Shown in pieces: positions 1 to 64,000 of a DNA stretch of 64,000 nucleotides. How positions within the stretch are numbered: position 1 is the stretch's first letter; every line of letters starts with the position of its first letter. The DNA comes from an uncultured Ruminiclostridium sp. Lineage in GTDB: Bacteria; Bacillota; Clostridia; Oscillospirales; Ruminococcaceae. The position numbers and the translations under genes were made by a program. Below the pieces are notes generated by a model that worked only from the letters and a program-made list of their open reading frames with translations, did not search any database and was not told the origin of the DNA. The stretch lies in contig CANQXF010000003.1 in NCBI GenBank assembly GCA_947627695.1, positions 62,001 to 126,000 on the forward strand. Direction: 5' to 3'.

Positions 1-950
1 TTCAGCCAACGAGGAATTTTTACCGTTCCTATATCGTCGCACTGCCTGTGGTGAGTACAGCCTTCGGATATCAGCACCGTATCTCCGTCCTTTAATTTGT
101 CGATTGCTGCTGCTCCTTTGACAGCAATATCGAGAAATCCCTTAAATCTTGCCATAAGAATTGAAAAAGAGGTAAGGGGAATATCCAAAGGAGTATCTTT
201 TGCAACCTGCTGGAACGCCTGACTGTCGGTTATGACCATTGCAGGCTTTTTGCCGATATGTTCAAGCGTTTCTTTAAGCTCGCTTTCTTTTACAACAACA
301 GAAACAGCGTTTGCCTCAAGTATATCCCTTATAGTCTGCTGTTGGGGTAAAATTAATCTGCCTTTCGGCGCAGCTGAGTCGATTGGAACTACCAGAACAA
401 CAAAATCATCAGGCTTCAGCATATCACCTACGATTTTCAACGTGTAATCGTCAGTGTTTGCCAGCTTTCCTATCCTTTCTTTAAGCTCATAAACATTTTC
501 TCCTGTTTTTGCGCTTACATATATGCTGTTTTCTTCGTCTTTTGACTGAACACTGCATAGATCGGATTTGTTATAAGCGATTATATAAGGGATATCCTTT
601 TTCCTGAACAACTCTACAAGCTCTTTATCGCAGTTTGCCAGTCCCTCATTTGCGTCTACCACAAGCACTGCAACATCTGTTTTGTTTAAAACCTGCTTTG
701 TCTTTTTTACTCTCAGCTCTCCAAGCTTGCCTTCATCGTCAAAGCCTGCCGTATCAATTATCATAACAGGTCCCAGCGGCAGAAGCTCCATAGCTTTGTA
801 AACAGGGTCGGTTGTAGTGCCCGCAACATCAGAAACAACGGCAAGCTCCTGCCCTGTTACCTTGTTCACAAGGCTGGATTTTCCCGCATTTCTTCTGCCG
901 AAAAAGCCAATATGCACTCTGTTGGCAGATGGCGTTTCATTAAGTCCCAT
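1..950 (-). CDS. hydF: [FeFe]-hydrogenase H-cluster maturation GTPase HydF (3' end outside window)
   Basis: Translating the minus strand from the ATG at 950 gives an open frame to the window edge, about 316 residues of a family usually near 400. It starts MGLNETPSANRVHIGFFG and has the P-loop GRRNAGKSS, then a DTAG G3 motif and NKSD as G4. Near the edge is SEGCTHHRQCDD, whose C-x-H holds the first ligands of the HydF iron-sulfur cluster; the later HCxxC ligands would lie beyond base 1. HydF is the scaffold on which HydE and HydG products are assembled into the 2Fe subcluster delivered to [FeFe] hydrogenase, so the organism probably makes H2. A good ribosome site (AAAGGAAG) sits 6 bases before the ATG. 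It lies 59 bases downstream of metA on the same strand. Neither hydE, hydG nor a hydrogenase is in the window. Confidence 0.93.
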   Translation of the reverse strand, partial: MGLNETPSANRVHIGFFGRRNAGKSSLVNKVTGQELAVVSDVAGTTTDPVYKAMELLPLGPVMIIDTAGFDDEGKLGELRVKKTKQVLNKTDVAVLVVDANEGLANCDKELVELFRKKDIPYIIAYNKSDLCSVQSKDEENSIYVSAKTGENVYELKERIGKLANTDDYTLKIVGDMLKPDDFVVLVVPIDSAAPKGRLILPQQQTIRDILEANAVSVVVKESELKETLEHIGKKPAMVITDSQAFQQVAKDTPLDIPLTSFSILMARFKGFLDIAVKGAAAIDKLKDGDTVLISEGCTHHRQCDDIGTVKIPRWL

Positions 951-1009
951 AGTTATCTTCCTTTCAAAAAGAAATTTACCTGCTTACCCTATTCCTTAAA
1001 ATTTATATG

Positions 1010-1933
1010 TTATAGCGACTCCAATTCCTTTAAATCATAAGGTGTTTCCTGATATACGCAGAAGTTAAGCCAGTTGCTGTACATAAGGCTTGCATGTCCG
1101 TGCCAGCTTATCAGAGGCGTCAGCTTCGGGTCGTTGTTTGGGAAGTAGTTTTTCGGAATATCAATATCCAGTCCCTTTTCCAGATCTCTGAAATATTCGT
1201 TTTTCAATGTATCTCTGTCATATTCCGCATGACCTGTAATGAATATCTGTCGGCTTGTCCTGTCCGAAATGATATAAGGCCCCGCATCGTCTGAATAAGC
1301 CAGTATCGCAAGCTCTGGTATCATATCAATTTCTTCCATTTTCACTTCTGTATAACGTGAGTGAGGAACAAAGAAAACATCATCAAAGCCTTTCATAAGT
1401 GGATGATTAAAAGCATTTACCTTATGCGGAAATACGCCGAACAGTTTTTTCTCCAGAGGGTGTTTTTTCAGACCGTAGTGATAATAAAGTCCTGCGAACG
1501 CTCCCCAGCAAATATGTACAGTGCAGAAAGCGTGAGATTTTGTCCACTCCATTATTTGACAAAGCTCATTCCAATATTCAACTTCCTCAAATTCAAGTTT
1601 TTCCACAGGAGCCCCTGTAATGAATATTCCGTCAAAGTATTGGTCCTTTACCTTATCAAACGTTGTGTAAAAATTCTGCAAATGCTCCCATGAAGTGTTT
1701 TTTGGAAGGTAAGTTTCGGTATATATCAGCGTTATATCGACCTGTAACGGAGTGTTGCTGAGCAGTCTGAGTAATTGCGTTTCTGTTTCTATTTTTGTAG
1801 GCATAAGGTTTACTATCCCTATTTTAAGCGGACGTATATCCTGCTCCGACGCTCTTCCGCTTTCCATAACAAATATGTTTTCCTGCAAAAGCGTTTTGAA
1901 TGCGGGAAGACCGTCAGGTATCTTTATGGGCAT
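1010..1933 (-). CDS. metA: Homoserine O-acetyltransferase MetA
   Basis: This 307-residue protein of the MetA/HTS family acylates the hydroxyl of L-homoserine in methionine biosynthesis. I chose the ATG at 1933 because AAAGGA lies 8 bases upstream; an in-frame ATG 18 bases further up has no such site. Counted from this start, the acyl-enzyme cysteine falls exactly at residue 142 (HICWGAFAG) and residue 111 is glutamate (GAPVEKLEFEEV). In characterised family members Glu111 goes with acetyl-CoA and Gly111 with succinyl-CoA, so acetyl-CoA is the expected donor despite the frequent label homoserine succinyltransferase. It is divergent from the GH2 gene and has its own promoter at 1977-2005. No SAM riboswitch was recognised in the short leader. 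Confidence 0.95.
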   Translation of the reverse strand: MPIKIPDGLPAFKTLLQENIFVMESGRASEQDIRPLKIGIVNLMPTKIETETQLLRLLSNTPLQVDITLIYTETYLPKNTSWEHLQNFYTTFDKVKDQYFDGIFITGAPVEKLEFEEVEYWNELCQIMEWTKSHAFCTVHICWGAFAGLYYHYGLKKHPLEKKLFGVFPHKVNAFNHPLMKGFDDVFFVPHSRYTEVKMEEIDMIPELAILAYSDDAGPYIISDRTSRQIFITGHAEYDRDTLKNEYFRDLEKGLDIDIPKNYFPNNDPKLTPLISWHGHASLMYSNWLNFCVYQETPYDLKELESL

Positions 1934-1976
1934 AATGTTGTATCCTTTCAATGTATCTGTATAAATCTTCCCATAA

Positions 1977-2005
1977 ATTATATCATAATAATTCTTTCAA
2001 TGCAA
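1977..2005 (-). promoter_or_regulatory. Predicted sigma-A promoter of metA
   Basis: On the minus strand TTGCAT (2000-2005) and TATAAT (1977-1982) are separated by 17 bases. The -10 lies about 45 bases before the metA ATG. Confidence 0.6.
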
Positions 2006-2037
2006 CCATAAAAATTACGATAATTTTCACTTTTGCA

Positions 2038-2066
2038 TTGACTAAATTGTTATTTTAATGTAAAAT
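2038..2066 (+). promoter_or_regulatory. Predicted sigma-A promoter of the GH2 beta-galactosidase
   Basis: TTGACT (2038-2043), a 17-base spacer and TAAAAT (2061-2066) precede the gene. AAGGAG at 2092-2097 is the ribosome site. The -35 elements of this promoter and the divergent metA promoter lie about 33 bases apart. Confidence 0.65.
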
Positions 2067-2102
2067 AATAGTAGTTTTTATTTTTAGGTTCAAGGAGCGT
2101 TT

Positions 2103-5100
2103 ATGAGTTCAAAAAAACTTTTCTGTGACGGTTGGGAATTTTCAAAGCAGCCCTTCGGCACAGATTATTCAGATGACTTTGACTGGAAAAGAGTGGATAT
2201 TCCCCACGACTGGCTTATATACGATACAAAAAATCTTTATGAAACCTCAACAGGCTGGTACAGAAAGATATTTGATCATACAAAATTAGACGCTGTTGTT
2301 TCATTAAGATTTGAAGGCGTTTATATGGACAGCGTCGTTTATGTAAACGGTTCTTTAGTTGGAGAATGGAAGTATGGCTATTCCACCTTTGAATTTGAGA
2401 TAAGCGATTTTCTCAAGGATGGAAAGAATATTGTTGCCGTAAGAGTAAACTACCAAAGCCCAAATTCCCGCTGGTATTCGGGAGCAGGAATATACCGAAA
2501 CGTTTGGATAAAAGAAATGCCGTCGGCACATATTTCCCCTGACGGAATATACATAAGCGCGTCGCCAGAAACAGGTATTGCGACCATATCAACGGAAATA
2601 TGTAGGCCTGTTGATGCTTCTTGTGACTTTTGCGTTAAACAAATTATAAAAGACCGTGACGGAAACATCATTGCGGAGAACACTGCTCAGGTGTCCACTC
2701 TTGATATTTCAGTCATTCCTCTTGCTGTAAGACAGAAAAAATACAGTTATGCCGCAACGCTCCAAAATATAGAGGTTAATGACGTAAAGCTTTGGGATAT
2801 TGATTCTCCATATCTTTACACACTTGAAACTCAACTTATACAAAGCGGCAAGGTAATTGACGCAGAAACAACAATATTTGGTTTTCGCAGTATCAAATTT
2901 ACCTGCGACCACGGTTTTTTCCTCAATCACAAGCATATAAAGCTGCACGGTTCTTGCGAACATCACGATCTGGGAGCGCTTGGAGCAGCGCAGAATAAAA
3001 CGGCTCTTTGCCGCAGATTGCTGGAGCTTCGCGAGATGGGAATAAATGCTATTCGCACCAGCCACAATATGCCTTCTGTTGAGCTTATGGAGCTGGCGGA
3101 CGAAATGGGATTTCTTGTCCTTTCCGAAGGCTTTGATATGTGGGAACGCTCAAAAACTGAATACGACTATGCACGCTTTTTCAAAGACTGGACGGAACGT
3201 GACGTTGCGTCCTGGATACGTCGAGACAGAAATCACCCTTCCATTATCGGCTGGAGCATAGGAAATGAAATCTACGATATGCACGCTGATTCGCATGGGC
3301 AGGAGATTACTACTCGCCTTGCGTCTTTTATAAGACAGCACGACACACGCAAAAATGCCTATATAACCTGCGGTTCTAATTATCTACAGTGGGAAAATGC
3401 CCAGAAATGTGTTGATATTCTGAAACTGGCAGGCTACAATTACGGTGAACGTTTATATGAAGAACACCACAAGAAGCATCCTGACTGGATGATATACGGA
3501 AGCGAGACCGCTTCTGTTGTGCAAAGCAGAGGAGTATATCACTTCCCACTTTCCCGTGTTGTTCTGGCAGATGATGACGAGCAGTGCTCATCTCTCGGAA
3601 ACAGCACAACAGGCTGGGCGGCACCGAATATTGAAGGCTGCATAATCCCTGACAGGGACGCAGAATACTGCGCAGGTCAGTTTATCTGGAGTGGCTTTGA
3701 TTACATAGGAGAATCTACTCCTTACAGCACAAAAAACAGTTACTTCGGACAAATCGACACGGCAGGCTTCAGAAAAGACGGTTCTTATATTTTCCAATCA
3801 GAATGGACTGATTACAAGACTGCGCCCATGATACATATTTTCCCCTATTGGGATTTTTCCGATGGGCAGGAAATAGATGTGCGTGTGACCACAAACGCAC
3901 CTTATGCTGAATTGTTTTTCAACGGAAAATCATTAGGCAAAAAATATATCGACCATGCCCACGGGAAAACATTGACCGCCGATTACCTTATTCCCTATGA
4001 AAAAGGCGAGCTTACTGCGATAGCTTATGATGAAAGCGGAAAAGAGATAGCAAAAGACATTCAACGCTCGTTCGGAGATACTGCAAAACTGATTTTGTCA
4101 CCTGATAAAATAGAAATGAAGGCAAACAGCAGAGATCTGATATTTGTTGAAATATCCGCTGAAGATGAAAATGGAAATTTTGTTGCCAATGCCAATAACC
4201 GTGTAAATGTCGCAGTAACAGGTGCAGGACGGCTGATAGGACTGGACAACGGGGACAGCACTGATTTTGAACAGTATAAATGCAAAAGCCGCCGTTTGTT
4301 TATGGGAAAGCTGCTTGCGATAATAGCCGCAAAAACCGTTTGCGGTGACATAAACGTAAAAGTAACTTCTCCCAAGTTGCCTTTTGCTGAATTAACCCTT
4401 ACATCGACAGAAAATGATATTCCCGACGGAATTTCCTGCTTGGAAGAGAATATGGATATTCCTCCTGACAGCAGGTGCGGATATGATGAAATACCTGTTC
4501 GCAAAATTGAATTGTCGGCTTCTGATTTAAAATTAACTGCTGAAAATTGTGAAGCTGTTGTAAAAACTTTTGTCAGACCCACAAATTCATCATATGCCGA
4601 TGAAATAGAGTACCGTCTTACAAATGAAGTCGGAATACCTACCAACCTTGCGGAAATAAAGTCTGTCGAAAACGGCATTGTCAGGATATATGCAAAGGGA
4701 GACGGAAGATTTTACCTCAGAGCATTATGCAAAAACGGCACTGATAAATACAGAGTGCTTACCGCTTTGCAGTTTGACGCTCAGGGACTTGGCTCAGCTT
4801 GCTTTGACCCGTATGATTTTGTGGTAGGCGGACTTTATACAGTCAGCGGCGGAAGTGTCGGAAACGGAATAGAACGTGGCGCAGGCTTTGAAAGCGACAA
4901 CGCCTGGTTTGGATTTGAGAACACAGATTTCGGAGCAATGGGCAGTGATACCGTCACTGTTCCGATTTACGCAAATTGCACTACGCCTGTAAATATTAAG
5001 TTTTATGATGGAATACCTGAAAAGGGCGGCGAGCTTATCGGCGACTTTATGTATCACGAGCTGCCTGAATGGCTTACATATAAGCCGAACACCTTCAAGC

Positions 5101-5555
5101 TGACCAAAAAGCTGAAAGGCATACGTACGTTCGTAATGCAGTCCTCTCACCATTATCATGTAAAGGGCTTTTCCTTTGAAAAGCAAAACGATTCCTTTGA
5201 AAAGCATTTTGCAGGGAACTGCGAAAAAATTTATGGCGACAGCTTTGAAAAAAACAATACTGAAGTCATCGGCATAGGCAACAATGTAGTTTTGGATTTC
5301 GGTGTGTTTGACTTTGAAGATGATCCTTCTGCAGTTATCATATCGGGAAGATCCACTCTCCCTCTCAACAGTATCCATATTATTTTTAAATCGGAAAACG
5401 GAGATACTCAGCGAATCCTTGCGGAGTTTGAAGGCTGTTCAGAGTATACAGAGCGTAAATTTTCCGTCAGCGGGATATCAGGAAAAGGTAACGTTTCGTT
5501 TACGTTCCTTCCCGGGAGCAATTTTGATTTTAATTATTTCAGATTTGAAAAATAA
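2103..5555 (+). CDS. Glycoside hydrolase family 2 protein, probable beta-galactosidase
   Basis: This 1150-residue protein has the GH2 plan: an N-terminal sugar-binding jelly roll (about 1-180, with HDWL and TGWYRK), an Ig-like domain, then a TIM barrel. The acid/base glutamate is E389 in WSIGNEI and the likely nucleophile is E468 in YGSETAS. After the barrel come a DUF4982-like segment, a bacterial Ig-like domain and a long C-terminal part (about 800-1150) resembling carbohydrate-binding modules. There is no signal peptide, so it should act in the cytoplasm on imported oligosaccharides. GH2 also contains beta-glucuronidases and beta-mannosidases, so galactose specificity is an inference from the domain layout. 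It stands alone with its own promoter; ppa follows 20 bases later. Confidence 0.88.
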   Translation: MSSKKLFCDGWEFSKQPFGTDYSDDFDWKRVDIPHDWLIYDTKNLYETSTGWYRKIFDHTKLDAVVSLRFEGVYMDSVVYVNGSLVGEWKYGYSTFEFEISDFLKDGKNIVAVRVNYQSPNSRWYSGAGIYRNVWIKEMPSAHISPDGIYISASPETGIATISTEICRPVDASCDFCVKQIIKDRDGNIIAENTAQVSTLDISVIPLAVRQKKYSYAATLQNIEVNDVKLWDIDSPYLYTLETQLIQSGKVIDAETTIFGFRSIKFTCDHGFFLNHKHIKLHGSCEHHDLGALGAAQNKTALCRRLLELREMGINAIRTSHNMPSVELMELADEMGFLVLSEGFDMWERSKTEYDYARFFKDWTERDVASWIRRDRNHPSIIGWSIGNEIYDMHADSHGQEITTRLASFIRQHDTRKNAYITCGSNYLQWENAQKCVDILKLAGYNYGERLYEEHHKKHPDWMIYGSETASVVQSRGVYHFPLSRVVLADDDEQCSSLGNSTTGWAAPNIEGCIIPDRDAEYCAGQFIWSGFDYIGESTPYSTKNSYFGQIDTAGFRKDGSYIFQSEWTDYKTAPMIHIFPYWDFSDGQEIDVRVTTNAPYAELFFNGKSLGKKYIDHAHGKTLTADYLIPYEKGELTAIAYDESGKEIAKDIQRSFGDTAKLILSPDKIEMKANSRDLIFVEISAEDENGNFVANANNRVNVAVTGAGRLIGLDNGDSTDFEQYKCKSRRLFMGKLLAIIAAKTVCGDINVKVTSPKLPFAELTLTSTENDIPDGISCLEENMDIPPDSRCGYDEIPVRKIELSASDLKLTAENCEAVVKTFVRPTNSSYADEIEYRLTNEVGIPTNLAEIKSVENGIVRIYAKGDGRFYLRALCKNGTDKYRVLTALQFDAQGLGSACFDPYDFVVGGLYTVSGGSVGNGIERGAGFESDNAWFGFENTDFGAMGSDTVTVPIYANCTTPVNIKFYDGIPEKGGELIGDFMYHELPEWLTYKPNTFKLTKKLKGIRTFVMQSSHHYHVKGFSFEKQNDSFEKHFAGNCEKIYGDSFEKNNTEVIGIGNNVVLDFGVFDFEDDPSAVIISGRSTLPLNSIHIIFKSENGDTQRILAEFEGCSEYTERKFSVSGISGKGNVSFTFLPGSNFDFNYFRFEK

Positions 5556-5575
5556 AAGAAAAGAGGAAAAATAAA

Positions 5576-6112
5576 ATGAACGTTTGGCACGACATCAACC
5601 CCGATCGTATTGACCCCTACAATTTTCTTGCTGTCATTGAAATATCCAAGGGAAGCAAGAACAAATACGAGTTGGATAAGGAAAGCGGTATACTGATTCT
5701 TGACAGGATCCTGTATACTTCTACCCACTATCCTGCAAATTATGGCTTCATTCCCAAAACATTAGCTGATGACGGCGACCCTTTGGACGTCCTTGTTCTG
5801 TGCAACGAGCCTATTGACCCTTTAGTGCTTGTTCAGTGCTATCCTATCGGTGTTATAACAATGGTGGATAATGGTAAAAATGATGAAAAAATAATCGCAA
5901 TTCCCTTTGAAGACCCCACGTATAATTCGTACAGGAGCATAGAGGCTCTTCCTCAGCACATTTTCCAGGAAATGCAGCATTTCTTTACCGTATACAAACA
6001 GCTTGAAAATAAGCATACAGCGGTAAATGAAGTAATGGGTCAGAAAGCAGCGTCCGACATTATCAAACAGTGCATACAAAATTATAAGGACAAATACGGA
6101 GAAAATAACTAA
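5576..6112 (+). CDS. ppa: Inorganic pyrophosphatase, family I
   Basis: This 178-residue soluble enzyme hydrolyses pyrophosphate to two phosphates, pulling biosynthetic reactions forward. The family I metal-binding signature is plain (DDGDPLDVLVL, about residues 64-74), together with YPANYGFIP upstream. Length and motifs are those of a normal bacterial family I enzyme rather than the manganese-dependent family II common in other Firmicutes. AAGAGGAAAA precedes the ATG. The final A of its stop codon is the first base of the next ATG, so translation is probably coupled to the maf-like gene. Confidence 0.95.
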   Translation: MNVWHDINPDRIDPYNFLAVIEISKGSKNKYELDKESGILILDRILYTSTHYPANYGFIPKTLADDGDPLDVLVLCNEPIDPLVLVQCYPIGVITMVDNGKNDEKIIAIPFEDPTYNSYRSIEALPQHIFQEMQHFFTVYKQLENKHTAVNEVMGQKAASDIIKQCIQNYKDKYGENN

Positions 6113-6675
6113 TGGGCATAATTCTTGCAAGTGCCTCTCCACGAAGACGCGAACTGCTCGCTCTTATAACCGAGGATTTTACAATAATTCCCGCTAAAGG
6201 TGAGGAAAAAGCTGATGATACGCTTGAACCTCAGTTTTTGGTCAAAAAGCTGGCGGAACAAAAAGCCATAGAGGTTTCCTCCGAACATAAAAATGATTTT
6301 GTTATCGGCGCAGATACTATGGTGTTTTGTTGCGGTAAAGCACTGGGAAAGCCGAGAAACGAAGCACACGCAAGGGAAATGCTGACGCTCCTTTCAGGGA
6401 AAAAGCATACCGTCATCACAGGAGTTGCAATAGCCCAAAACGGTGGTGTTGTAAACAGCTTTTTTGAGGAAACAAAGGTAGAGTTTTTTACACTGAGCGA
6501 AAATGAAATTGACAGCTATATCGCAAGCGGCGAGCCGAAGGACAAAGCAGGAGCATACGGAATACAGGGAAAAGGCGCACTTTTGATAAAGGGCATAGAG
6601 GGAGATTATTATAACGTAATGGGCTTGCCCGTAGGACGCTTATATCATATGCTCAGGCATATGCAAATAATATAA
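6112..6675 (+). CDS. maf: Maf-like nucleoside triphosphate pyrophosphatase
   Basis: This 187-residue protein belongs to the Maf/HAM1-fold family that hydrolyses non-canonical or modified nucleoside triphosphates to monophosphate and pyrophosphate. It opens with the diagnostic LASASPRRREL, followed by GADTMV, GKPRNEAHA and KAGAYGIQGKGA, all conserved active-site blocks. Its start overlaps the stop of ppa by one base; pairing a pyrophosphate-producing enzyme with pyrophosphatase is sensible. In B. subtilis Maf is linked to division and competence, but nothing here tests that role. Confidence 0.92.
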   Translation: MGIILASASPRRRELLALITEDFTIIPAKGEEKADDTLEPQFLVKKLAEQKAIEVSSEHKNDFVIGADTMVFCCGKALGKPRNEAHAREMLTLLSGKKHTVITGVAIAQNGGVVNSFFEETKVEFFTLSENEIDSYIASGEPKDKAGAYGIQGKGALLIKGIEGDYYNVMGLPVGRLYHMLRHMQII

Positions 6676-6763
6676 ACCCGCTATTGCAATTTAATATAAA
6701 ATATAGTATAATATTTTAAGTTGAATTTTTTACTGAATATACCAAAAGAAAGCAGGAAAAGAA

Positions 6764-7663
6764 TTGGGACTCTTTTATAATTATGAAACGTCAGGCAAGG
6801 GCGTTGCCAAAAACGGACCGAAAAAGAAACCTTTTTTTAGATTTTGGGAACAGTTTATCGGTAAATTCTGGAAGATACTGCTGATAAATTTACTTTTCTT
6901 TATTTTCAGCGGTATGGTATTGGTTCTGGTCGGAGCAATACTGACAGGTCAATACTTAGATATGCGCTGGATGCTGTTGTCGATTCCGTTTGTGATAGGT
7001 TTTGGACCCGCCAGTGCCGCATCTATGCAGGTAATGCGCAAGTTTACTCTTGAAAAGCCGATTTTTGTATTCGACGAATTTAAAAAGGCATACAAAGAAA
7101 ACTTTTTTCAAGCGCTTGCAGTAGGGATTTTTGACGTTTTGTTTTTTGGAATGTTCATATATGGAGCGATATTTTACCTTCAGGTAGTGGAGAATGCGCC
7201 TACTGCAGAAAATTATGCAATGCTTATTGTTTCTACCGCTATTGCCTCATATGTTTTTATGGCGAATTTTTATGTTTATTTGGAAATAGTGAGCCTCTCT
7301 CTCCCTCTCGGTAAGATAATCAAAAACGCTTTGCTCCTTACCGTTATGGGAATAAAGGTAAATATAATAAATTTCCTGATCACTCTTTTATTTGGAGCTG
7401 CAATATATCTGTTCTTCCCGTTTTCAACCTTCCTGCTGCCTGTGATACCTTTCGGCTGGCTAATGTTCTTATATGCGTTTAACTGTTATCCCATAATACA
7501 AAAATATATAATAAATCCGTATTATGAGTCGAGAGGGGAACATAATCCCGAACTTCCTGAAGAAGTCACCGAAGAAGAACATATCTTTACAGACAGGGGC
7601 GGCACCGAACAGGAAATAAAACCAAAACGTCAGGCAAAAGGCTTTGGGCGTATAATTAAGTAA
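6764..7663 (+). CDS. DUF624/YesL-like multispanning membrane protein
   Basis: The 299-residue protein starts at a TTG (6764) preceded by AGGAAAAG at a good distance; no closer ATG fits. After a basic N terminus (GPKKKPFFRFWEQF) it has about five or six hydrophobic segments between residues 40 and 230, then a charged, Glu-rich cytoplasmic tail ending QAKGFGRIIK. The FW-x-FxGKFWK entry into the first helix and overall layout resemble the DUF624/YesL family of unknown function, often found near sugar-uptake genes. It lies between maf and a PHP-domain gene, in the same direction. The function is unknown. Confidence 0.7.
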   Translation: MGLFYNYETSGKGVAKNGPKKKPFFRFWEQFIGKFWKILLINLLFFIFSGMVLVLVGAILTGQYLDMRWMLLSIPFVIGFGPASAASMQVMRKFTLEKPIFVFDEFKKAYKENFFQALAVGIFDVLFFGMFIYGAIFYLQVVENAPTAENYAMLIVSTAIASYVFMANFYVYLEIVSLSLPLGKIIKNALLLTVMGIKVNIINFLITLLFGAAIYLFFPFSTFLLPVIPFGWLMFLYAFNCYPIIQKYIINPYYESRGEHNPELPEEVTEEEHIFTDRGGTEQEIKPKRQAKGFGRIIK

Positions 7664-7720
7664 ATACGACCTTAAACGATAAAACCCAAAAGGAGAATTG
7701 CTTTTTAGCAAATTGTTAAA

Positions 7721-8566
7721 ATGATAAAAGCGGATCTACATTGTCACACCACACTGTCAGACGGCTCTTTGGGCATTGAGGAAGTAATAGCTCAGGCAAA
7801 GAGAAACGGTATTGATTATTTAGCCATAACAGACCATGACTGTATATCTTCTGTTTCAAGAGCTGCTGTGCTTGGGCAAAGATACGGCATTGAGATAATT
7901 CCTGCGGTCGAATTTTCCGCTTTTGACGGAAAACGCGGCAGCAAAGCGCATATCCTTTGTTATATGCCGCAAAAGCCTGCCCGCCTTGAAGGACTGTGTA
8001 TGCGCAACAGCGAAATGCGCCGCCAGCGCGGTAAGAAAATGGCGTTTAAGGTAATTGAGCGCTATCCTATTACGCTGGAAAATATAGTTAAGTATTCCGC
8101 AGGCAGCAAGGCGATTTACAAAGGGCATATAATGCATGCGCTTATGGATTACGGTTATACCACCGAGCTTTACGGCGACGTATACAACGAGCTTTTTGAT
8201 TCTAAAACGGGACTTTGCGCCGATGAGGTCAGCAACGAAACGATGTCTAATCCTGAAATTCACTTTGTGTTGGATCTGATACATTCCTCAGGCGGACTTG
8301 CTGTAATGGCTCACCCTACGGTGTTTGACAATTTTGAACTTATCGAAGAGCTTGCGAAAGAAAAAAAGCTGGACGGCGTTGAAGTGTGGCACCAAAGCCT
8401 GAAACCGAGTAATGAGAAAGCACTTTTAGAAACTTGTGAAAAATACGGACTGCTTGCAACAGGCGGAAGCGATTTTCATGGTTTTTACAATCATTATCCC
8501 ATTTCTATCGGATATAATCTTACACCTGAAAATACGTTGGAAAAAATACTTGCACATAAAGGATAA
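7721..8566 (+). CDS. PHP-domain phosphoesterase (YciV/RNase AM-like)
   Basis: The 281-residue protein begins with the PHP motif DLHCHTTLSDGS, followed by ITDHDC, VEFSA, AHPTVFDNF and GSDFHGFY. These are the histidine/aspartate metal ligands of the polymerase-and-histidinol-phosphatase fold. The arrangement matches the YciV/TrpH group, which removes phosphate from 3',5'-bisphosphonucleotides and trims RNA 5' ends. The substrate here is not proven. The start is unusual: AAAAGGAG at 7688-7695 is 25 bases from the ATG, with a small hairpin (TTGCT/AGCAA) between, and an in-frame TAG just upstream excludes a longer protein. The malic enzyme gene follows after 5 bases. Confidence 0.88.
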   Translation: MIKADLHCHTTLSDGSLGIEEVIAQAKRNGIDYLAITDHDCISSVSRAAVLGQRYGIEIIPAVEFSAFDGKRGSKAHILCYMPQKPARLEGLCMRNSEMRRQRGKKMAFKVIERYPITLENIVKYSAGSKAIYKGHIMHALMDYGYTTELYGDVYNELFDSKTGLCADEVSNETMSNPEIHFVLDLIHSSGGLAVMAHPTVFDNFELIEELAKEKKLDGVEVWHQSLKPSNEKALLETCEKYGLLATGGSDFHGFYNHYPISIGYNLTPENTLEKILAHKG

Positions 8567-8571
8567 ATAAA

Positions 8572-9750
8572 ATGGACATAAAGGAAGAAGCACTAAAAAA
8601 ACATTATGAATGGCAGGGGAAAATTGAAGTTATTTCCAGAGCTCCGATAAATACAAGAGAAGACCTGTCCCTTGCGTACACGCCCGGAGTTGCAGAGCCT
8701 TGCCTTCAAATACAAAAGGATCCTGAGCTTTCATATTCCCTGACACGGCGTTCAAATCTGGTAGCAGTGATAACCGACGGCACTGCTGTTCTTGGACTTG
8801 GCGACATAGGCGGACTTGCAGGAATGCCTGTAATGGAAGGAAAATGCTGCTTGTTTAAAGAATTTGCAGGTGTTGACGCATTTCCGTTGTGTGTTAAGAG
8901 CAAGGACGTTGATGAAATAGTCAGAACTATTGAGCTGATCAGCGATAGCTTTGGCGGAATTAATCTTGAGGATATAGCGGCGCCCCGTTGCTTCGAAATT
9001 GAGAAAAAGCTGAAAGAAAAACTTGATATTCCCGTATTTCATGACGACCAGCACGGAACTGCTGTTGTTGTAGGCGCTGCTCTTATAAATGCGGCTAAAT
9101 GTGCAGGCAAGAAAATTTCCGATCTCACTGTTGTAATAAACGGCGCAGGAGCAGCGGGAATTGCTATCGGTTCATTTTTGCTTGAGCTTGGCATAGGTGA
9201 TTTGATAATGGTCGATCTTTGCGGTATAATAAACAAAGACGATAAGTATGAAAATCCTGCTCACGCTCAAATAGCGCAGCGTTCAAATAAAAATGTACGA
9301 AAGGGAACGCTTTCCGACGCCGCAAAGGGCGCAGATGTTTTGATAGGCGTATCAAAGCCGAATTTGTTTACTGAAGAAATGATAAGATCAATGGCTGATA
9401 AACCTATAATTTTCGCAATGGCAAACCCTGTACCTGAAATAATGCCTGATAAAGCTAAAGCAGCCGGAGCATATATCGTGGGAACAGGCAGAAGCGATTT
9501 TCCTAATCAGATAAATAACGTTCTTGTATTTCCCGGAATATTTAAAGGAGCATTGTCAGTCAGGGCAAAGGAGATAACTGAGGGAATGAAACGCGCTGCT
9601 TCGTATGCTATCGCCTCAGTAATACCCGATAATGAAATAACTCCCGAAAACATAATTGCAAGCCCGTTAAATAAAGAAGTTGCAAATAAAGTTGCAGATG
9701 CAGTAGCAAATGCATGGAATAACGAAAAAATAAACAGAAAGGAAGTATAA
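8572..9750 (+). CDS. NAD(P)-dependent malic enzyme
   Basis: This 392-residue short-form malic enzyme oxidatively decarboxylates malate to pyruvate and CO2 with NAD(P)+. Visible blocks are AYTPGVAEPC, GLGDIGGLAGMPVMEGK (substrate and catalytic lysine region), FHDDQHGTA (metal ligands) and the Rossmann GAGAAGIA. It lacks the C-terminal phosphotransacetylase-like domain of MaeB, as is usual in Firmicutes and archaea. Cofactor preference cannot be read reliably by eye. It is tightly spaced after the PHP gene and 4 bases before the TSCPD gene. It links C4 acids to pyruvate next to a partial oxidative TCA branch encoded at 14.8-18 kb. Confidence 0.94.
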   Translation: MDIKEEALKKHYEWQGKIEVISRAPINTREDLSLAYTPGVAEPCLQIQKDPELSYSLTRRSNLVAVITDGTAVLGLGDIGGLAGMPVMEGKCCLFKEFAGVDAFPLCVKSKDVDEIVRTIELISDSFGGINLEDIAAPRCFEIEKKLKEKLDIPVFHDDQHGTAVVVGAALINAAKCAGKKISDLTVVINGAGAAGIAIGSFLLELGIGDLIMVDLCGIINKDDKYENPAHAQIAQRSNKNVRKGTLSDAAKGADVLIGVSKPNLFTEEMIRSMADKPIIFAMANPVPEIMPDKAKAAGAYIVGTGRSDFPNQINNVLVFPGIFKGALSVRAKEITEGMKRAASYAIASVIPDNEITPENIIASPLNKEVANKVADAVANAWNNEKINRKEV

Positions 9751-9754
9751 ACAA

Positions 9755-10003
9755 ATGACTATTGAGTACACACCCCAGGGAGTATGCTCCCGTAAAATGA
9801 TGATCGAAGTTGAGGACGGCATTGTCAAGGATATTTCCGTTATAGGCGGCTGCAACGGAAATCTTAAGGGAATATGCAACCTTGTTAAAGGAATGAAGGT
9901 GGAGGACGTTATCAAACGCCTTGATGGAATAAAATGCGGATTTAAAAATACCTCTTGTCCCGATCAACTTGCTCAGGCATTAAAACAGGCACAACAGCAA
10001 TAA
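9755..10003 (+). CDS. TSCPD domain protein (TIGR03905-like)
   Basis: This 82-residue protein contains the motif NTSCPDQLAQAL near its C terminus and GGCNGNLKGICNL in the middle. These are the hallmarks of the small stand-alone TSCPD proteins. The same domain occurs at the C terminus of some vitamin B12-dependent ribonucleotide reductases, where it is thought to bind metal or assist the enzyme. As a free protein its role is unknown. Three cysteines and the TSCP turn suggest metal binding (inference). It is the last gene of the PHP-malic enzyme run and is followed by a hairpin at 10008-10035. Confidence 0.85.
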   Translation: MTIEYTPQGVCSRKMMIEVEDGIVKDISVIGGCNGNLKGICNLVKGMKVEDVIKRLDGIKCGFKNTSCPDQLAQALKQAQQQ

Positions 10004-10007
10004 TCGG

Positions 10008-10035
10008 CAGAAGCGGCTTTTTAAAGCCGCTTCTG
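10008..10035 (+). terminator. Hairpin, probable terminator after the TSCPD gene
   Basis: A 13-bp perfect stem (CAGAAGCGGCTTT with its complement) closes over a TT loop just after the stop codon. The trailing sequence ATTTAATT is only moderately T-rich, so termination may be incomplete. Confidence 0.65.
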
Positions 10036-10069
10036 ATTTAATTATAGTATTGGAAAGGGAACTGTTGTA

Positions 10070-10498
10070 ATGAAAATAATGGCAGTCGATTACGGCGATA
10101 GTCATACGGGCCTTGCCTGCTGTGACAGAACTGAAACCTTGGCGTCTCCCCTTGGAGTAATCAATGAAAAAAACTTTAATATATGCGTTGAAAAAGTAGC
10201 GGCAGCGTCAGTCGAATATGAAGTCGGACTTATCGTTGTGGGAAATCCGATAAATATGAACGGCAGTGAGGGGCCTCGTTCTCAGATTTGCAGACAGTTT
10301 GCCGATCTTTTGCAAAATTATGTAGAAGTGCCTGTCGTTATGTGGGACGAGCGTTCAACTACCGTTACTGCTCATCAGATGATGAACGACGTGAACAAAC
10401 GGGGAAAAAAGAGAAAAGAAGTCATAGACGCAGTGGCGGCGGCAGTTATACTTGAAAATTATATGGCTTGGCGGGCTAATCATAAAGAAGAAACATAA
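10070..10498 (+). CDS. ruvX: Putative pre-16S rRNA nuclease/Holliday junction resolvase (YqgF/RuvX)
   Basis: This 142-residue RNase H-fold protein has the family blocks MAVDYGDSHTGLA, VVGNPINMNGSEGPRS, WDERSTT and a terminal DAVAAAVILENY. The conserved acidic residues (D in VDYG, E in DERST, D in IDAVAA) form the presumed metal site. The family is essential in many bacteria and processes the 16S rRNA 5' end in E. coli (YqgF). Assignment as a junction resolvase rests on fold. AAAGGGAAC precedes the ATG. A broken acetyltransferase gene follows. Confidence 0.92.
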   Translation: MKIMAVDYGDSHTGLACCDRTETLASPLGVINEKNFNICVEKVAAASVEYEVGLIVVGNPINMNGSEGPRSQICRQFADLLQNYVEVPVVMWDERSTTVTAHQMMNDVNKRGKKRKEVIDAVAAAVILENYMAWRANHKEET

Positions 10499-10509
10499 CG
10501 GTGATAACA

Positions 10510-11045
10510 ATGAAATATTTCAGGAAAATCACAGGCGAAAAGGTTTATTTATCGCCTATGTGCATTGAAGACGCCGAAACATATTGCACATGGCTCAATG
10601 ACGAATATGTTTCGGGAAGAATAGGGCTTTACGGAAGAGTCAATTCCGCCTCTGGCGAAAGGGAATACATAGAACGTGTACATAAGGAAAGAACACATTA
10701 CTATGCAATTGTCCTTACAGAAAATGATAAGCTCATAGGAAACATAGGCATAGAAGATATAGATGATATATCAAGAACCGCCAATATCGGATATTTATCG
10801 GCGAAGAAGAGAACAGACGAAAGGGTTATGGCAGTGAGGCTCTGCGCCTTGCCTGCAAGTATGCTTTTGATAATTTGAATTTACATTCTCTCCATCTTTG
10901 GGTATTTTCATTCAACGAAACGGCGATAAGCGTTTATAAAAAAGTAGGTTTTAAAGAGGCAGGCTGTCTGAGAGAATCATATTATTTTAACGGAAAATAT
11001 CACGACCATATTTTAATGGATCTTTTAAAAGACGAGCTTAAATAA
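10510..11045 (+). pseudogene. GNAT family N-acetyltransferase, single frameshift
   Basis: From the ATG at 10510 the frame reads MKYFRKITGEKVYLSPM and continues as a RimJ/RimL-type GNAT domain through NIGIEDIDDISRTANIGYLS. Near 10800 the frame is lost. One frame over, the match resumes as NRRKGYGSEALRLACKYAF, containing the acetyl-CoA-binding R/Q-x-x-G-x-G turn, then VFSFNETAISVYKKVGF and a normal C terminus ending at 11045. A single missing base around 10796-10800 would restore a full protein of about 178 residues. Since there is only one lesion, an assembly error is as likely as a true pseudogene. The acetylated substrate is unknown. Confidence 0.85.
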
Positions 11046-11113
11046 TTTGTCCTTTTTTGGAAAGCCTGTTCTAATTTTGTCATACGAACATACCATAAAA
11101 CGAGGTGATTTTT

Positions 11114-11401
11114 ATGGTATGTCGTTTTGACGATCTGCGGTGCAAGGAAATTATAAATATTAAAACAGGCTGCAAGCTGGGATTTCCCGATGATATCGAA
11201 TTTGATACCTGTACAGCGAAGATATGCAAGATAATTGTTTACGGAAAAGCCAAGCTGTTCGGGCTTTTAGGCAGGGAAGAGGACTTTATTATTCCCTGGT
11301 GCAATATTGACGTTATAGGACAGGATACTATTCTTGTGACCTGTGATTTTCCACCTAATACAAAATCTGGCGGTGGATTTTTGAAAAATTTGTTAAAATA
11401 G
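11114..11401 (+). CDS. YlmC/YmxH family PRC-barrel sporulation protein
   Basis: The 95-residue product (MVCRFDDLRCKEIINIKTGC) is a small PRC-barrel protein of the YlmC/YmxH group that is conserved in endospore formers. Typical blocks are FDDLRCKEIINIKTG, GREEDFIIPWCNI and VIGQDTILV. I chose the ATG at 11114 because GAGGTG lies directly upstream, instead of the GTG at 11105 that overlaps that site. The precise role is not established; it is linked to sporulation by distribution and mother-cell expression in Bacillus. It is a single gene between the broken acetyltransferase and rpsB. Confidence 0.8.
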   Translation: MVCRFDDLRCKEIINIKTGCKLGFPDDIEFDTCTAKICKIIVYGKAKLFGLLGREEDFIIPWCNIDVIGQDTILVTCDFPPNTKSGGGFLKNLLK

Positions 11402-11416
11402 ACGAAAATATTTTTA

Positions 11417-11445
11417 TTGTAATAATTACAGCTTTGTGCTATAAT
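11417..11445 (+). promoter_or_regulatory. Predicted sigma-A promoter of rpsB-tsf
   Basis: TTGTAA (11417-11422), 17 bases, then a perfect TATAAT (11440-11445). It gives a leader of roughly 115 bases before rpsB. Confidence 0.65.
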
Positions 11446-11451
11446 TATAAA

Positions 11452-11565
11452 GCGGTTTTTTGACCGCAAATCCACACCTTATGCTGTTTTCCTCGGTGCT
11501 GCATTCGCAGTTGGAAAAGACAACGCATTTGGGAGGAAAAAACCAAAAAACAGGAGGATACTTAA
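11452..11565 (+). promoter_or_regulatory. Structured 5' leader of rpsB, candidate autoregulatory RNA
   Basis: Downstream of the promoter the leader contains the small hairpin GCGGT/ACCGC (11452-11467) and then about 100 bases with further pairing potential (CTCGGTGCTGC and GCAGTTGG segments) before AGGAGG at 11551. Leaders of rpsB are often bound by S2 to repress the operon. I did not match this one to a known family, so the regulatory role is an inference from position. Confidence 0.35.
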
Positions 11566-12363
11566 ATGTCAGTAGTATCAATGAAACAGCTTCTTGAAGC
11601 AGGTGTTCACTTCGGACATCAGACAAGACGCTGGAACCCCAAAATGGCGCCTTATATTTTCACTGAAAGGAACGGAATTTACATCATCGACCTTCAGAAG
11701 ACCGTTAAAAAGTTGGATGAAGCGTATATGTTCGTTCGTCAAGTGACTGAGGAAGGCGGAGAAATTCTTTTTGTAGGCACTAAAAAGCAGGCTTCCGACA
11801 GCATAAAGGAAGAGGCTGAAAGAGCAGGAGCTCATTTTGTAAACGCAAGATGGCTCGGCGGTATGATGACCAACTTTGCCACTATCCAAAGACGTATCAA
11901 GAGACTTGAACAGCTCCAGGCTATGGCGTCTGACGGAACATTTGATCTGCTCCCCAAAAAGGAAGTCAGCAAGATGAATCTTGAGATCGAAAAGCTGGAG
12001 AAGTTCCTCGGCGGTATCAAGAATATGCACAAGCTGCCCGCCGCGCTGTTTATAGTTGACCCCCGCAAGGAGAGAATTGCCGTTGCAGAAGCAAAGAAAC
12101 TGGGTATTCCCATTGTCGCTATCGTTGACACAAACTGCGACCCTGACGAGATAGACTATATCATTCCCGGCAATGACGACGCTATTCGTGCCGTTAAGCT
12201 GATAGCAGGCGCAATGGCTGACGCCATTATCGAAGGCAATCAGGGCGAGACCGGTGAGGTAACAGGCGAAGAGGCTGAACCTGTACAGGAAGAAGAAACA
12301 GCTGAAGTTGAGGAAGCTGCTGCAGAAGAAGCAGCTGAACCTCAGCCTGAAACTGAAGAATAA
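11566..12363 (+). CDS. rpsB: 30S ribosomal protein S2
   Basis: This 265-residue protein matches S2 throughout ([20 protein letters not shown] at the N terminus, [34 protein letters not shown]). S2 binds the head-body junction of the small subunit late in assembly. The last 40 or so residues (about 226-265) form a Glu-rich acidic tail that is not part of the core fold and is common in some Clostridia. The gene is followed 20 bases later by tsf, the usual bacterial pair. Confidence 0.98.
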
Positions 12364-12383
12364 ATATATAAAGGAGAAACAAA

Positions 12384-13304
12384 ATGGCTATTTCAGCACA
12401 AGATGTAAAACAGCTTAAAGAAATGACCAACTGCGGTATGATGGACTGCAAGCGTGCTTTGGAGCAGACCAACGGCGACTTTGACGCCGCTGTAAAATAT
12501 CTGCGTGAGCAGGGACTTGCAAAGGCGGCTAAAAAGGCTGCAAGAATTGCCGCTGAGGGTCTTGTATATGCAAAGGTAGACGAGGCAAAAAAAGTCGGCG
12601 CTATCGTTGAAGTAAACAGCGAAACAGACTTTGCAGCTAAATCCGACAGATTTGTAGAGTTCGTTGAAATGGTGGCTCAGACCGTTATTGATAATGACGT
12701 ATCAACTGTTGACGAACTGCTTGCAGTTAAGATGGGTGGCACTGACGAAACTGTTCAGGACGTTCTCACTGAGCGTATCGCTACGATCAGTGAAAATATT
12801 AAGATCAGACGTTTTGCAAAGCTCGAAGGCAACCTGTTCACTTATATCCACAACGGCGGCGGCAGCATTATCGGTACAATACTGAAGCTCGACTGTGATG
12901 ACGCAAACGATGAAGTTGTAAAGCAGTGCGCTAAAGACCTTCTGCTCCAAATCACAGCATCTTCTCCTCAGTTTGTAAATCAGGCTGATGTTCCCGCCAG
13001 CGTTATCGACGAGGAAAAGGAAGTTCAGATGGCTCTCGTACAGAAGGAAAACGAATCTGCTGCAAAGCCCAAGCCTCAGAACGTTCTTGAAAAGATAGTT
13101 GAAGGCAGAATGAAGAAATTCACTGAAGAGATCTGCCTTATGGATCAGTCCTATGTTAAGGATCCAGATGTTACCGTTGCGAAGTATATTGCAGGACTTG
13201 GAAAGAACATTAAGGTCGTAGATTTCGTTCGTTTTGAAAAGGGCGAAGGACTTCAGAAGAAAGAAGAAAACTTTGCTGACGAAGTTGCGTCCATGATCAA
13301 GTAA
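12384..13304 (+). CDS. tsf: Translation elongation factor Ts
   Basis: This 306-residue EF-Ts catalyses GDP release from EF-Tu. The N-terminal UBA-like domain has CGMMDCKRALEQTNGDFDAA; the core has VNSETDFAA. The length is normal for the long bacterial form. AAGGAG precedes the ATG. It is the second gene of rpsB-tsf and is followed by a strong terminator. Confidence 0.98.
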   Translation: MAISAQDVKQLKEMTNCGMMDCKRALEQTNGDFDAAVKYLREQGLAKAAKKAARIAAEGLVYAKVDEAKKVGAIVEVNSETDFAAKSDRFVEFVEMVAQTVIDNDVSTVDELLAVKMGGTDETVQDVLTERIATISENIKIRRFAKLEGNLFTYIHNGGGSIIGTILKLDCDDANDEVVKQCAKDLLLQITASSPQFVNQADVPASVIDEEKEVQMALVQKENESAAKPKPQNVLEKIVEGRMKKFTEEICLMDQSYVKDPDVTVAKYIAGLGKNIKVVDFVRFEKGEGLQKKEENFADEVASMIK

Positions 13305-13334
13305 AAATAGCGATAGGAACAGCATAAAACAGTA

Positions 13335-13363
13335 AAAGCAGACTGAAAAGTCTGCTTTTTTTG
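13335..13363 (+). terminator. Rho-independent terminator of rpsB-tsf
   Basis: AAAGCAGACT, a GAAA loop, then AGTCTGCTTTTTTTG: a 9-10 bp stem with a T tract. Its reverse side also faces the converging flavin reductase gene. Confidence 0.88.
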
Positions 13364-13410
13364 TTTATAGAAAATAACGCTAAAAATTTTGCCGATAGAA
13401 AAACCTGAAT

Positions 13411-14001
13411 TTACTGGCCTGAATAATCTCCTATTTTTCCCAATAAATTCCCAACACTGTGGTACATACCTGAATAAATGACGGGATCCAGTTTTGTAAG
13501 ATCAATGTCAAATGCGTCTTTGCATATAAAATTCTCATCCGCTTGAATGTTTCTGATCCTGCAAAAGAATGTAGTTGATTCTCCAACCTCGACAGATTTG
13601 TCTACTTCACATTCATATACCCAACGACTTGCTCCGAGAGCAGGAACATCTAATACATCTCCTCTGGACACATCGTATGAAACATCACCTTTATTTCCGT
13701 CTTCTGCGTGGTGCGTACCGAAATAATCCATAAGCTCAAGCATATCAACACTAACCAGGTTAGCGCTGAATATACCTGTTCTTACGATATTTTGCTTTGT
13801 TCTTTTTGCTCCGAAAATACTGATGACAATAATATAATCATCTTTTTCACATGTAACGCTTACCCAGGTAATGGGGGCAAAGTTATGGGAACCATCTTTG
13901 TTATTTGTCCCGATAATAAAAGAGGGTTGAACACACATAGAAAAATTTGTTCCTATTGATTTTTTCTTTCTTGTCAGAACCTTTTTTGTTTTCTCGCTCA
14001 T
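13411..14001 (-). CDS. Flavin reductase-like, FMN-binding split-barrel protein
   Basis: The 196-residue protein resembles the flavin reductase-like/DIM6-NTAB split barrel: SFIIGTNNKDGSHNFAPITWVSV, then VISIFGAKRTKQNI and GIFSANLVS give the FMN-binding strands. Such proteins reduce flavin or act as flavoproteins of unknown partner. The ATG at 14001 is preceded by GGGGAG at 8 bases; a GTG 15 bases upstream overlaps this site and is less likely. It is the last of four minus-strand genes starting with aconitase, 33 bases after the hydrolase gene. The physiological electron acceptor cannot be told from sequence. Confidence 0.82.
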   Translation of the reverse strand: MSEKTKKVLTRKKKSIGTNFSMCVQPSFIIGTNNKDGSHNFAPITWVSVTCEKDDYIIVISIFGAKRTKQNIVRTGIFSANLVSVDMLELMDYFGTHHAEDGNKGDVSYDVSRGDVLDVPALGASRWVYECEVDKSVEVGESTTFFCRIRNIQADENFICKDAFDIDLTKLDPVIYSGMYHSVGNLLGKIGDYSGQ

Positions 14002-14034
14002 AATTTTGCTCCCCACAAATCTCTACCTATATCT

Positions 14035-14781
14035 TCACAGATTTTCCTTCACAAAATCCAACGTCATTTGTGAAACCTTTTTAGAGCCAACTGGAGAAAA
14101 CCCATGCCCCTCTCCTTTAAATACCTCCAGCGTTGAATTTTTATAAATTTCGTTTGCCTTGATACTGTATTCGAGGGGAACTATGCCGTCGCTGTCACCA
14201 TGAAAAATAAGAATATTTTTGTCAAATCCGCCTATTTCATCAAACGTATAGAAATTATGAATGCTTTCAGCAAAGCATTTTCCCAGCTTAACTCCCCAAA
14301 GCTCGTCTATTTCGGGAATATCTTCCAGCTTAGGATAACGCCTTCTCCAGTCATTGTCAACGCAAAAAGCAGGATAAAGCAGTATAAGACCTTTTATTTC
14401 ATCTTTGTGCTTTTCAGCCGTCAATGCAGATACAAGACCGCCCATACTTTCACCAAAAAGAAAGATGTTATTTTTATCTGCTTTATCTGTCTTTTGCACA
14501 GTTTCAAGCACCGTTTCAAGATCTTCAGTTTCTGTAAAAACAGTCATTTTTTCGGTTGGAAATCCGCTTTTGTCAGACAGACCTCCGCCGCAGAACGAAA
14601 ATGCAACTGCGCCGATACCGTTTTCCGCCAGGAGAAGCTCCGTTTCTTTTCTGTCGTCAATATAACCGTTAAATCCGTGGCTGAATATTACAACAGGGAA
14701 TTGTTCACTATCAGTAGGAAAATAAGTTTTACAAAGCAGTTTTCTGCTGTGATGAGAAATTTCAAATTCGTTTATCTTCAT
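14035..14781 (-). CDS. Alpha/beta hydrolase (serine hydrolase)
   Basis: This 248-residue cytosolic protein has the alpha/beta-hydrolase triad: the nucleophile elbow GESMGG, the acid in FHGDSDGIVP and the histidine in GEGHGF. The oxyanion block IFSHGFNG is at the N terminus. It is closest in style to the small peptidase/esterase hydrolases (cinnamoyl esterase or BAAT-like group); the substrate is unknown. The ATG at 14781 starts 1 base after the icd stop codon, so translation is probably coupled to icd. A TTG further upstream inside icd is possible but unsupported by a ribosome site. Confidence 0.85.
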   Translation of the reverse strand: MKINEFEISHHSRKLLCKTYFPTDSEQFPVVIFSHGFNGYIDDRKETELLLAENGIGAVAFSFCGGGLSDKSGFPTEKMTVFTETEDLETVLETVQKTDKADKNNIFLFGESMGGLVSALTAEKHKDEIKGLILLYPAFCVDNDWRRRYPKLEDIPEIDELWGVKLGKCFAESIHNFYTFDEIGGFDKNILIFHGDSDGIVPLEYSIKANEIYKNSTLEVFKGEGHGFSPVGSKKVSQMTLDFVKENL

Positions 14782-14782
14782 T

Positions 14783-15994
14783 TTAAAGCAGCTTTTCAAG
14801 TCTTTCCTTTATTTCTAATAGGAATTGCTCCGTGTTTACTTTTCTCTTGTTTGGCAGCTTTGACAGTGCAACCAGATCGCCTGTCATAACTCCGTCCTCA
14901 ATAGTCTGTATCGTCGCCTTTTCCAGCTTGTCTGCAAATTCAGACAGCTCAGGAGTGTTGTCAAGCTGACCTCTTTTTCTCAATGCACCTGTCCAGGCGA
15001 ACAATGTAGCCACAGAGTTGGTAGATGTTTCCTCGCCTTTTAAGTGCTTGTAATAGTGGCGTGTAACCGTTCCGTGAGCAGCCTCATATTCGTAAACTCC
15101 ATCGGGAGAAACCAGGACAGAAGTCATCATACCAAGACTTCCGAAAGCGGTAGCTACCATATCGGACATAACGTCGCCGTCATAATTTTTGCAAGCCCAG
15201 ATATATCCGCCTTCTGAACGTACGACTCTCGCTACAGCGTCGTCGATAAGCGTGTAGAAATATTCAATTCCCGCCTCTTTGAATTTATCGGCATATTCTG
15301 CGTCAAATATCTCCTGGAAAATATCCTTGAAGCGGTGGTCGTACTTTTTGGAAATAGTGTCCTTTGTAGCAAACCAAAGATCCTGCTTGACGTCAAGAGC
15401 AAAGTTAAAGCAGGAACGGGCAAAGCTGCTTATACTTTTGTCTGTGTTGTGCAGTCCTTGGATTATACCGTCTGTATCTGCAAAATCATGTATAGTTTCT
15501 CTTGTTTCATTTCCACTTTCGTCGGTAACCACCAGTTCAGCCTTGCTACCCTTGGAAACTCTCATCTCCGTATTTTTATAAACGTCACCGTAAGCATGAC
15601 GTGCAATGGTAATAGGTTTTGTCCACGTGGGGATAAGAGGGGTTATTCCTTTCACGATTATAGGCGCTCTGAAAACAGTACCGTCCAGTATGGCACGGAT
15701 CGTACCGTTAGGGGATTTCCACATTTCCTTTAAGTCATACTCAGTCATTCTCTGAGCATTTGGAGTAATGGTAGCGCATTTTACAGCAACGCCGTATTTT
15801 TTTGTAGCGTTTGCGCTGTCAATAGTCACCTGGTCGTTTGTTTCGTTTCTGTGAACAAGTCCTAAATCGTAATACTCCGTATTCAGTTCAATATAAGGCT
15901 CCAGCAAAATATCCTTTATCATCTTCCAGATGATCCTTGTCATCTCATCTCCGTCCATCTCAACGAGGGGCGTTACCATTTTAATTTTGCTCAT
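14783..15994 (-). CDS. icd: NADP-dependent isocitrate dehydrogenase, eukaryotic-type
   Basis: This 403-residue enzyme oxidatively decarboxylates isocitrate to 2-oxoglutarate. It resembles the homodimeric IDH type II of mitochondria and some bacteria rather than E. coli Icd: [13 protein letters not shown] at the N terminus, [25 protein letters not shown], then [22 protein letters not shown] specificity is usual for this group. It follows aconitase by about 60 bases; together the two convert citrate to 2-oxoglutarate for glutamate synthesis. No citrate synthase is in the window. Confidence 0.96.
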
Positions 15995-16055
15995 ATTATT
16001 GTCTTCCTTTCTTATTTTTTTCAGAAAATGTTATTACACTTATTTTGATTACAAA

Positions 16056-17987
16056 TTATCCGTTTTGTTTAGTATAATTCAGCAAACCTCCTGCCAGTAT
16101 CATACCCTTTCCTCTTTCGGAAAGCTCGCATTTCACAGGAATATCGATGCCCTTTGTCTCATTTTTTACAATTATGTCAGAGCCGTTTTTGATTACTTCA
16201 CGGATATTTGCAATAACCAGCTTGTCACCCTGTTCTATTTTTTCATAATCATCGCCGTTTACAAATTCCAAAGGTAAAATTCCGTTATTTATAAGATTTT
16301 GCCTGTGAATACGTGCAAATGATTTGCATATTATCGCTTTTACTCCAAGATAAAGAGGAGCAAGGGCGGCGTGTTCTCTTGATGAACCTTGACCGTAATT
16401 TACACCGCCTACAACTATGCTTTTTCCCGCTTCAAGCGCTCTTTTGGGGAACGTTTCATCGCAAACCTCAAAGCAGTGCTGAGAGATAGCAGGAATATTT
16501 GATCTGAGAGGTAGTATCTTTGCTCCGGCGGGCATAATGTGGTCGGTGGTTATATTATCGCCTACTTTAAGCGTTACCTCAGCCTCAATGCTTTCTGCAA
16601 GCGGCGTGTTGACAGGGAAAGGCTTTATATTAGGACCTCTTAATACCTCAACATTCTTTGCGTCTTCGGGCGATGCAGGGGGAACGACCATATTGTCGTT
16701 GATGTAAAATCTTTCAGGCATAACATACGGAGGCATTGCTCCCAAAGTCCTCGGGTCAGTAAAGACACCTGCAATTGCAGAGGCCGCCGCTGTTTCGGGA
16801 GAAACAAGATATATCTGTCCGTCTCTTGTACCGCTTCTGCCTTCAAAGTTTCTGTTGAAAGTACGCAGGGAAATGCCATTGGAATTAGGTGACTGTCCCA
16901 TTCCTATACAGGGACCGCAGGCACATTCAAGTATTCTTGCCCCTGCGTCTATAAGGTCGGATAACGCTCCGCACTGAGCCATCATATTATAGACCTGTTT
17001 TGAGCCTGGAGCAATAGCAAGGCTGACGTCAGGGTGAACAGTTTTGCCTTTCAAAATATGTGCAACTTTAAGCAAGTCCTGGAGTGATGAGTTGGTGCAG
17101 GAACCGATACATACCTGATCTATCTTGATATTTCCTATTTCTTCAACGGTTTTAACGTTGTCAGGGCTGTGAGGACAAGCAGCAAGAGGAACAAGCTCGG
17201 ACAAATCAATATTTACTTCTGCATCATACACTGCGTCGTCGTCCGCTTTAAGCTCTACCCAGTCCTCTTCACGCCCCTGCGCCTTCAAAAACTCTCTTGT
17301 GATTTCATCAGAAGGGAATATAGAAGTGGTAGCACCCAGTTCCGCACCCATATTTGTTATGGTAGCGCGTTCGGGAACGGAAAGAGTTTTAACTCCTTCT
17401 CCCGTATACTCCATTACCTTTCCTATGCCGCCTTTTACAGATAATATTTGCAGCACTTTAAGAATAACGTCTTTAGCGGATACCCAATCGTTGAGCTTTC
17501 CTGTAAGATTGATTTTTACTACCTGTGGCATTGTTATGTAATATGCACCGCCGCCCATTGCAACGGCTACGTCAAGCCCGCCCGCACCACATGCGAACAT
17601 TCCTATACCTCCGCCTGTGGGAGTATGAGAATCGGAGCCTATCAAGGTTTTTCCAGGTTTTCCGTAGCGTTCAAGGTGAACCTGATGACAGATACCGTTT
17701 CCGGGACGTGAAAACCATATGCCGTGTTTCTTTGCGATACTACCGATGAAACGGTGATCGTCTGCGTTTTCAAATCCTGATTGCAAAGTATTATGGTCGA
17801 TATATGCAACGGAGCGCTCTGTCCTGACCTGATCTACGCCCATTGCTTCAAATTGCAGATAAGCCATTGTTCCAGTTGCATCCTGCGTAAGGGTCTGATC
17901 TATTTTAAGACCTATTTCGGTGCCCTTGACAGGTTCTCCGTCAACGATATGCTCTCTGATAATTTTTTCGGTAAGAGTATAGCCCAT
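16056..17987 (-). CDS. acnA: Aconitate hydratase
   Basis: This 643-residue aconitase is the compact form found in many Clostridia and resembles the mitochondrial enzyme. The [4Fe-4S] ligands are visible as C297 (CIGSCTNSS), C357 and C360 (CACGPCIGMG). The C-terminal swivel domain is present (GVNYGQGSSREHAALAP). It isomerises citrate to isocitrate and is oxygen-labile. GGGGG lies upstream of the ATG and a near-perfect promoter lies at 18025-18053. It leads the operon aconitase-icd-hydrolase-flavin reductase. Confidence 0.96.
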   Translation of the reverse strand: MGYTLTEKIIREHIVDGEPVKGTEIGLKIDQTLTQDATGTMAYLQFEAMGVDQVRTERSVAYIDHNTLQSGFENADDHRFIGSIAKKHGIWFSRPGNGICHQVHLERYGKPGKTLIGSDSHTPTGGGIGMFACGAGGLDVAVAMGGGAYYITMPQVVKINLTGKLNDWVSAKDVILKVLQILSVKGGIGKVMEYTGEGVKTLSVPERATITNMGAELGATTSIFPSDEITREFLKAQGREEDWVELKADDDAVYDAEVNIDLSELVPLAACPHSPDNVKTVEEIGNIKIDQVCIGSCTNSSLQDLLKVAHILKGKTVHPDVSLAIAPGSKQVYNMMAQCGALSDLIDAGARILECACGPCIGMGQSPNSNGISLRTFNRNFEGRSGTRDGQIYLVSPETAAASAIAGVFTDPRTLGAMPPYVMPERFYINDNMVVPPASPEDAKNVEVLRGPNIKPFPVNTPLAESIEAEVTLKVGDNITTDHIMPAGAKILPLRSNIPAISQHCFEVCDETFPKRALEAGKSIVVGGVNYGQGSSREHAALAPLYLGVKAIICKSFARIHRQNLINNGILPLEFVNGDDYEKIEQGDKLVIANIREVIKNGSDIIVKNETKGIDIPVKCELSERGKGMILAGGLLNYTKQNG

Positions 17988-18024
17988 TTCTTTTTCCCCC
18001 TAAATATTTGCTAAATATACAACA

Positions 18025-18053
18025 ATTATACAATAGATTGAATTTGTTGTCAA
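18025..18053 (-). promoter_or_regulatory. Strong predicted sigma-A promoter of the aconitase-icd operon
   Basis: On the minus strand TTGACA (18048-18053) and TATAAT (18025-18030) are both perfect, with a 17-base spacer. Confidence 0.8.
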
Positions 18054-18116
18054 TAATACAGAGTATATTGTGTTTTAGAAAAAACAGTTATTATTTGTTT
18101 ATATTGTATAATATTG

Positions 18117-18145
18117 TTGACTTTATGAATAAAAGATGTTATAAT
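18117..18145 (+). promoter_or_regulatory. Strong predicted sigma-A promoter of the GHL10 lipoprotein gene
   Basis: TTGACT (18117-18122), 17 bases, TATAAT (18140-18145). The leader before the ATG is about 110 bases and shows no recognised element. The gene has only a poor ribosome site. Confidence 0.75.
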
Positions 18146-18260
18146 ACTACTGTATATTTATATATTGCTATAAAGTTATGCCTGTAACAAAAAATAATTT
18201 CTGCTGTATTGTGTTTATGCAGACAGATTTTGATTTAGTGTGTTATGGAGTTATTTATAA

Positions 18261-19802
18261 ATGAAAAAAAGAATAACAGCTTTGGCTCTTTCAGCGTTGT
18301 TATTTCTCAGCGGCTGTAACAGCGGCGGCCAGGATATTGTTATAAATGCAGACGGATATGAAGGATTTTTGCTTAAAACAGAAAATTCAATAGCCGAACC
18401 TGTTTCCATACCGTCAGCAAATACATATGAACCTGAAGAAATAACATCAAATTCTTCATCTACGCAAAATGAAGAAGAAAATACGTTAGATTCTGAAACC
18501 GATTTTACTTCCACACTGGAAAGCCAGTCAGTTCCTGTTCAAACGGTCGAACAGCCTGCAACAGATGTAGCAATTCCGACGACAGATGCTGAAGTGACTG
18601 TTCCTCAGACTGCCGAATCGCAAACAACTGTAAAGGAAGAAACAACTCCTCAGGAGCAGATACCTATCGTTCCTCAAACAGGAACAAATGGGTATAATGC
18701 GCTTAATTACAAAGAAGTAAGAGGCGTCTGGATATCTTACATAGAGTTATATTCCATATTAACCGGCAAATCGGAAGCTCAGTTTACATCGTCAATACGC
18801 AGTGCATTCCAGAAGTGCAAGGATATGGGACTTAATACTGTGTATGTACACGTTCGTTCACATGGCGATGCATTTTATGAATCTGATTACTATCCTTGGT
18901 CGGCATATGTCACAGGCAGCGTAGGCGGCGTTCCTGCGTTTGACCCGCTTGAAATAATGGTTGACGAGGCGCATTCACTGGGATTGTCTTTTCAGGCATG
19001 GATAAATCCGTTTCGTCTCGGCACGCCTGATGATATGAAAAAAATATCTTCGGACTATGCGACGGGAAATTGGTATCAAAATTCATACGGCGACAGAGTT
19101 GTAAATGTCGGAAGTTATTGTTATCTTAACCCTGGCTATTCTGAGGCTATTGACCTTATAGCAAACGGAGCGAGAGAGATAGTTGCAAATTACGATGTTG
19201 ACGGCGTTCACATTGACGACTATTTTTATCCGACGACCGACGCTTCGTTTGATTATAAGTCATTTTCATCAAGTGGTTTTTCTTCTCTCACTGATTACCG
19301 AATGAATAACTGTGATAAAGCAGTAAAGGCGTTGTATAACGCCGTAAAAGCAGGAAACAGTACAGCATTGTTCGGAGCTGCTCCTCAGGGAAACGTTCAG
19401 AATAATTACAGTTATATGTACGCAGATGTCAAAAAATGGTGTTCCACCTCTGGCTATATTGATTATATAGCCCCGCAGATATATTTTGGATTTAAAAATG
19501 CTGCTCAACCGTATGAAGAAGTTCTTTCACAATGGCAGGATATGGTCAGCGGTACAAATGTCCGTCTTATTCCTGGACTTGCCGTGTATAAAATCGGCAC
19601 AGAAGATGGGTTTGGCGGAAGCAACGGACGATATGAATGGATAACCGACAAGCAAATAATCAGGCGGCAGATTGAAGCCGCTATGAAAACAGGAAATTAC
19701 GGCGGGACGATTTTATATAGTTATAACTATGTATTTCAGCCTACGTCCTGCATTGATCAAATAAAAGCAGAAATGGATGCTGTCAGGTCACTTTTTCAGT
19801 GA
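18261..19802 (+). CDS. Lipoprotein with GHL10 (DUF187-type) glycosidase-like domain
   Basis: The 513-residue protein has a type II signal peptide with lipobox LSGC (C19 lipidated), so it is anchored outside the membrane. A Ser/Thr/Glu-rich linker (about 45-145) leads to a TIM-barrel domain of the glycosyl hydrolase-like 10 family: EVRGVWISYIEL, GLNTVYVHVRSHGDA, FQAWINPFR, VDGVHIDDYFYP and DYIAPQIYFGF. Members such as YngK are thought to act on cell-wall or matrix glycans, but activity is poorly documented. The Asp-Asp of HIDDYF is the likely active-site region. The next gene carries a diverged copy of the same domain, 20 bases on, suggesting an operon that arose by duplication. Confidence 0.88.
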   Translation: MKKRITALALSALLFLSGCNSGGQDIVINADGYEGFLLKTENSIAEPVSIPSANTYEPEEITSNSSSTQNEEENTLDSETDFTSTLESQSVPVQTVEQPATDVAIPTTDAEVTVPQTAESQTTVKEETTPQEQIPIVPQTGTNGYNALNYKEVRGVWISYIELYSILTGKSEAQFTSSIRSAFQKCKDMGLNTVYVHVRSHGDAFYESDYYPWSAYVTGSVGGVPAFDPLEIMVDEAHSLGLSFQAWINPFRLGTPDDMKKISSDYATGNWYQNSYGDRVVNVGSYCYLNPGYSEAIDLIANGAREIVANYDVDGVHIDDYFYPTTDASFDYKSFSSSGFSSLTDYRMNNCDKAVKALYNAVKAGNSTALFGAAPQGNVQNNYSYMYADVKKWCSTSGYIDYIAPQIYFGFKNAAQPYEEVLSQWQDMVSGTNVRLIPGLAVYKIGTEDGFGGSNGRYEWITDKQIIRRQIEAAMKTGNYGGTILYSYNYVFQPTSCIDQIKAEMDAVRSLFQ

Positions 19803-19822
19803 CGTTCTGAAAGGAAAAAAAT

Positions 19823-22800
19823 ATGAACATAAAGAAATATTTTGCGTCAGCTATGGCCTTGCTTATGCTGATTTCTTCTACTGCTATCTATGCGGCGGAG
19901 TCCGATGAAGAAAATACTGTTGGAGAAACGACACAGGATGATGTCGTAGAGCAGCCGCCTATAATACCTAATATCAATTTGCCTACAAACCAAAGGGCTA
20001 CCATTGTTACGCCTACTGTTGACTTCTTGAAAGAAGAAACGGACAAGACCAGCGTAGAAACAGAACTTGATGAGCTTTACGGACAGTTGTCCGAAATAGG
20101 CATAAATACAGTTTATATAAATACTGTATATGACGATAAAGCCTATTTCAGCACAGATATGAACGTAACCGATGATATTGATTATACTGCTTTGGCTATT
20201 GAGAAAGCGTATGAGTACAATTTATGTTCATATACTATATTTGATATGAACTTTGTTCTGTCTAATTGTGATGACCAGTCAGAACCTCTTGATTATTTGA
20301 TTTCAACAGCACACCGTTTCGTGTTAAAATACCGCTGTGACGGCATACTGATAAAAAATTATTATTCCTTAAAATCTCCCGAAAGTTATTCATTCTATAT
20401 GCAGAACGGTTCGGGCATAGGCTATGAAAACTGGCTCTATGATACTAATGAGCTTTATTTCAAGGCTTTGAGCGATGTTGTACGTATCACGAATAACAGT
20501 GTTCCCGTGGGCATATTGATAAACGATATGTGGGCTAACGCATCTTCAAACAGTGATGGAAGTGAGACCGAAGATACTTTCCAGGCATTGTACGACGGTT
20601 TTTCTGATACAAAAAAATATTTGGAAAACGGATATGCTGATTTTTGCATTGTAAGCGCTTACGGCTCGATCGACAGCACAACCGTTCCTTTTGAACAGGT
20701 GACTGCATGGTGGGACGACCTTGCGCATACAAACGGGATAACAATGTATATCCTTCATTTTAATGAGCGACAGTGTACCGATGCGGAAGGCTGGGGAGGT
20801 TCAGACCAGATTTTGCGTCAGCTTTCTGTCGCAGATGAGCTTTCTGCTTTTGGAGGAAGCATTTTTAACTCCTGCTCGACCTTGCTGGAAGATAAAGAAG
20901 CAACAGACAATATAATGAAGTTTTACGGCGATGAAATAAACGAGAATACTCTTTTTGAAGAACTTCAGATAACCTCGCCTGCAAAGCTGAGTTTTGTGAC
21001 CTATGAACCGTATGTAGATTTTATGGGCACGTTTGATGAGAATTTTGAGCTGTTGTTTAACGGAGAGCCTGTTGTCCTTAACAGCGCAGGCAATTTCTAC
21101 TTTGAAGAACCTCTTGACGTCGGTCTTAATACCTTTACTTTTGAACATAAAGGAAAGGTATATACATATAAAATCGAGCGTCAGATCGTAACCTTGCTTT
21201 CGTTGGATTCTTCAATAGAAAGCGGAAAATCCCTCAGCGTTACAGGCGGGACAAAGCTGGAAATAGCCTGTACAGCTTATAAAGGCTCATATGTTACTGC
21301 GACTCTGAACGGAAAAACGATAGTTCTCAAAGAGAAAGAGTCGCTGCTCGATTCTGAAATTAACAGTTCATTTGTTACCTTTACGGGCACATATACCGTT
21401 CCTGAGGGAATTGTCGGAGCAGAACAGAATCTTGGAAATATTCTTGTTTCTTCAAGTCAATCAGGTTATACCAATTCATTATATGGTGCATCTGTAAAGG
21501 TATTAGCTTTGCCGACTCCTCCTAAGGAAGATGTGACGGTGGAGATAGAAGATCAGGATACGGCGGGCAGCGGTGAAGTAGTCGGCAGAATAGACCCCAT
21601 ACATACCGATACGGAAAACGTTCAGTATGTTCGCGTTGCTAATGACTACACTCTCGTATATAACGGCGCAACCGCAGGTTCGATACCCACACCAGATTAT
21701 GCGCAGCTTCCTGCGGGGACTTTGGATTATTTGCTTGCGTCGTCAGGCGATTATTACATAACAGAATCAGGCAAGCGTTTCAAGAAAACTGCCGTTACTA
21801 CGTTCAACGACACAGGTCTTGGAACAAATGCACTTTTTGTAAAATCTACGGGAACGTCAAACGGTTCATCATATATAAAAATAGATTTGGACTATAAAAT
21901 CAGCTATAATATAACTCTTGTCGGGAACAACTATTTTTCAGGCGGAGACGGAGATTTCAACCTTTATGATTTTACAGCAACTCAAGTCTATATAACTTTT
22001 GATAATGTAACTTCTGTTACCAAATTGCCGAGTTTTGAATATAATTACGTGTTCAGCGCCGGAAAATGGGAAACTGTAACAGTTGGCGGAATACCGAAGT
22101 TTCGTCTAATTCTTACCTTGCGTCAGCCCGGTGTATATGCCGGCTGCGGTGCAACATATAATTCCAACGGTGAGCTTGAGCTTTCATTTGACATTATCAC
22201 AAACAGTTTAGCGGGAATGACAATAGCGATCGACCCAGGTCACGGATACTGCAAATACGAAGGTGTGCTTGACCCCGGAGCGGTTGGTTACATAAAAGAA
22301 TTTGACGCTAATCTGGGAATTGCAAAAGAACTTGAAAAGCAACTAAAAGCGCTTGGTGCAAACGTTGTTCGTATGAAGTCGGAGAGCGAATTTGTTTTGA
22401 CCGATTCAAGACCTGTTATAGGACGAGCAAACGACTGTGATCTGTTTATATCCATACATGCGAATAATATAGCAGGCAATCCGTCCGTAAGGGGAACCGA
22501 GGTATATTATTTCACTCCGTACAGTCAGCCTTTGGCAAACGCAATTTGTTCGCAAATATCAGGTTATTTTACAAACAATGTATATTCCGACGGTGCAAAT
22601 AAAAACAGAGGCGATAAGTACAGCTATTACAGAGTAACTCTTCAGCAGGATTTCCCATCTATACTTATCGAAACCGCCTTTGTCAGCAATGAGGAAGACG
22701 CTCTTGCTCTCGCCAATCCCACGCATCAAAAGAATATTGCATCAAAAATCATTGCAGGAATACAAAGTTATATCGGTCGCAGCAATCTTAGCTATGTTTC

Positions 22801-22993
22801 CGACGGTTCATCTTCAGCAGAAAAGAAACCTGTTGACACCACAACCGAACCTTCACAAGTTACGGAGCCGGAGACAAGCACGTCTGAAGAACCTGTGATT
22901 TCATCTGAAACCGAAACTCAGCCGCCTGTTACGATAGAGGAAGAAACAATGACTTCAACAGAGATTCCTGTCATCGAACAGCCTGAGTCTTAA
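19823..22993 (+). CDS. Exported GHL10-like/N-acetylmuramoyl-L-alanine amidase fusion protein
   Basis: This 1056-residue protein has a signal peptide (about 1-25, cleavage near YAA-ES) without a lipobox. Residues about 45-375 resemble the GHL10 barrel of the preceding gene but lack its HIDDYF active-site block (the equivalent reads CDGILIKNYY). A middle part (about 385-790) looks like Ig-like and other beta modules. Residues 799-975 form an Amidase_3 domain with zinc ligands H807, E826 and H879 and catalytic E950, which cleaves the amide between MurNAc and the L-Ala of stem peptides. The C terminus is a Thr/Glu-rich low-complexity tail with no cell-wall anchor. The likely role is wall remodelling, with the degenerate barrel perhaps binding glycan (inference). 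Confidence 0.88.
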   Translation: MNIKKYFASAMALLMLISSTAIYAAESDEENTVGETTQDDVVEQPPIIPNINLPTNQRATIVTPTVDFLKEETDKTSVETELDELYGQLSEIGINTVYINTVYDDKAYFSTDMNVTDDIDYTALAIEKAYEYNLCSYTIFDMNFVLSNCDDQSEPLDYLISTAHRFVLKYRCDGILIKNYYSLKSPESYSFYMQNGSGIGYENWLYDTNELYFKALSDVVRITNNSVPVGILINDMWANASSNSDGSETEDTFQALYDGFSDTKKYLENGYADFCIVSAYGSIDSTTVPFEQVTAWWDDLAHTNGITMYILHFNERQCTDAEGWGGSDQILRQLSVADELSAFGGSIFNSCSTLLEDKEATDNIMKFYGDEINENTLFEELQITSPAKLSFVTYEPYVDFMGTFDENFELLFNGEPVVLNSAGNFYFEEPLDVGLNTFTFEHKGKVYTYKIERQIVTLLSLDSSIESGKSLSVTGGTKLEIACTAYKGSYVTATLNGKTIVLKEKESLLDSEINSSFVTFTGTYTVPEGIVGAEQNLGNILVSSSQSGYTNSLYGASVKVLALPTPPKEDVTVEIEDQDTAGSGEVVGRIDPIHTDTENVQYVRVANDYTLVYNGATAGSIPTPDYAQLPAGTLDYLLASSGDYYITESGKRFKKTAVTTFNDTGLGTNALFVKSTGTSNGSSYIKIDLDYKISYNITLVGNNYFSGGDGDFNLYDFTATQVYITFDNVTSVTKLPSFEYNYVFSAGKWETVTVGGIPKFRLILTLRQPGVYAGCGATYNSNGELELSFDIITNSLAGMTIAIDPGHGYCKYEGVLDPGAVGYIKEFDANLGIAKELEKQLKALGANVVRMKSESEFVLTDSRPVIGRANDCDLFISIHANNIAGNPSVRGTEVYYFTPYSQPLANAICSQISGYFTNNVYSDGANKNRGDKYSYYRVTLQQDFPSILIETAFVSNEEDALALANPTHQKNIASKIIAGIQSYIGRSNLSYVSDGSSSAEKKPVDTTTEPSQVTEPETSTSEEPVISSETETQPPVTIEEETMTSTEIPVIEQPES

Positions 22994-23023
22994 ATTAACC
23001 GTGTCAGGAAAAGAAAATCATAC

Positions 23024-23052
23024 TTGCATTTAATAGATTTATTTGTTATAAT
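23024..23052 (+). promoter_or_regulatory. Predicted sigma-A promoter of purA
   Basis: TTGCAT (23024-23029), 17 bases, TATAAT (23047-23052). No purine riboswitch or PurR box was recognised in the roughly 70-base leader. Confidence 0.6.
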
Positions 23053-23129
23053 ATTATTACGATAGGTAAAATAGGTAATATCGGCAGATTTGGCGTTATG
23101 TCGAACTGTTGCGAAAGGATTGATTTTTA

Positions 23130-24404
23130 ATGTCAGCAAGCATAGTTGTAGGAACACAGTGGGGAGATGAAGGAAAGGGAAAGATAATAGACATCATTGC
23201 TTCCAGAGCAGATGTAGTTGTACGTTCTCAGGGCGGGAACAATGCAGGACACACTGTTGTAAGCAATGGTGAGGTTTATAAATTGCATCTCATTCCGTCA
23301 GGTATTTTATATAAAAATACACTTTGCCTTATAGGCGCAGGCGTTGTGCTTGACCCAAAGGATTTTGTGGGTGAAATTGAAAGTATGCAGTCAAGAGGAA
23401 TCTCCTGCGATAATCTTAAAGTAGACCCCAGAGCACACGTTACAATGCCGTGGCATATAGCTTTGGACGGACTTTCCGAAAAATTCCGTGGAAATGCGGA
23501 CATAGGAACCACAAAAAGAGGAATCGGTCCCGCATATATGGACAAATATGAGCGCAGCGGTATAAGAGTTTACGATCTTGTACATCCCGAGGTATTCGCC
23601 GAAAAGGTTCGCACAGCGGGCAAATTAAAAAACAAGATCATTACCGACGTATATGGTGGAGAACCTATTGATCTTGAAGAAGTGATTAAGGAATATACCG
23701 AGTACGGAAAGGTAATTGCGAAGTACGTTGATGATGTATCGGTAATTGTCTATAATGCAAATAAAGCAGGAAAGACAATTATGTTTGAAGGCGCACAGGC
23801 TACTTTGCTAGACATAGATTTCGGCACATATCCGTATGTTACAAGCTCTCATCCTCTTTCAGCAGGAGTCTGCGTTGGAACAGGCGTAGGACCTATGATG
23901 ATAAACGACATCATCGGCGTTGCCAAGGCATATACAACCCGTGTAGGAAAAGGACCTTTTCCCACCGAATTGGACGATGAAATAGGCGATACCATAAGAA
24001 ATAAAGGCGGAGAGTTTGGTACCACAACAGGAAGACCCAGAAGAACAGGCTGGTTTGACGCTGTTATTGTTCGCCATTCCGTTCGTGTAAACGGGTTGTC
24101 TCGCCTTGCTATAAATAAGCTGGACACTCTCAGCGGCATAGGCGACCTTAAAGTGTGCGTAGCATATGAGAAGCCTGACGGCAACAAAATAACAGATTTT
24201 CCTCCCACACTGGAAGAACTTGCCGGTTGCAAGCCCATTTATGAGACGTTAAGTGGATTTGATGAAGATATATCCGCTTGCAGGGATTTTGAAAGCTTAC
24301 CCGCTTCCTGCAAAGCATACATAACTCGTTTGGAAGAGCTTTGCGACTGCAAGATCTCAATGATAGGGAACGGTCCTGATCGTACACAAATAATAGAAAG
24401 ATAA
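23130..24404 (+). CDS. purA: Adenylosuccinate synthetase
   Basis: This 424-residue enzyme joins IMP and aspartate with GTP to make adenylosuccinate, the first committed step to AMP. Motifs are canonical: WGDEGKGKIID (GTP loop), GGNNAGHT, GTTKRGIGPAYMDK, FEGAQATLLDIDFGTYPYVT and TTTGRPRRTGW. Length and motif order are normal. The ymdB-like gene begins 4 bases after its stop, so the two are probably cotranscribed. Confidence 0.98.
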   Translation: MSASIVVGTQWGDEGKGKIIDIIASRADVVVRSQGGNNAGHTVVSNGEVYKLHLIPSGILYKNTLCLIGAGVVLDPKDFVGEIESMQSRGISCDNLKVDPRAHVTMPWHIALDGLSEKFRGNADIGTTKRGIGPAYMDKYERSGIRVYDLVHPEVFAEKVRTAGKLKNKIITDVYGGEPIDLEEVIKEYTEYGKVIAKYVDDVSVIVYNANKAGKTIMFEGAQATLLDIDFGTYPYVTSSHPLSAGVCVGTGVGPMMINDIIGVAKAYTTRVGKGPFPTELDDEIGDTIRNKGGEFGTTTGRPRRTGWFDAVIVRHSVRVNGLSRLAINKLDTLSGIGDLKVCVAYEKPDGNKITDFPPTLEELAGCKPIYETLSGFDEDISACRDFESLPASCKAYITRLEELCDCKISMIGNGPDRTQIIER

Positions 24405-24408
24405 GCAG

Positions 24409-25173
24409 ATGAATATTCTTTTTGTAGGTGATATCGTAGGACAAAACGCCTGCCGTGATTTTGGAGAAATACTGCCTTCGTTAAAAAGACAGCATAATAT
24501 TGACGTTGTTATAGTAAACGGCGAAAATTCTGCCGATGGAAACGGTATAACTCCATTTTCCGCAGGACTGCTGTTTGACTGTGGGGTAGATGTTATAACT
24601 ACCGGTAATCACAGCTTCAGACGTCCTGAAATGGACGATCTATATGAAAGCAGTTCTGTTATAATTCGCCCTGCAAATTACGGCGACGGCTGTCCTGGCA
24701 AAGGATATTGTGTTCTTGATTTCGGAGCGTTTTCTCTTGCTGTTGTTAATCTTATAGGCACTGCGTTTATGCAGCCTGTTGAAAATCCGTTTTTTTATGC
24801 GGATAAAATTTTAAATGAATTGAATACTCCCAATATACTTGTTGACTTTCATGCCGAAACTACCTCGGAAAAGAAAGCAATGGGCTATTATCTTGCAGGC
24901 AGAGTATCTGCCGTTGTAGGAACCCACACTCATGTTCAGACCGCAGACGAGTGCATTCTTGAAGAACACACAGGATATATTACAGACGTGGGAATGACGG
25001 GAGTTCAGGAATCAATATTAGGAATAGATAAGGAAGTGATAATATCCCGATTTACAACATATTATCCTAAACGTCATGTTTATGCCAAAGGAATTACAAC
25101 AGTCAATGCGGTAACTATCGTTATAGACAACAAAACAGGAATATGCCGCAGCATAAAGCGTATATGTCAATAA
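24409..25173 (+). CDS. ymdB: YmdB-family metallophosphoesterase (TIGR00282)
   Basis: This 254-residue protein has the YmdB calcineurin-like fold motifs: FVGDIVGQNACRDF, VNGENSADGNGI, TTGNHSFRRPEM, VDFHAETTSEKKAMGYYL and VGTHTHVQTAD. The B. subtilis protein hydrolyses 2',3'-cyclic nucleotides and controls the switch between motility and biofilm genes. spoVS follows here as in B. subtilis, a conserved neighbourhood that supports the name. The rny gene that precedes ymdB in Bacillus is absent; purA takes its place. Confidence 0.93.
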   Translation: MNILFVGDIVGQNACRDFGEILPSLKRQHNIDVVIVNGENSADGNGITPFSAGLLFDCGVDVITTGNHSFRRPEMDDLYESSSVIIRPANYGDGCPGKGYCVLDFGAFSLAVVNLIGTAFMQPVENPFFYADKILNELNTPNILVDFHAETTSEKKAMGYYLAGRVSAVVGTHTHVQTADECILEEHTGYITDVGMTGVQESILGIDKEVIISRFTTYYPKRHVYAKGITTVNAVTIVIDNKTGICRSIKRICQ

Positions 25174-25255
25174 CGGGAATACGTTTTTATTACAGTCAAC
25201 ATATTAGCAGTACGTGTTTTCCGAAAATTTAATTTAGGAAAGGAACGGTGCAAGT

Positions 25256-25516
25256 ATGGATACGGTAAAGGTTTCGGCAAGATCTGTCCCAAAGGCGGTA
25301 GCAGGCGCTATTGCCGCAATAATACGTGAAGGAAAAATAGTTGAAGTACAAGCTGTTGGCGCCGGCGCAGTCAATCAAGCCGTTAAAGCTATCGCTATTG
25401 CCTGCGTCTATATGAAAGAAGAAAACACTGAAATTGTCGCTGTTCCGTCGTTTTCGGAGATCAACATTAACGGCGAAGAAAGGACGGCAATGTGTTTCGT
25501 AGTAGAAAAACGATAA
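25256..25516 (+). CDS. spoVS: Stage V sporulation protein S
   Basis: The 86-residue protein is nearly invariant across spore formers: VSARSVPKAVAGAIAAI, VQAVGAGAVNQAVKAIAIA and EININGEERTAMCFVVEK. It is a small Alba-like protein needed to progress past stage V of sporulation in B. subtilis. The ribosome site is AGGAAAGGA. It is 82 bases after ymdB, so it may have its own promoter, but I could not identify a clear sigma-H site. Confidence 0.97.
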   Translation: MDTVKVSARSVPKAVAGAIAAIIREGKIVEVQAVGAGAVNQAVKAIAIACVYMKEENTEIVAVPSFSEININGEERTAMCFVVEKR

Positions 25517-25561
25517 ATATATAATTGAGAGAGGAAAAAAATCCCGAAAGGATTTATAGAT

Positions 25562-26521
25562 ATGAAAAAAAGAATTTTGTATTTTACAGCCCTGGCACTG
25601 CTGCTTGCAGTCATATCCTGTACCGCCGTTACTGCTTTTGACGGAAATGATTACGGCGGCGGTGACTGGGGCGGCGGTAATGATTGGGGAGGAAATGATT
25701 ACGATTATGATTACGATTACAGCGGCGGGAGCAGCAGCGGCGGTGGTGGAGGCGGTTCAATAACCGCTGCTGTCGCAGTTGTTGCTGTTATTATTGTAAT
25801 TATAATTCTGAAGAATGCTAAAGGAAAAGGACAGGGACAGGGAACAACGCCTACTGTCCGTTCGGGACAGGGTTCTCAGGGAGCGAATGTATTTTTGCCT
25901 AACAGAAATGACGAGATACAAACGATCATCCGTAAGAAGGATCCCAATTTCTCGGCAGATGATTTTGTTACCTTTTCCAAGCAGGTGTTTATTGATATTG
26001 AGACCGCATGGTGCAATCGCGATATGACCCCTGTCAGACCTGTTATGCATCAAAATCTGTTCAACACTACTCAAAGACAGGTCGAGGATAAGATAAAGCA
26101 GGGAATCGTTTATCATTATGAGAATATTGCAATAAACACTGCTTATCTCACCAGCTTCGTGCGTGATAAGGATTTTGAGTATCTTACGGTTTATCTTAAC
26201 GCCAGAATGATCGACTATCAGGTGGATGAAAAAACAGGAAATATTATTCGCGGCGACAAGACTACCCGTTGGGATATGCGCTATAAGATGAAATATGTCC
26301 GCGGTATAGGCGTAACTACCAACGACAAGGTTTCAGGTGCAAAGGAATACAATTGTCCTAACTGCGGCGCTCCGCTTGAAATTACATCTTCCGGTGTATG
26401 TTCATACTGTGGTTCAACAGTTTCAACGGGCGACTATTCATGGGTACTCACTGATTTTACCACTGTACGCAATGATACCGTTGACGACGGAATAAGAGTT
26501 CCTCCTGAAGATATGCAGTAA
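25562..26521 (+). CDS. Membrane protein with TIM44-like domain and zinc ribbon
   Basis: The 319-residue protein has a signal-like hydrophobic N terminus (about 5-25), a striking Gly/Asp/Tyr/Trp-rich stretch (about 29-66), one transmembrane helix (SITAAVAVVAVIIVIIIL), then a TIM44-like domain (about 115-255) and a C-terminal zinc ribbon (CPNCGAPLEI...CSYCGS). TIM44-like domains bind membranes and partners. The gene heads a three-gene set whose products share related zinc ribbons, recalling ydjH/ydjG/ydjI next to pspA in B. subtilis, which respond to membrane stress; that comparison is inference from domains and order. AGAGAGGAAAA and AAAGGA lie upstream. Confidence 0.8.
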   Translation: MKKRILYFTALALLLAVISCTAVTAFDGNDYGGGDWGGGNDWGGNDYDYDYDYSGGSSSGGGGGGSITAAVAVVAVIIVIIILKNAKGKGQGQGTTPTVRSGQGSQGANVFLPNRNDEIQTIIRKKDPNFSADDFVTFSKQVFIDIETAWCNRDMTPVRPVMHQNLFNTTQRQVEDKIKQGIVYHYENIAINTAYLTSFVRDKDFEYLTVYLNARMIDYQVDEKTGNIIRGDKTTRWDMRYKMKYVRGIGVTTNDKVSGAKEYNCPNCGAPLEITSSGVCSYCGSTVSTGDYSWVLTDFTTVRNDTVDDGIRVPPEDMQ

Positions 26522-26537
26522 AATAAGGAGAATTTAT

Positions 26538-27275
26538 ATGTCGTCATATTTGATAGGGTTAATATTTTTTGCCATATTTATTGTTGTTGTGCGTGTGTTG
26601 ATGATCAAGCTGTCAAATGCGATCCATTCGGCTTTGAACAGCAGTACTGCCAGAATGACTGCGGATCTGTTGGCGGCCGGAATGAATTCCGAACAAACCC
26701 CTTATCCGGTGCCAAATCTGACTGCTGCATACAAACCGAAAATTGAACGTGATTTTCCCGAAATCGGATATGAACGTATGGAGGCTATGGCAAGAAACGG
26801 TATTATTTCTATTCTTAATGCAGTGGAAAGCAAAAGACCTGATGATGTTGAAAATGCTTCCAAAACCTTAAAAAATCAGTTAAAAATCATTATTGAGGAT
26901 TATTCAAGGCGTCAGGAGGATATTCACTACGACAATGTTGAGATTCACGCTGTTGGAATAGAAAACTATGTCAGCAATCAGTCCAGCGCTTCTGTTATTT
27001 TTCAGATCTCTCTGCAAAGCCTTGCATATCGGACTAAGAACGGAGCAGTGGTAAGCGGTTTTAATACAAAACCGACGCAAAATCTTTTTTCTATTGTTCT
27101 TATGCACAATCAAAAGGGAAAAGAAACAGATCAGAGTTATTTTGAAGCAAACTGTCCTAACTGCGGCGCACCGATTGAAGACATACAAAGCAGAAAGTGC
27201 AGTTACTGCGGATCGGGACTTGTGCCGGTCGTGGATAAAATCTGGCAAATCGACAGCTTTAAGCTGTTGAAATGA
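26538..27275 (+). CDS. Membrane-anchored zinc-ribbon protein, TIM44-like
   Basis: The 245-residue protein has an N-terminal transmembrane helix (about 4-25), a soluble domain resembling the TIM44-like domain of the previous gene, and near its C terminus a zinc ribbon CPNCGAPIED...CSYCGSG, almost identical in layout to that of its neighbour. It starts 17 bases after the previous stop with AAGGAG upstream. It probably works with its neighbours at the membrane; no catalytic residues are visible. Confidence 0.75.
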   Translation: MSSYLIGLIFFAIFIVVVRVLMIKLSNAIHSALNSSTARMTADLLAAGMNSEQTPYPVPNLTAAYKPKIERDFPEIGYERMEAMARNGIISILNAVESKRPDDVENASKTLKNQLKIIIEDYSRRQEDIHYDNVEIHAVGIENYVSNQSSASVIFQISLQSLAYRTKNGAVVSGFNTKPTQNLFSIVLMHNQKGKETDQSYFEANCPNCGAPIEDIQSRKCSYCGSGLVPVVDKIWQIDSFKLLK

Positions 27276-27311
27276 GCATAAATTCTATTTATTTGAAAGG
27301 AAACTAAGCAA

Positions 27312-28709
27312 ATGGGACTTATTAAGGCTGCTATCGGCGCTTTGGGCGGGACCCTCGGTGACACTTGGAAGGAAGCGATACACTGTCCTTCTATGGACAA
27401 CACCGTCATTCTGCGTGAAGGAACAAAGATGAATCAGAATTCATCAAGAAACAGCAATACCATGGGCACTGAAAATGTTATCAGCAACGGAAGCAATATA
27501 ATGGTAGAAGAAAATACCTGTATGCTTACTCTTGATAACGGTAGGATAACAAATATTGTAACTGAGCCCGGTGCATATACTCTTGATAATTCTTCTGCGC
27601 CGTCTATTTTTGCGGGACAGCTCAAGGATTCTGCCAAGGATTTTCTGTCACGTTTCACATATGGCGGTGTACCTTCATATGAGCAGAGAGTAGTTTATAT
27701 CAATCTTCAGAAGCTGCCCGGAATTCGTTTTGGCACAGCTCCTCCAATACCCTATTTTGACCCTAAATATAATACTTCTATTGACATTCGTTTCTATGGT
27801 ACTTTTGAAATTCAGATACCTGATGCAGAAGCAGCTGTCAAGTTCTATCAGGAAGTTGCCAGCAAGGGCGTAGAATCAGGCGACATAAAAGTTGACACCA
27901 TCTTTAGCAGCGAACAGTATAAAATGGAATTTATACAGGCAATGACTGAGGCGCTTGGCAATCTGTCAACTCAGGGAGTATTTTACAGCCAGATATCCAC
28001 AAAGCTGAGAGAGATTACCGAGAGCGTTCAGAAGGCAACTGTAAATAACTGGCAGCAGCGCGGCTTTATGGTCACTAATATTGGTATGGGCGCTCCTACG
28101 ATCACCGAAGAGAGTAAGGAGCTGCTTGGCGACAGACTTAAAGCTGACACTATGCTTGATCCCAACGTTCAGAAGGCTATGATGGCAGGAAGCATTGCCC
28201 GTGGTATTGAAGCTGCCGGTTCAAACGAAGGCGGCGCTATGATGGGCTTTATGGGAATGAATATGGCTCAGGCGGCAGGAGGAAATATCCTCGGACAAAT
28301 GGACGCCTCTGCTCAGCAGTACAATAATCAGCAGGCTCAGGCGAACGGCTGGAGATGCACTTGCGGAACTATGAATACAGGTGCGTTCTGCTCAAGCTGT
28401 GGAAACAAAAAACCCGAGCCTTGGACCTGCAGTGCCTGCGGTACTCAGAATACAGGAAAATTCTGCGCGCAGTGCGGAGCAAGCAAAGAGGGCGCTCCTC
28501 GTCCCGCAGCACCTGCTTCAAACGAGTGGGTATGCTCCTGCGGTAAAACAAACACAGGAAAATTCTGCGCTGACTGTGGAAAACCCAAACCCGCCGCGCC
28601 TAAAAAATATAAATGTGATAAATGCGGCTGGACTCCTGAAGACCCTGAAAATCCTCCGAAGTTCTGCCCTGAGTGCGGCGACCCCTTTAACGACGACGAT
28701 TTAGTATAA
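27312..28709 (+). CDS. SPFH-domain protein with four C-terminal zinc ribbons (YdjI-like)
   Basis: The 465-residue protein has an SPFH/band-7-type domain (about 25-290, GLGDTWKE-like start, RVVYINLQKLPGIRFGT, VDTIFSSEQYKMEFIQ, AVNNWQQRGFMV-like heptads). A Gly/Met/Ala-rich link leads to four consecutive zinc ribbons (CTCG...CSSCG, CSACG...CAQCG, CSCG...CADCG, CDKCG...CPECG). This is the layout of YdjI, often labelled virion core protein, which in B. subtilis recruits PspA to the membrane with YdjG/YdjH. No pspA gene is adjacent here. SPFH proteins assemble membrane-bound oligomers. It ends the three-gene set and is followed by a 16-bp hairpin. Confidence 0.82.
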   Translation: MGLIKAAIGALGGTLGDTWKEAIHCPSMDNTVILREGTKMNQNSSRNSNTMGTENVISNGSNIMVEENTCMLTLDNGRITNIVTEPGAYTLDNSSAPSIFAGQLKDSAKDFLSRFTYGGVPSYEQRVVYINLQKLPGIRFGTAPPIPYFDPKYNTSIDIRFYGTFEIQIPDAEAAVKFYQEVASKGVESGDIKVDTIFSSEQYKMEFIQAMTEALGNLSTQGVFYSQISTKLREITESVQKATVNNWQQRGFMVTNIGMGAPTITEESKELLGDRLKADTMLDPNVQKAMMAGSIARGIEAAGSNEGGAMMGFMGMNMAQAAGGNILGQMDASAQQYNNQQAQANGWRCTCGTMNTGAFCSSCGNKKPEPWTCSACGTQNTGKFCAQCGASKEGAPRPAAPASNEWVCSCGKTNTGKFCADCGKPKPAAPKKYKCDKCGWTPEDPENPPKFCPECGDPFNDDDLV

Positions 28710-28719
28710 GATGATATTA

Positions 28720-28755
28720 AAATTGTACCATATCCAAGCGGATATGGTACAATTT
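28720..28755 (+). terminator. Long perfect hairpin after the SPFH gene
   Basis: AAATTGTACCATATCC and its exact complement flank an AAGC loop, giving a 16-bp stem 10 bases after the stop codon. The 3' arm ends in AATTT followed by ATAT, so it is a probable intrinsic terminator with a short U tract. Confidence 0.7.
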
Positions 28756-28781
28756 ATATAACATTTCAGAGGAGGAACGTA

Positions 28782-29411
28782 ATGACTATATTTTATAAAT
28801 ATTGCGGAAAAATGTACGCCAATATCACAAATCAGTGTCCTTGCTCCTGCGAGTTCTGCATAAGAAAAAACGGCGACAGCGTAGGAGATAACGACAGCTT
28901 ATGGCTTGAACATGAACCCAGCTACGAAGAAATTATCAGCGCATTTGACAGCTTTGACAAAACCGGCATAAATGAACTGGTTTTCTGCGGATACGGCGAG
29001 CCTATGATGAGAGCAGAACTGCTTTTGCAGGTTGCTGAATATGTAAAAAGCAAATCCAATATGAAAATACGAGTCAACACCAACGGTTTAGTTGCACTGA
29101 TGGACCCGTCATTCGATATTTCATCATTCAAGTGGAAGATAGACGCCGTTTCAATAAGTCTTAACGCCTCCGACCCTGAAAAATATCTCCGAATTACTCA
29201 TCCAAAATACGGCTTGCCGTCGTATAATGCAATGCTTCATTTTGCTATAGCAATACAGGAATATGTTCCCGACGTAATGCTGACCATCGTGGATAAGGAG
29301 CTTGGCGAGGAAGAGATAGAACTTTGCAAAATAAGAGCAAAAGAGGATTGCGGACTTCCTCTGAGGATAAGACATTATATTACAGATAACTCCGATGAGG
29401 AAAATGTATAA
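28782..29411 (+). CDS. Radical SAM protein, TatD-linked type (TIGR04038-like)
   Basis: This 209-residue small radical SAM protein carries the cluster motif C19-x3-C23-x2-C26 (NQCPCSCEFC), the GG-like turn FCGYGEP and the strand IRVNTNG. It resembles the short radical SAM proteins that occur next to tatD genes; no tatD is in the window. It lacks any SPASM or auxiliary cluster domain. The substrate is unknown. It lies just upstream of rubrerythrin but is separated from it by that gene's own promoter, and I see no link to the peptide locus that follows. Confidence 0.85.
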   Translation: MTIFYKYCGKMYANITNQCPCSCEFCIRKNGDSVGDNDSLWLEHEPSYEEIISAFDSFDKTGINELVFCGYGEPMMRAELLLQVAEYVKSKSNMKIRVNTNGLVALMDPSFDISSFKWKIDAVSISLNASDPEKYLRITHPKYGLPSYNAMLHFAIAIQEYVPDVMLTIVDKELGEEEIELCKIRAKEDCGLPLRIRHYITDNSDEENV

Positions 29412-29425
29412 CATAAATCAGCTTA

Positions 29426-29454
29426 TTGACAAAGATTTTTCACCGTGTTATACT
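29426..29454 (+). promoter_or_regulatory. Predicted sigma-A promoter of rubrerythrin
   Basis: Perfect TTGACA (29426-29431), 17 bases, TATACT (29449-29454). No PerR-type palindrome was recognised. Confidence 0.7.
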
Positions 29455-29513
29455 TAAAACACAATATCTGCTTTACACAGATATTTAATAAATAAGAAAG
29501 GAAGTTTTACTTT

Positions 29514-30053
29514 ATGGAATTTAAAGATTCAAAAACATATGCTAATCTGCAAACAGCTTTTGCAGGTGAGAGCCAGGCGAGAAATAAGTATACCTATTAC
29601 GCTTCAAAAGCAAAGAAGGACGGTTATCAGCAGATAGCAGATCTATTTCTTGAAACCGCCGAGCAGGAAAAGGAACATGCAAAGATCTGGTTCAAGCTGC
29701 TTAACGGTGGTGCTGTAGGCAATACAGTCGATAATCTCAAAGACGCCGCGGCAGGCGAAAATTACGAGTGGACAGATATGTACAAGGGCTTTGAGCAGAC
29801 CGCCAGAGAGGAAGGCTTTACCGAGATAGCAGACCTTTTCGCAGGTGTTGCCAAAATCGAGGCGGCGCATGAAAAACGCTATCTGAAGTTGCTTGAAAAC
29901 GTTCAGGGAGGACTTGTTTTCAGCCGTGACGGCGATATGGTATGGCAGTGCTCCAATTGCGGTCATATACATATAGGAAAATCTGCGCCTGAAGTATGTC
30001 CCGTTTGCAATCATCCCCAGGCATATTTCAGAATTATGGCTGAGAATTATTGA
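29514..30053 (+). CDS. rbr: Rubrerythrin
   Basis: The 179-residue cytoplasmic protein has an N-terminal ferritin-like four-helix domain with the di-iron glutamates ([33 protein letters not shown]) and a C-terminal rubredoxin-like domain with two CxxC knuckles (WQCSNCGHI and CPVCNHPQ). It reduces hydrogen peroxide in anaerobes. The length is slightly below the 190 typical but both iron sites are complete. AAAGGAAG precedes the ATG. Confidence 0.97.
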
Positions 30054-30089
30054 TTTTAAATATAGTAGATGATATGCTTTAAAGTGAAC

Positions 30090-30157
30090 TGCTCCTCAAT
30101 TGTTAGACAATATGGTATATAAATATATCAAAATTACAGTCTAACGAAAGTGGAGCA
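30090..30157. repeat. Imperfect 19-bp inverted repeat, IS3-like ends or terminator
   Basis: TGCTCCTCAATTGTTAGAC (30090-30108) and the complement of TGCTCCACTTTCGTTAGAC (30139-30157) face each other across 30 bases. Ends of the form TGaaCTGCTCC...TTAGAC are typical of IS3-family elements in Firmicutes, so this may be a nearly complete internal deletion of one. The right arm is followed by TTTTTT, so it might also serve as the terminator for rubrerythrin. Confidence 0.5.
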
Positions 30158-30278
30158 TTTTTTATGTCAAATGTTTTTTGCGCTTTATGTATTACAAGCT
30201 CTGCAGATATCGTCCTGTTTACCACTGTTTCATTTCGTAAAAATCAGATTTGATTTCGTAAACGTCAATATTGTTGCA

Positions 30279-30307
30279 TTGAAAAAAATACAATATTATG
30301 ATATAAT
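30279..30307 (+). promoter_or_regulatory. Predicted promoter of the STAS gene and peptide locus
   Basis: TTGAAA (30279-30284), 17 bases, perfect TATAAT (30302-30307). The leader before the STAS ATG is about 115 bases. A second, alternative sigma-dependent start cannot be excluded. Confidence 0.55.
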
Positions 30308-30429
30308 ATTAAAGTGTTTATAAAAATTCGCCGTAAAATTGCATTTTAGATAGTTATTTTGTCGGTCAATAAAAGCAATAGTGTGATTTCAAATACGTTT
30401 TAATAGATATTTAAATGGAGGTTATAACA

Positions 30430-30726
30430 ATGACAATTAACAAAAAAGAACAGGGAACAGAGCTTGAAATCATACTGGAAGGTCGTCTTGATACAACGAC
30501 GGCTCCTCAGCTTGAGGCAGAGTTAAAGCGCAGTGTCAACGGTATTACTGAGTTGATATTTGATTTTACAGGACTTGAATACATATCATCGGCAGGTCTT
30601 CGTGTATTGCTTGCCGCACAGAAAGTGATGAACAAACAGGGGACAATGGTTATACGGCATGCTAATGAGACTGTTATGGAAGTATTTGAAATAACAGGTT
30701 TTGTTGACATTTTGACAGTTGAATAG
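30430..30726 (+). CDS. STAS-domain anti-sigma factor antagonist
   Basis: The 98-residue protein is a single STAS domain (EIILEGRLDTTTAPQLEAEL, FDFTGLEYISSAGLRVLL). The serine of YISSAGLR is the residue that HATPase kinases of the SpoIIAB/RsbW type phosphorylate and PP2C phosphatases dephosphorylate in partner switching. The ATG at 30430 is preceded by GGAGG; the in-frame ATG at 30415 includes this site. The next gene encodes a sensor-phosphatase-kinase, and a second STAS domain of the same subtype is fused to the methyltransferase at 39873. It probably regulates the peptide locus (inference). Confidence 0.92.
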   Translation: MTINKKEQGTELEIILEGRLDTTTAPQLEAELKRSVNGITELIFDFTGLEYISSAGLRVLLAAQKVMNKQGTMVIRHANETVMEVFEITGFVDILTVE

Positions 30727-30819
30727 TAAAGTGTGCAATTAAAAATCGTTTTTGCTTAGAACCGTCTGTTATATCAACGGACATCTGAGGATCGATATTC
30801 ATTCAACTTAGAAATAATA

Positions 30820-32830
30820 ATGGAAAAGAAATGGAAATTTCGTCTTCAGCCCAAGCTGTTGCTTGGATTGGTGATTATGGCAGTAGTTCTGGCATTTTCG
30901 ATCATCTCAACCATTTCATGGCTTTTTGGAATCCTGATTGAAGAATATTATTCACAGGTCACTTTTGCTCAAGCGTCTATGGCATCTGATACCATTGACG
31001 GTGACCGAATAAAATCGTATTATCACGATGGTCAGTGAGGTGAAAAGGACGACTATTATGGAGAGATAAGCGGTTATCTCAATAATGTAAAAGCAAGAAT
31101 GGGATTAAAATATTTTTGTGTTGTCGTGACTGAAGAAAATGGTATGGTTTACATATGGGATACAGGCATAGAAGATAATGATGCAATCTGTGACCTTGGT
31201 GAATGCACTCTCTGTGCCGATGACGTCAGTGAAGCTATGCACAATGCTTTCGCTGTCAACGTAGAACGTACTGTTCTTATTACTGACAACATTTCCTCGG
31301 CATATGTCGCCGTTGTTGACAGCGATAATAATCCGGTTGCTCTTTCTATTGTCGGAATATCAATGGAAAGAGTAAAAGAGCATATAACAAAGTTTATGAT
31401 CCTGACGCTGGGAGTTACAGTAGTGGTACTCCTCTTTTCTACGATAGCTTATTATATCTATATCAGAAAAACCCTTATCACGCCGCTTAGTACGCTTCAT
31501 CACGCAGTTATAGGCTTGGTGAGCGATAATATGGAGCATCTTGACGAATTTAAGGTAAATATAAAAATCCAGAGATGAGGTCAGAGATCTTGCCGATTCC
31601 TTCCAGCATATGGTACACGAGCTTAATGATTACATACACAATCTTAGCCATGTAACCGCAGAAAGAGAACGTATCGGCGCTGAGCTCGATGTTGCCACAC
31701 ATATTCAGAAGTCTATGCTGCCGTGCACTTTTCCTGCTTTTCCGGGGCACAAAGAAATTGATATTTATGTTACAATGGATCCCGCAAAGGAGGTCGGCGG
31801 TGACTTCTATGATTTCTTTATGGTGGACAGCCGTCACCTTGCCATCGTTATGGCTGACGTATCAGGAAAAGGAGTTTCTGCGGCATTATTTATGGTTATA
31901 GGTAAGACGTTTATCAAAGACCACACCGCTGCTGAAACTGATCTTGGAGATGTGTTCAGTGAGGTCAATGATCTTCTATGCGAATCAAACAGCGAAGGAT
32001 TGTTTATTACGGCTTTTGAGGGTGTACTTGACCTTGTAAGCGGAGAATTTAATTATGTCAATGCAGGTCACGAAATGCCGTTTATCTGCCATTCCGGAGA
32101 AAGCTATTCGGTTCATAAAATCAAACCAGGATTTGTTCTGGCGGGTATGGAGGGAATGATGTATAAAGCGGGGAGTCTGACTCTTTCACCCGGAGACAAG
32201 ATTTTCCAATATACAGACTGTGTTACCGAAGCAACAAACTCGCAAAACGAACTTTACGGAATGGAGCGTCTGGAAAAAGTACTTAACGCCAACAAGGACA
32301 AAAGTCCTGCCGAATTGCTTCCTGCTGTTAAAGCTGATATAGATTTTTTTGTCGGAAAAGCGCCTCAGTTTGACGATATTACAATGCTTTGCCTTGAATA
32401 TAAAAGCAGAAGGAGGGTCAATATGCAAGAGCTGACCATTGACGCAACGATAGAAAATATTCCTATTGTAACAGATTTTGTAAATGAAAAGCTTGAAGAA
32501 CATAATTGTTCTATGAAGGTTCAAATGCAAATCGATGTTGCAATTGATGAGATATTCGGTAATATTGCCCACTATGCTTATAATCCGCAAATCGGTCCAG
32601 CAACTGTGCATGTGGAACTGACCGAGGCTCCGCTTTCTGTTATTATTACATTTATGGATAATGGCGTTCCGTATGATCCTTTGGCTAAATCTGATCCTAA
32701 TACAGCATTATCTGCCGACGAAAGAGAGATCGGGGGACTCGGCATATTTATTGTCAAAAAAAGTATGGATGCCATAGCGTATGAATATAAGGATGGCAAA
32801 AATATATTAAAAATAACAAAAAAATTATAA
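30820..32830 (+). pseudogene. Sensor-PP2C phosphatase-HATPase kinase protein, broken by a stop and a frameshift
   Basis: Read through, the gene encodes a transmembrane helix (LLLGLVIMAVVLAFSIIS), an extracytoplasmic sensor of about 170 residues, a second helix (FMILTLGVTVVVLLFSTI), a HAMP-like linker (DEVRDLADSFQHMVHEL), a SpoIIE-type PP2C domain (ATHIQKSMLP, VGGDFYDFF, MADVSGKGVSAALF, FDDITML) and a HATPase of the RsbW/SpoIIAB kind (DVAIDEIFGNIAHYAY, DNGVPYDP, GGLGIFIVKK). An in-frame TGA is at codon 73 (31036-31038), and one base is missing near 31573-31576 where the frame passes from ...NIKIQR to DEVRDLA. The 406-residue part from the ATG at 31610 is intact and could still make the phosphatase-kinase half without the sensor. 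One chain holding both phosphatase and kinase for STAS proteins is a compact partner switch. Confidence 0.88.
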
Positions 32831-32855
32831 TTGAAAGCAAGAGAGAATAATAAAA

Positions 32856-33181
32856 ATGGACCACTTTTCAACAATAGTTCCCATAATTATTTTTGTAGTT
32901 TTGATAGCCGTTTCAATTTTTATAATAGTGCTAAATCGTCGTTTGAATGAAAAAGCACCGGAAGAAAGAGTGAAGGCTACATTTATCTGCAGAAGGCAAT
33001 CTACTGATTTAGATGTAAACTTTGTTGCCAATAATACTTATTTTTTCTGAAATTTGATGTAAACGGAAAAATTAAAAAGTTTAGAGTCAGATTAAGTACA
33101 TACAGACAATACAAAGATTTAAAAGGACAGCTGTGGATACTTGTAATTAAAAGAAAACATTTTGTTGATTTTATTGTATGA
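32856..33181 (+). pseudogene. DUF2500-like small membrane protein with a homopolymer frameshift
   Basis: The ATG at 32856 starts MDHFSTIVPIIIFVVLIAV, a single transmembrane helix, then basic residues and RVKATFICRRQSTDLD. The frame ends at a TGA after a run of six T (33041-33046). One frame over, KFDVNGKIKKFRVRLSTY and KGQLWILVIKRKHFVDFIV continue to a stop at 33179-33181, as expected for the beta domain of DUF2500 proteins. One T more, or two fewer, in the run would restore about 108 residues. A homopolymer error in the assembly is possible. Function is unknown. Confidence 0.75.
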
Positions 33182-33211
33182 GCACAAAAAATTTAAAAAG
33201 AGGAATATAAC

Positions 33212-33685
33212 ATGATGAAAACTATTTTCAGAGAAAAGAGCATGCAGCGTGTTTCCTCGCCCGAACAGCTAAATGATTACATAAGAGTGGCAAAACCCGG
33301 TATATTGGTCACTTTATCAGCCGTAATAATTTTGCTGATAGGTTTTATCGTGTGGGGCGTTGTTGGTACTCTTGAAACTAAAGTAAATACCGTTGCCGTT
33401 TCCGGTTCAGATAAAATTATATGCTATATTAAGGAAGCTGAAATATCAGATATTGAGAAAGGCGACGTTGTACATATTGGTGATTATGAATATACCGTGA
33501 CAGAAATTTTTTCTGAACCCATTGCCGTAGATGAGAGTTTTTCTGATTATGCGTTGCATATTGGTGATCTCAAGGCGGGAGAATGGGTATATTCTGTTAA
33601 ATTAAACGGTTCGCTTCCGGATGGCGTTTATGCTGCTTCTATCATAGTAGACAGTGTTTCGCCAATTTCTTTCTTGTTTAATTGA
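33212..33685 (+). CDS. Short HlyD-like secretion protein of an NHLP-type exporter
   Basis: The 157-residue protein has a cytoplasmic N terminus with FREKSMQRVSSPEQLNDYI, the usual opening of NHLP/NHLM secretion proteins, one transmembrane helix (about 30-52, LVTLSAVIILLIGFIVWGVV) and a beta-rich extracellular part. Family members of about 400 residues add a lipoyl/coiled-coil hairpin; here most of that is missing and only the stem and part of the barrel remain. The reading frame is clean, so the short form may be natural in these Gram-positive loci. It lies 9 bases before the C39 exporter gene and should couple the transporters to release of the peptides. Confidence 0.78.
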   Translation: MMKTIFREKSMQRVSSPEQLNDYIRVAKPGILVTLSAVIILLIGFIVWGVVGTLETKVNTVAVSGSDKIICYIKEAEISDIEKGDVVHIGDYEYTVTEIFSEPIAVDESFSDYALHIGDLKAGEWVYSVKLNGSLPDGVYAASIIVDSVSPISFLFN

Positions 33686-33694
33686 GGTGCGGCA

Positions 33695-35884
33695 ATGGCT
33701 AATAAAAAGCAAATTGTACTTGGACCTATAACAAAAGGCGTTGCAAAGGTCCCTGTCGTTATGCAAATGGAAGCTTTGGAATGCGGCGCAGCATCTCTTA
33801 CAATGATACTTGCTTATTACGGCAAGTGGATACCGCTGGAACAGGTGAGAAAAGATTGCGGCGTATCCCGTGACGGTTCCAATGCAAAAAATGTTTTAAA
33901 AGCAGCTCGCAGTTATGGTTTAACTGCCAAGGGATATCGTTACGAGCCTGAACAGTTAAGGGAAAAGGGAAAATTTCCGTGCATAATCCATTGGAACTTT
34001 AACCATTTTGTTGTTTTATGCGGATTCAGAGGCAATAAAGCAGTGCTTAATGATCCCGCAAACGGCAATTATTCTGTTTCAATGGAAACATTTGATAAGA
34101 GCTTTACCGGAATTTGCCTGATGTTTGAGCCTACTGATAGCTTTGAACCGGGAGGAAAGCCTAAGAGTGTATTGTCTTTTGCAAAAAAACGTTTAGTCGG
34201 CACTGGCTTTGCTATTGCCTTTGTAGTCCTTGCCACCGTTATTACTTCATTGATAGGAATGATCCAACCGGCTTTTGCACGAATTTTTTTAGACAGGCTG
34301 CTTACAAATGAAAATCCCGAGTGGTTTTATCCGTTTCTTGGCTTATTGGCGTTTTTGTCAGTCATACAAATAATTGTGGCATTTATTGAAGCAAAATCAA
34401 AACATTTGATTGAAGGCAAGCTGGCAGTTATTGGAGATACATCTTTTCTTTGGAAAGTTCTACGTATGCCGATGGAATTTTTCTCTCAACGTATGGCCGG
34501 AGACATACAGCAGCGTCAAGATTCAAACGGTACTATTGCAAACGATCTTGTTAATACATTTGCTCCTCTTGTGCTTAATGCGATCATGATGATATTCTAC
34601 CTTGCGGTTATGCTCAGATACAGTTGGGCACTTACTCTCATAGGTATAGCTTCCATTTTGATAAATCTGATAATGTCACGTATTATTTCAAAAAAACGTG
34701 TGAATATCACCCGTGTTCAGATGCGTGATGAGGGAAAACTGGCCGGTTCGACCGTTGCAGGAATTGAAATGGTCGAGACAATTAAAGCGAGTGGCGCAGA
34801 AAACGGATATTTTGAAAAGTGGTCCGGATATCAGGCAAGTGTAAATACTCAGCAGGTAAAATATGCAAAGCTGAATGAATATCTCGGAATGATCCCGAAT
34901 CTTGTGTCGCAGCTTACAGGTATTGTCGTACTGATACTCGGTGTTTTCTTTACAATACAAGGCAATTTCACTGTCGGTATGATAATGGCGTTTCAGGGCT
35001 TTTTGACATCGTTTACCGAACCTGCAATGACGCTTATTTCTGCTGGTCAAACAATACAGGAAATGCGCACGCAAATGGAACGAATTGAAGATGTAATGGA
35101 GTATCCTACTGATATAAACTATAAGAATGAAACAGACGATAACGGTGATACAGAATATGACAAACTCTCTGGCAGGCTGGAAATGAGGAATGTAACTTTC
35201 GGATATTCACGCCTTGATGAGCCTTTGATTGAAAATTTCAATCTTACTTTAGAACCGGGCAGGCGTGTTGCTTTTGTAGGTGGCTCGGGTTGCGGCAAAT
35301 CTACTCTTTCAAAGCTGATTTCCGGGTTGTACCAGCCTTGGAGTGGAGAGATACTGTTTGACGGAAAGCCTATAAAGGATATTGACCGCAGTGTGTTTAC
35401 CGGTTCGCTGGCTGTTGTGGATCAGGATATTATTCTTTTTGAAGATACGATTCGCAACAATATTAAAATGTGGGATTCCTCAATAGAGGACTTTGAGATG
35501 ATACTGGCAGCGAAAGACGCTCAGCTGCATGAAGATATAATGCAGCGTGACGGCGGATATAATTACGTTATAACCGAAGGCGGCAAGGATTTTTCAGGCG
35601 GTCAGCGTCAGCGTATGGAAATTGCTCGTGTTTTGGCTCAGGATCCTACAATTATTATTATGGACGAGGCTACCAGCGCATTGGATGCAAAAACGGAGTA
35701 TGACGTGGTTCGCTCTATTAAGGACAGAGGTATCACGTGTATTGTTGTTGCTCACAGGCTGTCTACGATTCGTGACTGTGATGAGATAATTGTTTTGGAT
35801 CACGGAAAGGTGGCTGAGCGGGGAACGCATGACGAACTGTATGCGCTGAACGGCTATTATACACAGCTCATCTCCAATGAATAG
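33695..35884 (+). CDS. NHLP-type bacteriocin exporter with C39 leader peptidase (TIGR03796-like)
   Basis: This 729-residue protein cleaves and exports peptides. Residues 15-150 are a C39 cysteine peptidase with C30 (ECGAAS), H104 (FNHFVVL) and D120 (NDPANG), the full set for cutting after double glycine. Residues about 165-450 hold six transmembrane helices. The ATPase follows: Walker A GGSGCGKST (about 529-537), signature FSGGQRQRME, Walker B IIIMDEATSALD. All catalytic residues are present, so it should be functional. The substrates are most likely the double-glycine precursors at 41107-41845. A second ABC protein follows 11 bases later; the two are the standard pair in NHLP/Nif11 peptide loci. 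Confidence 0.93.
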   Translation: MANKKQIVLGPITKGVAKVPVVMQMEALECGAASLTMILAYYGKWIPLEQVRKDCGVSRDGSNAKNVLKAARSYGLTAKGYRYEPEQLREKGKFPCIIHWNFNHFVVLCGFRGNKAVLNDPANGNYSVSMETFDKSFTGICLMFEPTDSFEPGGKPKSVLSFAKKRLVGTGFAIAFVVLATVITSLIGMIQPAFARIFLDRLLTNENPEWFYPFLGLLAFLSVIQIIVAFIEAKSKHLIEGKLAVIGDTSFLWKVLRMPMEFFSQRMAGDIQQRQDSNGTIANDLVNTFAPLVLNAIMMIFYLAVMLRYSWALTLIGIASILINLIMSRIISKKRVNITRVQMRDEGKLAGSTVAGIEMVETIKASGAENGYFEKWSGYQASVNTQQVKYAKLNEYLGMIPNLVSQLTGIVVLILGVFFTIQGNFTVGMIMAFQGFLTSFTEPAMTLISAGQTIQEMRTQMERIEDVMEYPTDINYKNETDDNGDTEYDKLSGRLEMRNVTFGYSRLDEPLIENFNLTLEPGRRVAFVGGSGCGKSTLSKLISGLYQPWSGEILFDGKPIKDIDRSVFTGSLAVVDQDIILFEDTIRNNIKMWDSSIEDFEMILAAKDAQLHEDIMQRDGGYNYVITEGGKDFSGGQRQRMEIARVLAQDPTIIIMDEATSALDAKTEYDVVRSIKDRGITCIVVAHRLSTIRDCDEIIVLDHGKVAERGTHDELYALNGYYTQLISNE

Positions 35885-35895
35885 GGAGGGTTCTT

Positions 35896-38109
35896 ATGGG
35901 TTGGTTTGACGAACAAATAAAGCAGCGAAAAGAATATGATTCTACCGTTTTTGAGGAAGCATTCATAGGAATTTCCGATGCTGTTACAGGTTCACATTTT
36001 TCATCAGTATTTGCCGACGAAAAAAGTCGTGCAAAAGATGCTATAGATGAAATTTTAAAATATTATCATGTAAAGACTAGAGATGTACCTGAATCCATTA
36101 AAGATATAAACGAGCAGTTGGAATATCTTATGCGTCCTCATGGTATAATGCGCAGAACTGTCCATTTAGAAAAGGGCTGGCATAAAGATGCTATCGGAGC
36201 TATGCTTGGAATAAAAAAATCCGACGGTTCCATTGTGGCTTTGATTCCGGTCGGCATGTCAGGATATACATTTTTTGATGCCGGAACGGGAAAGAATATA
36301 AAAATTTCCGGCAAAAACGAAGATATTTTTGAGATCGAAGCAATTGCTTTTTATAAGCCCTTTCCTTTGAAAAAAATAAATATAAGGATACTGCTTGGTT
36401 ATATAGCTGAAATTCTTTCTGTTTCGGATTATGTAATGGTAGCAATTGCCACACTTGCCGTTACAATGATCGGTTTGCTCGGTCCAAAGCTTAATCAATT
36501 GTTATTTGGAACGGTCGTTGAAAATGGAGATATTACTCTGCTTTTATCCATAGCTGTTTTTTTAGTATGTATGACTATTTCTTCACAGCTGATTGGAGCG
36601 ATAAAATCCCTTATTATGGCAAGAATATCTACTAAAATGAATGTTACTGTTCAGGCAGCCGCAATGGCACGTGTTATGTCGCTTCCTGCTTCATTTTTTA
36701 AGGAATACAGTTCGGGCGAGTTAGCTATGCGTATGCAGCATATAAATATGCTTTGCACTATGTTAGTCGACACGGTTCTTGCAGCAGGACTTACATCACT
36801 TTTTTCTCTTATTTATATTTCTCAGATATTTTTCTTTACACCTGCTTTGGCTGCTCCTGCACTGATCGTTATTTTATTTACAGTTTTATTCTCTGTAATT
36901 TCTGCGTTTGCCAAGATGAAAGTATCAAAAAAGCAATTGGAATGCAGCGCAAAAGTCAGCGGTATGAGTTATGCTTTGATTTCGGGCGTTCAGAAAATAA
37001 AGCTTGCCGGAGCAGAAAAGCGCGCATTTGCAAGATGGGGAAAGCTCTATGCTGATCAGACTAAAATTACTTATCATCCACCTAAAATTATATTATACAA
37101 TAATGTCATTATAACGCTTATTACACTGGTCGGTACATTTGTTATTTATTATATGGCTGTTGTAAACAATGTATCGGTAGCTGACTATTATGCTTTCAAT
37201 ACGGCCTATGGTATGGTATCGGGAACATTTATGTCACTTGCCGCTATTGCTCTTACTGCTGCAAATATCAAACCGATCCTTGATATAGCAAAGCCGATAA
37301 TGGACACTGTTCCGGAGGTATCAGAGGGAAAGCAGGTCATTACACGCTTGTCCGGAGGCGTTGAACTCAGTAACGTTTCTTTCAGTTACAATAAGAGTAT
37401 GCCGAATGTTATAGATAATTTATCATTAAAAATCAGACCCGGTCAGTATGTTGCAATAGTTGGTTCAACAGGGTGTGGAAAATCTACTCTTATGCGTATT
37501 ATGCTTGGATTTGAAACACCTCAGAAGGGAGCCGTCTATTATGACGGAAATGATCTTTCCGGAATTGACTTGAAATCTCTCCGCCGTAACGTGGGAACAG
37601 TTATGCAGGAAGGAAAACTGTTTCAAGGCGACATATTCTCAAATATTACAATTTCTGCACCGTGGTTGACTATGGACGATGCATGGGAAGCGGCTGAGCT
37701 TGCCGGAATTGCAGACGATATTCGCCGAATGCCTATGGGTATGTACACTTTGATTTCAGAGGGAAGCGGCGGAGTGTCAGGGGGACAGCGGCAGCGTCTT
37801 ATGATTGCAAGAGCTATTGCTCCCAAACCCAAAATTCTTATGTTTGACGAAGCTACAAGCGCATTGGACAATATTACTCAAAAAATTGTATCTCAATCTC
37901 TTGATAAGCTGAAATGCACAAGAATCGTTATTGCACATCGACTTTCTACAATAAAACAGTGTGACAGAATAATATATCTTGAAAAAGGTAAGATTGTTGA
38001 AGACGGCAGCTATGAGGAGTTGATAGCAAAAGGAGGCAAATTTGCCGAATTGGTTGCAAGGCAGCGTCTTGACAGCGAGTCTGAAATGACAAAAGAGGCA
38101 GTTGTTTAG
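35896..38109 (+). CDS. NHLP-type bacteriocin exporter, second ABC permease/ATPase (TIGR03797-like)
   Basis: The 737-residue protein begins with a non-peptidase cytoplasmic domain (about 1-150, with a cyclic-nucleotide-domain-like feel and no C39 residues), then a six-helix permease (about 165-460) and an ATPase with Walker A GSTGCGKST (about 521), signature VSGGQRQRLMIARA and Walker B ILMFDEATSALD. This is the partner half found beside C39 exporters in NHLP/Nif11 clusters. AGGGAGG precedes the ATG. The two ABC proteins may work as a heterodimer. Confidence 0.92.
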   Translation: MGWFDEQIKQRKEYDSTVFEEAFIGISDAVTGSHFSSVFADEKSRAKDAIDEILKYYHVKTRDVPESIKDINEQLEYLMRPHGIMRRTVHLEKGWHKDAIGAMLGIKKSDGSIVALIPVGMSGYTFFDAGTGKNIKISGKNEDIFEIEAIAFYKPFPLKKINIRILLGYIAEILSVSDYVMVAIATLAVTMIGLLGPKLNQLLFGTVVENGDITLLLSIAVFLVCMTISSQLIGAIKSLIMARISTKMNVTVQAAAMARVMSLPASFFKEYSSGELAMRMQHINMLCTMLVDTVLAAGLTSLFSLIYISQIFFFTPALAAPALIVILFTVLFSVISAFAKMKVSKKQLECSAKVSGMSYALISGVQKIKLAGAEKRAFARWGKLYADQTKITYHPPKIILYNNVIITLITLVGTFVIYYMAVVNNVSVADYYAFNTAYGMVSGTFMSLAAIALTAANIKPILDIAKPIMDTVPEVSEGKQVITRLSGGVELSNVSFSYNKSMPNVIDNLSLKIRPGQYVAIVGSTGCGKSTLMRIMLGFETPQKGAVYYDGNDLSGIDLKSLRRNVGTVMQEGKLFQGDIFSNITISAPWLTMDDAWEAAELAGIADDIRRMPMGMYTLISEGSGGVSGGQRQRLMIARAIAPKPKILMFDEATSALDNITQKIVSQSLDKLKCTRIVIAHRLSTIKQCDRIIYLEKGKIVEDGSYEELIAKGGKFAELVARQRLDSESEMTKEAVV

Positions 38110-38261
38110 AGGTTAAATAAAAAATAACAAAAAATTCTAACAATTTTTTATTTGTTCCGTATAAATATATGAAAACAAAATTAACTGATCAAAATGATTA
38201 CTCTAACCTATATAATTTTATTGTGTTGAGATAGAAAAAACGACTATATGAGGAATATATA

Positions 38262-38456
38262 ATGGATAAAACAGAAGATATTTTGATTGCGCTGTTTGAT
38301 TTTCAACGGTTTGAAGGAAATGTGCACTTGGATAAAATAATAGGTTTAGATCGTAAAAATGCATTTGGCATACCGTTGAATGACAGTGAACTGGAAGTCA
38401 ATGCTGCCGGAGAGTTTGATACATGGCGGACTCGTACGGAGGAAAACAAAAAGCTA
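38262..38456 (+). CDS. Small leader-like protein overlapping the sigma factor gene
   Basis: A 65-residue frame (MDKTEDILIALFDFQRFEGN), with its TGA at 38457-38459 overlapping the next ATG by ATGA. Residues about 37-51 read IPLNDSELEVNAAGE, closely resembling the L-S/N-D-x-E-L-E-x-V-A-G-G end of the precursor leaders at 41107-41606 but without the double glycine. The tail FDTWRTRTEENKKL is charged. It is preceded by GAGGAA. It might be an anti-sigma peptide, a sensor of exporter activity, or a diverged precursor. I do not recognise the family with certainty. Confidence 0.65.
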
Positions 38457-38968
38457 TGAACACTGTCATCACTCCCGAAGAACTTTATAGTGACTATCAC
38501 ATTAAGGTTGCACGATACATAAGTGCTCATATAAAAAACGAGCATGACAGGGAAGACCTCCTTCATCAAGTCTTTCTGAAAGCAATTTCGTCTTTGGATA
38601 AATATGACCCTTCCAGGAGTGCGCCCGGTACTTGGCTTTATGCAATTACTCGAAATGCGGTGACTGATTATTACAGGGAAAAGGCGCATGAACCTGTTCC
38701 TGTTGCGTTAGATGAATCTGCTATCCTGCCTGACAAAGGATACGACCATGTATTTATGCAAGACACGCTGGAAGCCCTTGCATCAGCATTGGAGCAACTT
38801 CCTGAACGAGAACGAAACATTATTATTTACAGATTTTATCATGGCTTGTCGGCTCAGGAAACAGCAAAATTGATAGGAGTCAGTTATGCAAATGAACGTT
38901 TTTTGCAGCATAGCGCACTAAAAAAACTTCGTCAATTGTTAGACGAAAATGAGCTTTTTGAATACTGA
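38456..38968 (+). CDS. ECF-like RNA polymerase sigma factor
   Basis: The 170-residue protein has sigma region 2 (DREDLLHQVFLKAISSLDKYD, TWLYAITRNAVTDYYR) and region 4 (LEALASALEQLPERERNII, GLSAQETAKLIGVSYANE with helix-turn-helix), without region 3, as in ECF sigma factors. I chose the ATG at 38456, which overlaps the previous stop and has GGAGG about 13 bases upstream; the earlier in-frame ATG at 38423 lacks a site. It may drive the peptide genes, and may be the target of the HATPase kinase upstream, although ECF factors normally have different anti-sigma proteins. Confidence 0.88.
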   Translation: MNTVITPEELYSDYHIKVARYISAHIKNEHDREDLLHQVFLKAISSLDKYDPSRSAPGTWLYAITRNAVTDYYREKAHEPVPVALDESAILPDKGYDHVFMQDTLEALASALEQLPERERNIIIYRFYHGLSAQETAKLIGVSYANERFLQHSALKKLRQLLDENELFEY

Positions 38969-39009
38969 AAAACATAGAATCGTCTTGATAAAAAGTAGAA
39001 AAAGCAATC

Positions 39010-39297
39010 ATGTACAATCAAAATGATCAAAAAACTGAGCAGGTTAAAAAGAAGCAATTTTTACTGAAAAGCTTCCATGAAGCGTTAAAAGAGCAGGACA
39101 ACGAACCTCCGAAGCCAAACGAACTTGACTCTACCTGCGGGATAACAGATGATGAGCTTGTCAAGCGCTTTCGTGAAGAGATAAAAACGAGGAAAATCAA
39201 AGTCAAAGACTGCCCGTTACCGGTTACGACCACTAGAAAAAAAGCATCATATATAAAATATCCGGACGGGAGACGTATTTATGGAAATGAATCCTGA
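39010..39297 (+). CDS. Possible antitoxin paired with the zeta-toxin remnant
   Basis: The 95-residue charged soluble protein (MYNQNDQKTEQVKKKQFLLK) has a Lys-rich N terminus, a DDELVKRFREEIKTRKIKV helix and a C terminus KYPDGRRIYGNES. No family was recognised with confidence. Its 3' end overlaps the start of the zeta-like frame at 39281 by 17 bases, the arrangement of an antitoxin-toxin pair. Alternatively it is an unrelated cytosolic protein. No clear ribosome site is visible (GTAGAAAAAG). Confidence 0.55.
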   Translation: MYNQNDQKTEQVKKKQFLLKSFHEALKEQDNEPPKPNELDSTCGITDDELVKRFREEIKTRKIKVKDCPLPVTTTRKKASYIKYPDGRRIYGNES

Positions 39298-39833
39298 GAT
39301 AATCGTCTTTGCAGGTCCAAACGGAAGTGGAAAAAGCACTGTAACAAAGACGACAAAAATTATTTACCCCTACATCAATGCAGACGACATAAAGAGGGCA
39401 ACTCAATGCACTGATTTGAGGCGGCTGAATTAGCAGAAGGATATGCGTGAATAAGTTTTAGATGTACATAAAAACTTTTACATTTGAAATTGTTATGTCT
39501 ACCGAATGAAATATAGATCTCCTTCGCAGTGCAAAGGAACAAGGTTATTTTTTATCCGCTGTATTTATGTTTTAACGGCAGATGTGAATATAAATATTCA
39601 CCGTGTAATGCGAAGATTTGTTTCCGGTGGTCGCGATGTGCAAAAGCTAGATACTATCGTGCTCTTTCGCTTATTCCTCAGTTGCTTGAGGTATTTGATA
39701 TATATCATATTTATGATAATATCGATATGACGTTCAGAATATTTTAAAAGAGGAAAAACGAGTTTTTTACTGGGAAAATAACTTTTGGAGCAAGGCAGAT
39801 ATCGCAAAGCTGACAGGATATGATATTCATTGA
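39281..39833 (+). pseudogene. Zeta-toxin family kinase pseudogene, multiple lesions
   Basis: The frame opens MEMNPEIIVFAGPNGSGKST (Walker A of zeta-type kinases), then YINADDIKR, and is lost near 39415 by a missing base. Recognisable pieces continue in changing frames: TFEIVMSTE followed by a stop, NIDLLRSAKEQGYF, YVLTADVNINIHRVM, RALSLIPQLLEVFDIYHIYD, and WENNFWSKADIAKLTGYDIH to a stop at 39831-39833. At least three frameshifts and two in-frame stops are needed, so this is true decay and not a sequencing slip. Intact relatives phosphorylate UDP-GlcNAc or other small molecules. It lies inside the peptide locus between the sigma factor and the methyltransferase-STAS gene. Confidence 0.85.
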
Positions 39834-39872
39834 ACATACAACAATTCAACATAACAGATAGGAGGGGCGAGA

Positions 39873-41084
39873 ATGTCAAATTTATACGAAGAGGTCAACC
39901 CGATATTTAATACGGCAAAGACAACATTACACCAACTTGTTCAGGCAGGTGTAGCGGAAGCGGTTGAATTTGAAAATGCATTGAATGAATTAGAACCCGA
40001 AACAAGCCAATATTCAGCAGATGAAAAATTTTATTCAAGCGGACCTCTTGAAAGCTTAAACAAACTTATGCTAGAGTTGCGTTATAATATCGCCAACAGA
40101 GAAATAGCACTTGCAGGGAACAAAAATGTGTTAGATTTGGCCTGCGGGTACACACCTAGAGGCAAATACCTTATCAACAACGGATACAATTACATCGGAG
40201 GTGACCTTCCTGCAGTAACTAAAGTGATGGATCGTTTGAACGATATGCTTATGGAAGGCAAAGGAACTTATGTTGCGACAGATGTTACAAACAGCGCTTC
40301 CGTGCTGGCAGCTGCGGACAAAATGGAGGGACCTGTAACAATTTCTAGTGAAGGAGTTATGGTATATCTGGATATTTCGGAAAAACAGGCAATGTGGCGC
40401 AGTATTCATGATGTTCTTTCAAAGCACGGCGGAGTATGGGTCACCACGGATTTTGAGGTGGGTCTTTCCTTTAAAGCGGTTGCAGCCGCTATGATGGGTG
40501 AACGCTCTATGGAAGTTTTAAGAAAAGATCATCAGGAGTTTAACCGTCAGTCTGATGCAACCATAAAAACCGTTCCTGTTGACGAGGCTGAACGCTTGCT
40601 GAAAGAAAACGGACTTTTAGTGGAAAAACACCCAATGTGGTCGCCTGATCTTCATTTGACTCAGCTTGATGCTTATCCCGACGATATGCGCAAAAAGATT
40701 ACTGCCTGCTTGGAAAAGGTTTATATATGGGTGGTTAGCCTTGATGAAGCAGCGAGTGCCGATACGGTCAGTACAACTGCGAAAGGACTAAAAATAACCA
40801 ACAGCATTTCCGACAGTAGCTTAAATCTGACCCTGATCGGACGTTTGGACACTATCAGTGCACCGCAGCTGTTAGAGCTTTTTCAGGATATGCTCAAAGA
40901 GCATGAGATAACAAAGATCACAATTTTTGCAGGAGAGCTTGAGTATATATCCTCAGCGGGACTGCGTGTTATCCTTCAAATGATAAAGCATGTCGGAAAT
41001 GACGCTTTGACGTTTGAACAGCCTAATGAGCTTGTTTTATCTATTTTGGAGCAAACAGGCTTTGCAGATATGTTAGGACTTTAA
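39873..41084 (+). CDS. SAM-dependent methyltransferase fused to a C-terminal STAS domain
   Basis: This 403-residue protein has two parts. Residues about 60-285 are a class I methyltransferase resembling the LCM/PF04072 carboxyl methyltransferase group: NVLDLACGYTPRGKYL (SAM loop), YIGGDLPAVTKVMDRL, ATDVTNSAS and SEGVMVYLDISEK. Residues about 308-403 are a STAS domain (LTLIGRLDTISAPQLLEL, GELEYISSAGLRVILQMI) very like the stand-alone STAS protein at 30430, with the phosphorylatable serine kept. AGGAGGGG precedes the ATG. The precursor genes follow directly (22 bases). It could methylate the exported peptides, or a regulator, with the STAS part tying its activity or location to the partner switch. 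I know of no described enzyme with this fusion in a peptide locus. Confidence 0.85.
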   Translation: MSNLYEEVNPIFNTAKTTLHQLVQAGVAEAVEFENALNELEPETSQYSADEKFYSSGPLESLNKLMLELRYNIANREIALAGNKNVLDLACGYTPRGKYLINNGYNYIGGDLPAVTKVMDRLNDMLMEGKGTYVATDVTNSASVLAAADKMEGPVTISSEGVMVYLDISEKQAMWRSIHDVLSKHGGVWVTTDFEVGLSFKAVAAAMMGERSMEVLRKDHQEFNRQSDATIKTVPVDEAERLLKENGLLVEKHPMWSPDLHLTQLDAYPDDMRKKITACLEKVYIWVVSLDEAASADTVSTTAKGLKITNSISDSSLNLTLIGRLDTISAPQLLELFQDMLKEHEITKITIFAGELEYISSAGLRVILQMIKHVGNDALTFEQPNELVLSILEQTGFADMLGL

Positions 41085-41106
41085 ATTTAAAAAAGGAGAA
41101 ATTACA

Positions 41107-41322
41107 ATGGACGAAAAAATTATTGCAAAACTGAAAGAGGCAAAGTCTGTCGATGAAATGATAGATCTTGCCAAGGCAAACGGTGTTGAACTTGCTAAGG
41201 AGAAAGCACAGGAATTGTTTGATAAATTTAATTCCAACGGTGAGCTTAACGATGATATTCTTGATTCTGTTGCAGGCGGAATTGTGGATAAGGTCAAGGA
41301 TTTCTCCAATAAGCACCTGTGA
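41107..41322 (+). CDS. Nif11-like double-glycine precursor peptide 1
   Basis: The 71-residue peptide has a Nif11-type leader (KLKEAKSVDEMIDLAKANGV, then GELNDDILDSVAGG) ending in Gly-Gly at 57-58. The predicted core after cleavage is IVDKVKDFSNKHL, 13 residues, with no Cys, Ser-rich or Thr-rich stretch. Heptad spacing of I, V, V and F suggests an amphipathic helix. The C39 exporter at 33695 should cut it. AAAAGGAG lies upstream. The core resembles that of the decayed precursor at 41872. Confidence 0.88.
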   Translation: MDEKIIAKLKEAKSVDEMIDLAKANGVELAKEKAQELFDKFNSNGELNDDILDSVAGGIVDKVKDFSNKHL

Positions 41323-41375
41323 TCTAAAGCAAGTAAAACCTATACGTTGTTACATTATAAGGAAAGGAATTATTT

Positions 41376-41573
41376 ATGAAAAACGATCTTATTCAAAAAC
41401 CAAAGGAAGTAAAAAATAAAGAAGAGCTCCATTTAGATGTTGAGCTTTCTGAAGGCGAACTGGAAACGGTTGCGGGAGGTAAGTCTGTTGTTATTTCCAA
41501 TGGTGTTGTGAAAAAGGATTCATTGGAAAATATTTCAAATATGAATTCTACAAACAGTATTCTCAACAAAAAG
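41376..41573 (+). CDS. Double-glycine precursor peptide 2
   Basis: A 66-residue peptide with a short leader ending LDVELSEGELETVAGG (Gly-Gly at 34-35) and a 31-residue core rich in Ser, Asn and Val (KSVVISNGVVKKDSLENI, then NMNSTNSILNKK). There is no Cys, Trp or aromatic residue in the core. The leader is shorter than in precursors 1 and 3 and lacks the Nif11 helix, keeping only the terminal cleavage element. AAGGAAAGGA precedes the ATG. The stop TAA is at 41574-41576. Confidence 0.82.
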
Positions 41574-41605
41574 TAAATTATTATTGAAAGGAGTTTATTA
41601 GTATT

Positions 41606-41842
41606 ATGGAGAAAGAGGAATTTTTAGCGACCCTCAAAAAGGAAAAAACTGTTGAAGAAATTCGTGCTCTTGCAAAAGAAAACGACATTGAGCTTACCGA
41701 TGACGAGCTTGAAGCTGCTGCAGGAGGAACCTTCACCGTTCTTTCAGATAAGCCGTCGGTATCTTTAAACGGAAACAAATCTGCCGCAAATGGGCTTTCC
41801 GAAAAAAATCCTGATTATACGCCAACTCTGTATCCCCACGTT
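41606..41842 (+). CDS. Double-glycine precursor peptide 3
   Basis: The 79-residue peptide has a leader with the Nif11 helix (FLATLKKEKTVEEIRALAKE) and ELTDDELEAAAGG, Gly-Gly at 40-41. The 38-residue core (TFTVLSDKPSVSLNGNKSAA to YTPTLYPHV) holds several Ser/Thr and three Pro but no Cys. The lack of Cys rules out lanthionine or sactionine bridges. AAAGGAG lies upstream. The stop TGA is at 41843-41845. Confidence 0.85.
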
Positions 41843-41871
41843 TGATTTTCCCAAAAGGCGAAGAAAAAGCT

Positions 41872-42065
41872 ATGGACTGTGATGAACTTTTAAAAACCGC
41901 AAAAAACTCCTGAAGAACTTCTGTCGCTTGCGAAGGCAAAGGAACTTCTGGATATGTTGGTATGTAACGACGGAGAACTCTCCGATGAACAGCTTGAAGT
42001 TAGCTGTGTCCGGGGGTATTATCGACAGTATCAAGGAGTGGGTTGGAAGCCTGTTCGGGAGATAA
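41872..42065 (+). pseudogene. Fourth precursor peptide, frameshifted twice
   Basis: Starting at the ATG at 41872 the frame reads MDCDELLKTAK and stops after a run of six A. One frame over it continues TPEELLSLAKAKELLDMLV and NDGELSDEQLEV. A second extra base near 42000 shifts to AVSGGIIDSIKEWVGSLFGR and a TAA at 42063-42065. Repaired, this is a precursor with a Gly-Gly leader and the 15-residue core IIDSIKEWVGSLFGR, an amphipathic helix akin to precursor 1. Both lesions are single extra bases, the first in a homopolymer. Confidence 0.75.
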
Positions 42066-42332
42066 TCATACTCATCTCTCAACTTGCCTTGACAAACTCT
42101 GTTGCGGCGTTTTCCGCTGATTTCTGACTATGGCACTGAGCTGTCGGGCGCTTGACCCGAACGGTAGGTTTACATACAAAATACAAAAGCTCGGCGCTGT
42201 TGCCTGCGGCGGATACATATTAAATATTTTTTTCAAAACGCTTTTATTTAAGTTTTAAATATGAAACGCTCCCCTTTGACAGTATTTCAAAGGGGAGCTT
42301 TTTTGTCAAAAGGAAGGCCAAGCGGGAAAATT
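42066..42332 (+). other. Gene-free stretch after the precursor genes
   Basis: Apart from the terminator at 42268-42304 I see no credible gene or repeat here. A short frame follows the decayed precursor but has no recognisable content. Confidence 0.6.
42268..42304 (+). terminator. Rho-independent terminator of the peptide locus
   Basis: GCTCCCCTTTGA, a seven-base loop and its 12-base exact complement are followed by TTTTTTG. It closes the plus-strand peptide locus and faces the converging minus-strand DHHW gene. Confidence 0.9.
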
Positions 42333-43517
42333 TTATTTGCTGAAATTGAGCTTGACGATGTTTTCGTCCTCTGAGAAGGTTATGACGTTGTATAAAAACA
42401 GCAACTGGTCATAATCATCAGGAGAAACAAACATCTGAAAATCAGTGCGTATATATCTTAAATCTATCATTGTTATCTTGCTGTATTCTTTGGCAAGAAA
42501 CGGTATCATCGAATGAGCATAGCTGTCTTTTATGATAAGCAAAGAACGGTCATTGTCTGCAATATCCGACTCAATGGTCACAATAGGAGAGTTTTGCCCG
42601 AGGAAAGAAGAATATTTATCTTTCACATCCAAAAATTCTCTGAAGTACAAGCTGTCATATTCATCATACTTAATATTACCGTTCAATACGTTTGAGTTTT
42701 CGTTGTACACCGATACTTTAACTTTCGGTTCATTTTCAGTTAAGGTGTAATAATCTATTACATCAGGCGTAATATTAAAATCAAGCGTTTTTGAAAACAG
42801 CGTACCTCTGAAATCATAGCTTGCATGCTCTATTGAGAATTCGTCGATTTTTTTAGGAGTATATCCCAGCTCTTCTCCTGCCGCCTTATACCCCAGATAA
42901 GCACCATAGCTGGTCCAGTGGTGGTCTGTTCTGTAATAGATATAAGAATCGTCCTCTCTTGCCTGAGAAAGAATGGAATAAGCGTCTATCGTTCCTGCAA
43001 ATCCGTCAAGTGATGAGTAAAAATCATTTATAAACTTATTTTGATCTCCCACAACAGCAAATTCGGGAAGTGTGTCAGAGTATATTTCCTGAGCGTTTGG
43101 AACGAGCATAAAATAGGCTTCAATGTCAGGATGATTTTTAATAAAATTATTTACTGATTTTATATTTTTTTGCAGCAGCTCCTCATCATAATCTTTCCAG
43201 ACCTGCATCATCATATTGTTTCTTATAAAAACGCCGTTTATTTCGTCCTTGCCGATTGCCATATCAGTATTATTTTTGAATATTATCCATTGTTCCCGTG
43301 CAAGGAACCTGTCAGAAAGCCATTCGTCAAAACCGTTCATAAACGTTTTGTCTTTGTATGTTCTTAATGAAAAATTCGGGAAAGCGGAAAGATACTCATT
43401 TTCGTTTTCGGAAAAAGGTCTTTCTTCTTTCGGCATATAAACAAAGGTGAGAACAGGAATTGCTATCAAAAACAGCGCAAATAACCCTATCATTATTTTT
43501 TTATAAAATTCTTTCAC
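42333..43517 (-). CDS. AlgX/DHHW family membrane-anchored protein
   Basis: This 394-residue protein has an N-terminal signal anchor (IGLFALFLIAIPVLTFVYM) and an extracellular SGNH-like domain with the signature YRTDHHWTSYGAY; the preceding NGVFIRNNM and VPNAQEIYSD and the later IIKDSYAHSM are typical of the DHHW/AlgX-AlgJ group. It is the probable partner of the MBOAT protein encoded directly upstream: such pairs O-acetylate extracellular or wall polysaccharides. The acceptor is unknown. It begins 17 bases after the MBOAT stop, with AGGAGG just ahead. Confidence 0.87.
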   Translation of the reverse strand: MKEFYKKIMIGLFALFLIAIPVLTFVYMPKEERPFSENENEYLSAFPNFSLRTYKDKTFMNGFDEWLSDRFLAREQWIIFKNNTDMAIGKDEINGVFIRNNMMMQVWKDYDEELLQKNIKSVNNFIKNHPDIEAYFMLVPNAQEIYSDTLPEFAVVGDQNKFINDFYSSLDGFAGTIDAYSILSQAREDDSYIYYRTDHHWTSYGAYLGYKAAGEELGYTPKKIDEFSIEHASYDFRGTLFSKTLDFNITPDVIDYYTLTENEPKVKVSVYNENSNVLNGNIKYDEYDSLYFREFLDVKDKYSSFLGQNSPIVTIESDIADNDRSLLIIKDSYAHSMIPFLAKEYSKITMIDLRYIRTDFQMFVSPDDYDQLLFLYNVITFSEDENIVKLNFSK

Positions 43518-43534
43518 TGTAACTGCACCTCCTT

Positions 43535-44944
43535 TTAAAAGTTAAAATACAGGAACGGATTGTATGTTGCGTTTGCAAGATATGCTGTGGAGAAAACCAA
43601 AATTGCAAATTTCGCAATAGGAGTAGAATAATTTATTACCACAGGGATTTTCGTTTTCGCCCATTCTATGAGCTTTTTGAAAGCGTCTGTGCAGGCAAAT
43701 GCCGCAACGACAAGCATAACTGCATAATTCTTAAGCAGATACAATCCCTGATCGTCAAATAAAATTCCCGTTCCGCCAAACATAGAGCCCATATATCCGA
43801 AAGCGGTAGGCAGGTTTGCGGTGTCAAACAATACCCAGCCTAAAACGACCAACAACATTGTATAAAGCCATGAGAAAAATGACGGTATTCTGTCAAGTAT
43901 TTTTCCAAGAAATAGTTTTTCAAGTATTATTACAACTCCGTACAAAACGCCCCACAAAATAAAATTCCAGCTTGCGCCATGCCATATACCCGTAAGCAGC
44001 CAGACAACGGCAAGGTTAAAAACTGTTCTTTTCATACCCTTGCGGCTGCCGCCGAGAGGGAAGTAAACATAACTTTTGAACCATGCGCCCAATGTTATAT
44101 GCCACCTGCGCCAAAACTCGCTGATACTTTTTGATTGATACGGATAGTTGAAGTTCTGCGGGAAATTAAATCCCATCATCTTTCCTAACCCGATAGCCAT
44201 ATCCGAATAGCCTGAAAAATCAAAATATATCTGGAACGTATACGCAATTATTCCGATCCAGGCGGTCAGTACGGACAATTCTCCTGTTTCAAACCCTTTG
44301 ACGGTCGTCCATAACATTCCGATATTGTTTGCTATAAGTACCTTTTTTCCAAGTCCTGTAATAAATTTGATTATGCCTTCATATAAGCAGTCTAAATTTA
44401 TCGTTCTGTCGTCCAGCTCAGCCGCAATATCGTCATATCTCACAATAGGACCTGCCACTATCTGAGGGAACAACGTCACAAATGCGGCAAATGAAATAGG
44501 ATTTTTCTGGACCTTTATTTTTCTCATATACATATCTATAGTATAAGACATTGACTGAAAAGTAAAAAAACTGATACCTATCGGTAGGGGAAGAATGTGC
44601 TGAGGGTCATAGAAGGTTGTACCAAATACAGCATCTATATTTTCCAATACAAAGCCGCCATATTTAAACACTCCCAAAAGTCCTAGATTCATCACCAGTG
44701 AAACTATAAGGCAAAGCCTTCTGACAGCATTTTTATCGTCAAATTTGTAAATAAGAAGTCCCGCTGTATAGTCGATAAGCGTAGATGCGATCATAACAAG
44801 CACATAAAGCGGCTCGCCCCATGCGTAAAAGATAAGTCCGCTTATCAGTATGAACAGATTTTTTAACTGCTTTGGCGCAATATAATAAACTATAAGCACT
44901 ATCGGCAGAAATATAAACATAAATGTAAGACTGGAAAATACCAT
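43535..44944 (-). CDS. MBOAT family O-acyltransferase (AlgI-like)
   Basis: This 469-residue integral membrane protein with about ten to twelve helices moves acyl groups, usually acetyl, across the membrane for polysaccharide O-acetylation. It has the AlgI opening MVFSSLTFMFIFLPIVL, PIGISFFTFQSMSYTIDMY, FDFSGYSDMAIGLG, the block FWRRWHITLGAWFKSYVYFP and the catalytic histidine in TGIWHGASWNF. It is the first gene of a two-gene operon with the DHHW protein and has its own strong promoter. Confidence 0.94.
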   Translation of the reverse strand: MVFSSLTFMFIFLPIVLIVYYIAPKQLKNLFILISGLIFYAWGEPLYVLVMIASTLIDYTAGLLIYKFDDKNAVRRLCLIVSLVMNLGLLGVFKYGGFVLENIDAVFGTTFYDPQHILPLPIGISFFTFQSMSYTIDMYMRKIKVQKNPISFAAFVTLFPQIVAGPIVRYDDIAAELDDRTINLDCLYEGIIKFITGLGKKVLIANNIGMLWTTVKGFETGELSVLTAWIGIIAYTFQIYFDFSGYSDMAIGLGKMMGFNFPQNFNYPYQSKSISEFWRRWHITLGAWFKSYVYFPLGGSRKGMKRTVFNLAVVWLLTGIWHGASWNFILWGVLYGVVIILEKLFLGKILDRIPSFFSWLYTMLLVVLGWVLFDTANLPTAFGYMGSMFGGTGILFDDQGLYLLKNYAVMLVVAAFACTDAFKKLIEWAKTKIPVVINYSTPIAKFAILVFSTAYLANATYNPFLYFNF

Positions 44945-44981
44945 TGAAATAACCTTCCAAATTTAAAATTACATTACGAAA

Positions 44982-45010
44982 ATTATAGCAAAAAATGTTA
45001 TTTAAGTCAA
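44982..45010 (-). promoter_or_regulatory. Strong predicted sigma-A promoter of the MBOAT-DHHW operon
   Basis: On the minus strand TTGACT (45005-45010), 17 bases, TATAAT (44982-44987), about 40 bases before the MBOAT ATG. Confidence 0.75.
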
Positions 45011-45032
45011 TTACAAAACGGTAACAATTTCC

Positions 45033-45620
45033 TTACATAATTTTTTTAACGGCATTTTCATATTCTTCTTCGGTGAACATTGCGTTCAAAACTTCAATAA
45101 TAGCTGTCACAGAAAGAGTTGACGGCAAAGAAAGCTCTCTGAGCAGCTTTTGCCTTTTTATATCAGAATTGTCTTGTCCTATAAATCCGTCGTCAAACAG
45201 CCTTGCCCTTGTAAATGTGTCAGCGTATTTTTTTTCTGTTTCACTGACGCATATTCCCATTTTTTCAAATGCATCGATAAGAATTTTAGTTGACATTCCC
45301 TCAACACCCAGCTTGCCTTCTTTTGAGGGAATAGCTTTGCGTTTTTCTTTGCCCATTATTTCGGGGATGTAGATATTTGTTATTTTGCCTTTAGGAGTGC
45401 AGCCTTTGATATAATTTCTGATTTTAAAGCCTGCGCTGTCGCTGTCTGTCAGAATAATCACTCCGTCTTTTTCTGCTAACTCCTTTATCAACTCCATTTT
45501 TTCCTTATCCTTAAAGATCGAAAAGCCGTCTGTTGTTATGATCAGAGAATCTATTATCGATGAAAGTTTTATTTTATCATATTTTCCTTCAACAATTACC
45601 GCTTGTTTCAGATGTAGCAT
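45033..45620 (-). CDS. TOPRIM/DUF4093 protein, RNase M5-like
   Basis: This 195-residue protein has a TOPRIM domain (QAVIVEGKYDKIKLSSII, VIILTDSDSAGFKIRNYI) followed by a DUF4093-type C terminus, as in ribonuclease M5 (RnmV), which matures 5S rRNA in Firmicutes. Acidic metal residues are E in VEGKYD and D in DSDSAG. I chose the ATG at 45620 because AAAGGACAG is just upstream; a longer frame starting at 45704 overlaps holA by 64 bases and has a basic, unconserved extension. It follows holA by only 20 bases. Confidence 0.8.
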   Translation of the reverse strand: MLHLKQAVIVEGKYDKIKLSSIIDSLIITTDGFSIFKDKEKMELIKELAEKDGVIILTDSDSAGFKIRNYIKGCTPKGKITNIYIPEIMGKEKRKAIPSKEGKLGVEGMSTKILIDAFEKMGICVSETEKKYADTFTRARLFDDGFIGQDNSDIKRQKLLRELSLPSTLSVTAIIEVLNAMFTEEEYENAVKKIM

Positions 45621-45640
45621 TTTCTGTCCTTTCTGATATT

Positions 45641-46666
45641 TTATAACAATTTCAATAGGACTTCCTCCATAAGGAGCTTTTCGTTTACGTTTCTTGATTT
45701 GCACTTTGTATCTGCTTCAAAAATTATTTCAATGGCGTTTCTTATATCATCTAAATCCATTTTTGCAGATTCGTTGTATTTTTTTGAAACGATAAAGGCT
45801 CTTTTTTTGTTATAACCGAATTCCTCGACTACCTGCTGAGGTATTATTCCTTTTTCTTTTGCTGTTTTTACATAATAATAGTCAGCATAAGCGTCGCCGA
45901 GGGATGATAGAATTTGTACTGCTTTAGCTCTTTGTTCAAATAATTCTCCTAAAATTGTAAATGCCTTATTTTTATTTTTTGAAATTATCGCATCAGACAG
46001 CGTGTATACCTTTGTTTCAAGCTGTTTTGCAACTGTTCGATCTACAATTTCCCTTGTTATCTCCTGACCTTCATCAACATAGTTGCAAAGCTTGGCGGTT
46101 TCCGTTGACGCCATAGTCATATCGCAAGCGGTTATTTCGGCTAAATATTCAGCGGTCGTTCTTGAAATGACACGTTTCTGCTTAGCGACCTTTTTGCAGA
46201 TCAGTTCTCCTATCTTCATTTGATTGAGAGGAGTAAATTCACATACGCAGGCGTTTTCCTTAATAGCCTCAAATATCTTTTTTACTTTTTCCGACCTTAA
46301 TGAGAAAGTGCAATTTGTCAGATAAAAAATAAGTATTGTTGTATCCGGAACATTTTGAATGATTTCTTTAAACGGTTCAATGTCAGAGTCGGTTACCTTT
46401 TCGATATTGAAGTCGTTTATCATAATCACCTTATGCTCAGCGAAAAAGGGAACAGCCTGAATTTGCTCTGACAGTACCGATAAATCGGGATTGCCACTCA
46501 TTTCCAAAAGATTTATATCGATTGGTTGCTCACCCAGGACTTTTATTTTTATTTTTTCGGTATACATTTTTGTTAAAAATGCTTCTTCTCCGTAAAAAAA
46601 ATATACCGGGTAAAATACGCCTTTTTTTATATCGGCGCTTAATTTGGTTTCAGTAATAACAGGCAT
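45641..46666 (-). CDS. holA: DNA polymerase III subunit delta
   Basis: This 341-residue clamp-loader subunit has the HolA layout: a diverged AAA+ N-terminal part (YPVYFFYGEEAFLTKMYTE, DTTILIFYLTNC), a middle domain (SRTTAEYLAEITACDMTM) and a C-terminal helical collar (VYTLSDAIISKNKNKAFTIL). It opens the beta clamp during replication. AGGAGAAA precedes the ATG. It lies between comEC-like and RNase M5-like genes, an order common in Firmicutes. Confidence 0.92.
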   Translation of the reverse strand: MPVITETKLSADIKKGVFYPVYFFYGEEAFLTKMYTEKIKIKVLGEQPIDINLLEMSGNPDLSVLSEQIQAVPFFAEHKVIMINDFNIEKVTDSDIEPFKEIIQNVPDTTILIFYLTNCTFSLRSEKVKKIFEAIKENACVCEFTPLNQMKIGELICKKVAKQKRVISRTTAEYLAEITACDMTMASTETAKLCNYVDEGQEITREIVDRTVAKQLETKVYTLSDAIISKNKNKAFTILGELFEQRAKAVQILSSLGDAYADYYYVKTAKEKGIIPQQVVEEFGYNKKRAFIVSKKYNESAKMDLDDIRNAIEIIFEADTKCKSRNVNEKLLMEEVLLKLL

Positions 46667-46676
46667 ATTTTCTCCT

Positions 46677-48689
46677 TTACCTATGCATATTTTGAAGTAT
46701 GGTTTTATTTACGTAATATTCTGCCGTATCATAATAAAGATTAACAAAATCGTAATTGTCGTCTATTCTTCTGTTTGAACAGAAAACCTTTCCCGAAAGC
46801 TCGGGGACTTTTTTCTTATAGCCGTAAATAACGCATATGCTGTCGTCTTTCGGCTCAGCGGCAGGCGAAACAGTCACTGATGTGCCTTCAAATGCTATCG
46901 TTCCGTATTTCTCCCCGAATGAAACGCTTATCTCATCTCCCACTGTATATGATCTGTCATCCTTTTCGGGAGGAGAAAAGACCTGACAAGGTATTTCTTC
47001 AAAGGCTTTTATATTATTGTGCGTGCTGTCTATTATTTTAATTACCGATAATTTGTCCCAAAAGCTGTTTTGAAAATATTCTGTAATATAATTCAGAATA
47101 TCATTTGAATCATCGCTGGCAATAACACATATTGCCGACTGCTTTTCAACAATAACGCAGGCGTCATCTCCATCTGAATACATAAGCAGCTTTGTTTTAT
47201 TCATATCAAGCCAATTTTCTGCGGTAACACAGCCCACAATAGCACAAAACGATATTCCTATCGCCATTGACGTTCTTTGAGGACTTTTGAATATCAAATA
47301 GACGGCAATTATAAAAATTACAGAAAAGGCGAATATCATTCCCAGAAAATCATAATGTAAGCTGATATAGCTGTATTTAAAGCCGCCGAACAGATTTATA
47401 GCCGCTATCATTACCTTTGCGCACAAACCCGCAACGAACATCAATCCGTATCCCACGCCGCCTGTTATTGCAAAAAGCGTAAGGCATACAAGTGCAGGGA
47501 AAAACAAGGGATAAAGGAGCATATTCATAACAATGCCTAAAGTAGAAAATCCGCCAAAGAACAAGCAGCTCAGCGGAAAAGTACACAAAGTTGCACACAC
47601 CGAACCGATAAGCGCTGTCTTAAAGGGCTTAAACGAATTAGAGCACAGTCTTTTACAGAAAAACGGAGATAAAACTCCTATTCCGAAAGTGCCTGCCAAT
47701 GACAAAAGCAAACCTGTATCAAGACAGGAATAAGGCTGGAACAGTGTTATTGCAAGAACTGCTATCCCCATAGAGTTGAGCGTGCTTCCTTTTCTCATAA
47801 AAAGCTCAGAGCCGTAAAACACAATAAGCATTATTCCCGCCCTTATAACGGAAACTGACATTCTGAAAAACAGCATAAACATAAAAATCAGAACAGAAAG
47901 CGCTGCAAATCTGAAAAATCTGTGTTTTCTCAGAGGAGTGACGGCTATAATAAGCATTAAGATATGAGAAATTATTGTAAGGTGCATACCTGAAACTGCT
48001 GTAAAATGACTTATCCCCGCACGTTTTATATTGCTCGACAATTTATCTGACAAGCCTGATTTGTCTCCGAGGAACAACGCTTTAAGCAAGTCTCCTTCTT
48101 CGCCTGGGAGCATAGTCTTTATCCTTGTTCCTATGTAGTCGCTGTAATTTATTATATAAGACTTGAGGTTAAACGAATCATCCGGCGTGATTTCACTTCC
48201 CGAAGAAGAGGTTGCCTTTAAAAATATTCCTTTGGTTTTATAATAGCTTTCTTCTGCAAATTCTGTGTTGTCAGTCAGCTTTGACAGCTTTCCGCTGAAA
48301 CTTATATGATCTCCGACCGCACACTGTGTATCTGATGAAAATAGAGTGACAGATGTGTTAACTCCGTCTATATTTGTATCAATTATATATGATGCGGTAT
48401 CATTTGAATAACGGCGCACTTCTGATACAACGCCTGTTATTTCAACCGTTTTTCCGTCATTGGCAACTATGGGCTCATACACCAGTACGGTATATATTCC
48501 GTATACAGCCATTGCAGCGGAAGCGGTAAAAAGCATTATTGCAAACTTATTCTTCTTAAAAAATACAAGTGCAAGCGAAACAGCGAAAATAAGTCCTGAT
48601 AAACAAAAAATAATCAGGGAATTAAAAATTGTAGCACAAATAAGACCAGCAAGGTATGAAAAACCTATTAAGCCTAATTTGTGCTTCAT
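46677..48689 (-). CDS. comEC: ComEC/Rec2-type membrane channel protein, lactamase domain degenerate
   Basis: The 670-residue protein has an N-terminal DUF4131-like part with an OB-type segment (about 80-160), a Competence domain with many helices (FTAVSGMHLTIISHILMLI, MSVSVIRAGIMLI) and a C-terminal region of about 180 residues in place of the metallo-beta-lactamase domain. The zinc motif HxHxDH of that domain is not present. ComEC forms the DNA channel in natural competence; here nucleolytic function looks lost, so either DNA uptake works without it or the gene has another role. It starts the run comEC-holA-rnmV. Confidence 0.87.
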   Translation of the reverse strand: MKHKLGLIGFSYLAGLICATIFNSLIIFCLSGLIFAVSLALVFFKKNKFAIMLFTASAAMAVYGIYTVLVYEPIVANDGKTVEITGVVSEVRRYSNDTASYIIDTNIDGVNTSVTLFSSDTQCAVGDHISFSGKLSKLTDNTEFAEESYYKTKGIFLKATSSSGSEITPDDSFNLKSYIINYSDYIGTRIKTMLPGEEGDLLKALFLGDKSGLSDKLSSNIKRAGISHFTAVSGMHLTIISHILMLIIAVTPLRKHRFFRFAALSVLIFMFMLFFRMSVSVIRAGIMLIVFYGSELFMRKGSTLNSMGIAVLAITLFQPYSCLDTGLLLSLAGTFGIGVLSPFFCKRLCSNSFKPFKTALIGSVCATLCTFPLSCLFFGGFSTLGIVMNMLLYPLFFPALVCLTLFAITGGVGYGLMFVAGLCAKVMIAAINLFGGFKYSYISLHYDFLGMIFAFSVIFIIAVYLIFKSPQRTSMAIGISFCAIVGCVTAENWLDMNKTKLLMYSDGDDACVIVEKQSAICVIASDDSNDILNYITEYFQNSFWDKLSVIKIIDSTHNNIKAFEEIPCQVFSPPEKDDRSYTVGDEISVSFGEKYGTIAFEGTSVTVSPAAEPKDDSICVIYGYKKKVPELSGKVFCSNRRIDDNYDFVNLYYDTAEYYVNKTILQNMHR

Positions 48690-48751
48690 AATTTCAATAT
48701 GCTTTTAAGGGAAAAGCATTTCTCCTTTCAGCTTTTATATATGTTCGGTTT

Positions 48752-49093
48752 TCAGCAGAGCTTTGTATTCAGCTTTTCGCCGCCTAAAAGGTGAAAATGC
48801 AGATGTCTTACAGTCTGACCGCCGTCCTCACCTACATTTGTCACTATTCTGAATCCGTTTTCCAGTTTTAATTCCTCGGCCAATTTTGCCGCAACAGTGA
48901 ATATTTTGGAAACGACAGCAGAATTGCTTTCGTTTAATTTATCTGCTCCGTCAATATGTGTCTTTGGAATTATCAGAATGTGAACTGGCGCCATAGGGCT
49001 TATGTCTTTAAATGCCAGAATTTCATCATCTTCATACACTTTTGACGAAGGGATATCCCCATTGATTATTTTACAAAAAAGACAATTTTCCAT
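48752..49093 (-). CDS. HIT family nucleotide-binding protein (HinT-like)
   Basis: The 113-residue protein has the histidine triad HLHFHLLGG (H97, H99, H101; H99 catalytic), an N-terminal CLFCKIINGDIPS with zinc-type cysteines C4 and C7, and DISPMAPVHILIIPKTHI. HinT proteins hydrolyse adenosine phosphoramidates, including aminoacyl-adenylates. It lies directly downstream of alaS on the same strand. Confidence 0.95.
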   Translation of the reverse strand: MENCLFCKIINGDIPSSKVYEDDEILAFKDISPMAPVHILIIPKTHIDGADKLNESNSAVVSKIFTVAAKLAEELKLENGFRIVTNVGEDGGQTVRHLHFHLLGGEKLNTKLC

Positions 49094-49112
49094 TTTATGC
49101 TCCTTACTTATA

Positions 49113-51740
49113 TTAATTTTTCAGCATTTCTTCTGCTATTGCTTTGACCGACATAAGCGCCTCGTCTATTTTGGTAGTATCGCCTATGCCTGACATTGCC
49201 ATATCAGGTTTTCCACCGCCTTTAGCGCCCGTTATTTCCGCAACCTTGCGAACTATCTGACCTGCGTTTGCGCCTTTATCAACTGCCTCTTTGCTGCAGC
49301 AGCAGACAAAGTTGCCCTTTCCTTCAGCCACTCCCGCAAGAACAGCAATAAAGCTGCCTTCCTTGCTCTTTATCTGATCTGCCGCTTTTTTAAGATTTTC
49401 GCCTGATGTACCTGTAAGCATTGCAGTGATTATCTTGATACCGTTGACCTCTTCGGGATTATCATACAGACCTTTAAGCTGAGAGGCAGAAATCTGCTCG
49501 TTTAAGCGGTCGTTTTCCTTTTTCAAATCGTGTACTTCGGTCTGCAAGGCCTCACAACGGCTTATAATTGCGCTTTCGCTTGATACCCTGATAGTAGATG
49601 CAATTTTGCCCACCGTATAATTCAACGCGTTAAACGCAGAGATAACTTCAAGACCTGTTATTGCTTCTATACGTCTTACTCCGCTGGCAACGGAGGTTTC
49701 AGTTACAATTTTGAACAGACCTGCCTGAGCAGTATTAGTAAGATGTGTACCTCCGCAGAATTCGGTTGAAAATCCGGGGACGGTAACCACTCTTACGATC
49801 TTGCCGTATTTTTCTCCGAACAAAGCCATTGCACCTCTCTTTTGCGCTTCTTCAATAGGAAGCTCTTCGGTAGTAACAGGTGTAGCTTTAAGTATTTCTT
49901 CATTTACGATTTTTTCAACTTCTGTGATCTCTTCGGGAGTCATTGCACTGAAGTGTGAAAAGTCAAATCTGCACTTATATGGGTCAACATACGAACCTGA
50001 CTGGTGAACGTGATCGCCAAGTACACGGCGCAACGCGGCCTGGAGCAGGTGAGCGCAGGTGTGGTTTCTTGCAGTCGCCATACGAAGGTTTTCATCTACC
50101 CGTGCGGTCACATTATCATTTGCATAGAATGAGCCGTTTTCTACACGACATTCACATACAAACTGACCGCCGCCAAGCTTCTTTGTATCCAGAACAGCTA
50201 GTACATTGTCACCGTTTATAATAGTACCTTTATCTCCGACCTGTCCGCCGCTTTCAGCATAGAAGGGAGTAGTTTCTATTAAAACTACGACCTCATCTCC
50301 TTCAGAACAGCTTTCAACAGTCTGACCGTCTTTCAGGATAACCTTAAGCTGGGTATCGCAGGATAGCTTCTCATAACCAACAAATTTCGTGGAATAACCG
50401 TTGAACGAATCAAGCGACGCCTCGTCCCAGCCGCCTTTGAAGGATTGATTTGAACGGGCAGTGGTACGCTGCTTATCCATAAGCTCAAAAAACCTCTTTT
50501 CGTCCAGCTTGAGATTTTTTTCTGCCAGTATCTCTTTTGTAAGGTCGAGAGGGAAGCCGTAGGTGTCGTGGAGCTTGAAAACTTCTTCGCCGCTGAGGAT
50601 ACTGTTTGTTTCCATCTTGTCTATCAGGTCCTGCAAGATCTGAGTTCCTTTTTCAACAGTTTTGTTAAAGCTGTCCTCTTCAGTTTGCAGAACTTTTTTG
50701 ATATATTCACGTTTTTCAACCACTTCGGGGTATGCGGGCGCATTTTCATTTATAACGCTGTCAGCTACTTTATACAAAAAGCTCTCGCTCATTCCGAGCA
50801 GTCTTCCGTGACGGGCGGCTCTCCTAATAAGTCTTCTGAGAACATATCCTCTTCCTTCGTTAGAGGGCCTTACTCCGTCGCCGATAAGGAATGTGCTTGC
50901 TCTGACATGGTCGGTAATGACACGGATAGAAACGTCGTCTTTTTCATTTTCCTTATATTTTTTTCCTGTGATTTCGCAAATAGTCTTGATGATATTCTGA
51001 GCCGTATCCACCTCAAACATATTATCAACGCCCTGCATTACACAGGCCAGACGGTCAAGTCCCATACCTGTATCAATGTTTTTATTCGCAAGCATGGTGT
51101 AATTTCCGTTGCCGTCGTTGTCAAACTGAGTGAATACAAGGTTCCATATTTCAATTATGCGGTCGCATTCTCCCGCCTGTTCAAAGTCTATAAAAGGACC
51201 GTATTTTTCTCCTCTGTCAAAGTGTATTTCAGAGCAAGGACCGCATGGACCGCTGCCATGTTCCCAGAAATTATCCTTTTTACCCAGCTTAACTATTCTT
51301 TCTCTGGGAACGCCTATCTCATTAGCCCATATATCGCCTGCCTCGTCGTCTTCTTCATATATGGTGACCCAAAGCCTGTCCTCAGGAATTTCAAGCACCT
51401 TTGTGAGATATTCCCAAGCCCACGCTGTCGCCTCATGCTTAAAATAATCACCGAAAGAGAAGTTGCCCAGCATTTCAAAATATGTTCCGTGGCGCGCAGT
51501 TTTGCCCACGTTTTCTATATCGGGAGTGCGTATGCATTTCTGGCAGGTGGTCACTCTTTTGCAGGGAGGAGTTTCAACGCCCTGAAAGTATTTTTTCAAA
51601 GGCGTCATTCCCGCATTGATAAGAAGAACAGAGTTATCGCCCTGTGGAACAAGAGGAGCAGAATCCATTCTCAGATGTCCCTTACTTTCAAAAAATTTAA
51701 GGTAGCTTTCTCTTAAATCATTAAGGCTTGTCCACTTCAT
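49113..51740 (-). CDS. alaS: Alanyl-tRNA synthetase
   Basis: This 875-residue class II synthetase is complete: catalytic core with RESYLKFFESKGH, GNFSFGDYFK, GSGPCGPCSEIHFDRG and GMGLDRLA; editing domain with HTCAHLLQAAL and CGGTH zinc residues; and a C-terminal DHHA1-type domain (AGVAEGKGNFVCCCS, GAKGGGKPDMA). It charges tRNA-Ala and clears mischarged Ser and Gly. No T-box leader was recognised: only 28 bases separate it from the upstream gene. Confidence 0.98.
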   Translation of the reverse strand: MKWTSLNDLRESYLKFFESKGHLRMDSAPLVPQGDNSVLLINAGMTPLKKYFQGVETPPCKRVTTCQKCIRTPDIENVGKTARHGTYFEMLGNFSFGDYFKHEATAWAWEYLTKVLEIPEDRLWVTIYEEDDEAGDIWANEIGVPRERIVKLGKKDNFWEHGSGPCGPCSEIHFDRGEKYGPFIDFEQAGECDRIIEIWNLVFTQFDNDGNGNYTMLANKNIDTGMGLDRLACVMQGVDNMFEVDTAQNIIKTICEITGKKYKENEKDDVSIRVITDHVRASTFLIGDGVRPSNEGRGYVLRRLIRRAARHGRLLGMSESFLYKVADSVINENAPAYPEVVEKREYIKKVLQTEEDSFNKTVEKGTQILQDLIDKMETNSILSGEEVFKLHDTYGFPLDLTKEILAEKNLKLDEKRFFELMDKQRTTARSNQSFKGGWDEASLDSFNGYSTKFVGYEKLSCDTQLKVILKDGQTVESCSEGDEVVVLIETTPFYAESGGQVGDKGTIINGDNVLAVLDTKKLGGGQFVCECRVENGSFYANDNVTARVDENLRMATARNHTCAHLLQAALRRVLGDHVHQSGSYVDPYKCRFDFSHFSAMTPEEITEVEKIVNEEILKATPVTTEELPIEEAQKRGAMALFGEKYGKIVRVVTVPGFSTEFCGGTHLTNTAQAGLFKIVTETSVASGVRRIEAITGLEVISAFNALNYTVGKIASTIRVSSESAIISRCEALQTEVHDLKKENDRLNEQISASQLKGLYDNPEEVNGIKIITAMLTGTSGENLKKAADQIKSKEGSFIAVLAGVAEGKGNFVCCCSKEAVDKGANAGQIVRKVAEITGAKGGGKPDMAMSGIGDTTKIDEALMSVKAIAEEMLKN

Positions 51741-51768
51741 TTTATATACCTCTCATAATTTATTTTTA

Positions 51769-52668
51769 TCAGTTTAGCGTTTGAGCTTTATAATCGTCAG
51801 TCAGTTTTTTTAGAATTTGTGTAATTCTTGAGGAAGGACGCTCAAAAAAAGTATTGTCAACATATATTATTTTATTTTTTGTAACTGCATCTAACTGCGA
51901 CAATACTTCATTTTCCGCCAGATTTTCGGCAGTATATTTATCATTTATAATTATGTAATCAGGCTGATTTTCAGCAAGCTCATTTATATCATATTCATAC
52001 CCGGAAGAATTTTGTGCAATATTCGTCCCGAAATTTGATAAAACAGCGCTTTCGAACGTATCTCCACCCGCAACGGAAAGATTTTCAGTTATATATATGA
52101 ATTTACCTATATTTATTTTATCGGGATTGCTGAACTGCTCAGAGAAAGATGAATAAACTTCGTTTCCCTTATCTGCTCCCGTGAACATTCCTTCAAAAAT
52201 CAGTCCAACGGAAGAATATATGGACGAAAAACCTTCAAGCGTGGTAGGCGCAGGGATCATAACAGTAGTTATACCTGCTTGTTCCATTGTAAATAGGTCT
52301 TTGGACGCTATGGGAGAAGACGTGATCACCATATCGGGCATCATGTCGGTTATCCTGCTAATATCAGGATTTGCAGAACTGCCTACGTCTTCTGCCGCCA
52401 GAATATCTGCGGGATAGTCGCAGTAACTGCTTCTGGCGATTATTTTATCACCATATCCGACCTCATATATTATTTCGGCGATTGCGGGAGAAAGGCAGAC
52501 AACGCGTTCAGGCTGCTTTTTTACTTCTACACCGTTTATTGTGAAAGGATACGGCATAGGCTCCTCGGACTGTGTTGTTGTCACAGTGCCGATATTATCT
52601 CCGTTTCTGTTGCTGCACCCGCATAATGCGAGAGCAACGATAAGCAGTAGTACAAAAAATTTTTTCAT
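51769..52668 (-). CDS. ABC-type substrate-binding lipoprotein (BtuF/FhuD family)
   Basis: This 299-residue protein has a type II signal peptide with lipobox ALCGC and then the periplasmic-binding fold of the helical-backbone metal receptor family: PERVVCLSPAIAEIIYEVGY, DVGSSANPDISRITDMMPDMVI and NKIIYVDNTFFERPS. Such proteins bind cobalamin or siderophores. No permease or ATPase gene is next to it, so it either uses a distant transporter or has another sensing role. It lies between alaS and a DUF815 gene. Confidence 0.88.
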   Translation of the reverse strand: MKKFFVLLLIVALALCGCSNRNGDNIGTVTTTQSEEPMPYPFTINGVEVKKQPERVVCLSPAIAEIIYEVGYGDKIIARSSYCDYPADILAAEDVGSSANPDISRITDMMPDMVITSSPIASKDLFTMEQAGITTVMIPAPTTLEGFSSIYSSVGLIFEGMFTGADKGNEVYSSFSEQFSNPDKINIGKFIYITENLSVAGGDTFESAVLSNFGTNIAQNSSGYEYDINELAENQPDYIIINDKYTAENLAENEVLSQLDAVTKNKIIYVDNTFFERPSSRITQILKKLTDDYKAQTLN

Positions 52669-52688
52669 CTTATATTCTCTTTCAAAAA

Positions 52689-53867
52689 TTACATTACGTC
52701 CAAACCTAAAGCCAGTCTAGCTTCTAACATATCTACATATTGCTTTGCGATTCGCGGGGAACGTCCGCCGCGTCTTATTGAAAACCTGTCCAATCCTGCG
52801 GCAAAGATTTCTCTGTCGATGGTGATGTTTCTGCTTTCTGCAATTTTCAATGCGATTTCCAGCAGTTGGTCCTTATTAGGTGCAGAAAAAGTAACAAATA
52901 ATCCGAATCTTTCCGACAAAGACATATTATCGTCCACTGCGTCGCTTTTGTGAACATAATTTTCGCTTCTGTTAAGCGAAGTTTCTTTTATAATATGCCT
53001 GCGGTTTGTGGTAGCATAAATCAGAACGTTATTTGGTTTGACCGAAAGGGAACCGTCCAACGCTTGCTTTAAGACAAAAAATCCTTCATCATCCTCTGAA
53101 AAACTCAGATCATCAATGAAAATTATAAAATGAAGAGAAATATTCCTCAGCATTTCATATATTTCAGTGATTGCGGAAATGTTTGACTTATCTATCTGTA
53201 TCATTCTCAGCGTAGGATATTCATTGAGAAGTGCTTTTATTGTGCTGGATTTGCCCGTACCCCTGTCGCCATATAAAAGGACGTTGACAGCCGCTTTGTT
53301 GTTTATAAAACAAAGCGTATTTTCTACAATTTGATTTCTTTGCGCTTCGTACAATTTCAAATCTGATAACCTTATCGGATCAGGAGATAAGACGGGCTTT
53401 AATGTATTTTCACTGTATATAAACGCTTTGTATTTTGCAAACAAACCGCTTCCGTTTTCCTTGCAGAAATTTATGAAATATTCAGCATCATAGAAAAAAT
53501 CACCGCCCGCAAATTCAGGAAGCTTATCGGCGTTAAAATTAAATTTATTTGAAAGATATTCTTTGATTTCCTTTGAACTTGCTTTGCTGATTTCAGCTAT
53601 CCTGTTTACGTCAAATGCAATTGCTTTAAAAAGTATTTGGTCGCTTGTTTTTATATATTTTTCAACGACCTCCTGATTTGAATAAACAAACATATCATGC
53701 AGAGCTTCACTAAAAGTCTGACCTGACAAAAGTAAAGTCCTGCATAAAGATAAATATCCGTCAACAGCGTCATTAAAGTTATCAGAGTAAATTTTTCTGA
53801 TATATTTCAACAAATTATGTTCATTTACATCATATGCTATAAACATATTATCAACAAGAGAATTCAT
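52689..53867 (-). CDS. DUF815 family AAA-type ATPase
   Basis: This 392-residue cytoplasmic protein has a helical N-terminal half and a P-loop ATPase C-terminal half: LLYGDRGTGKSSTIKAL (Walker A), FIIFIDDLSFSEDDEGF (Walker B), IYATTNRRHIIKE (sensor 1) and a final RSPRIAKQYVDML. These match DUF815, a widespread family of unknown function in Firmicutes. It is one base set apart from dusB (16 bases) in the same direction. Confidence 0.88.
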   Translation of the reverse strand: MNSLVDNMFIAYDVNEHNLLKYIRKIYSDNFNDAVDGYLSLCRTLLLSGQTFSEALHDMFVYSNQEVVEKYIKTSDQILFKAIAFDVNRIAEISKASSKEIKEYLSNKFNFNADKLPEFAGGDFFYDAEYFINFCKENGSGLFAKYKAFIYSENTLKPVLSPDPIRLSDLKLYEAQRNQIVENTLCFINNKAAVNVLLYGDRGTGKSSTIKALLNEYPTLRMIQIDKSNISAITEIYEMLRNISLHFIIFIDDLSFSEDDEGFFVLKQALDGSLSVKPNNVLIYATTNRRHIIKETSLNRSENYVHKSDAVDDNMSLSERFGLFVTFSAPNKDQLLEIALKIAESRNITIDREIFAAGLDRFSIRRGGRSPRIAKQYVDMLEARLALGLDVM

Positions 53868-53883
53868 TGTAATATCTCCGTAT

Positions 53884-54861
53884 TTATCTGCTTGTATTAT
53901 ACTTTATTTCTTCAATAAGCCTGTTAAAGTCGTCAAGCGTGTTTAACTGACCGCAGCGATTTCTGTAAGCAGCGGCGTTTTGTATCCCTTTAATATACCA
54001 TATCGTATGCTTGCGAGCCTCCCGCACACCGACCTTTTCGCCTTTTAAATCAGTTATAAGCTTGACGTGTTCAGTAAGTATGTTCAACTTGTCCTCAAGC
54101 GTTTTCTCGGGAAGTAACTCGCCTGTTTCAAAATAATGCTTTATTTCTTCAAATATCCAGGGCTTACCGTAAGTCCCTCTTCCTATAAGCACCAGATCGC
54201 AATTGGTTTCCTTATACATTTTTGCACAGGAAAGTGCGTCCGTAACGTCTCCGTTTCCGAAAACGGGAATGGAAACTGCGGACTTTACCCGGGAAATAAT
54301 ATCCCAGTCTGCTTTTCCGGAGTACATCTGTTCTTTTGTCCTACCGTGAACGGTAATGACTGATGCTCCGCTGTCCTCGGCAATTTTAGCTGTTTCTACT
54401 GCATTTATACTTGAAGCGTCCCAGCCTGACCTTATTTTTACGCTTATAGGAATATTTGTGGATTTTTTAATTGCCTTGATTATTTCGCCTATACGCTTTG
54501 GATTTTTCATCAAAGCTGACCCTGCGCCTGTTCCCGTAACCTTTGGAACAGGACAGCCGCAGTTTATATCTATCATAAAGGGTTCATACTGTGCGGCAAT
54601 AGGAGCAGCCTTTTGAAAAAATTCAGGCTCACTCCCAAACAACTGAACAGCCATCGGACGTTCAGCGTTTTGGATCTTGAGCAATTCAGCGCTTTTTCTG
54701 TCAGTATAGCAAAGTCCTTTGCAGCTAACCATTTCGCTGAATACGACAGATGCGCCGTATTTTTTTGCCATAAGTCTGTACGCTGTATCCGCCATTCCCG
54801 CCATAGGGGCAAGACCTGCTGTTTTTTCTATTTTAGTAGTTCCTATCGTTAAATAATCCAT
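53884..54861 (-). CDS. dusB: tRNA-dihydrouridine synthase B
   Basis: This 325-residue FMN enzyme reduces specific uridines in tRNA to dihydrouridine. It has the TIM-barrel start LAPMAGMADTAYR, the active-site cysteine C103 in INCGCPVPKV, TVHGRTKEQMYSGKADW and GNGDVTDALS. The length is normal. Its own promoter lies at 54869-54897. DUF815 and the binding lipoprotein genes follow. Confidence 0.95.
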   Translation of the reverse strand: MDYLTIGTTKIEKTAGLAPMAGMADTAYRLMAKKYGASVVFSEMVSCKGLCYTDRKSAELLKIQNAERPMAVQLFGSEPEFFQKAAPIAAQYEPFMIDINCGCPVPKVTGTGAGSALMKNPKRIGEIIKAIKKSTNIPISVKIRSGWDASSINAVETAKIAEDSGASVITVHGRTKEQMYSGKADWDIISRVKSAVSIPVFGNGDVTDALSCAKMYKETNCDLVLIGRGTYGKPWIFEEIKHYFETGELLPEKTLEDKLNILTEHVKLITDLKGEKVGVREARKHTIWYIKGIQNAAAYRNRCGQLNTLDDFNRLIEEIKYNTSR

Positions 54862-54868
54862 AAAAATA

Positions 54869-54897
54869 ATTATAACATTTTTTGGTTAAAAAAACAA
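54869..54897 (-). promoter_or_regulatory. Predicted promoter of dusB
   Basis: On the minus strand TTGTTT (54892-54897), 17 bases, TATAAT (54869-54874). The -10 is very close to the ATG, leaving a minimal leader; no strong ribosome site is present. Confidence 0.5.
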
Positions 54898-54918
54898 GCG
54901 TTTTATTCATCAAGGTCT

Positions 54919-56748
54919 TTACTTTTCATTTTTTCTTTTTGCCTGGTCCTTGGCTCTCAGCTCATTATTGAGAATACGTTTTCTGATGCGTATATTTTTG
55001 GGTGTTACTTCAACAAGCTCGTCGTCGCCGATAAATTCCAGACTTTCTTCAAGGCTCATTCTTTTGTACGGGATAAGTCTAAGCGCCTCATCGCTTCCGC
55101 TTGCTCTTGTATTGGTGAGATGTTTCTTTTTGCAGACATTTATGTTTATGTCGCCTGACTTTGGAGAAACACCGACCACCATTCCTTCATAAACCTCAGT
55201 TCCTGCGTCCACAAAAAGCTGTCCTCTGTCCTGACAGTTAAACAAACCGTAAGCGCAGGCAGTACCCGTTTCAAACGCCACAAGAGAGCCTGTCGTCCTT
55301 GTGGGGATGTCCCCCATAAAAGGCTTGTACCCGTCAAAGACAGTATTCATTACACCCTCGCCCTTTGTATCAGTCAAAAATTCGCTTTTATAACCGAAAA
55401 GGCCTCTTTCGGGAATAACAAATTCAAGTCTTGTGCGGCTTCCAATGGGGTTCATTGTAACAAGCTCGCCCTTGCGTATTCCCATTTTTTCCATAACTGA
55501 ACCTACGGATTCGTTGGGAACGTCTATAATCAGCCTTTCCATAGGCTCGCACTTTACACCGTCTATTTCCTTGTACAGGACTCTGGGAGTGCTGACTGAA
55601 AGCTCGTATCCCTCTCTTCTCATTGTTTCTATAAGAATTGAAAGGTGCATTTCTCCTCTGCCTGCCACATCAAAGCTGTCTGTTGTATCGCTGTCCTTAA
55701 CTCTTAGAGAAACGTCCTTGAGTATCTCTCTGTGCAGTCTGTCCCTGATTTGACGTGACGTTACAAATTTTCCTTCTTTTCCCGCAAAAGGACTGTCATT
55801 CACGGAAAAGGTCATTTCAACAGTAGGCTCGGATATTTTGACAAACGGCAAAGGTTCAACTGCATTCACTGAACATACGGTTTCGCCTATCGTAATATTT
55901 TCAATGCCGCTGAAACATACGATATCTCCTACCATAGCCTCTTCCACAGGCGTTTTTCCCAAGCCGTCAAACTGATAAAGACTTACGATTTTTCCTCGGT
56001 AGGGAGTAACGCTGTTATGATAGTCGCATACCATAACTTCCTGATTTACCCTTATTCTGCCCCTTTCAACACGTCCTACCGCTATTCTTCCCACATAATC
56101 ATTATAATCTATTGAAGAAACGAGCAGTTGAAGTTCTCCGTTTTCATCGCCTTCCGGAGCAGGAATGTGATCGAGTATTTTTTCAAAAAGGGGAATAAAG
56201 TTTTCACCCATAGAATCAGGAGAATATGAAGCGACGCCGTTTCGTCCTGAACAGAAAACAACAGGACTTTCAAGCTGTTCTTCCGTAGCGTCCAGATCAA
56301 GAAGAAGCTCCAGCACTTCGTCTACTACCTCATGATTTCTTGCGTCAGGCCTGTCAGTCTTGTTTACAACTACAATAATTTTATGTCCAAGCTCAAGCGC
56401 CTTTTGCAGTACGAAACGTGTCTGCGGCATTGTTCCCTCAAAGCTGTCCACCAAAAGGAGAACGCCGTTCACCATTTTAAGTATTCTTTCAACTTCGCCT
56501 GAAAAATCGGCATGCCCCGGAGTATCAACAATGTTGATCTTTACATCTTTATAATATACAGACGTGTTTTTCGCAAGAATTGTAATTCCTCTTTCTCTTT
56601 CAAGGTCGTTGCTGTCCATAACACGTTCGACGACTGCTTGATTTTCACGGTAAACGCCACCCTGCTTGAGCATTTCGTCTACCAGCGTTGTTTTTCCGTG
56701 GTCTACATGAGCTATGATAGCTATGTTCCTTAAATCATTTCTTATCAT
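54919..56748 (-). CDS. typA: Ribosome-associated GTPase TypA/BipA
   Basis: The 609-residue translational GTPase has G1 AHVDHGKTT (residues 13-21), [11 protein letters not shown] (G2), DTPGHADF (G3), NKTDRPDA (G4), then EF-G-like domains and the TypA-specific C-terminal domain ([20 protein letters not shown]). It binds ribosomes and helps large-subunit assembly, particularly under cold or stress. AAGGAGACA precedes the ATG. Confidence 0.97.
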
Positions 56749-56910
56749 TTTATATGTCTCCTTGCTTTAGAACTGCTATATTTTATTAAAAAATTTCACA
56801 ACTTTATATTATACTCCTTTTTATTACATTTATAAAGGTATTTTTTCAATAATCTTGCTTTCCTGAAAAGCTGTGTAATTGGAAAAAATGCACAATGGCC
56901 TGTACATTTA

Positions 56911-56946
56911 CATATAATAAAAACAACGGGGTTTCCCCCGTTGTTT
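56911..56946 (-). terminator. Terminator of the Cys/Asn-rich peptide gene
   Basis: AAACAACGGGG and its exact complement close on a TTTC loop (11 bp). In the minus direction the stem is followed by TTTTATTATATG. It lies 8 bases after the stop of the small gene. Confidence 0.85.
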
Positions 56947-56953
56947 GACGTTT

Positions 56954-57097
56954 TTAGTTGCAGCCGCAGCCACAGCTATTGTTGTTGCAGTTGTTGCAGC
57001 CGCAATCATTGTTGTTGCCAAACAGATTGTTGTTGCCGCAGCAGCTGAGTACGAGAATAAGGATGATTACCCAACTGCAATTATTATTTCCGCACAT
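56954..57097 (-). CDS. 47-residue Cys/Asn-rich peptide (high-cysteine chorion-like or coat-like)
   Basis: On the minus strand, GGAGGG followed 10 bases later by ATG at 57097 opens a 47-codon frame ending at 56954. The peptide starts MCGNNNCSW, has a hydrophobic helix (VIILILVLSCC), then GNNNLFGNNN and a tail with DCGCNNC and SCGCGCN. It contains ten cysteines and many asparagines. A good ribosome site and an immediate terminator support a real gene. Similar small peptides are annotated in Ruminococcus-type genomes as high-cysteine chorion-class proteins, and some resemble spore coat peptides. The function is unknown. Confidence 0.75.
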   Translation of the reverse strand: MCGNNNCSWVIILILVLSCCGNNNLFGNNNDCGCNNCNNNSCGCGCN

Positions 57098-57125
57098 AAG
57101 TAAAGCCCTCCTTGTTTATATTTGT

Positions 57126-57137
57126 TGAAACGTTTCA
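57126..57137. promoter_or_regulatory. 12-bp palindrome upstream of clpC, candidate operator
   Basis: TGAAACGTTTCA is a perfect palindrome directly upstream of a TATAAT (57141-57146). It is two bases shorter than a catabolite-response element and does not match the CtsR operator that usually controls clpC. Confidence 0.35.
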
Positions 57138-57202
57138 TAATATAATATATGAAAAAGTGATTTTTGTGTTACAATTATTCAGTGCGTATGAAAGGAAAAT
57201 TT

Positions 57203-59539
57203 ATGGCAGAATTTAACGGATTTACCGAAAAGGCAGGCAGTGCGCTTAATCTTTCGATAAGGACAGCCTCTTTAATGGGACACACATATGTGGGCAGTGA
57301 GCACATATTGTGCGGTCTGATGTCGGACGAAGGGAGCGTGGCAGAGCATATCCTGTCATCACAGGGCATACGGAAGGATATGTTGATAAATAAAATAGAA
57401 AGGTCCATAGGTAGAGGAATACCCACTCAGCTTGAGGCAGCCGATTTTACTCCAAGAAGCAGAAAAATACTGGAAAACGCATTTTCGCTGGCAAAAACGG
57501 AAAATGAAAAATGTGCAGGTACGGAGCATATCCTTTATTCTCTTCTTTCAGACCCCGAATGTTACGGCAATATACTTTTAAGGGATATGGGAGTGGATAT
57601 TGCGTCGGGTATGAACGATTGCATTTCAAATAAACTTTCTGCGGGGATTGCAAGCAGAAATACTTTTTCACGCAGAAAATCAAGAGCCGACAGCGTCCTT
57701 GAAAAATACGGAAAGGACCTTACAGTCCTTGCCGAGCAAAAAGAAATAGATCCTGTAATCGGACGTGAAGATGAAATACAAAGGACGATACAGATCCTTT
57801 TGAGAAGAAGAAAAAACAATCCGTGTCTTATCGGTGAAAGCGGTGTGGGAAAAACTGCGATAGTTGAAGGACTTGCTTTAAAGATCGTTGATGGAAATGT
57901 GCCCGAATGCTTAAAAAACAAGCGGATTTTTATTCTTGATATCACTTCAATGGTAGCCGGAGCAAAATACAGAGGGGACTTTGAAGAAAGAATAAAATCA
58001 GCGATAGATGAAGTTGCACAAGACAAGGAAACGATTTTATTTATAGATGAAGTGCACAATATTGTAGGCGCAGGTTCCGCCGAAGGCTCGGTAGACGCTG
58101 CAAATATTCTTAAACCCTTATTGGCAAGAAGTGAAATACAGGTCATAGGCGCTACCACGAATGAAGAATACAGAAGATATATAGAAAAGGACAGCGCATT
58201 GGAACGAAGATTTCAGCCTATATTGGTAGAAGAGCCTGACCAAAATATGACTGAACAAATTTTGTTCGGATTAAAAGAAAGGTATGAAAAACATCATAAA
58301 GTAATAATAACAGATGAGGCGATCAAAGAGGCTGTAAAGCTTTCAATAAGATATATAAAGGATCGTAGACTTCCGGATAAAGCGATAGACATTATTGATG
58401 AATCAGCGGCAGTAAAGCATATGCAGATGTATTCCGACAGCCCTGCCAAAGCGGCAAGTTTGGATAAGAATAAAGAATTTTCGGGAGTGCAGGGAGACAG
58501 TGGCAAAAATGCTTGTGTTGTTGATAAAAACGACGTTGCGAATGTCGTATCACGGTGGAGTGGCATACCTATCGGCAGAATTTCAAGCGATGATATATCA
58601 GAAATAGAAGGCATGGAGGAAGAAATAAAGAGGGAGGTTATAGGACAGGATAAAGCGGTAGAAACAATTGTCAAAGCTATTAAAAGAAGCAGGGCAGGAC
58701 TGAAGTCCCCGAACAGACCCATTGGTTCGTTTATTTTTCTTGGACCTACGGGCGTTGGTAAAACACAGCTATGTAAAAGCTTAGCTAAAGCACTGTTTGG
58801 TGATGAAAAGTCACTTATTCGTCTTGATATGTCTGAATACAAGGAAAAACATTCTATCTCTAAACTGATTGGTTCGCCTCCAGGATATGTGGGATTTGAA
58901 AACGGCGGACGACTGATAGAAGCGGTGAGAAAAACACCTTTTTCCGTAATTATGCTTGATGAAATTGAAAAAGCCAATCCTGATGTTTTTGATCTGCTTT
59001 TGCAAATTCTTGAGGACGGTGTATTGACATCTTCAGACGGAAGAACTGCCGATTTTAAAAATTCTGTTATTATAATGACAGGTAATATAGGCGCAGAAAA
59101 GATTTCAGAAAATTCAGTCAGTATGGGATTTAACGAAGAAAGTGATGCTAAAAGAAATAAATCATACGTTATGTCAGAGTTGAAAAAGTATTTTAAGCCC
59201 GAATTTCTCAACCGTATAGATGAAATTATAATTTTCGAGCATCTAAGTATAAAGTCAGCTCAGTCTGTATGCAGAAATATGCTTGACGATTTGTGCCGCA
59301 GAGCGTTAGATACAGGTATTTTTATGTCATATACGGACAAAACAGTGGAAAAATTGACTTCACTCGGTTATAACAAGCTGTATGGTGCAAGACCTATAAG
59401 ACGAATAATCGTTTCAAAGGTGGAGGACAGATTGGCACAGGCATTATTTGACCGTGAGATAAGAAATGGGGAAACGATAGTGGTAGATTATAAAGACGAT
59501 ATTGAATTTATACACGAAAAACAATATGAAAATAAATAA
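57203..59539 (+). CDS. clpC: ATP-dependent Clp protease ATP-binding subunit ClpC
   Basis: This 778-residue Hsp100 unfoldase has an N-terminal Clp_N double repeat (residues about 1-140), AAA+ module 1 with Walker A GESGVGKT and Walker B ILFIDEVHN, a short middle region, and AAA+ module 2 with Walker A GPTGVGKTQ and Walker B VIMLDEIEKA, and a ClpB_D2-type C terminus. It feeds proteins to ClpP. The ATG at 57203 follows AAAGGAAA; a longer frame upstream lacks support. The middle domain is short and the usual mcsA-mcsB-ctsR neighbours are missing. Confidence 0.93.
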   Translation: MAEFNGFTEKAGSALNLSIRTASLMGHTYVGSEHILCGLMSDEGSVAEHILSSQGIRKDMLINKIERSIGRGIPTQLEAADFTPRSRKILENAFSLAKTENEKCAGTEHILYSLLSDPECYGNILLRDMGVDIASGMNDCISNKLSAGIASRNTFSRRKSRADSVLEKYGKDLTVLAEQKEIDPVIGREDEIQRTIQILLRRRKNNPCLIGESGVGKTAIVEGLALKIVDGNVPECLKNKRIFILDITSMVAGAKYRGDFEERIKSAIDEVAQDKETILFIDEVHNIVGAGSAEGSVDAANILKPLLARSEIQVIGATTNEEYRRYIEKDSALERRFQPILVEEPDQNMTEQILFGLKERYEKHHKVIITDEAIKEAVKLSIRYIKDRRLPDKAIDIIDESAAVKHMQMYSDSPAKAASLDKNKEFSGVQGDSGKNACVVDKNDVANVVSRWSGIPIGRISSDDISEIEGMEEEIKREVIGQDKAVETIVKAIKRSRAGLKSPNRPIGSFIFLGPTGVGKTQLCKSLAKALFGDEKSLIRLDMSEYKEKHSISKLIGSPPGYVGFENGGRLIEAVRKTPFSVIMLDEIEKANPDVFDLLLQILEDGVLTSSDGRTADFKNSVIIMTGNIGAEKISENSVSMGFNEESDAKRNKSYVMSELKKYFKPEFLNRIDEIIIFEHLSIKSAQSVCRNMLDDLCRRALDTGIFMSYTDKTVEKLTSLGYNKLYGARPIRRIIVSKVEDRLAQALFDREIRNGETIVVDYKDDIEFIHEKQYENK

Positions 59540-59580
59540 TCGCTTGCAATTTTCTTCGCTGCGTGATACAATGAATTTTA

Positions 59581-60378
59581 ATGAATTGTTTTGTGAATAA
59601 ATGCAGCAAAGGAGAGTGCATTGATACGGAAACTAAAAAAAGAGTCGGTTTACTTGATGAACTCAGAGGATTTGCTATAATCTGCATGGTGGTTTACCAC
59701 CTTATGTATAATTTGAAGTTTATTTTCAAGGTAGATGTTCCTGTTTTTTTTGACGATTGGTTTTATATAGTCAGATCATTTTTTGCGGGACTGTTTATTT
59801 TTATTTCGGGAATAGTCTGCAATTATTCACGCAGCAATCTGAAACGCGGCGTTCAGTGCTTTTTCATCGGTATGGTATTTACGTTCGTTACAGCGTATGT
59901 TATGCCGGAGGAACCCGATATGTTCGGAATACTTCATTGCCTTGGGATTTGTATGATGATAGTCGGACTGTCTGAAAATATTTTAAAGCATATACCGCCA
60001 ATAATCGGCATAATTGTTTGCGCTTTGATATTTATGCTGACGTTTAACTTTATTTACGGGTATTCGGGCATAGGGGAATTATTTAAATTTCAAATGCCGT
60101 CAATACTCTATTCAAGCAACGTTATGTTCCCGTTAGGCTTCCCCGGGAAGAATTTCAGCTCGCTTGACTATTTTCCACTCTTTCCCTGGTTGTTTTTATT
60201 TATATCCGGCGCATTTTTCGGCGTATATGTAAAAAATGGTCTTATGCCGGAATTTTTCTATAAAACGCATTTTAAGTTTTTTGCATTGGCGGGAAGATAC
60301 TCTCTTTGGATATATGTTCTTCATCAGGTTATCATTTATCCTGTCCTTTGCCTGATATTTGGAAAAAGTTTATTTTAA
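59581..60378 (+). CDS. DUF1624/heparan-alpha-glucosaminide acetyltransferase-like membrane protein
   Basis: This 265-residue protein has about seven or eight helices. It begins after a short polar stretch with GLLDELRGFAIICMVVYHLMYN, the mark of DUF1624 and related acyltransferase-3-like proteins, and ends with AGRYSLWIYVLHQVIIYP. YHLMYN holds the conserved histidine. The likely role is transfer of an acyl group across the membrane to a sugar or wall component, but the substrate is unknown. The start ATG at 59581 has no obvious ribosome site. A promoter for rpsF follows. Confidence 0.8.
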   Translation: MNCFVNKCSKGECIDTETKKRVGLLDELRGFAIICMVVYHLMYNLKFIFKVDVPVFFDDWFYIVRSFFAGLFIFISGIVCNYSRSNLKRGVQCFFIGMVFTFVTAYVMPEEPDMFGILHCLGICMMIVGLSENILKHIPPIIGIIVCALIFMLTFNFIYGYSGIGELFKFQMPSILYSSNVMFPLGFPGKNFSSLDYFPLFPWLFLFISGAFFGVYVKNGLMPEFFYKTHFKFFALAGRYSLWIYVLHQVIIYPVLCLIFGKSLF

Positions 60379-60395
60379 AAAATATGAAATAATGC

Positions 60396-60424
60396 TTGAC
60401 AAATTTTGCACATTCTGCTATAAT
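60396..60424 (+). promoter_or_regulatory. Strong predicted promoter of rpsF-ssb-rpsR
   Basis: Perfect TTGACA (60396-60401), 17 bases, perfect TATAAT (60419-60424). Confidence 0.85.
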
Positions 60425-60428
60425 ACAA

Positions 60429-60455
60429 AAGATTGAAACGGTTTGTTTCAATCTT
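60429..60455 (+). promoter_or_regulatory. 11-bp hairpin in the rpsF leader
   Basis: AAGATTGAAAC and its exact complement enclose a GGTTT loop at the very start of the transcript. It may stabilise the RNA or take part in S6/S18 autoregulation; I did not see the CCG bulge of the known S6:S18-binding motif. Confidence 0.45.
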
Positions 60456-60514
60456 ATCCTTGCTCACACAATGTTTAAAGTGCGGGCCATAAGTCTAAAA
60501 GGAGGTTTTAAAGT

Positions 60515-60808
60515 ATGGCAAAGCTCGGCGAAAAATACGAGGCAATGGTAGTTTTTTCCGTCAAGAACGGAGAGGAACAGGTACAGACTCTTGTAACCAA
60601 GTTTACCGACCTTATAAAGGCAAACGGTGAGCTTATCAATGTTGATGATTGGGGCAAGAGAAAGCTTGCTTACCCTATCAACTACGAAAATGACGGTTAC
60701 TATGTTGTCTATACATTCAGCAGCAAGACTGATTTTCCCGCAGAGTTTGAACGTATAATCAATATTACTGATGGCGTTCTTCGCTCACTGGTTTTAATCA
60801 GCAGGTAA
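60515..60808 (+). CDS. rpsF: 30S ribosomal protein S6
   Basis: The 97-residue protein matches bacterial S6 (KYEAMVVFSVKNGEE, VDDWGKRKLAYPINYENDGYYV, FERIINITDGVLRSLVL). It binds S18 on the small-subunit platform. AAAGGAGG precedes the ATG. It starts the canonical rpsF-ssb-rpsR operon. Confidence 0.98.
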   Translation: MAKLGEKYEAMVVFSVKNGEEQVQTLVTKFTDLIKANGELINVDDWGKRKLAYPINYENDGYYVVYTFSSKTDFPAEFERIINITDGVLRSLVLISR

Positions 60809-60827
60809 AAACGGGGGCTTGTGAAAA

Positions 60828-61286
60828 ATGTATAATAAGGCTATTTTAATGGGTCGTATTTGCAACGACCTGGAGTTGAAGACGATCCAAAGCGGGATCA
60901 GCGTTTTATCCTTCAGAATTGCGGTAGATCGTGCTTATCAGGCTAAAGGCGAGGAAAGAAAGTCGGATTTTTTCAGCGTAGTTGCATGGAGAAATACCGC
61001 CGAGTTCATTTCCCGTTATTTCTCAAAGGGAAGAATGATACTGGTAGAGGGCGAACTTCAGACCCGTCAGTATGTGGATAAAAACGGCTCAACTCAGAAT
61101 GTTGTTGAATTGGTAGTCAGCAACGCTCATTTCACAGGTGAACCTAAGTCTTCAGGCAATTATGGAGCATATCCGCCTCCTCCGCCTCCATCACATGAAG
61201 CGGCAGGAAATACAGATTCGGCTGCTGCATCGGACAGCAGTGGTGATTTTGTTGAAACGGGTTCCGATGACGATTATCCGTTTTGA
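60828..61286 (+). CDS. ssb: Single-stranded DNA-binding protein
   Basis: The 152-residue protein has an OB fold ([53 protein letters not shown]), then a Pro/Ser-rich flexible linker and the partner-binding tip DDDYPF. It coats single-stranded DNA in replication and repair. It lies between the S6 and S18 genes as usual in Firmicutes. Confidence 0.98.
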
Positions 61287-61306
61287 GCTTAAAGGAGGAA
61301 ACAACA

Positions 61307-61570
61307 ATGGCTGAAAAGCAGCATGACGTAAATGTTGAAAAAGGCGTACGCCCTATAAAGCGTGCAAGAAAAAAGGTTTGTCAGTTCTGCGTTGACAGAG
61401 CAGAGTTTATTGATTATAAGGACGTTGCAAAACTGAAAAAGTATATGACTGAACGTTCCAAGATACTGCCCCGTCGCGTTACAGGCTGCTGTGCTTATCA
61501 TCAGAGAGAACTGACAGTAGCGATTAAGAGAGCAAGACAGGTTGCGCTCATCCCTTATGTAAGTGATTGA
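61307..61570 (+). CDS. rpsR: 30S ribosomal protein S18
   Basis: The 87-residue S18 has [36 protein letters not shown] and [17 protein letters not shown]. The two N-terminal cysteines CQFC suggest the zinc-binding form. AAAGGAGG precedes the ATG at 61307; a longer frame overlapping ssb is not needed. A terminator follows directly. Confidence 0.97.
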
Positions 61571-61576
61571 TAAAGT

Positions 61577-61607
61577 AAAAAGGAAGATGTGAACATCTTC
61601 CTTTTTT
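61577..61607. terminator. Bidirectional terminator between rpsR and the membrane protein gene
   Basis: AAAAAGGAAGATGT and its complement close on GA and end in TTTTTT. The A-rich left arm gives a T tract on the minus strand too, so it can end both converging transcripts. Confidence 0.88.
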
Positions 61608-61609
61608 AT

Positions 61610-62164
61610 TTATATCTTTTTTATTTTCTTGTTGATTTTAGGCTTGAGCCATTTATTAAAAGCAAAAAATACATATCCCAGCGCTATGTCATAGAAAACA
61701 AATGCGATATTGGCGGCTATCCATAAAACATATACCGCCATATCTCCGAACATCTCAAGTCCCTCAAGTATTTGCTCTAAGTTCATTATTTTGGACAATA
61801 TCCAGAAGGCTGTGACTACCGCAGCGTTAAATACCGCAAGTTTTGCTACCCAAGACAAAATTTTGGGCTTTATCTTTTCTATTATGTCTTTAATTATCGG
61901 ATAGTATCCGAAGAAAAATGCATAATATAGATCAGCCTCTATTTCGGGAATAAGGATAAAACAGAGCAGAGCAGATGCAGCATACGATAAAAGTCCCCAC
62001 TTTTTGTTTATCTGTTCTGCAACCGTCCAGATACAAATTCCCGAAACAGCAGGAAGAACATATGTCAGTGAAGGTATCAATGACACTAACATAATAATTG
62101 TACTAAGTGCGATTATGATCCCGCAGTAAGCAATGTTGAAGCTGAGATTATTATTTTTTGCCAT
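61610..62164 (-). CDS. Multispanning membrane protein of unknown function
   Basis: This 184-residue protein has about five hydrophobic helices (SFNIAYCGIIIALSTIIMLV, SYAASALLCFILIP, VAKLAVFNAAVVTAFWIL, VLWIAANIAFVFYDIALGYV) and a Lys-rich C terminus KPKINKKIKKI. The N-terminal half recalls the substrate-binding (S) components of ECF vitamin transporters, but I could not assign a family. It lies downstream of tyrA on the same strand. Confidence 0.7.
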   Translation of the reverse strand: MAKNNNLSFNIAYCGIIIALSTIIMLVSLIPSLTYVLPAVSGICIWTVAEQINKKWGLLSYAASALLCFILIPEIEADLYYAFFFGYYPIIKDIIEKIKPKILSWVAKLAVFNAAVVTAFWILSKIMNLEQILEGLEMFGDMAVYVLWIAANIAFVFYDIALGYVFFAFNKWLKPKINKKIKKI

Positions 62165-62194
62165 TTATTTTTCGCTTAAAGCTCTCCTATTATT

Positions 62195-63040
62195 TTATTT
62201 TTTGTAAACCTCATTACATTTTTCTTTCAGAACACGCCCGTCCCTTAATAAATCGTGAAGACGCTGATAATCGTCATCACGCAAGGCGTCTCTGTACTCG
62301 GTTATACTGTTAAGTATCTGGTCTATTTCATTTAAAAGTGCATTTTTATTGTGCAGGAAAAGACTGGTCCACATATTTTCATTTAGCTTTGCTACTCTTG
62401 TAAGGTCTAAAAAGCTGCCGGCTGAGAAACCGTTGAAATCAAGCACAGACGGACTTTTTACATATGCGTTTGAAACTATGTGAGCCAATTGCGAGGTATA
62501 AGCGATAACCTGATCGTGCTTTTCAGGTGTTGCAGTCACTACGTTACCGAATCCAATGCTTCCCGCAAGTGTAGAAAGCAGATCTATCGCAATTTGCGGC
62601 GTATTTTCGCTTGGAGTTATTATAAAACTTGCATTATCAAAGAGATCATCGGTAGAATAATCAAAACCGCTGAACTCACGCCCTGCCATTGGATGAGTTC
62701 CCACGAAAACGACGCCTTTTTCATCTAAAATCGGTGAGCATACGTCAACTATGGATTTCTTTACGCCGCAGGTGTCGATAACAATGCTGCCTTTTCTGAA
62801 TTTGTCTGCATTTTCTTTTACGAACCTGCATATTGCTTCAGGGTAAAGGCAGATTATGGACAAATTGGCGTCGCCCAATCTTTCTGTGGATACCGCTTCG
62901 TCTATAGCATTTTGCTCCAGTGCCTTTCTGACAGTGTTTTCATCGCTGTCTATTCCCATTACATGGTGAAAGGTGTGCTTTTTCAGGCATTTGCATATAC
63001 TGCCTCCGATAAGTCCAAGACCGACAACAACGATATTCAT
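62195..63040 (-). CDS. tyrA: Prephenate dehydrogenase
   Basis: This 281-residue NAD(P)-dependent enzyme makes 4-hydroxyphenylpyruvate from prephenate in tyrosine synthesis. It has the Rossmann motif VVGLGLIGGSICK, THPMAGREFSGF with the catalytic histidine, and a helical dimerisation domain (SGFLDLTRVAKLN-like stretch in the middle). It lacks a C-terminal ACT domain, so tyrosine feedback through that domain is not expected. It stands between sigG and the membrane protein gene. Confidence 0.93.
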   Translation of the reverse strand: MNIVVVGLGLIGGSICKCLKKHTFHHVMGIDSDENTVRKALEQNAIDEAVSTERLGDANLSIICLYPEAICRFVKENADKFRKGSIVIDTCGVKKSIVDVCSPILDEKGVVFVGTHPMAGREFSGFDYSTDDLFDNASFIITPSENTPQIAIDLLSTLAGSIGFGNVVTATPEKHDQVIAYTSQLAHIVSNAYVKSPSVLDFNGFSAGSFLDLTRVAKLNENMWTSLFLHNKNALLNEIDQILNSITEYRDALRDDDYQRLHDLLRDGRVLKEKCNEVYKK

Positions 63041-63075
63041 TTATCATCATATCCTTTCTTTTTAAGGATTTTACA

Positions 63076-63114
63076 AAAATAAAAGACAGCATTAAATATA
63101 CTGTCTTTTATTTT
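63076..63114. terminator. Terminator after sigG
   Basis: AAAATAAAAGACAG pairs with CTGTCTTTTATTTT over a loop of about 11 bases. On the minus strand it follows the sigG stop and runs into T-rich sequence, separating sigG from tyrA. Confidence 0.75.
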
Positions 63115-63135
63115 AACATATTTTGCTCAAAAAGT

Positions 63136-63906
63136 CTATATCTGACTTTTAATTTTATTTAAAGCCCCTTTTTCCAATCTGGAAACCTGAGCCTGACTTA
63201 TCCCTATTTCATTTGCAACTTCCACCTGTGTTTTGCCTTGAAAAAATCTTAAATTCAATATCTTTTTTTCACGCTGCCCCAAATTTATGATCGCATCTTT
63301 TAGGGCTATTTCATTCAGCCAGTTTGTATCATTATTCTTATCGCCTACCTGGTCCATTACATATACGGTATCTCCCGATTCGGAAAAAACGGGCTCATAC
63401 AGAGAAATAGGCTCTGTTATTGCCTCAAGAGCAATCACAACGTCCTGACGTTTGGCGTTTATTTCTTTTGCGATTTCTTCTATTGTCGGCTCGGAGGAAC
63501 CTTCGGACGTAAGCTTTTCTTTTGCCTGCATCGCTTTATACGCAAGGTCACGCAGGGACCTTGAAATTCTCATTGAACTGTTGTCCCTCAAAAAACGTCT
63601 GATCTCGCCTATTATCATCGGAACAGCGTATGTGCTGAACCGCACGTTGAGAGAAAGATCGAAATTATCAATGGCTTTTATCAAACCAATCACGCCCACT
63701 TGAAAAAGATCGTCTGGATTTTCTCCTCTGCCCGAAAAGCGTTGTATAACGCTTAAAACGAGCCGCAGATTGCCTTTTATCAACTCATCTCTGGCTGAGG
63801 CGTCGCCTTCTTTTATTTTTTTCAGCAGCTCGGTTTTTTCGCTTTCCTTCAGAACTTTCAGCTTTGATGTATTTACCCCGCTTATTTCTACTTTATTATA
63901 GTACAA
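63136..63906 (-). CDS. sigG: Sporulation sigma factor SigG
   Basis: The 256-residue protein starts, by my choice, at the TTG at 63906, 8 bases after AAGGAG, giving MYYNKVEISGVNTSKL, which aligns with the N terminus of B. subtilis SigG (NKVEICGVDTSKL). Region 2 (GNLRLVLSVIQRFSGRGENP, DDLFQVGVIGLIKAIDNFD), region 3 and region 4 (FFQGKTQVEVANEIGISQAQ) are complete. It drives late forespore transcription. The presence of sigG and spoVS implies an endospore former. sigF or spoIIG neighbours are outside the window. Confidence 0.95.
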   Translation of the reverse strand: MYYNKVEISGVNTSKLKVLKESEKTELLKKIKEGDASARDELIKGNLRLVLSVIQRFSGRGENPDDLFQVGVIGLIKAIDNFDLSLNVRFSTYAVPMIIGEIRRFLRDNSSMRISRSLRDLAYKAMQAKEKLTSEGSSEPTIEEIAKEINAKRQDVVIALEAITEPISLYEPVFSESGDTVYVMDQVGDKNNDTNWLNEIALKDAIINLGQREKKILNLRFFQGKTQVEVANEIGISQAQVSRLEKGALNKIKSQI

Positions 63907-64000
63907 AATAATCACTCCTTGCCGCTTTTCTAAAAAAAGTATGGACAAGGAGCAATTCATTATTCTTGGTAATTTCTTCTAACCTGCTTATTTAATTGCA

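Follow-up and report, generated by a model that had tools for sequence, protein, structure and literature searches.

The closest described relatives of the locus reported here are the bacteriocin-type NHLP/Nif11 cassettes (Haft, Basu and Mitchell 2010, PMC2887384), which it resembles in its double-glycine precursors and in exporters that score above the cut-offs of TIGR03796 and TIGR03797, and the lah cluster of Lachnospiraceae C6A11 with LahT (PMC6363468), which likewise has a C39 exporter and several Nif11-type precursors. The main text of the former makes zero mentions of STAS, phosphatase, sigma factor or SpoIIE, and in the latter the passages on the cluster mention no partner switch, with the word phosphatase occurring 0 times in the main text. 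The Rsb and SpoIIA switches of Bacillus share with the locus a STAS protein with a phosphorylatable serine, a HATPase kinase, a SpoIIE-type PP2C phosphatase and the SpoIIAA STAS fold. According to the cited passages, two further systems bring such proteins to transport: BtrU/BtrV/BtrW is a partner switch controlling a secretion system in Bordetella, where BtrU and BtrW act on the type III secretion process (PMC8256260), and the STAS protein MlaB is bound to an ABC transporter in MlaFEDB (PMC7367683). The initial annotation of this DNA had put peptide export and a partner switch in one locus and knew of no described system joining them; among the papers listed by our literature search, run without bioRxiv and with few subscription papers, there was likewise none joining NHLP export with a partner switch.

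An NHLP export locus with adjoining switch genes

The window, a stretch of 64,000 nucleotides from an uncultured Ruminiclostridium sp., holds a real NHLP peptide-export locus with adjoining switch genes, and all features described below lie on its forward strand. ABC1 (33695..35884), a C39 peptidase/permease/ATPase, and ABC2 (35896..38109), a permease/ATPase, are both of the NHLP type, each above its cut-off (TIGR03796, 949 bits, cut-off 853; TIGR03797, 719 bits, cut-off 709). The short HlyD-like protein noted initially is also there (33212..33685), and it matches the N-terminal positions 1-84 of the 421 in TIGR03794 at 28 bits, under the cut-off of 156. A full-length HlyD partner above the TIGR03794 cut-off was not found; the protein is short in relatives as well, and a homologue is present in 149 of the 152 dereplicated NHLP loci that form our representative set. 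The three intact double-glycine precursors that had been proposed are three open frames: precursor 1 (41107..41322; TIGR03798, 21.6 bits, cut-off 32.3), which has a Nif11-like leader and a C-terminal part consisting of GG followed by IVDKVKDFSNKHL, precursor 2 (41376..41576; NF038167, 23.8 bits, cut-off 32) and precursor 3 (41606..41845; TIGR03798, 15.5 bits, under cut-off). A fourth (41872..42065) has decayed, leaving its leader and GG motif in separate frames. The label NHLP/Nif11 therefore holds for the exporters, while the precursors, which have double-glycine motifs and all score under the cut-offs of the Nif11/NHLP leader families (best 21.6 against 32.3 bits), are properly called Nif11-like.

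Directly upstream of the HlyD-like gene, exporters and precursors lie a STAS gene, a SpoIIE-type phosphatase region and a HATPase kinase gene, which are parts of the RsbU/RsbV/RsbW kind. The free STAS protein (30430..30726), of the anti-sigma-antagonist type, contains YISSAGLR as first read (PF01740, 55.5 bits; TIGR00377, 70.5 bits, above cut-off), and in our alignment the phosphorylatable serine is retained in 94/94 STAS rows, including both STAS domains of the window. The HATPase_c_2 serine kinase (32423..32830; PF13581, 62 bits) has its own ribosome-binding site and ATG, shares 133 of 135 residues with its sister kinase, and keeps every residue that is invariant across 69 aligned kinase rows, the nucleotide-binding residues included. 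Behind it stands a short DUF2500-like remnant (32856..33050; 19.5 bits, under the cut-off of 33.5), which has 64 codons both here and in the sister locus.

A sensor-phosphatase-kinase chain, with the PP2C protein as reader of the signal, had been proposed for this genome, and here the proposal fails. SpoIIE PP2C (146 bits) and HATPase_c_2 (62 bits) domains do lie inside 31610-32830, but the sensor and SpoIIE-type PP2C gene (30820..32411) is broken: its sensor frame ends at a TGA (31036-31038), the frame shifts near 31568, and a second shift near 32411 runs the phosphatase frame into the kinase. In the sister locus (L045), which is 98% identical, an uninterrupted frame of 540 residues encodes the sensor-phosphatase, and the kinase has a gene to itself. 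Two near-invariant phosphatase residues of the window have changed as well, a P (74/75 rows) to S and a G (73/74 rows) to C, and for this reason we judge an assembly error an unlikely cause of the lesions in this single assembly. The dN/dS ratio is about 0.22 for the phosphatase against 0.04-0.05 for the exporters. PP2C homologues occur in 73 of the 151 other representative loci, some of them as fragments, and the same genome has an intact paralogous sensor-phosphatase with a phosphatase domain 75% identical. As the switch in the window is without a phosphatase of its own, we expect its STAS domains to remain phosphorylated if this related phosphatase does not substitute.

It is plausible that the sensor is extracellular. 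In the model of an intact homologue (L147), which is of modest confidence (pLDDT 70.7, pTM 0.44), two long helices flank an alpha/beta domain. Cache-like matches to the sensor were weak (E 0.086 and E 0.003), and the fold of the L147 model gave no identifying match, the 50 matches listed being phosphatases, response regulators that carry phosphatase domains, and similar proteins.

Association of switch and exporter across genomes

The initial annotation had proposed a genome search for switch genes near NHLP exporters, and in Clostridia their joining proved recurrent. Counted within 10 kb, STAS genes occur in 89/152 representative NHLP loci and all three parts in 60/152; in a family/order set drawn evenly, the counts were 26/49 and 18/49. 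The 40 NHLP loci of the host genus (613 kb) hold 26 STAS genes where 2.57 are expected and 14 HATPase genes where 1.91 are expected, and STAS, PP2C and HATPase were found in 0/20 regions (352 kb) around other, non-NHLP ABC exporters. The association is beyond chance. A gene order of STAS-PP2C-HATPase-HlyD-ABC1-ABC2 recurs, and in 53 of 129 loci a switch part (HATPase 36, STAS 13, PP2C 4) is the same-strand gene next upstream of the HlyD-like one, at a distance of at most 300 bp. Exporters, precursors, STAS and PP2C-HATPase are also present in a locus (L213) of the isolate Anaerocolumna sedimenticola CBA3638. Kinases also group by NHLP linkage, requiring 14 changes against 29.6 when shuffled, with 0/500 shuffles as low. 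Distances track those of ABC1 for the kinase (0.77), STAS (0.71) and sigma factor (0.75) and weakly for the phosphatase (0.30); since the sigma factor follows ABC1 too, and the phosphatase only weakly, these correlations may stem from the locus being inherited jointly. In many gut Clostridia, the three switch genes look to have been inherited together with the peptide exporter.

An exclusive association is rejected, because partner switches are common away from exporters, where free modules also occur. Host-genus genomes hold up to 29 STAS genes each, and in the 22 genomes bearing ABC1, 26 of 253 STAS genes lie in the 40 NHLP loci. Such recurrence without exporters had been named in advance as speaking against a joint system, and it does occur, but the genes are about tenfold denser in these loci than expected. 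None of the three parts is present in the available DNA of 48/152 representative loci, many of whose flanks end at contig ends, which means that export can do without the switch. Outside the class Clostridia, STAS lies within 10 kb of ABC1 in 0/6 loci, which come from 4 of 10 hit genomes.

A second unit and an accessory fusion

The ECF-like sigma factor noted initially stands (38456..38968), with regions 2 and 4 both above cut-off (PF04542, 60 bits; PF04545, 44 bits; TIGR02937, 99.7 bits), matches to ECF sigma structures in a structure search, and no region-3 family among its Pfam matches. Its place in one conserved unit with the switch does not stand: across the 88 loci with 7 kb on each side, STAS and sigma factor occur independently (17/36/11/24, p = 1), as do sigma factor and HATPase (p = 0.49). 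We assign the sigma factor to a second unit, independent of the first in statistical terms, and because of this independence we dropped it as the default output of the switch. It is accompanied in 23/23 loci by a leader-like small protein (38262..38459), whose stop codon overlaps the sigma start; this protein belongs to a family of 47 matches, and at E 0.1 neither Pfam nor NCBIfam gave a family for it. Upstream lies an ECF-type promoter candidate, CTAACA-N15-CGTATAAA (38137..38165), the only place in the 2.7 Mb genome where the strict pattern matches. Enrichment by count was rejected, since totals do not exceed controls (over 71 genomes the strict pattern matched 9 times and the reversed control 10 times; loose pattern, 1 match in the window against a mean of 1.35 in shuffled windows), and only placement across loci is informative. 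The operon of the sigma factor is probably under its own control, as are precursor genes in some relatives. Behind the sigma gene (39010..39860) follow an ORF at 39010-39297, without a family above cut-off in Pfam or NCBIfam, and a broken P-loop gene that may be zeta-toxin-like.

The methyltransferase-STAS fusion is present as first described (39873..41084), ending 22 bp before a precursor gene, but it is no core part of the system. In the structure search its STAS half matches SpoIIAA from the complex with the anti-sigma factor SpoIIAB, and its methyltransferase half has a leucine-carboxyl-methyltransferase-like fold. Pfam gave STAS families alone at E 0.1, neither Pfam nor NCBIfam gave a methyltransferase family, and a four-row profile matched a single structure of a general SAM methyltransferase (4e-5). 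Full-length fusions occur in 2/297 genomes of the family and in 7/384 of the order; they sometimes adjoin peptide genes and also occur away from NHLP exporters, standing alone by eye in two loci (L245 and L304). Rare and found away from exporters, the fusion is best regarded as accessory. In other loci STAS is fused to enzymes, APH-type phosphotransferases among them, and HATPase to MATE transporters beside such switch modules. We do not claim a sodium:dicarboxylate symporter-HATPase fusion in L204, where Pfam gave the transporter alone, or a MATE-HATPase fusion in L249 and L265, where Pfam gave no HATPase.

Proposed working of the locus and its alternatives

We read the locus as an NHLP/Nif11-like export locus with two separate control units, in which the switch would license export or tailoring, and we give this reading a probability of roughly 0.55. 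Export or tailoring is favoured over a route through the local sigma factor because the latter sits in an independent unit and the fusion sometimes stands beside peptide genes. Gene content, conservation, association, unit independence, promoter placement and lesions are read from sequence; from there we infer a phosphorylation cycle, its target, its cue and its effect on export. Unit 1 would be the partner switch of STAS, sensor-PP2C and HATPase kinase that accompanies the exporter genes across Clostridia. The kinase would phosphorylate the free STAS protein on its conserved serine, the membrane phosphatase would be activated by an extracellular cue, and dephosphorylated STAS would capture the kinase, or act directly, to license peptide export or tailoring. 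In this genome, the fused STAS domain would make the methyltransferase subject to that kinase as well. Unit 2 would be the ECF sigma factor, which is translated together with the leader-like small protein and acts on its own operon as well as, in some relatives, on precursor genes. We speculate further, and hold it doubtful, that the exporter-inherited STAS/HATPase pair gates secretion post-translationally while the same kinase switches STAS-tethered enzymes (of carboxyl-methyltransferase fold here, APH-type phosphotransferases elsewhere), so that maturation and export would open together, and that the separate sigma factor, with a leader mimic coupled to it, adjusts the supply of precursors to how far the exporter is occupied.

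Alternatively, the exporter operon could be switched on by a sigma factor whose gene lies away from the locus and for which the kinase is the anti-sigma factor. The best-known outputs of RsbU/RsbV/RsbW-type parts are sigma factors, as the cited passages have it (PMC8256260), and the match of the fusion to SpoIIAA from the SpoIIAB complex fits this as well. However, group-3 sigma homologues lie within 10 kb of ABC1 in only 3/152 loci and none was found near the window locus, the kinase matches RsbW structures weakly (E 0.028), and the STAS-enzyme and MATE-HATPase fusions point to different outputs, leaving this explanation unlikely, if the strongest of the rivals. A single pathway, with control running from the switch through the local ECF sigma factor to the peptides, would explain why switch and sigma factor share one locus here and would agree with the probable control by the sigma factor of its own operon and of precursor genes in some relatives. 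SpoIIAB-type anti-sigma factors contact sigma region 3, which this sigma factor does not have; its occurrence at 7 kb is independent of STAS and of HATPase, and the gene that strictly accompanies it is that of the leader-like small protein, making a single pathway the least probable explanation that we weighed.

A lack of any functional link, with abundant switch genes falling beside exporters and staying there through linkage, draws on the many STAS genes of host-genus genomes, most of them outside NHLP loci, and on the decay of the window phosphatase next to conserved exporters. The tenfold enrichment and the empty control regions argue against it, as do the clustering of kinases by linkage, the correlated distances and the recurrent gene order, and we consider it improbable, ahead of the single pathway by little.

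To our knowledge, the timing of Nif11-like peptide maturation and release in gut Clostridia is not understood, and an exporter-linked phosphorylation switch would offer a concrete handle on it: three genes, one serine and one kinase-substrate pair. If our reading of a switch that licenses export or tailoring is true, ABC peptide export and STAS-tagged enzymes would join sigma factors among the outputs of partner switching. STAS-PP2C-HATPase upstream of HlyD-ABC1-ABC2 can also serve as a search signature for new peptide loci.

Set against the known systems, the fusion has about 14% identity to the PPM1/LCMT leucine carboxyl methyltransferases and differs from them in being joined to STAS and in its place before a precursor gene. 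Unlike the Rsb and SpoIIA switches of Bacillus, the switch type described here is tied to a peptide exporter, with a group-3 sigma factor rarely nearby. As far as the cited passages describe them, BtrU/BtrV/BtrW serves a different secretion machine (PMC8256260) and MlaB is part of a lipid transporter (PMC7367683), whereas the NHLP switch accompanies an ABC peptide exporter. In comparison with the described NHLP/Nif11 cassettes (PMC2887384, main text), the locus has a HlyD-like protein and precursors that score below the cut-offs, and a partner switch adjoins it.

Partner-switch genes at NHLP exporters

The window locus, part of one contig in a 2.7 Mb genome of 67 contigs (G000), carries on the + strand a free STAS gene (30430..30726), a broken sensor-PP2C gene (30820..32411), a HATPase kinase (32423..32830), a short remnant, an HlyD-like gene, the exporters ABC1 (33695..35884) and ABC2 (35896..38109), a small ORF (38262..38459), an ECF sigma factor (38456..38968), an uncharacterised ORF, a broken P-loop gene, a methyltransferase-STAS fusion (39873..41084), three double-glycine precursors and a decayed fourth. 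Both exporters exceeded their NHLP cut-offs (TIGR03796 and TIGR03797); the window HlyD-like protein and precursors fell below theirs.

Three samples of ABC1 loci were compared: 40 from the genus (71 genomes screened, 22 with ABC1 over the cut-off), 55 from evenly sampled family and order genomes (396 and 394; four sub-cut-off order loci left out), and the 80 named loci nearest to the window, kept from 582 relatives. The genus loci and the window supplied the STAS, PP2C and HATPase profiles, which matched 79, 72 and 70 of the other 135 loci, respectively. Dereplication at 95% ABC1 identity reduced 176 loci to 152, window included; among these, where many flanks are truncated at contig ends and 75 named representatives were selected for likeness to the window ABC1, STAS occurred in 89, PP2C in 74, HATPase in 72, all three in 60 and any in 104. 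The HlyD-like protein was present in 149 of 152. STAS was found in 53 of the 88 loci with 7 kb on both sides (all three, 39; any, 65), in 26 of 49 evenly drawn representatives (all three, 18) and in 15 of 28 genus representatives (all three, 8). From the genome background, 2.57 STAS and 1.91 HATPase genes were expected in the 40 genus loci, which held 26 and 14, respectively; the expected values derive from Pfam counts and rounded genome sizes, the observed ones from home-made profiles, and the Poisson figures disregard relatedness. Twenty regions surrounding non-NHLP ABC exporters in the genus, 15 of them in NHLP-bearing genomes, contained no STAS, PP2C or HATPase, and outside the class all six ABC1 loci examined, from 4 genomes, lacked a STAS match within 10 kb. 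The association of partner switch and NHLP exporter is real, and the joining of the two that the initial annotation had proposed holds beyond the window in Clostridia.

When 105 kinase domains (70 NHLP-linked, 35 without a known NHLP link) were placed in a tree, the NHLP-link label changed 14 times, versus 29.6 when shuffled (0/500 shuffles as low); 51 of 102 inner branches were open. The unlinked kinases were drawn from 41 HATPase regions chosen away from known NHLP loci; one of these, L280, turned out to be NHLP-linked and its label was changed. In one group with modest support (SH-aLRT 83), 42 of 44 kinases were NHLP-linked, the exceptions being the C2 module of G000 and L283, a locus at a contig end with its neighbours unseen. 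Pairwise distances correlated with those of ABC1 for kinase (0.77), STAS (0.71), HlyD-like protein (0.81) and sigma (0.75), and weakly for the phosphatase (0.30); for each, 0/999 permutations were as high. These distances fit either a kinase-STAS-exporter core that is stable while its sensor can be exchanged, or plain joint inheritance.

Separate local sigma unit

A single pathway running through both the switch and the local ECF sigma factor is not supported by the comparison: across the 88 loci, sigma and STAS were independent (17/36/11/24, p = 1), and the joined pairs were STAS-HATPase (p = 2e-8), STAS-PP2C (p = 6e-5) and PP2C-HATPase (p = 4e-14). Judged by gene co-occurrence, the locus is two control units rather than one.

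The small ORF, whose stop codon overlaps the sigma start in the window, accompanied sigma in 23/23 loci; five sigma loci lacked it. Its family pattern, LFDFQRF..N.RL ... LSDDELExVNAAG(E/D), resembles a Nif11-type leader with the double glycine mostly replaced (AAGG in some rows); the 38262-38459 protein and 46 other family hits are Nif11-leader-like, often with AAG instead of GG. Its product is possibly a leader mimic reporting exporter occupancy. Upstream of the window ORF lies a candidate promoter, CTAACA-N15-CGTATAAA. A looser pattern gave 19 sites in 728 kb (36 sigma-bearing loci), of which 11 precede the small ORF, 2 sigma and 5 precursors, and 1 precedes nothing recognised. The 116 loci without sigma gave five sites over 1924 kb, none of them ahead of a recognised gene; a single looser site carries little meaning because shuffled windows average 1.35. 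The strict pattern matched nine times in 71 genomes and its reversed control 10 times, so that only placement counts: seven matches lie at sigma units (G000, G066, G067, G068, G069 and two in G035, one before a precursor), one in G065 has a partial ABC1 about 2.3 kb away, and one in G046 is unplaced.

Broken phosphatase and retained kinase

A sister locus, L045 in G068 (98.0% identity across 11.8 kb; 95.4% in the final 0.9 kb), was the reference for gene-by-gene comparison. Between the two species, dN/dS came to 0.04-0.05 in the exporter genes, 0.07 in STAS and 0.17 in methyltransferase-STAS; the small ORF and sigma, with just 1 and 2 changes, both gave 0, the sensor-phosphatase gave 0.22-0.23 and the HlyD-like protein (9 changes) 0.59. 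At 39010-39860, between sigma and methyltransferase-STAS, the ORF (dN/dS 0.99) and broken P-loop gene have also diverged from L045 and are possibly a decayed mobile pair.

The sensor-phosphatase-kinase chain of the initial annotation stands only in its last member. The window sensor frame has a TGA at 31036-31038 and a frameshift near 31568, and the phosphatase frame, which differs at two near-invariant positions among about 75 aligned homologues, shifts near 32411 before continuing into the kinase; in L045 the sensor-phosphatase is open (540 residues) and the kinase is a separate gene. The window kinase still has a ribosome-binding site of its own and an ATG at 32423, and it matches its sister at 133/135 residues. 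Contig C11 of G000 (L054, L137) holds a second NHLP locus with its own STAS (immediately after ABC2), HlyD-like and HATPase genes. An intact sensor-phosphatase and a MATE-HATPase protein lie 15-19 kb before its ABC1, and with Nif11-like peptides span about 15-23 kb before it. This sensor-phosphatase, whose identity to the broken copy is 75% in the phosphatase domain against 49% for the sensor, could substitute for the lost enzyme. The switch of this genome is probably stuck, or served by this paralogous phosphatase.

MATE transporters with a C-terminal HATPase_c_2 occur at L137:12104-13885 in G000 itself and in compared loci at L077:2165-3940, L165:3575-5350 and L212:16420-18252, adjoining STAS/PP2C/HATPase modules; from its domains, such a protein reads as a transporter carrying a built-in partner-switch kinase domain. 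Other NHLP loci encode STAS fused to an APH-type phosphotransferase (L181:8254-9471, L104:18396-19586), and L306 of G548 has two methyltransferase-STAS genes (2098-3921 and 10040-12219), and short double-glycine peptides rich in cysteine follow each of them. Genes of a radical SAM/SPASM family, one member of which was checked against Pfam, turn up repeatedly close to NHLP exporters, 41 of them in 38 representative loci (e.g. L105:4189-5592); none was recognised beside the window precursors. Outside the locus, 28782-29411 encodes a radical SAM protein (TIGR04100, 262.7 bits versus a cut-off of 262), and no reason was found to link it to the window peptides.

Proposed output of the switch and known systems

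The reading we favor, at a probability of roughly 0.55, is that the partner switch would gate export or tailoring of the peptides. The main rival, in which the output of the switch is a distant sigma factor, seems to us less likely. No joint description of NHLP export and a partner switch was found in the literature searched, mostly without subscription papers, and a text search of the main text of the founding NHLP paper (PMC2887384) turned up no passage on STAS, anti-sigma, phosphatase, sigma factor or SpoIIE. Two other papers offer precedents: in Bordetella, BtrU and BtrW are said to act in secretion (PMC8256260), which parallels a switch gating export, and MlaB is a STAS protein within an ABC transporter (PMC7367683), which parallels a possible link between STAS and exporter.
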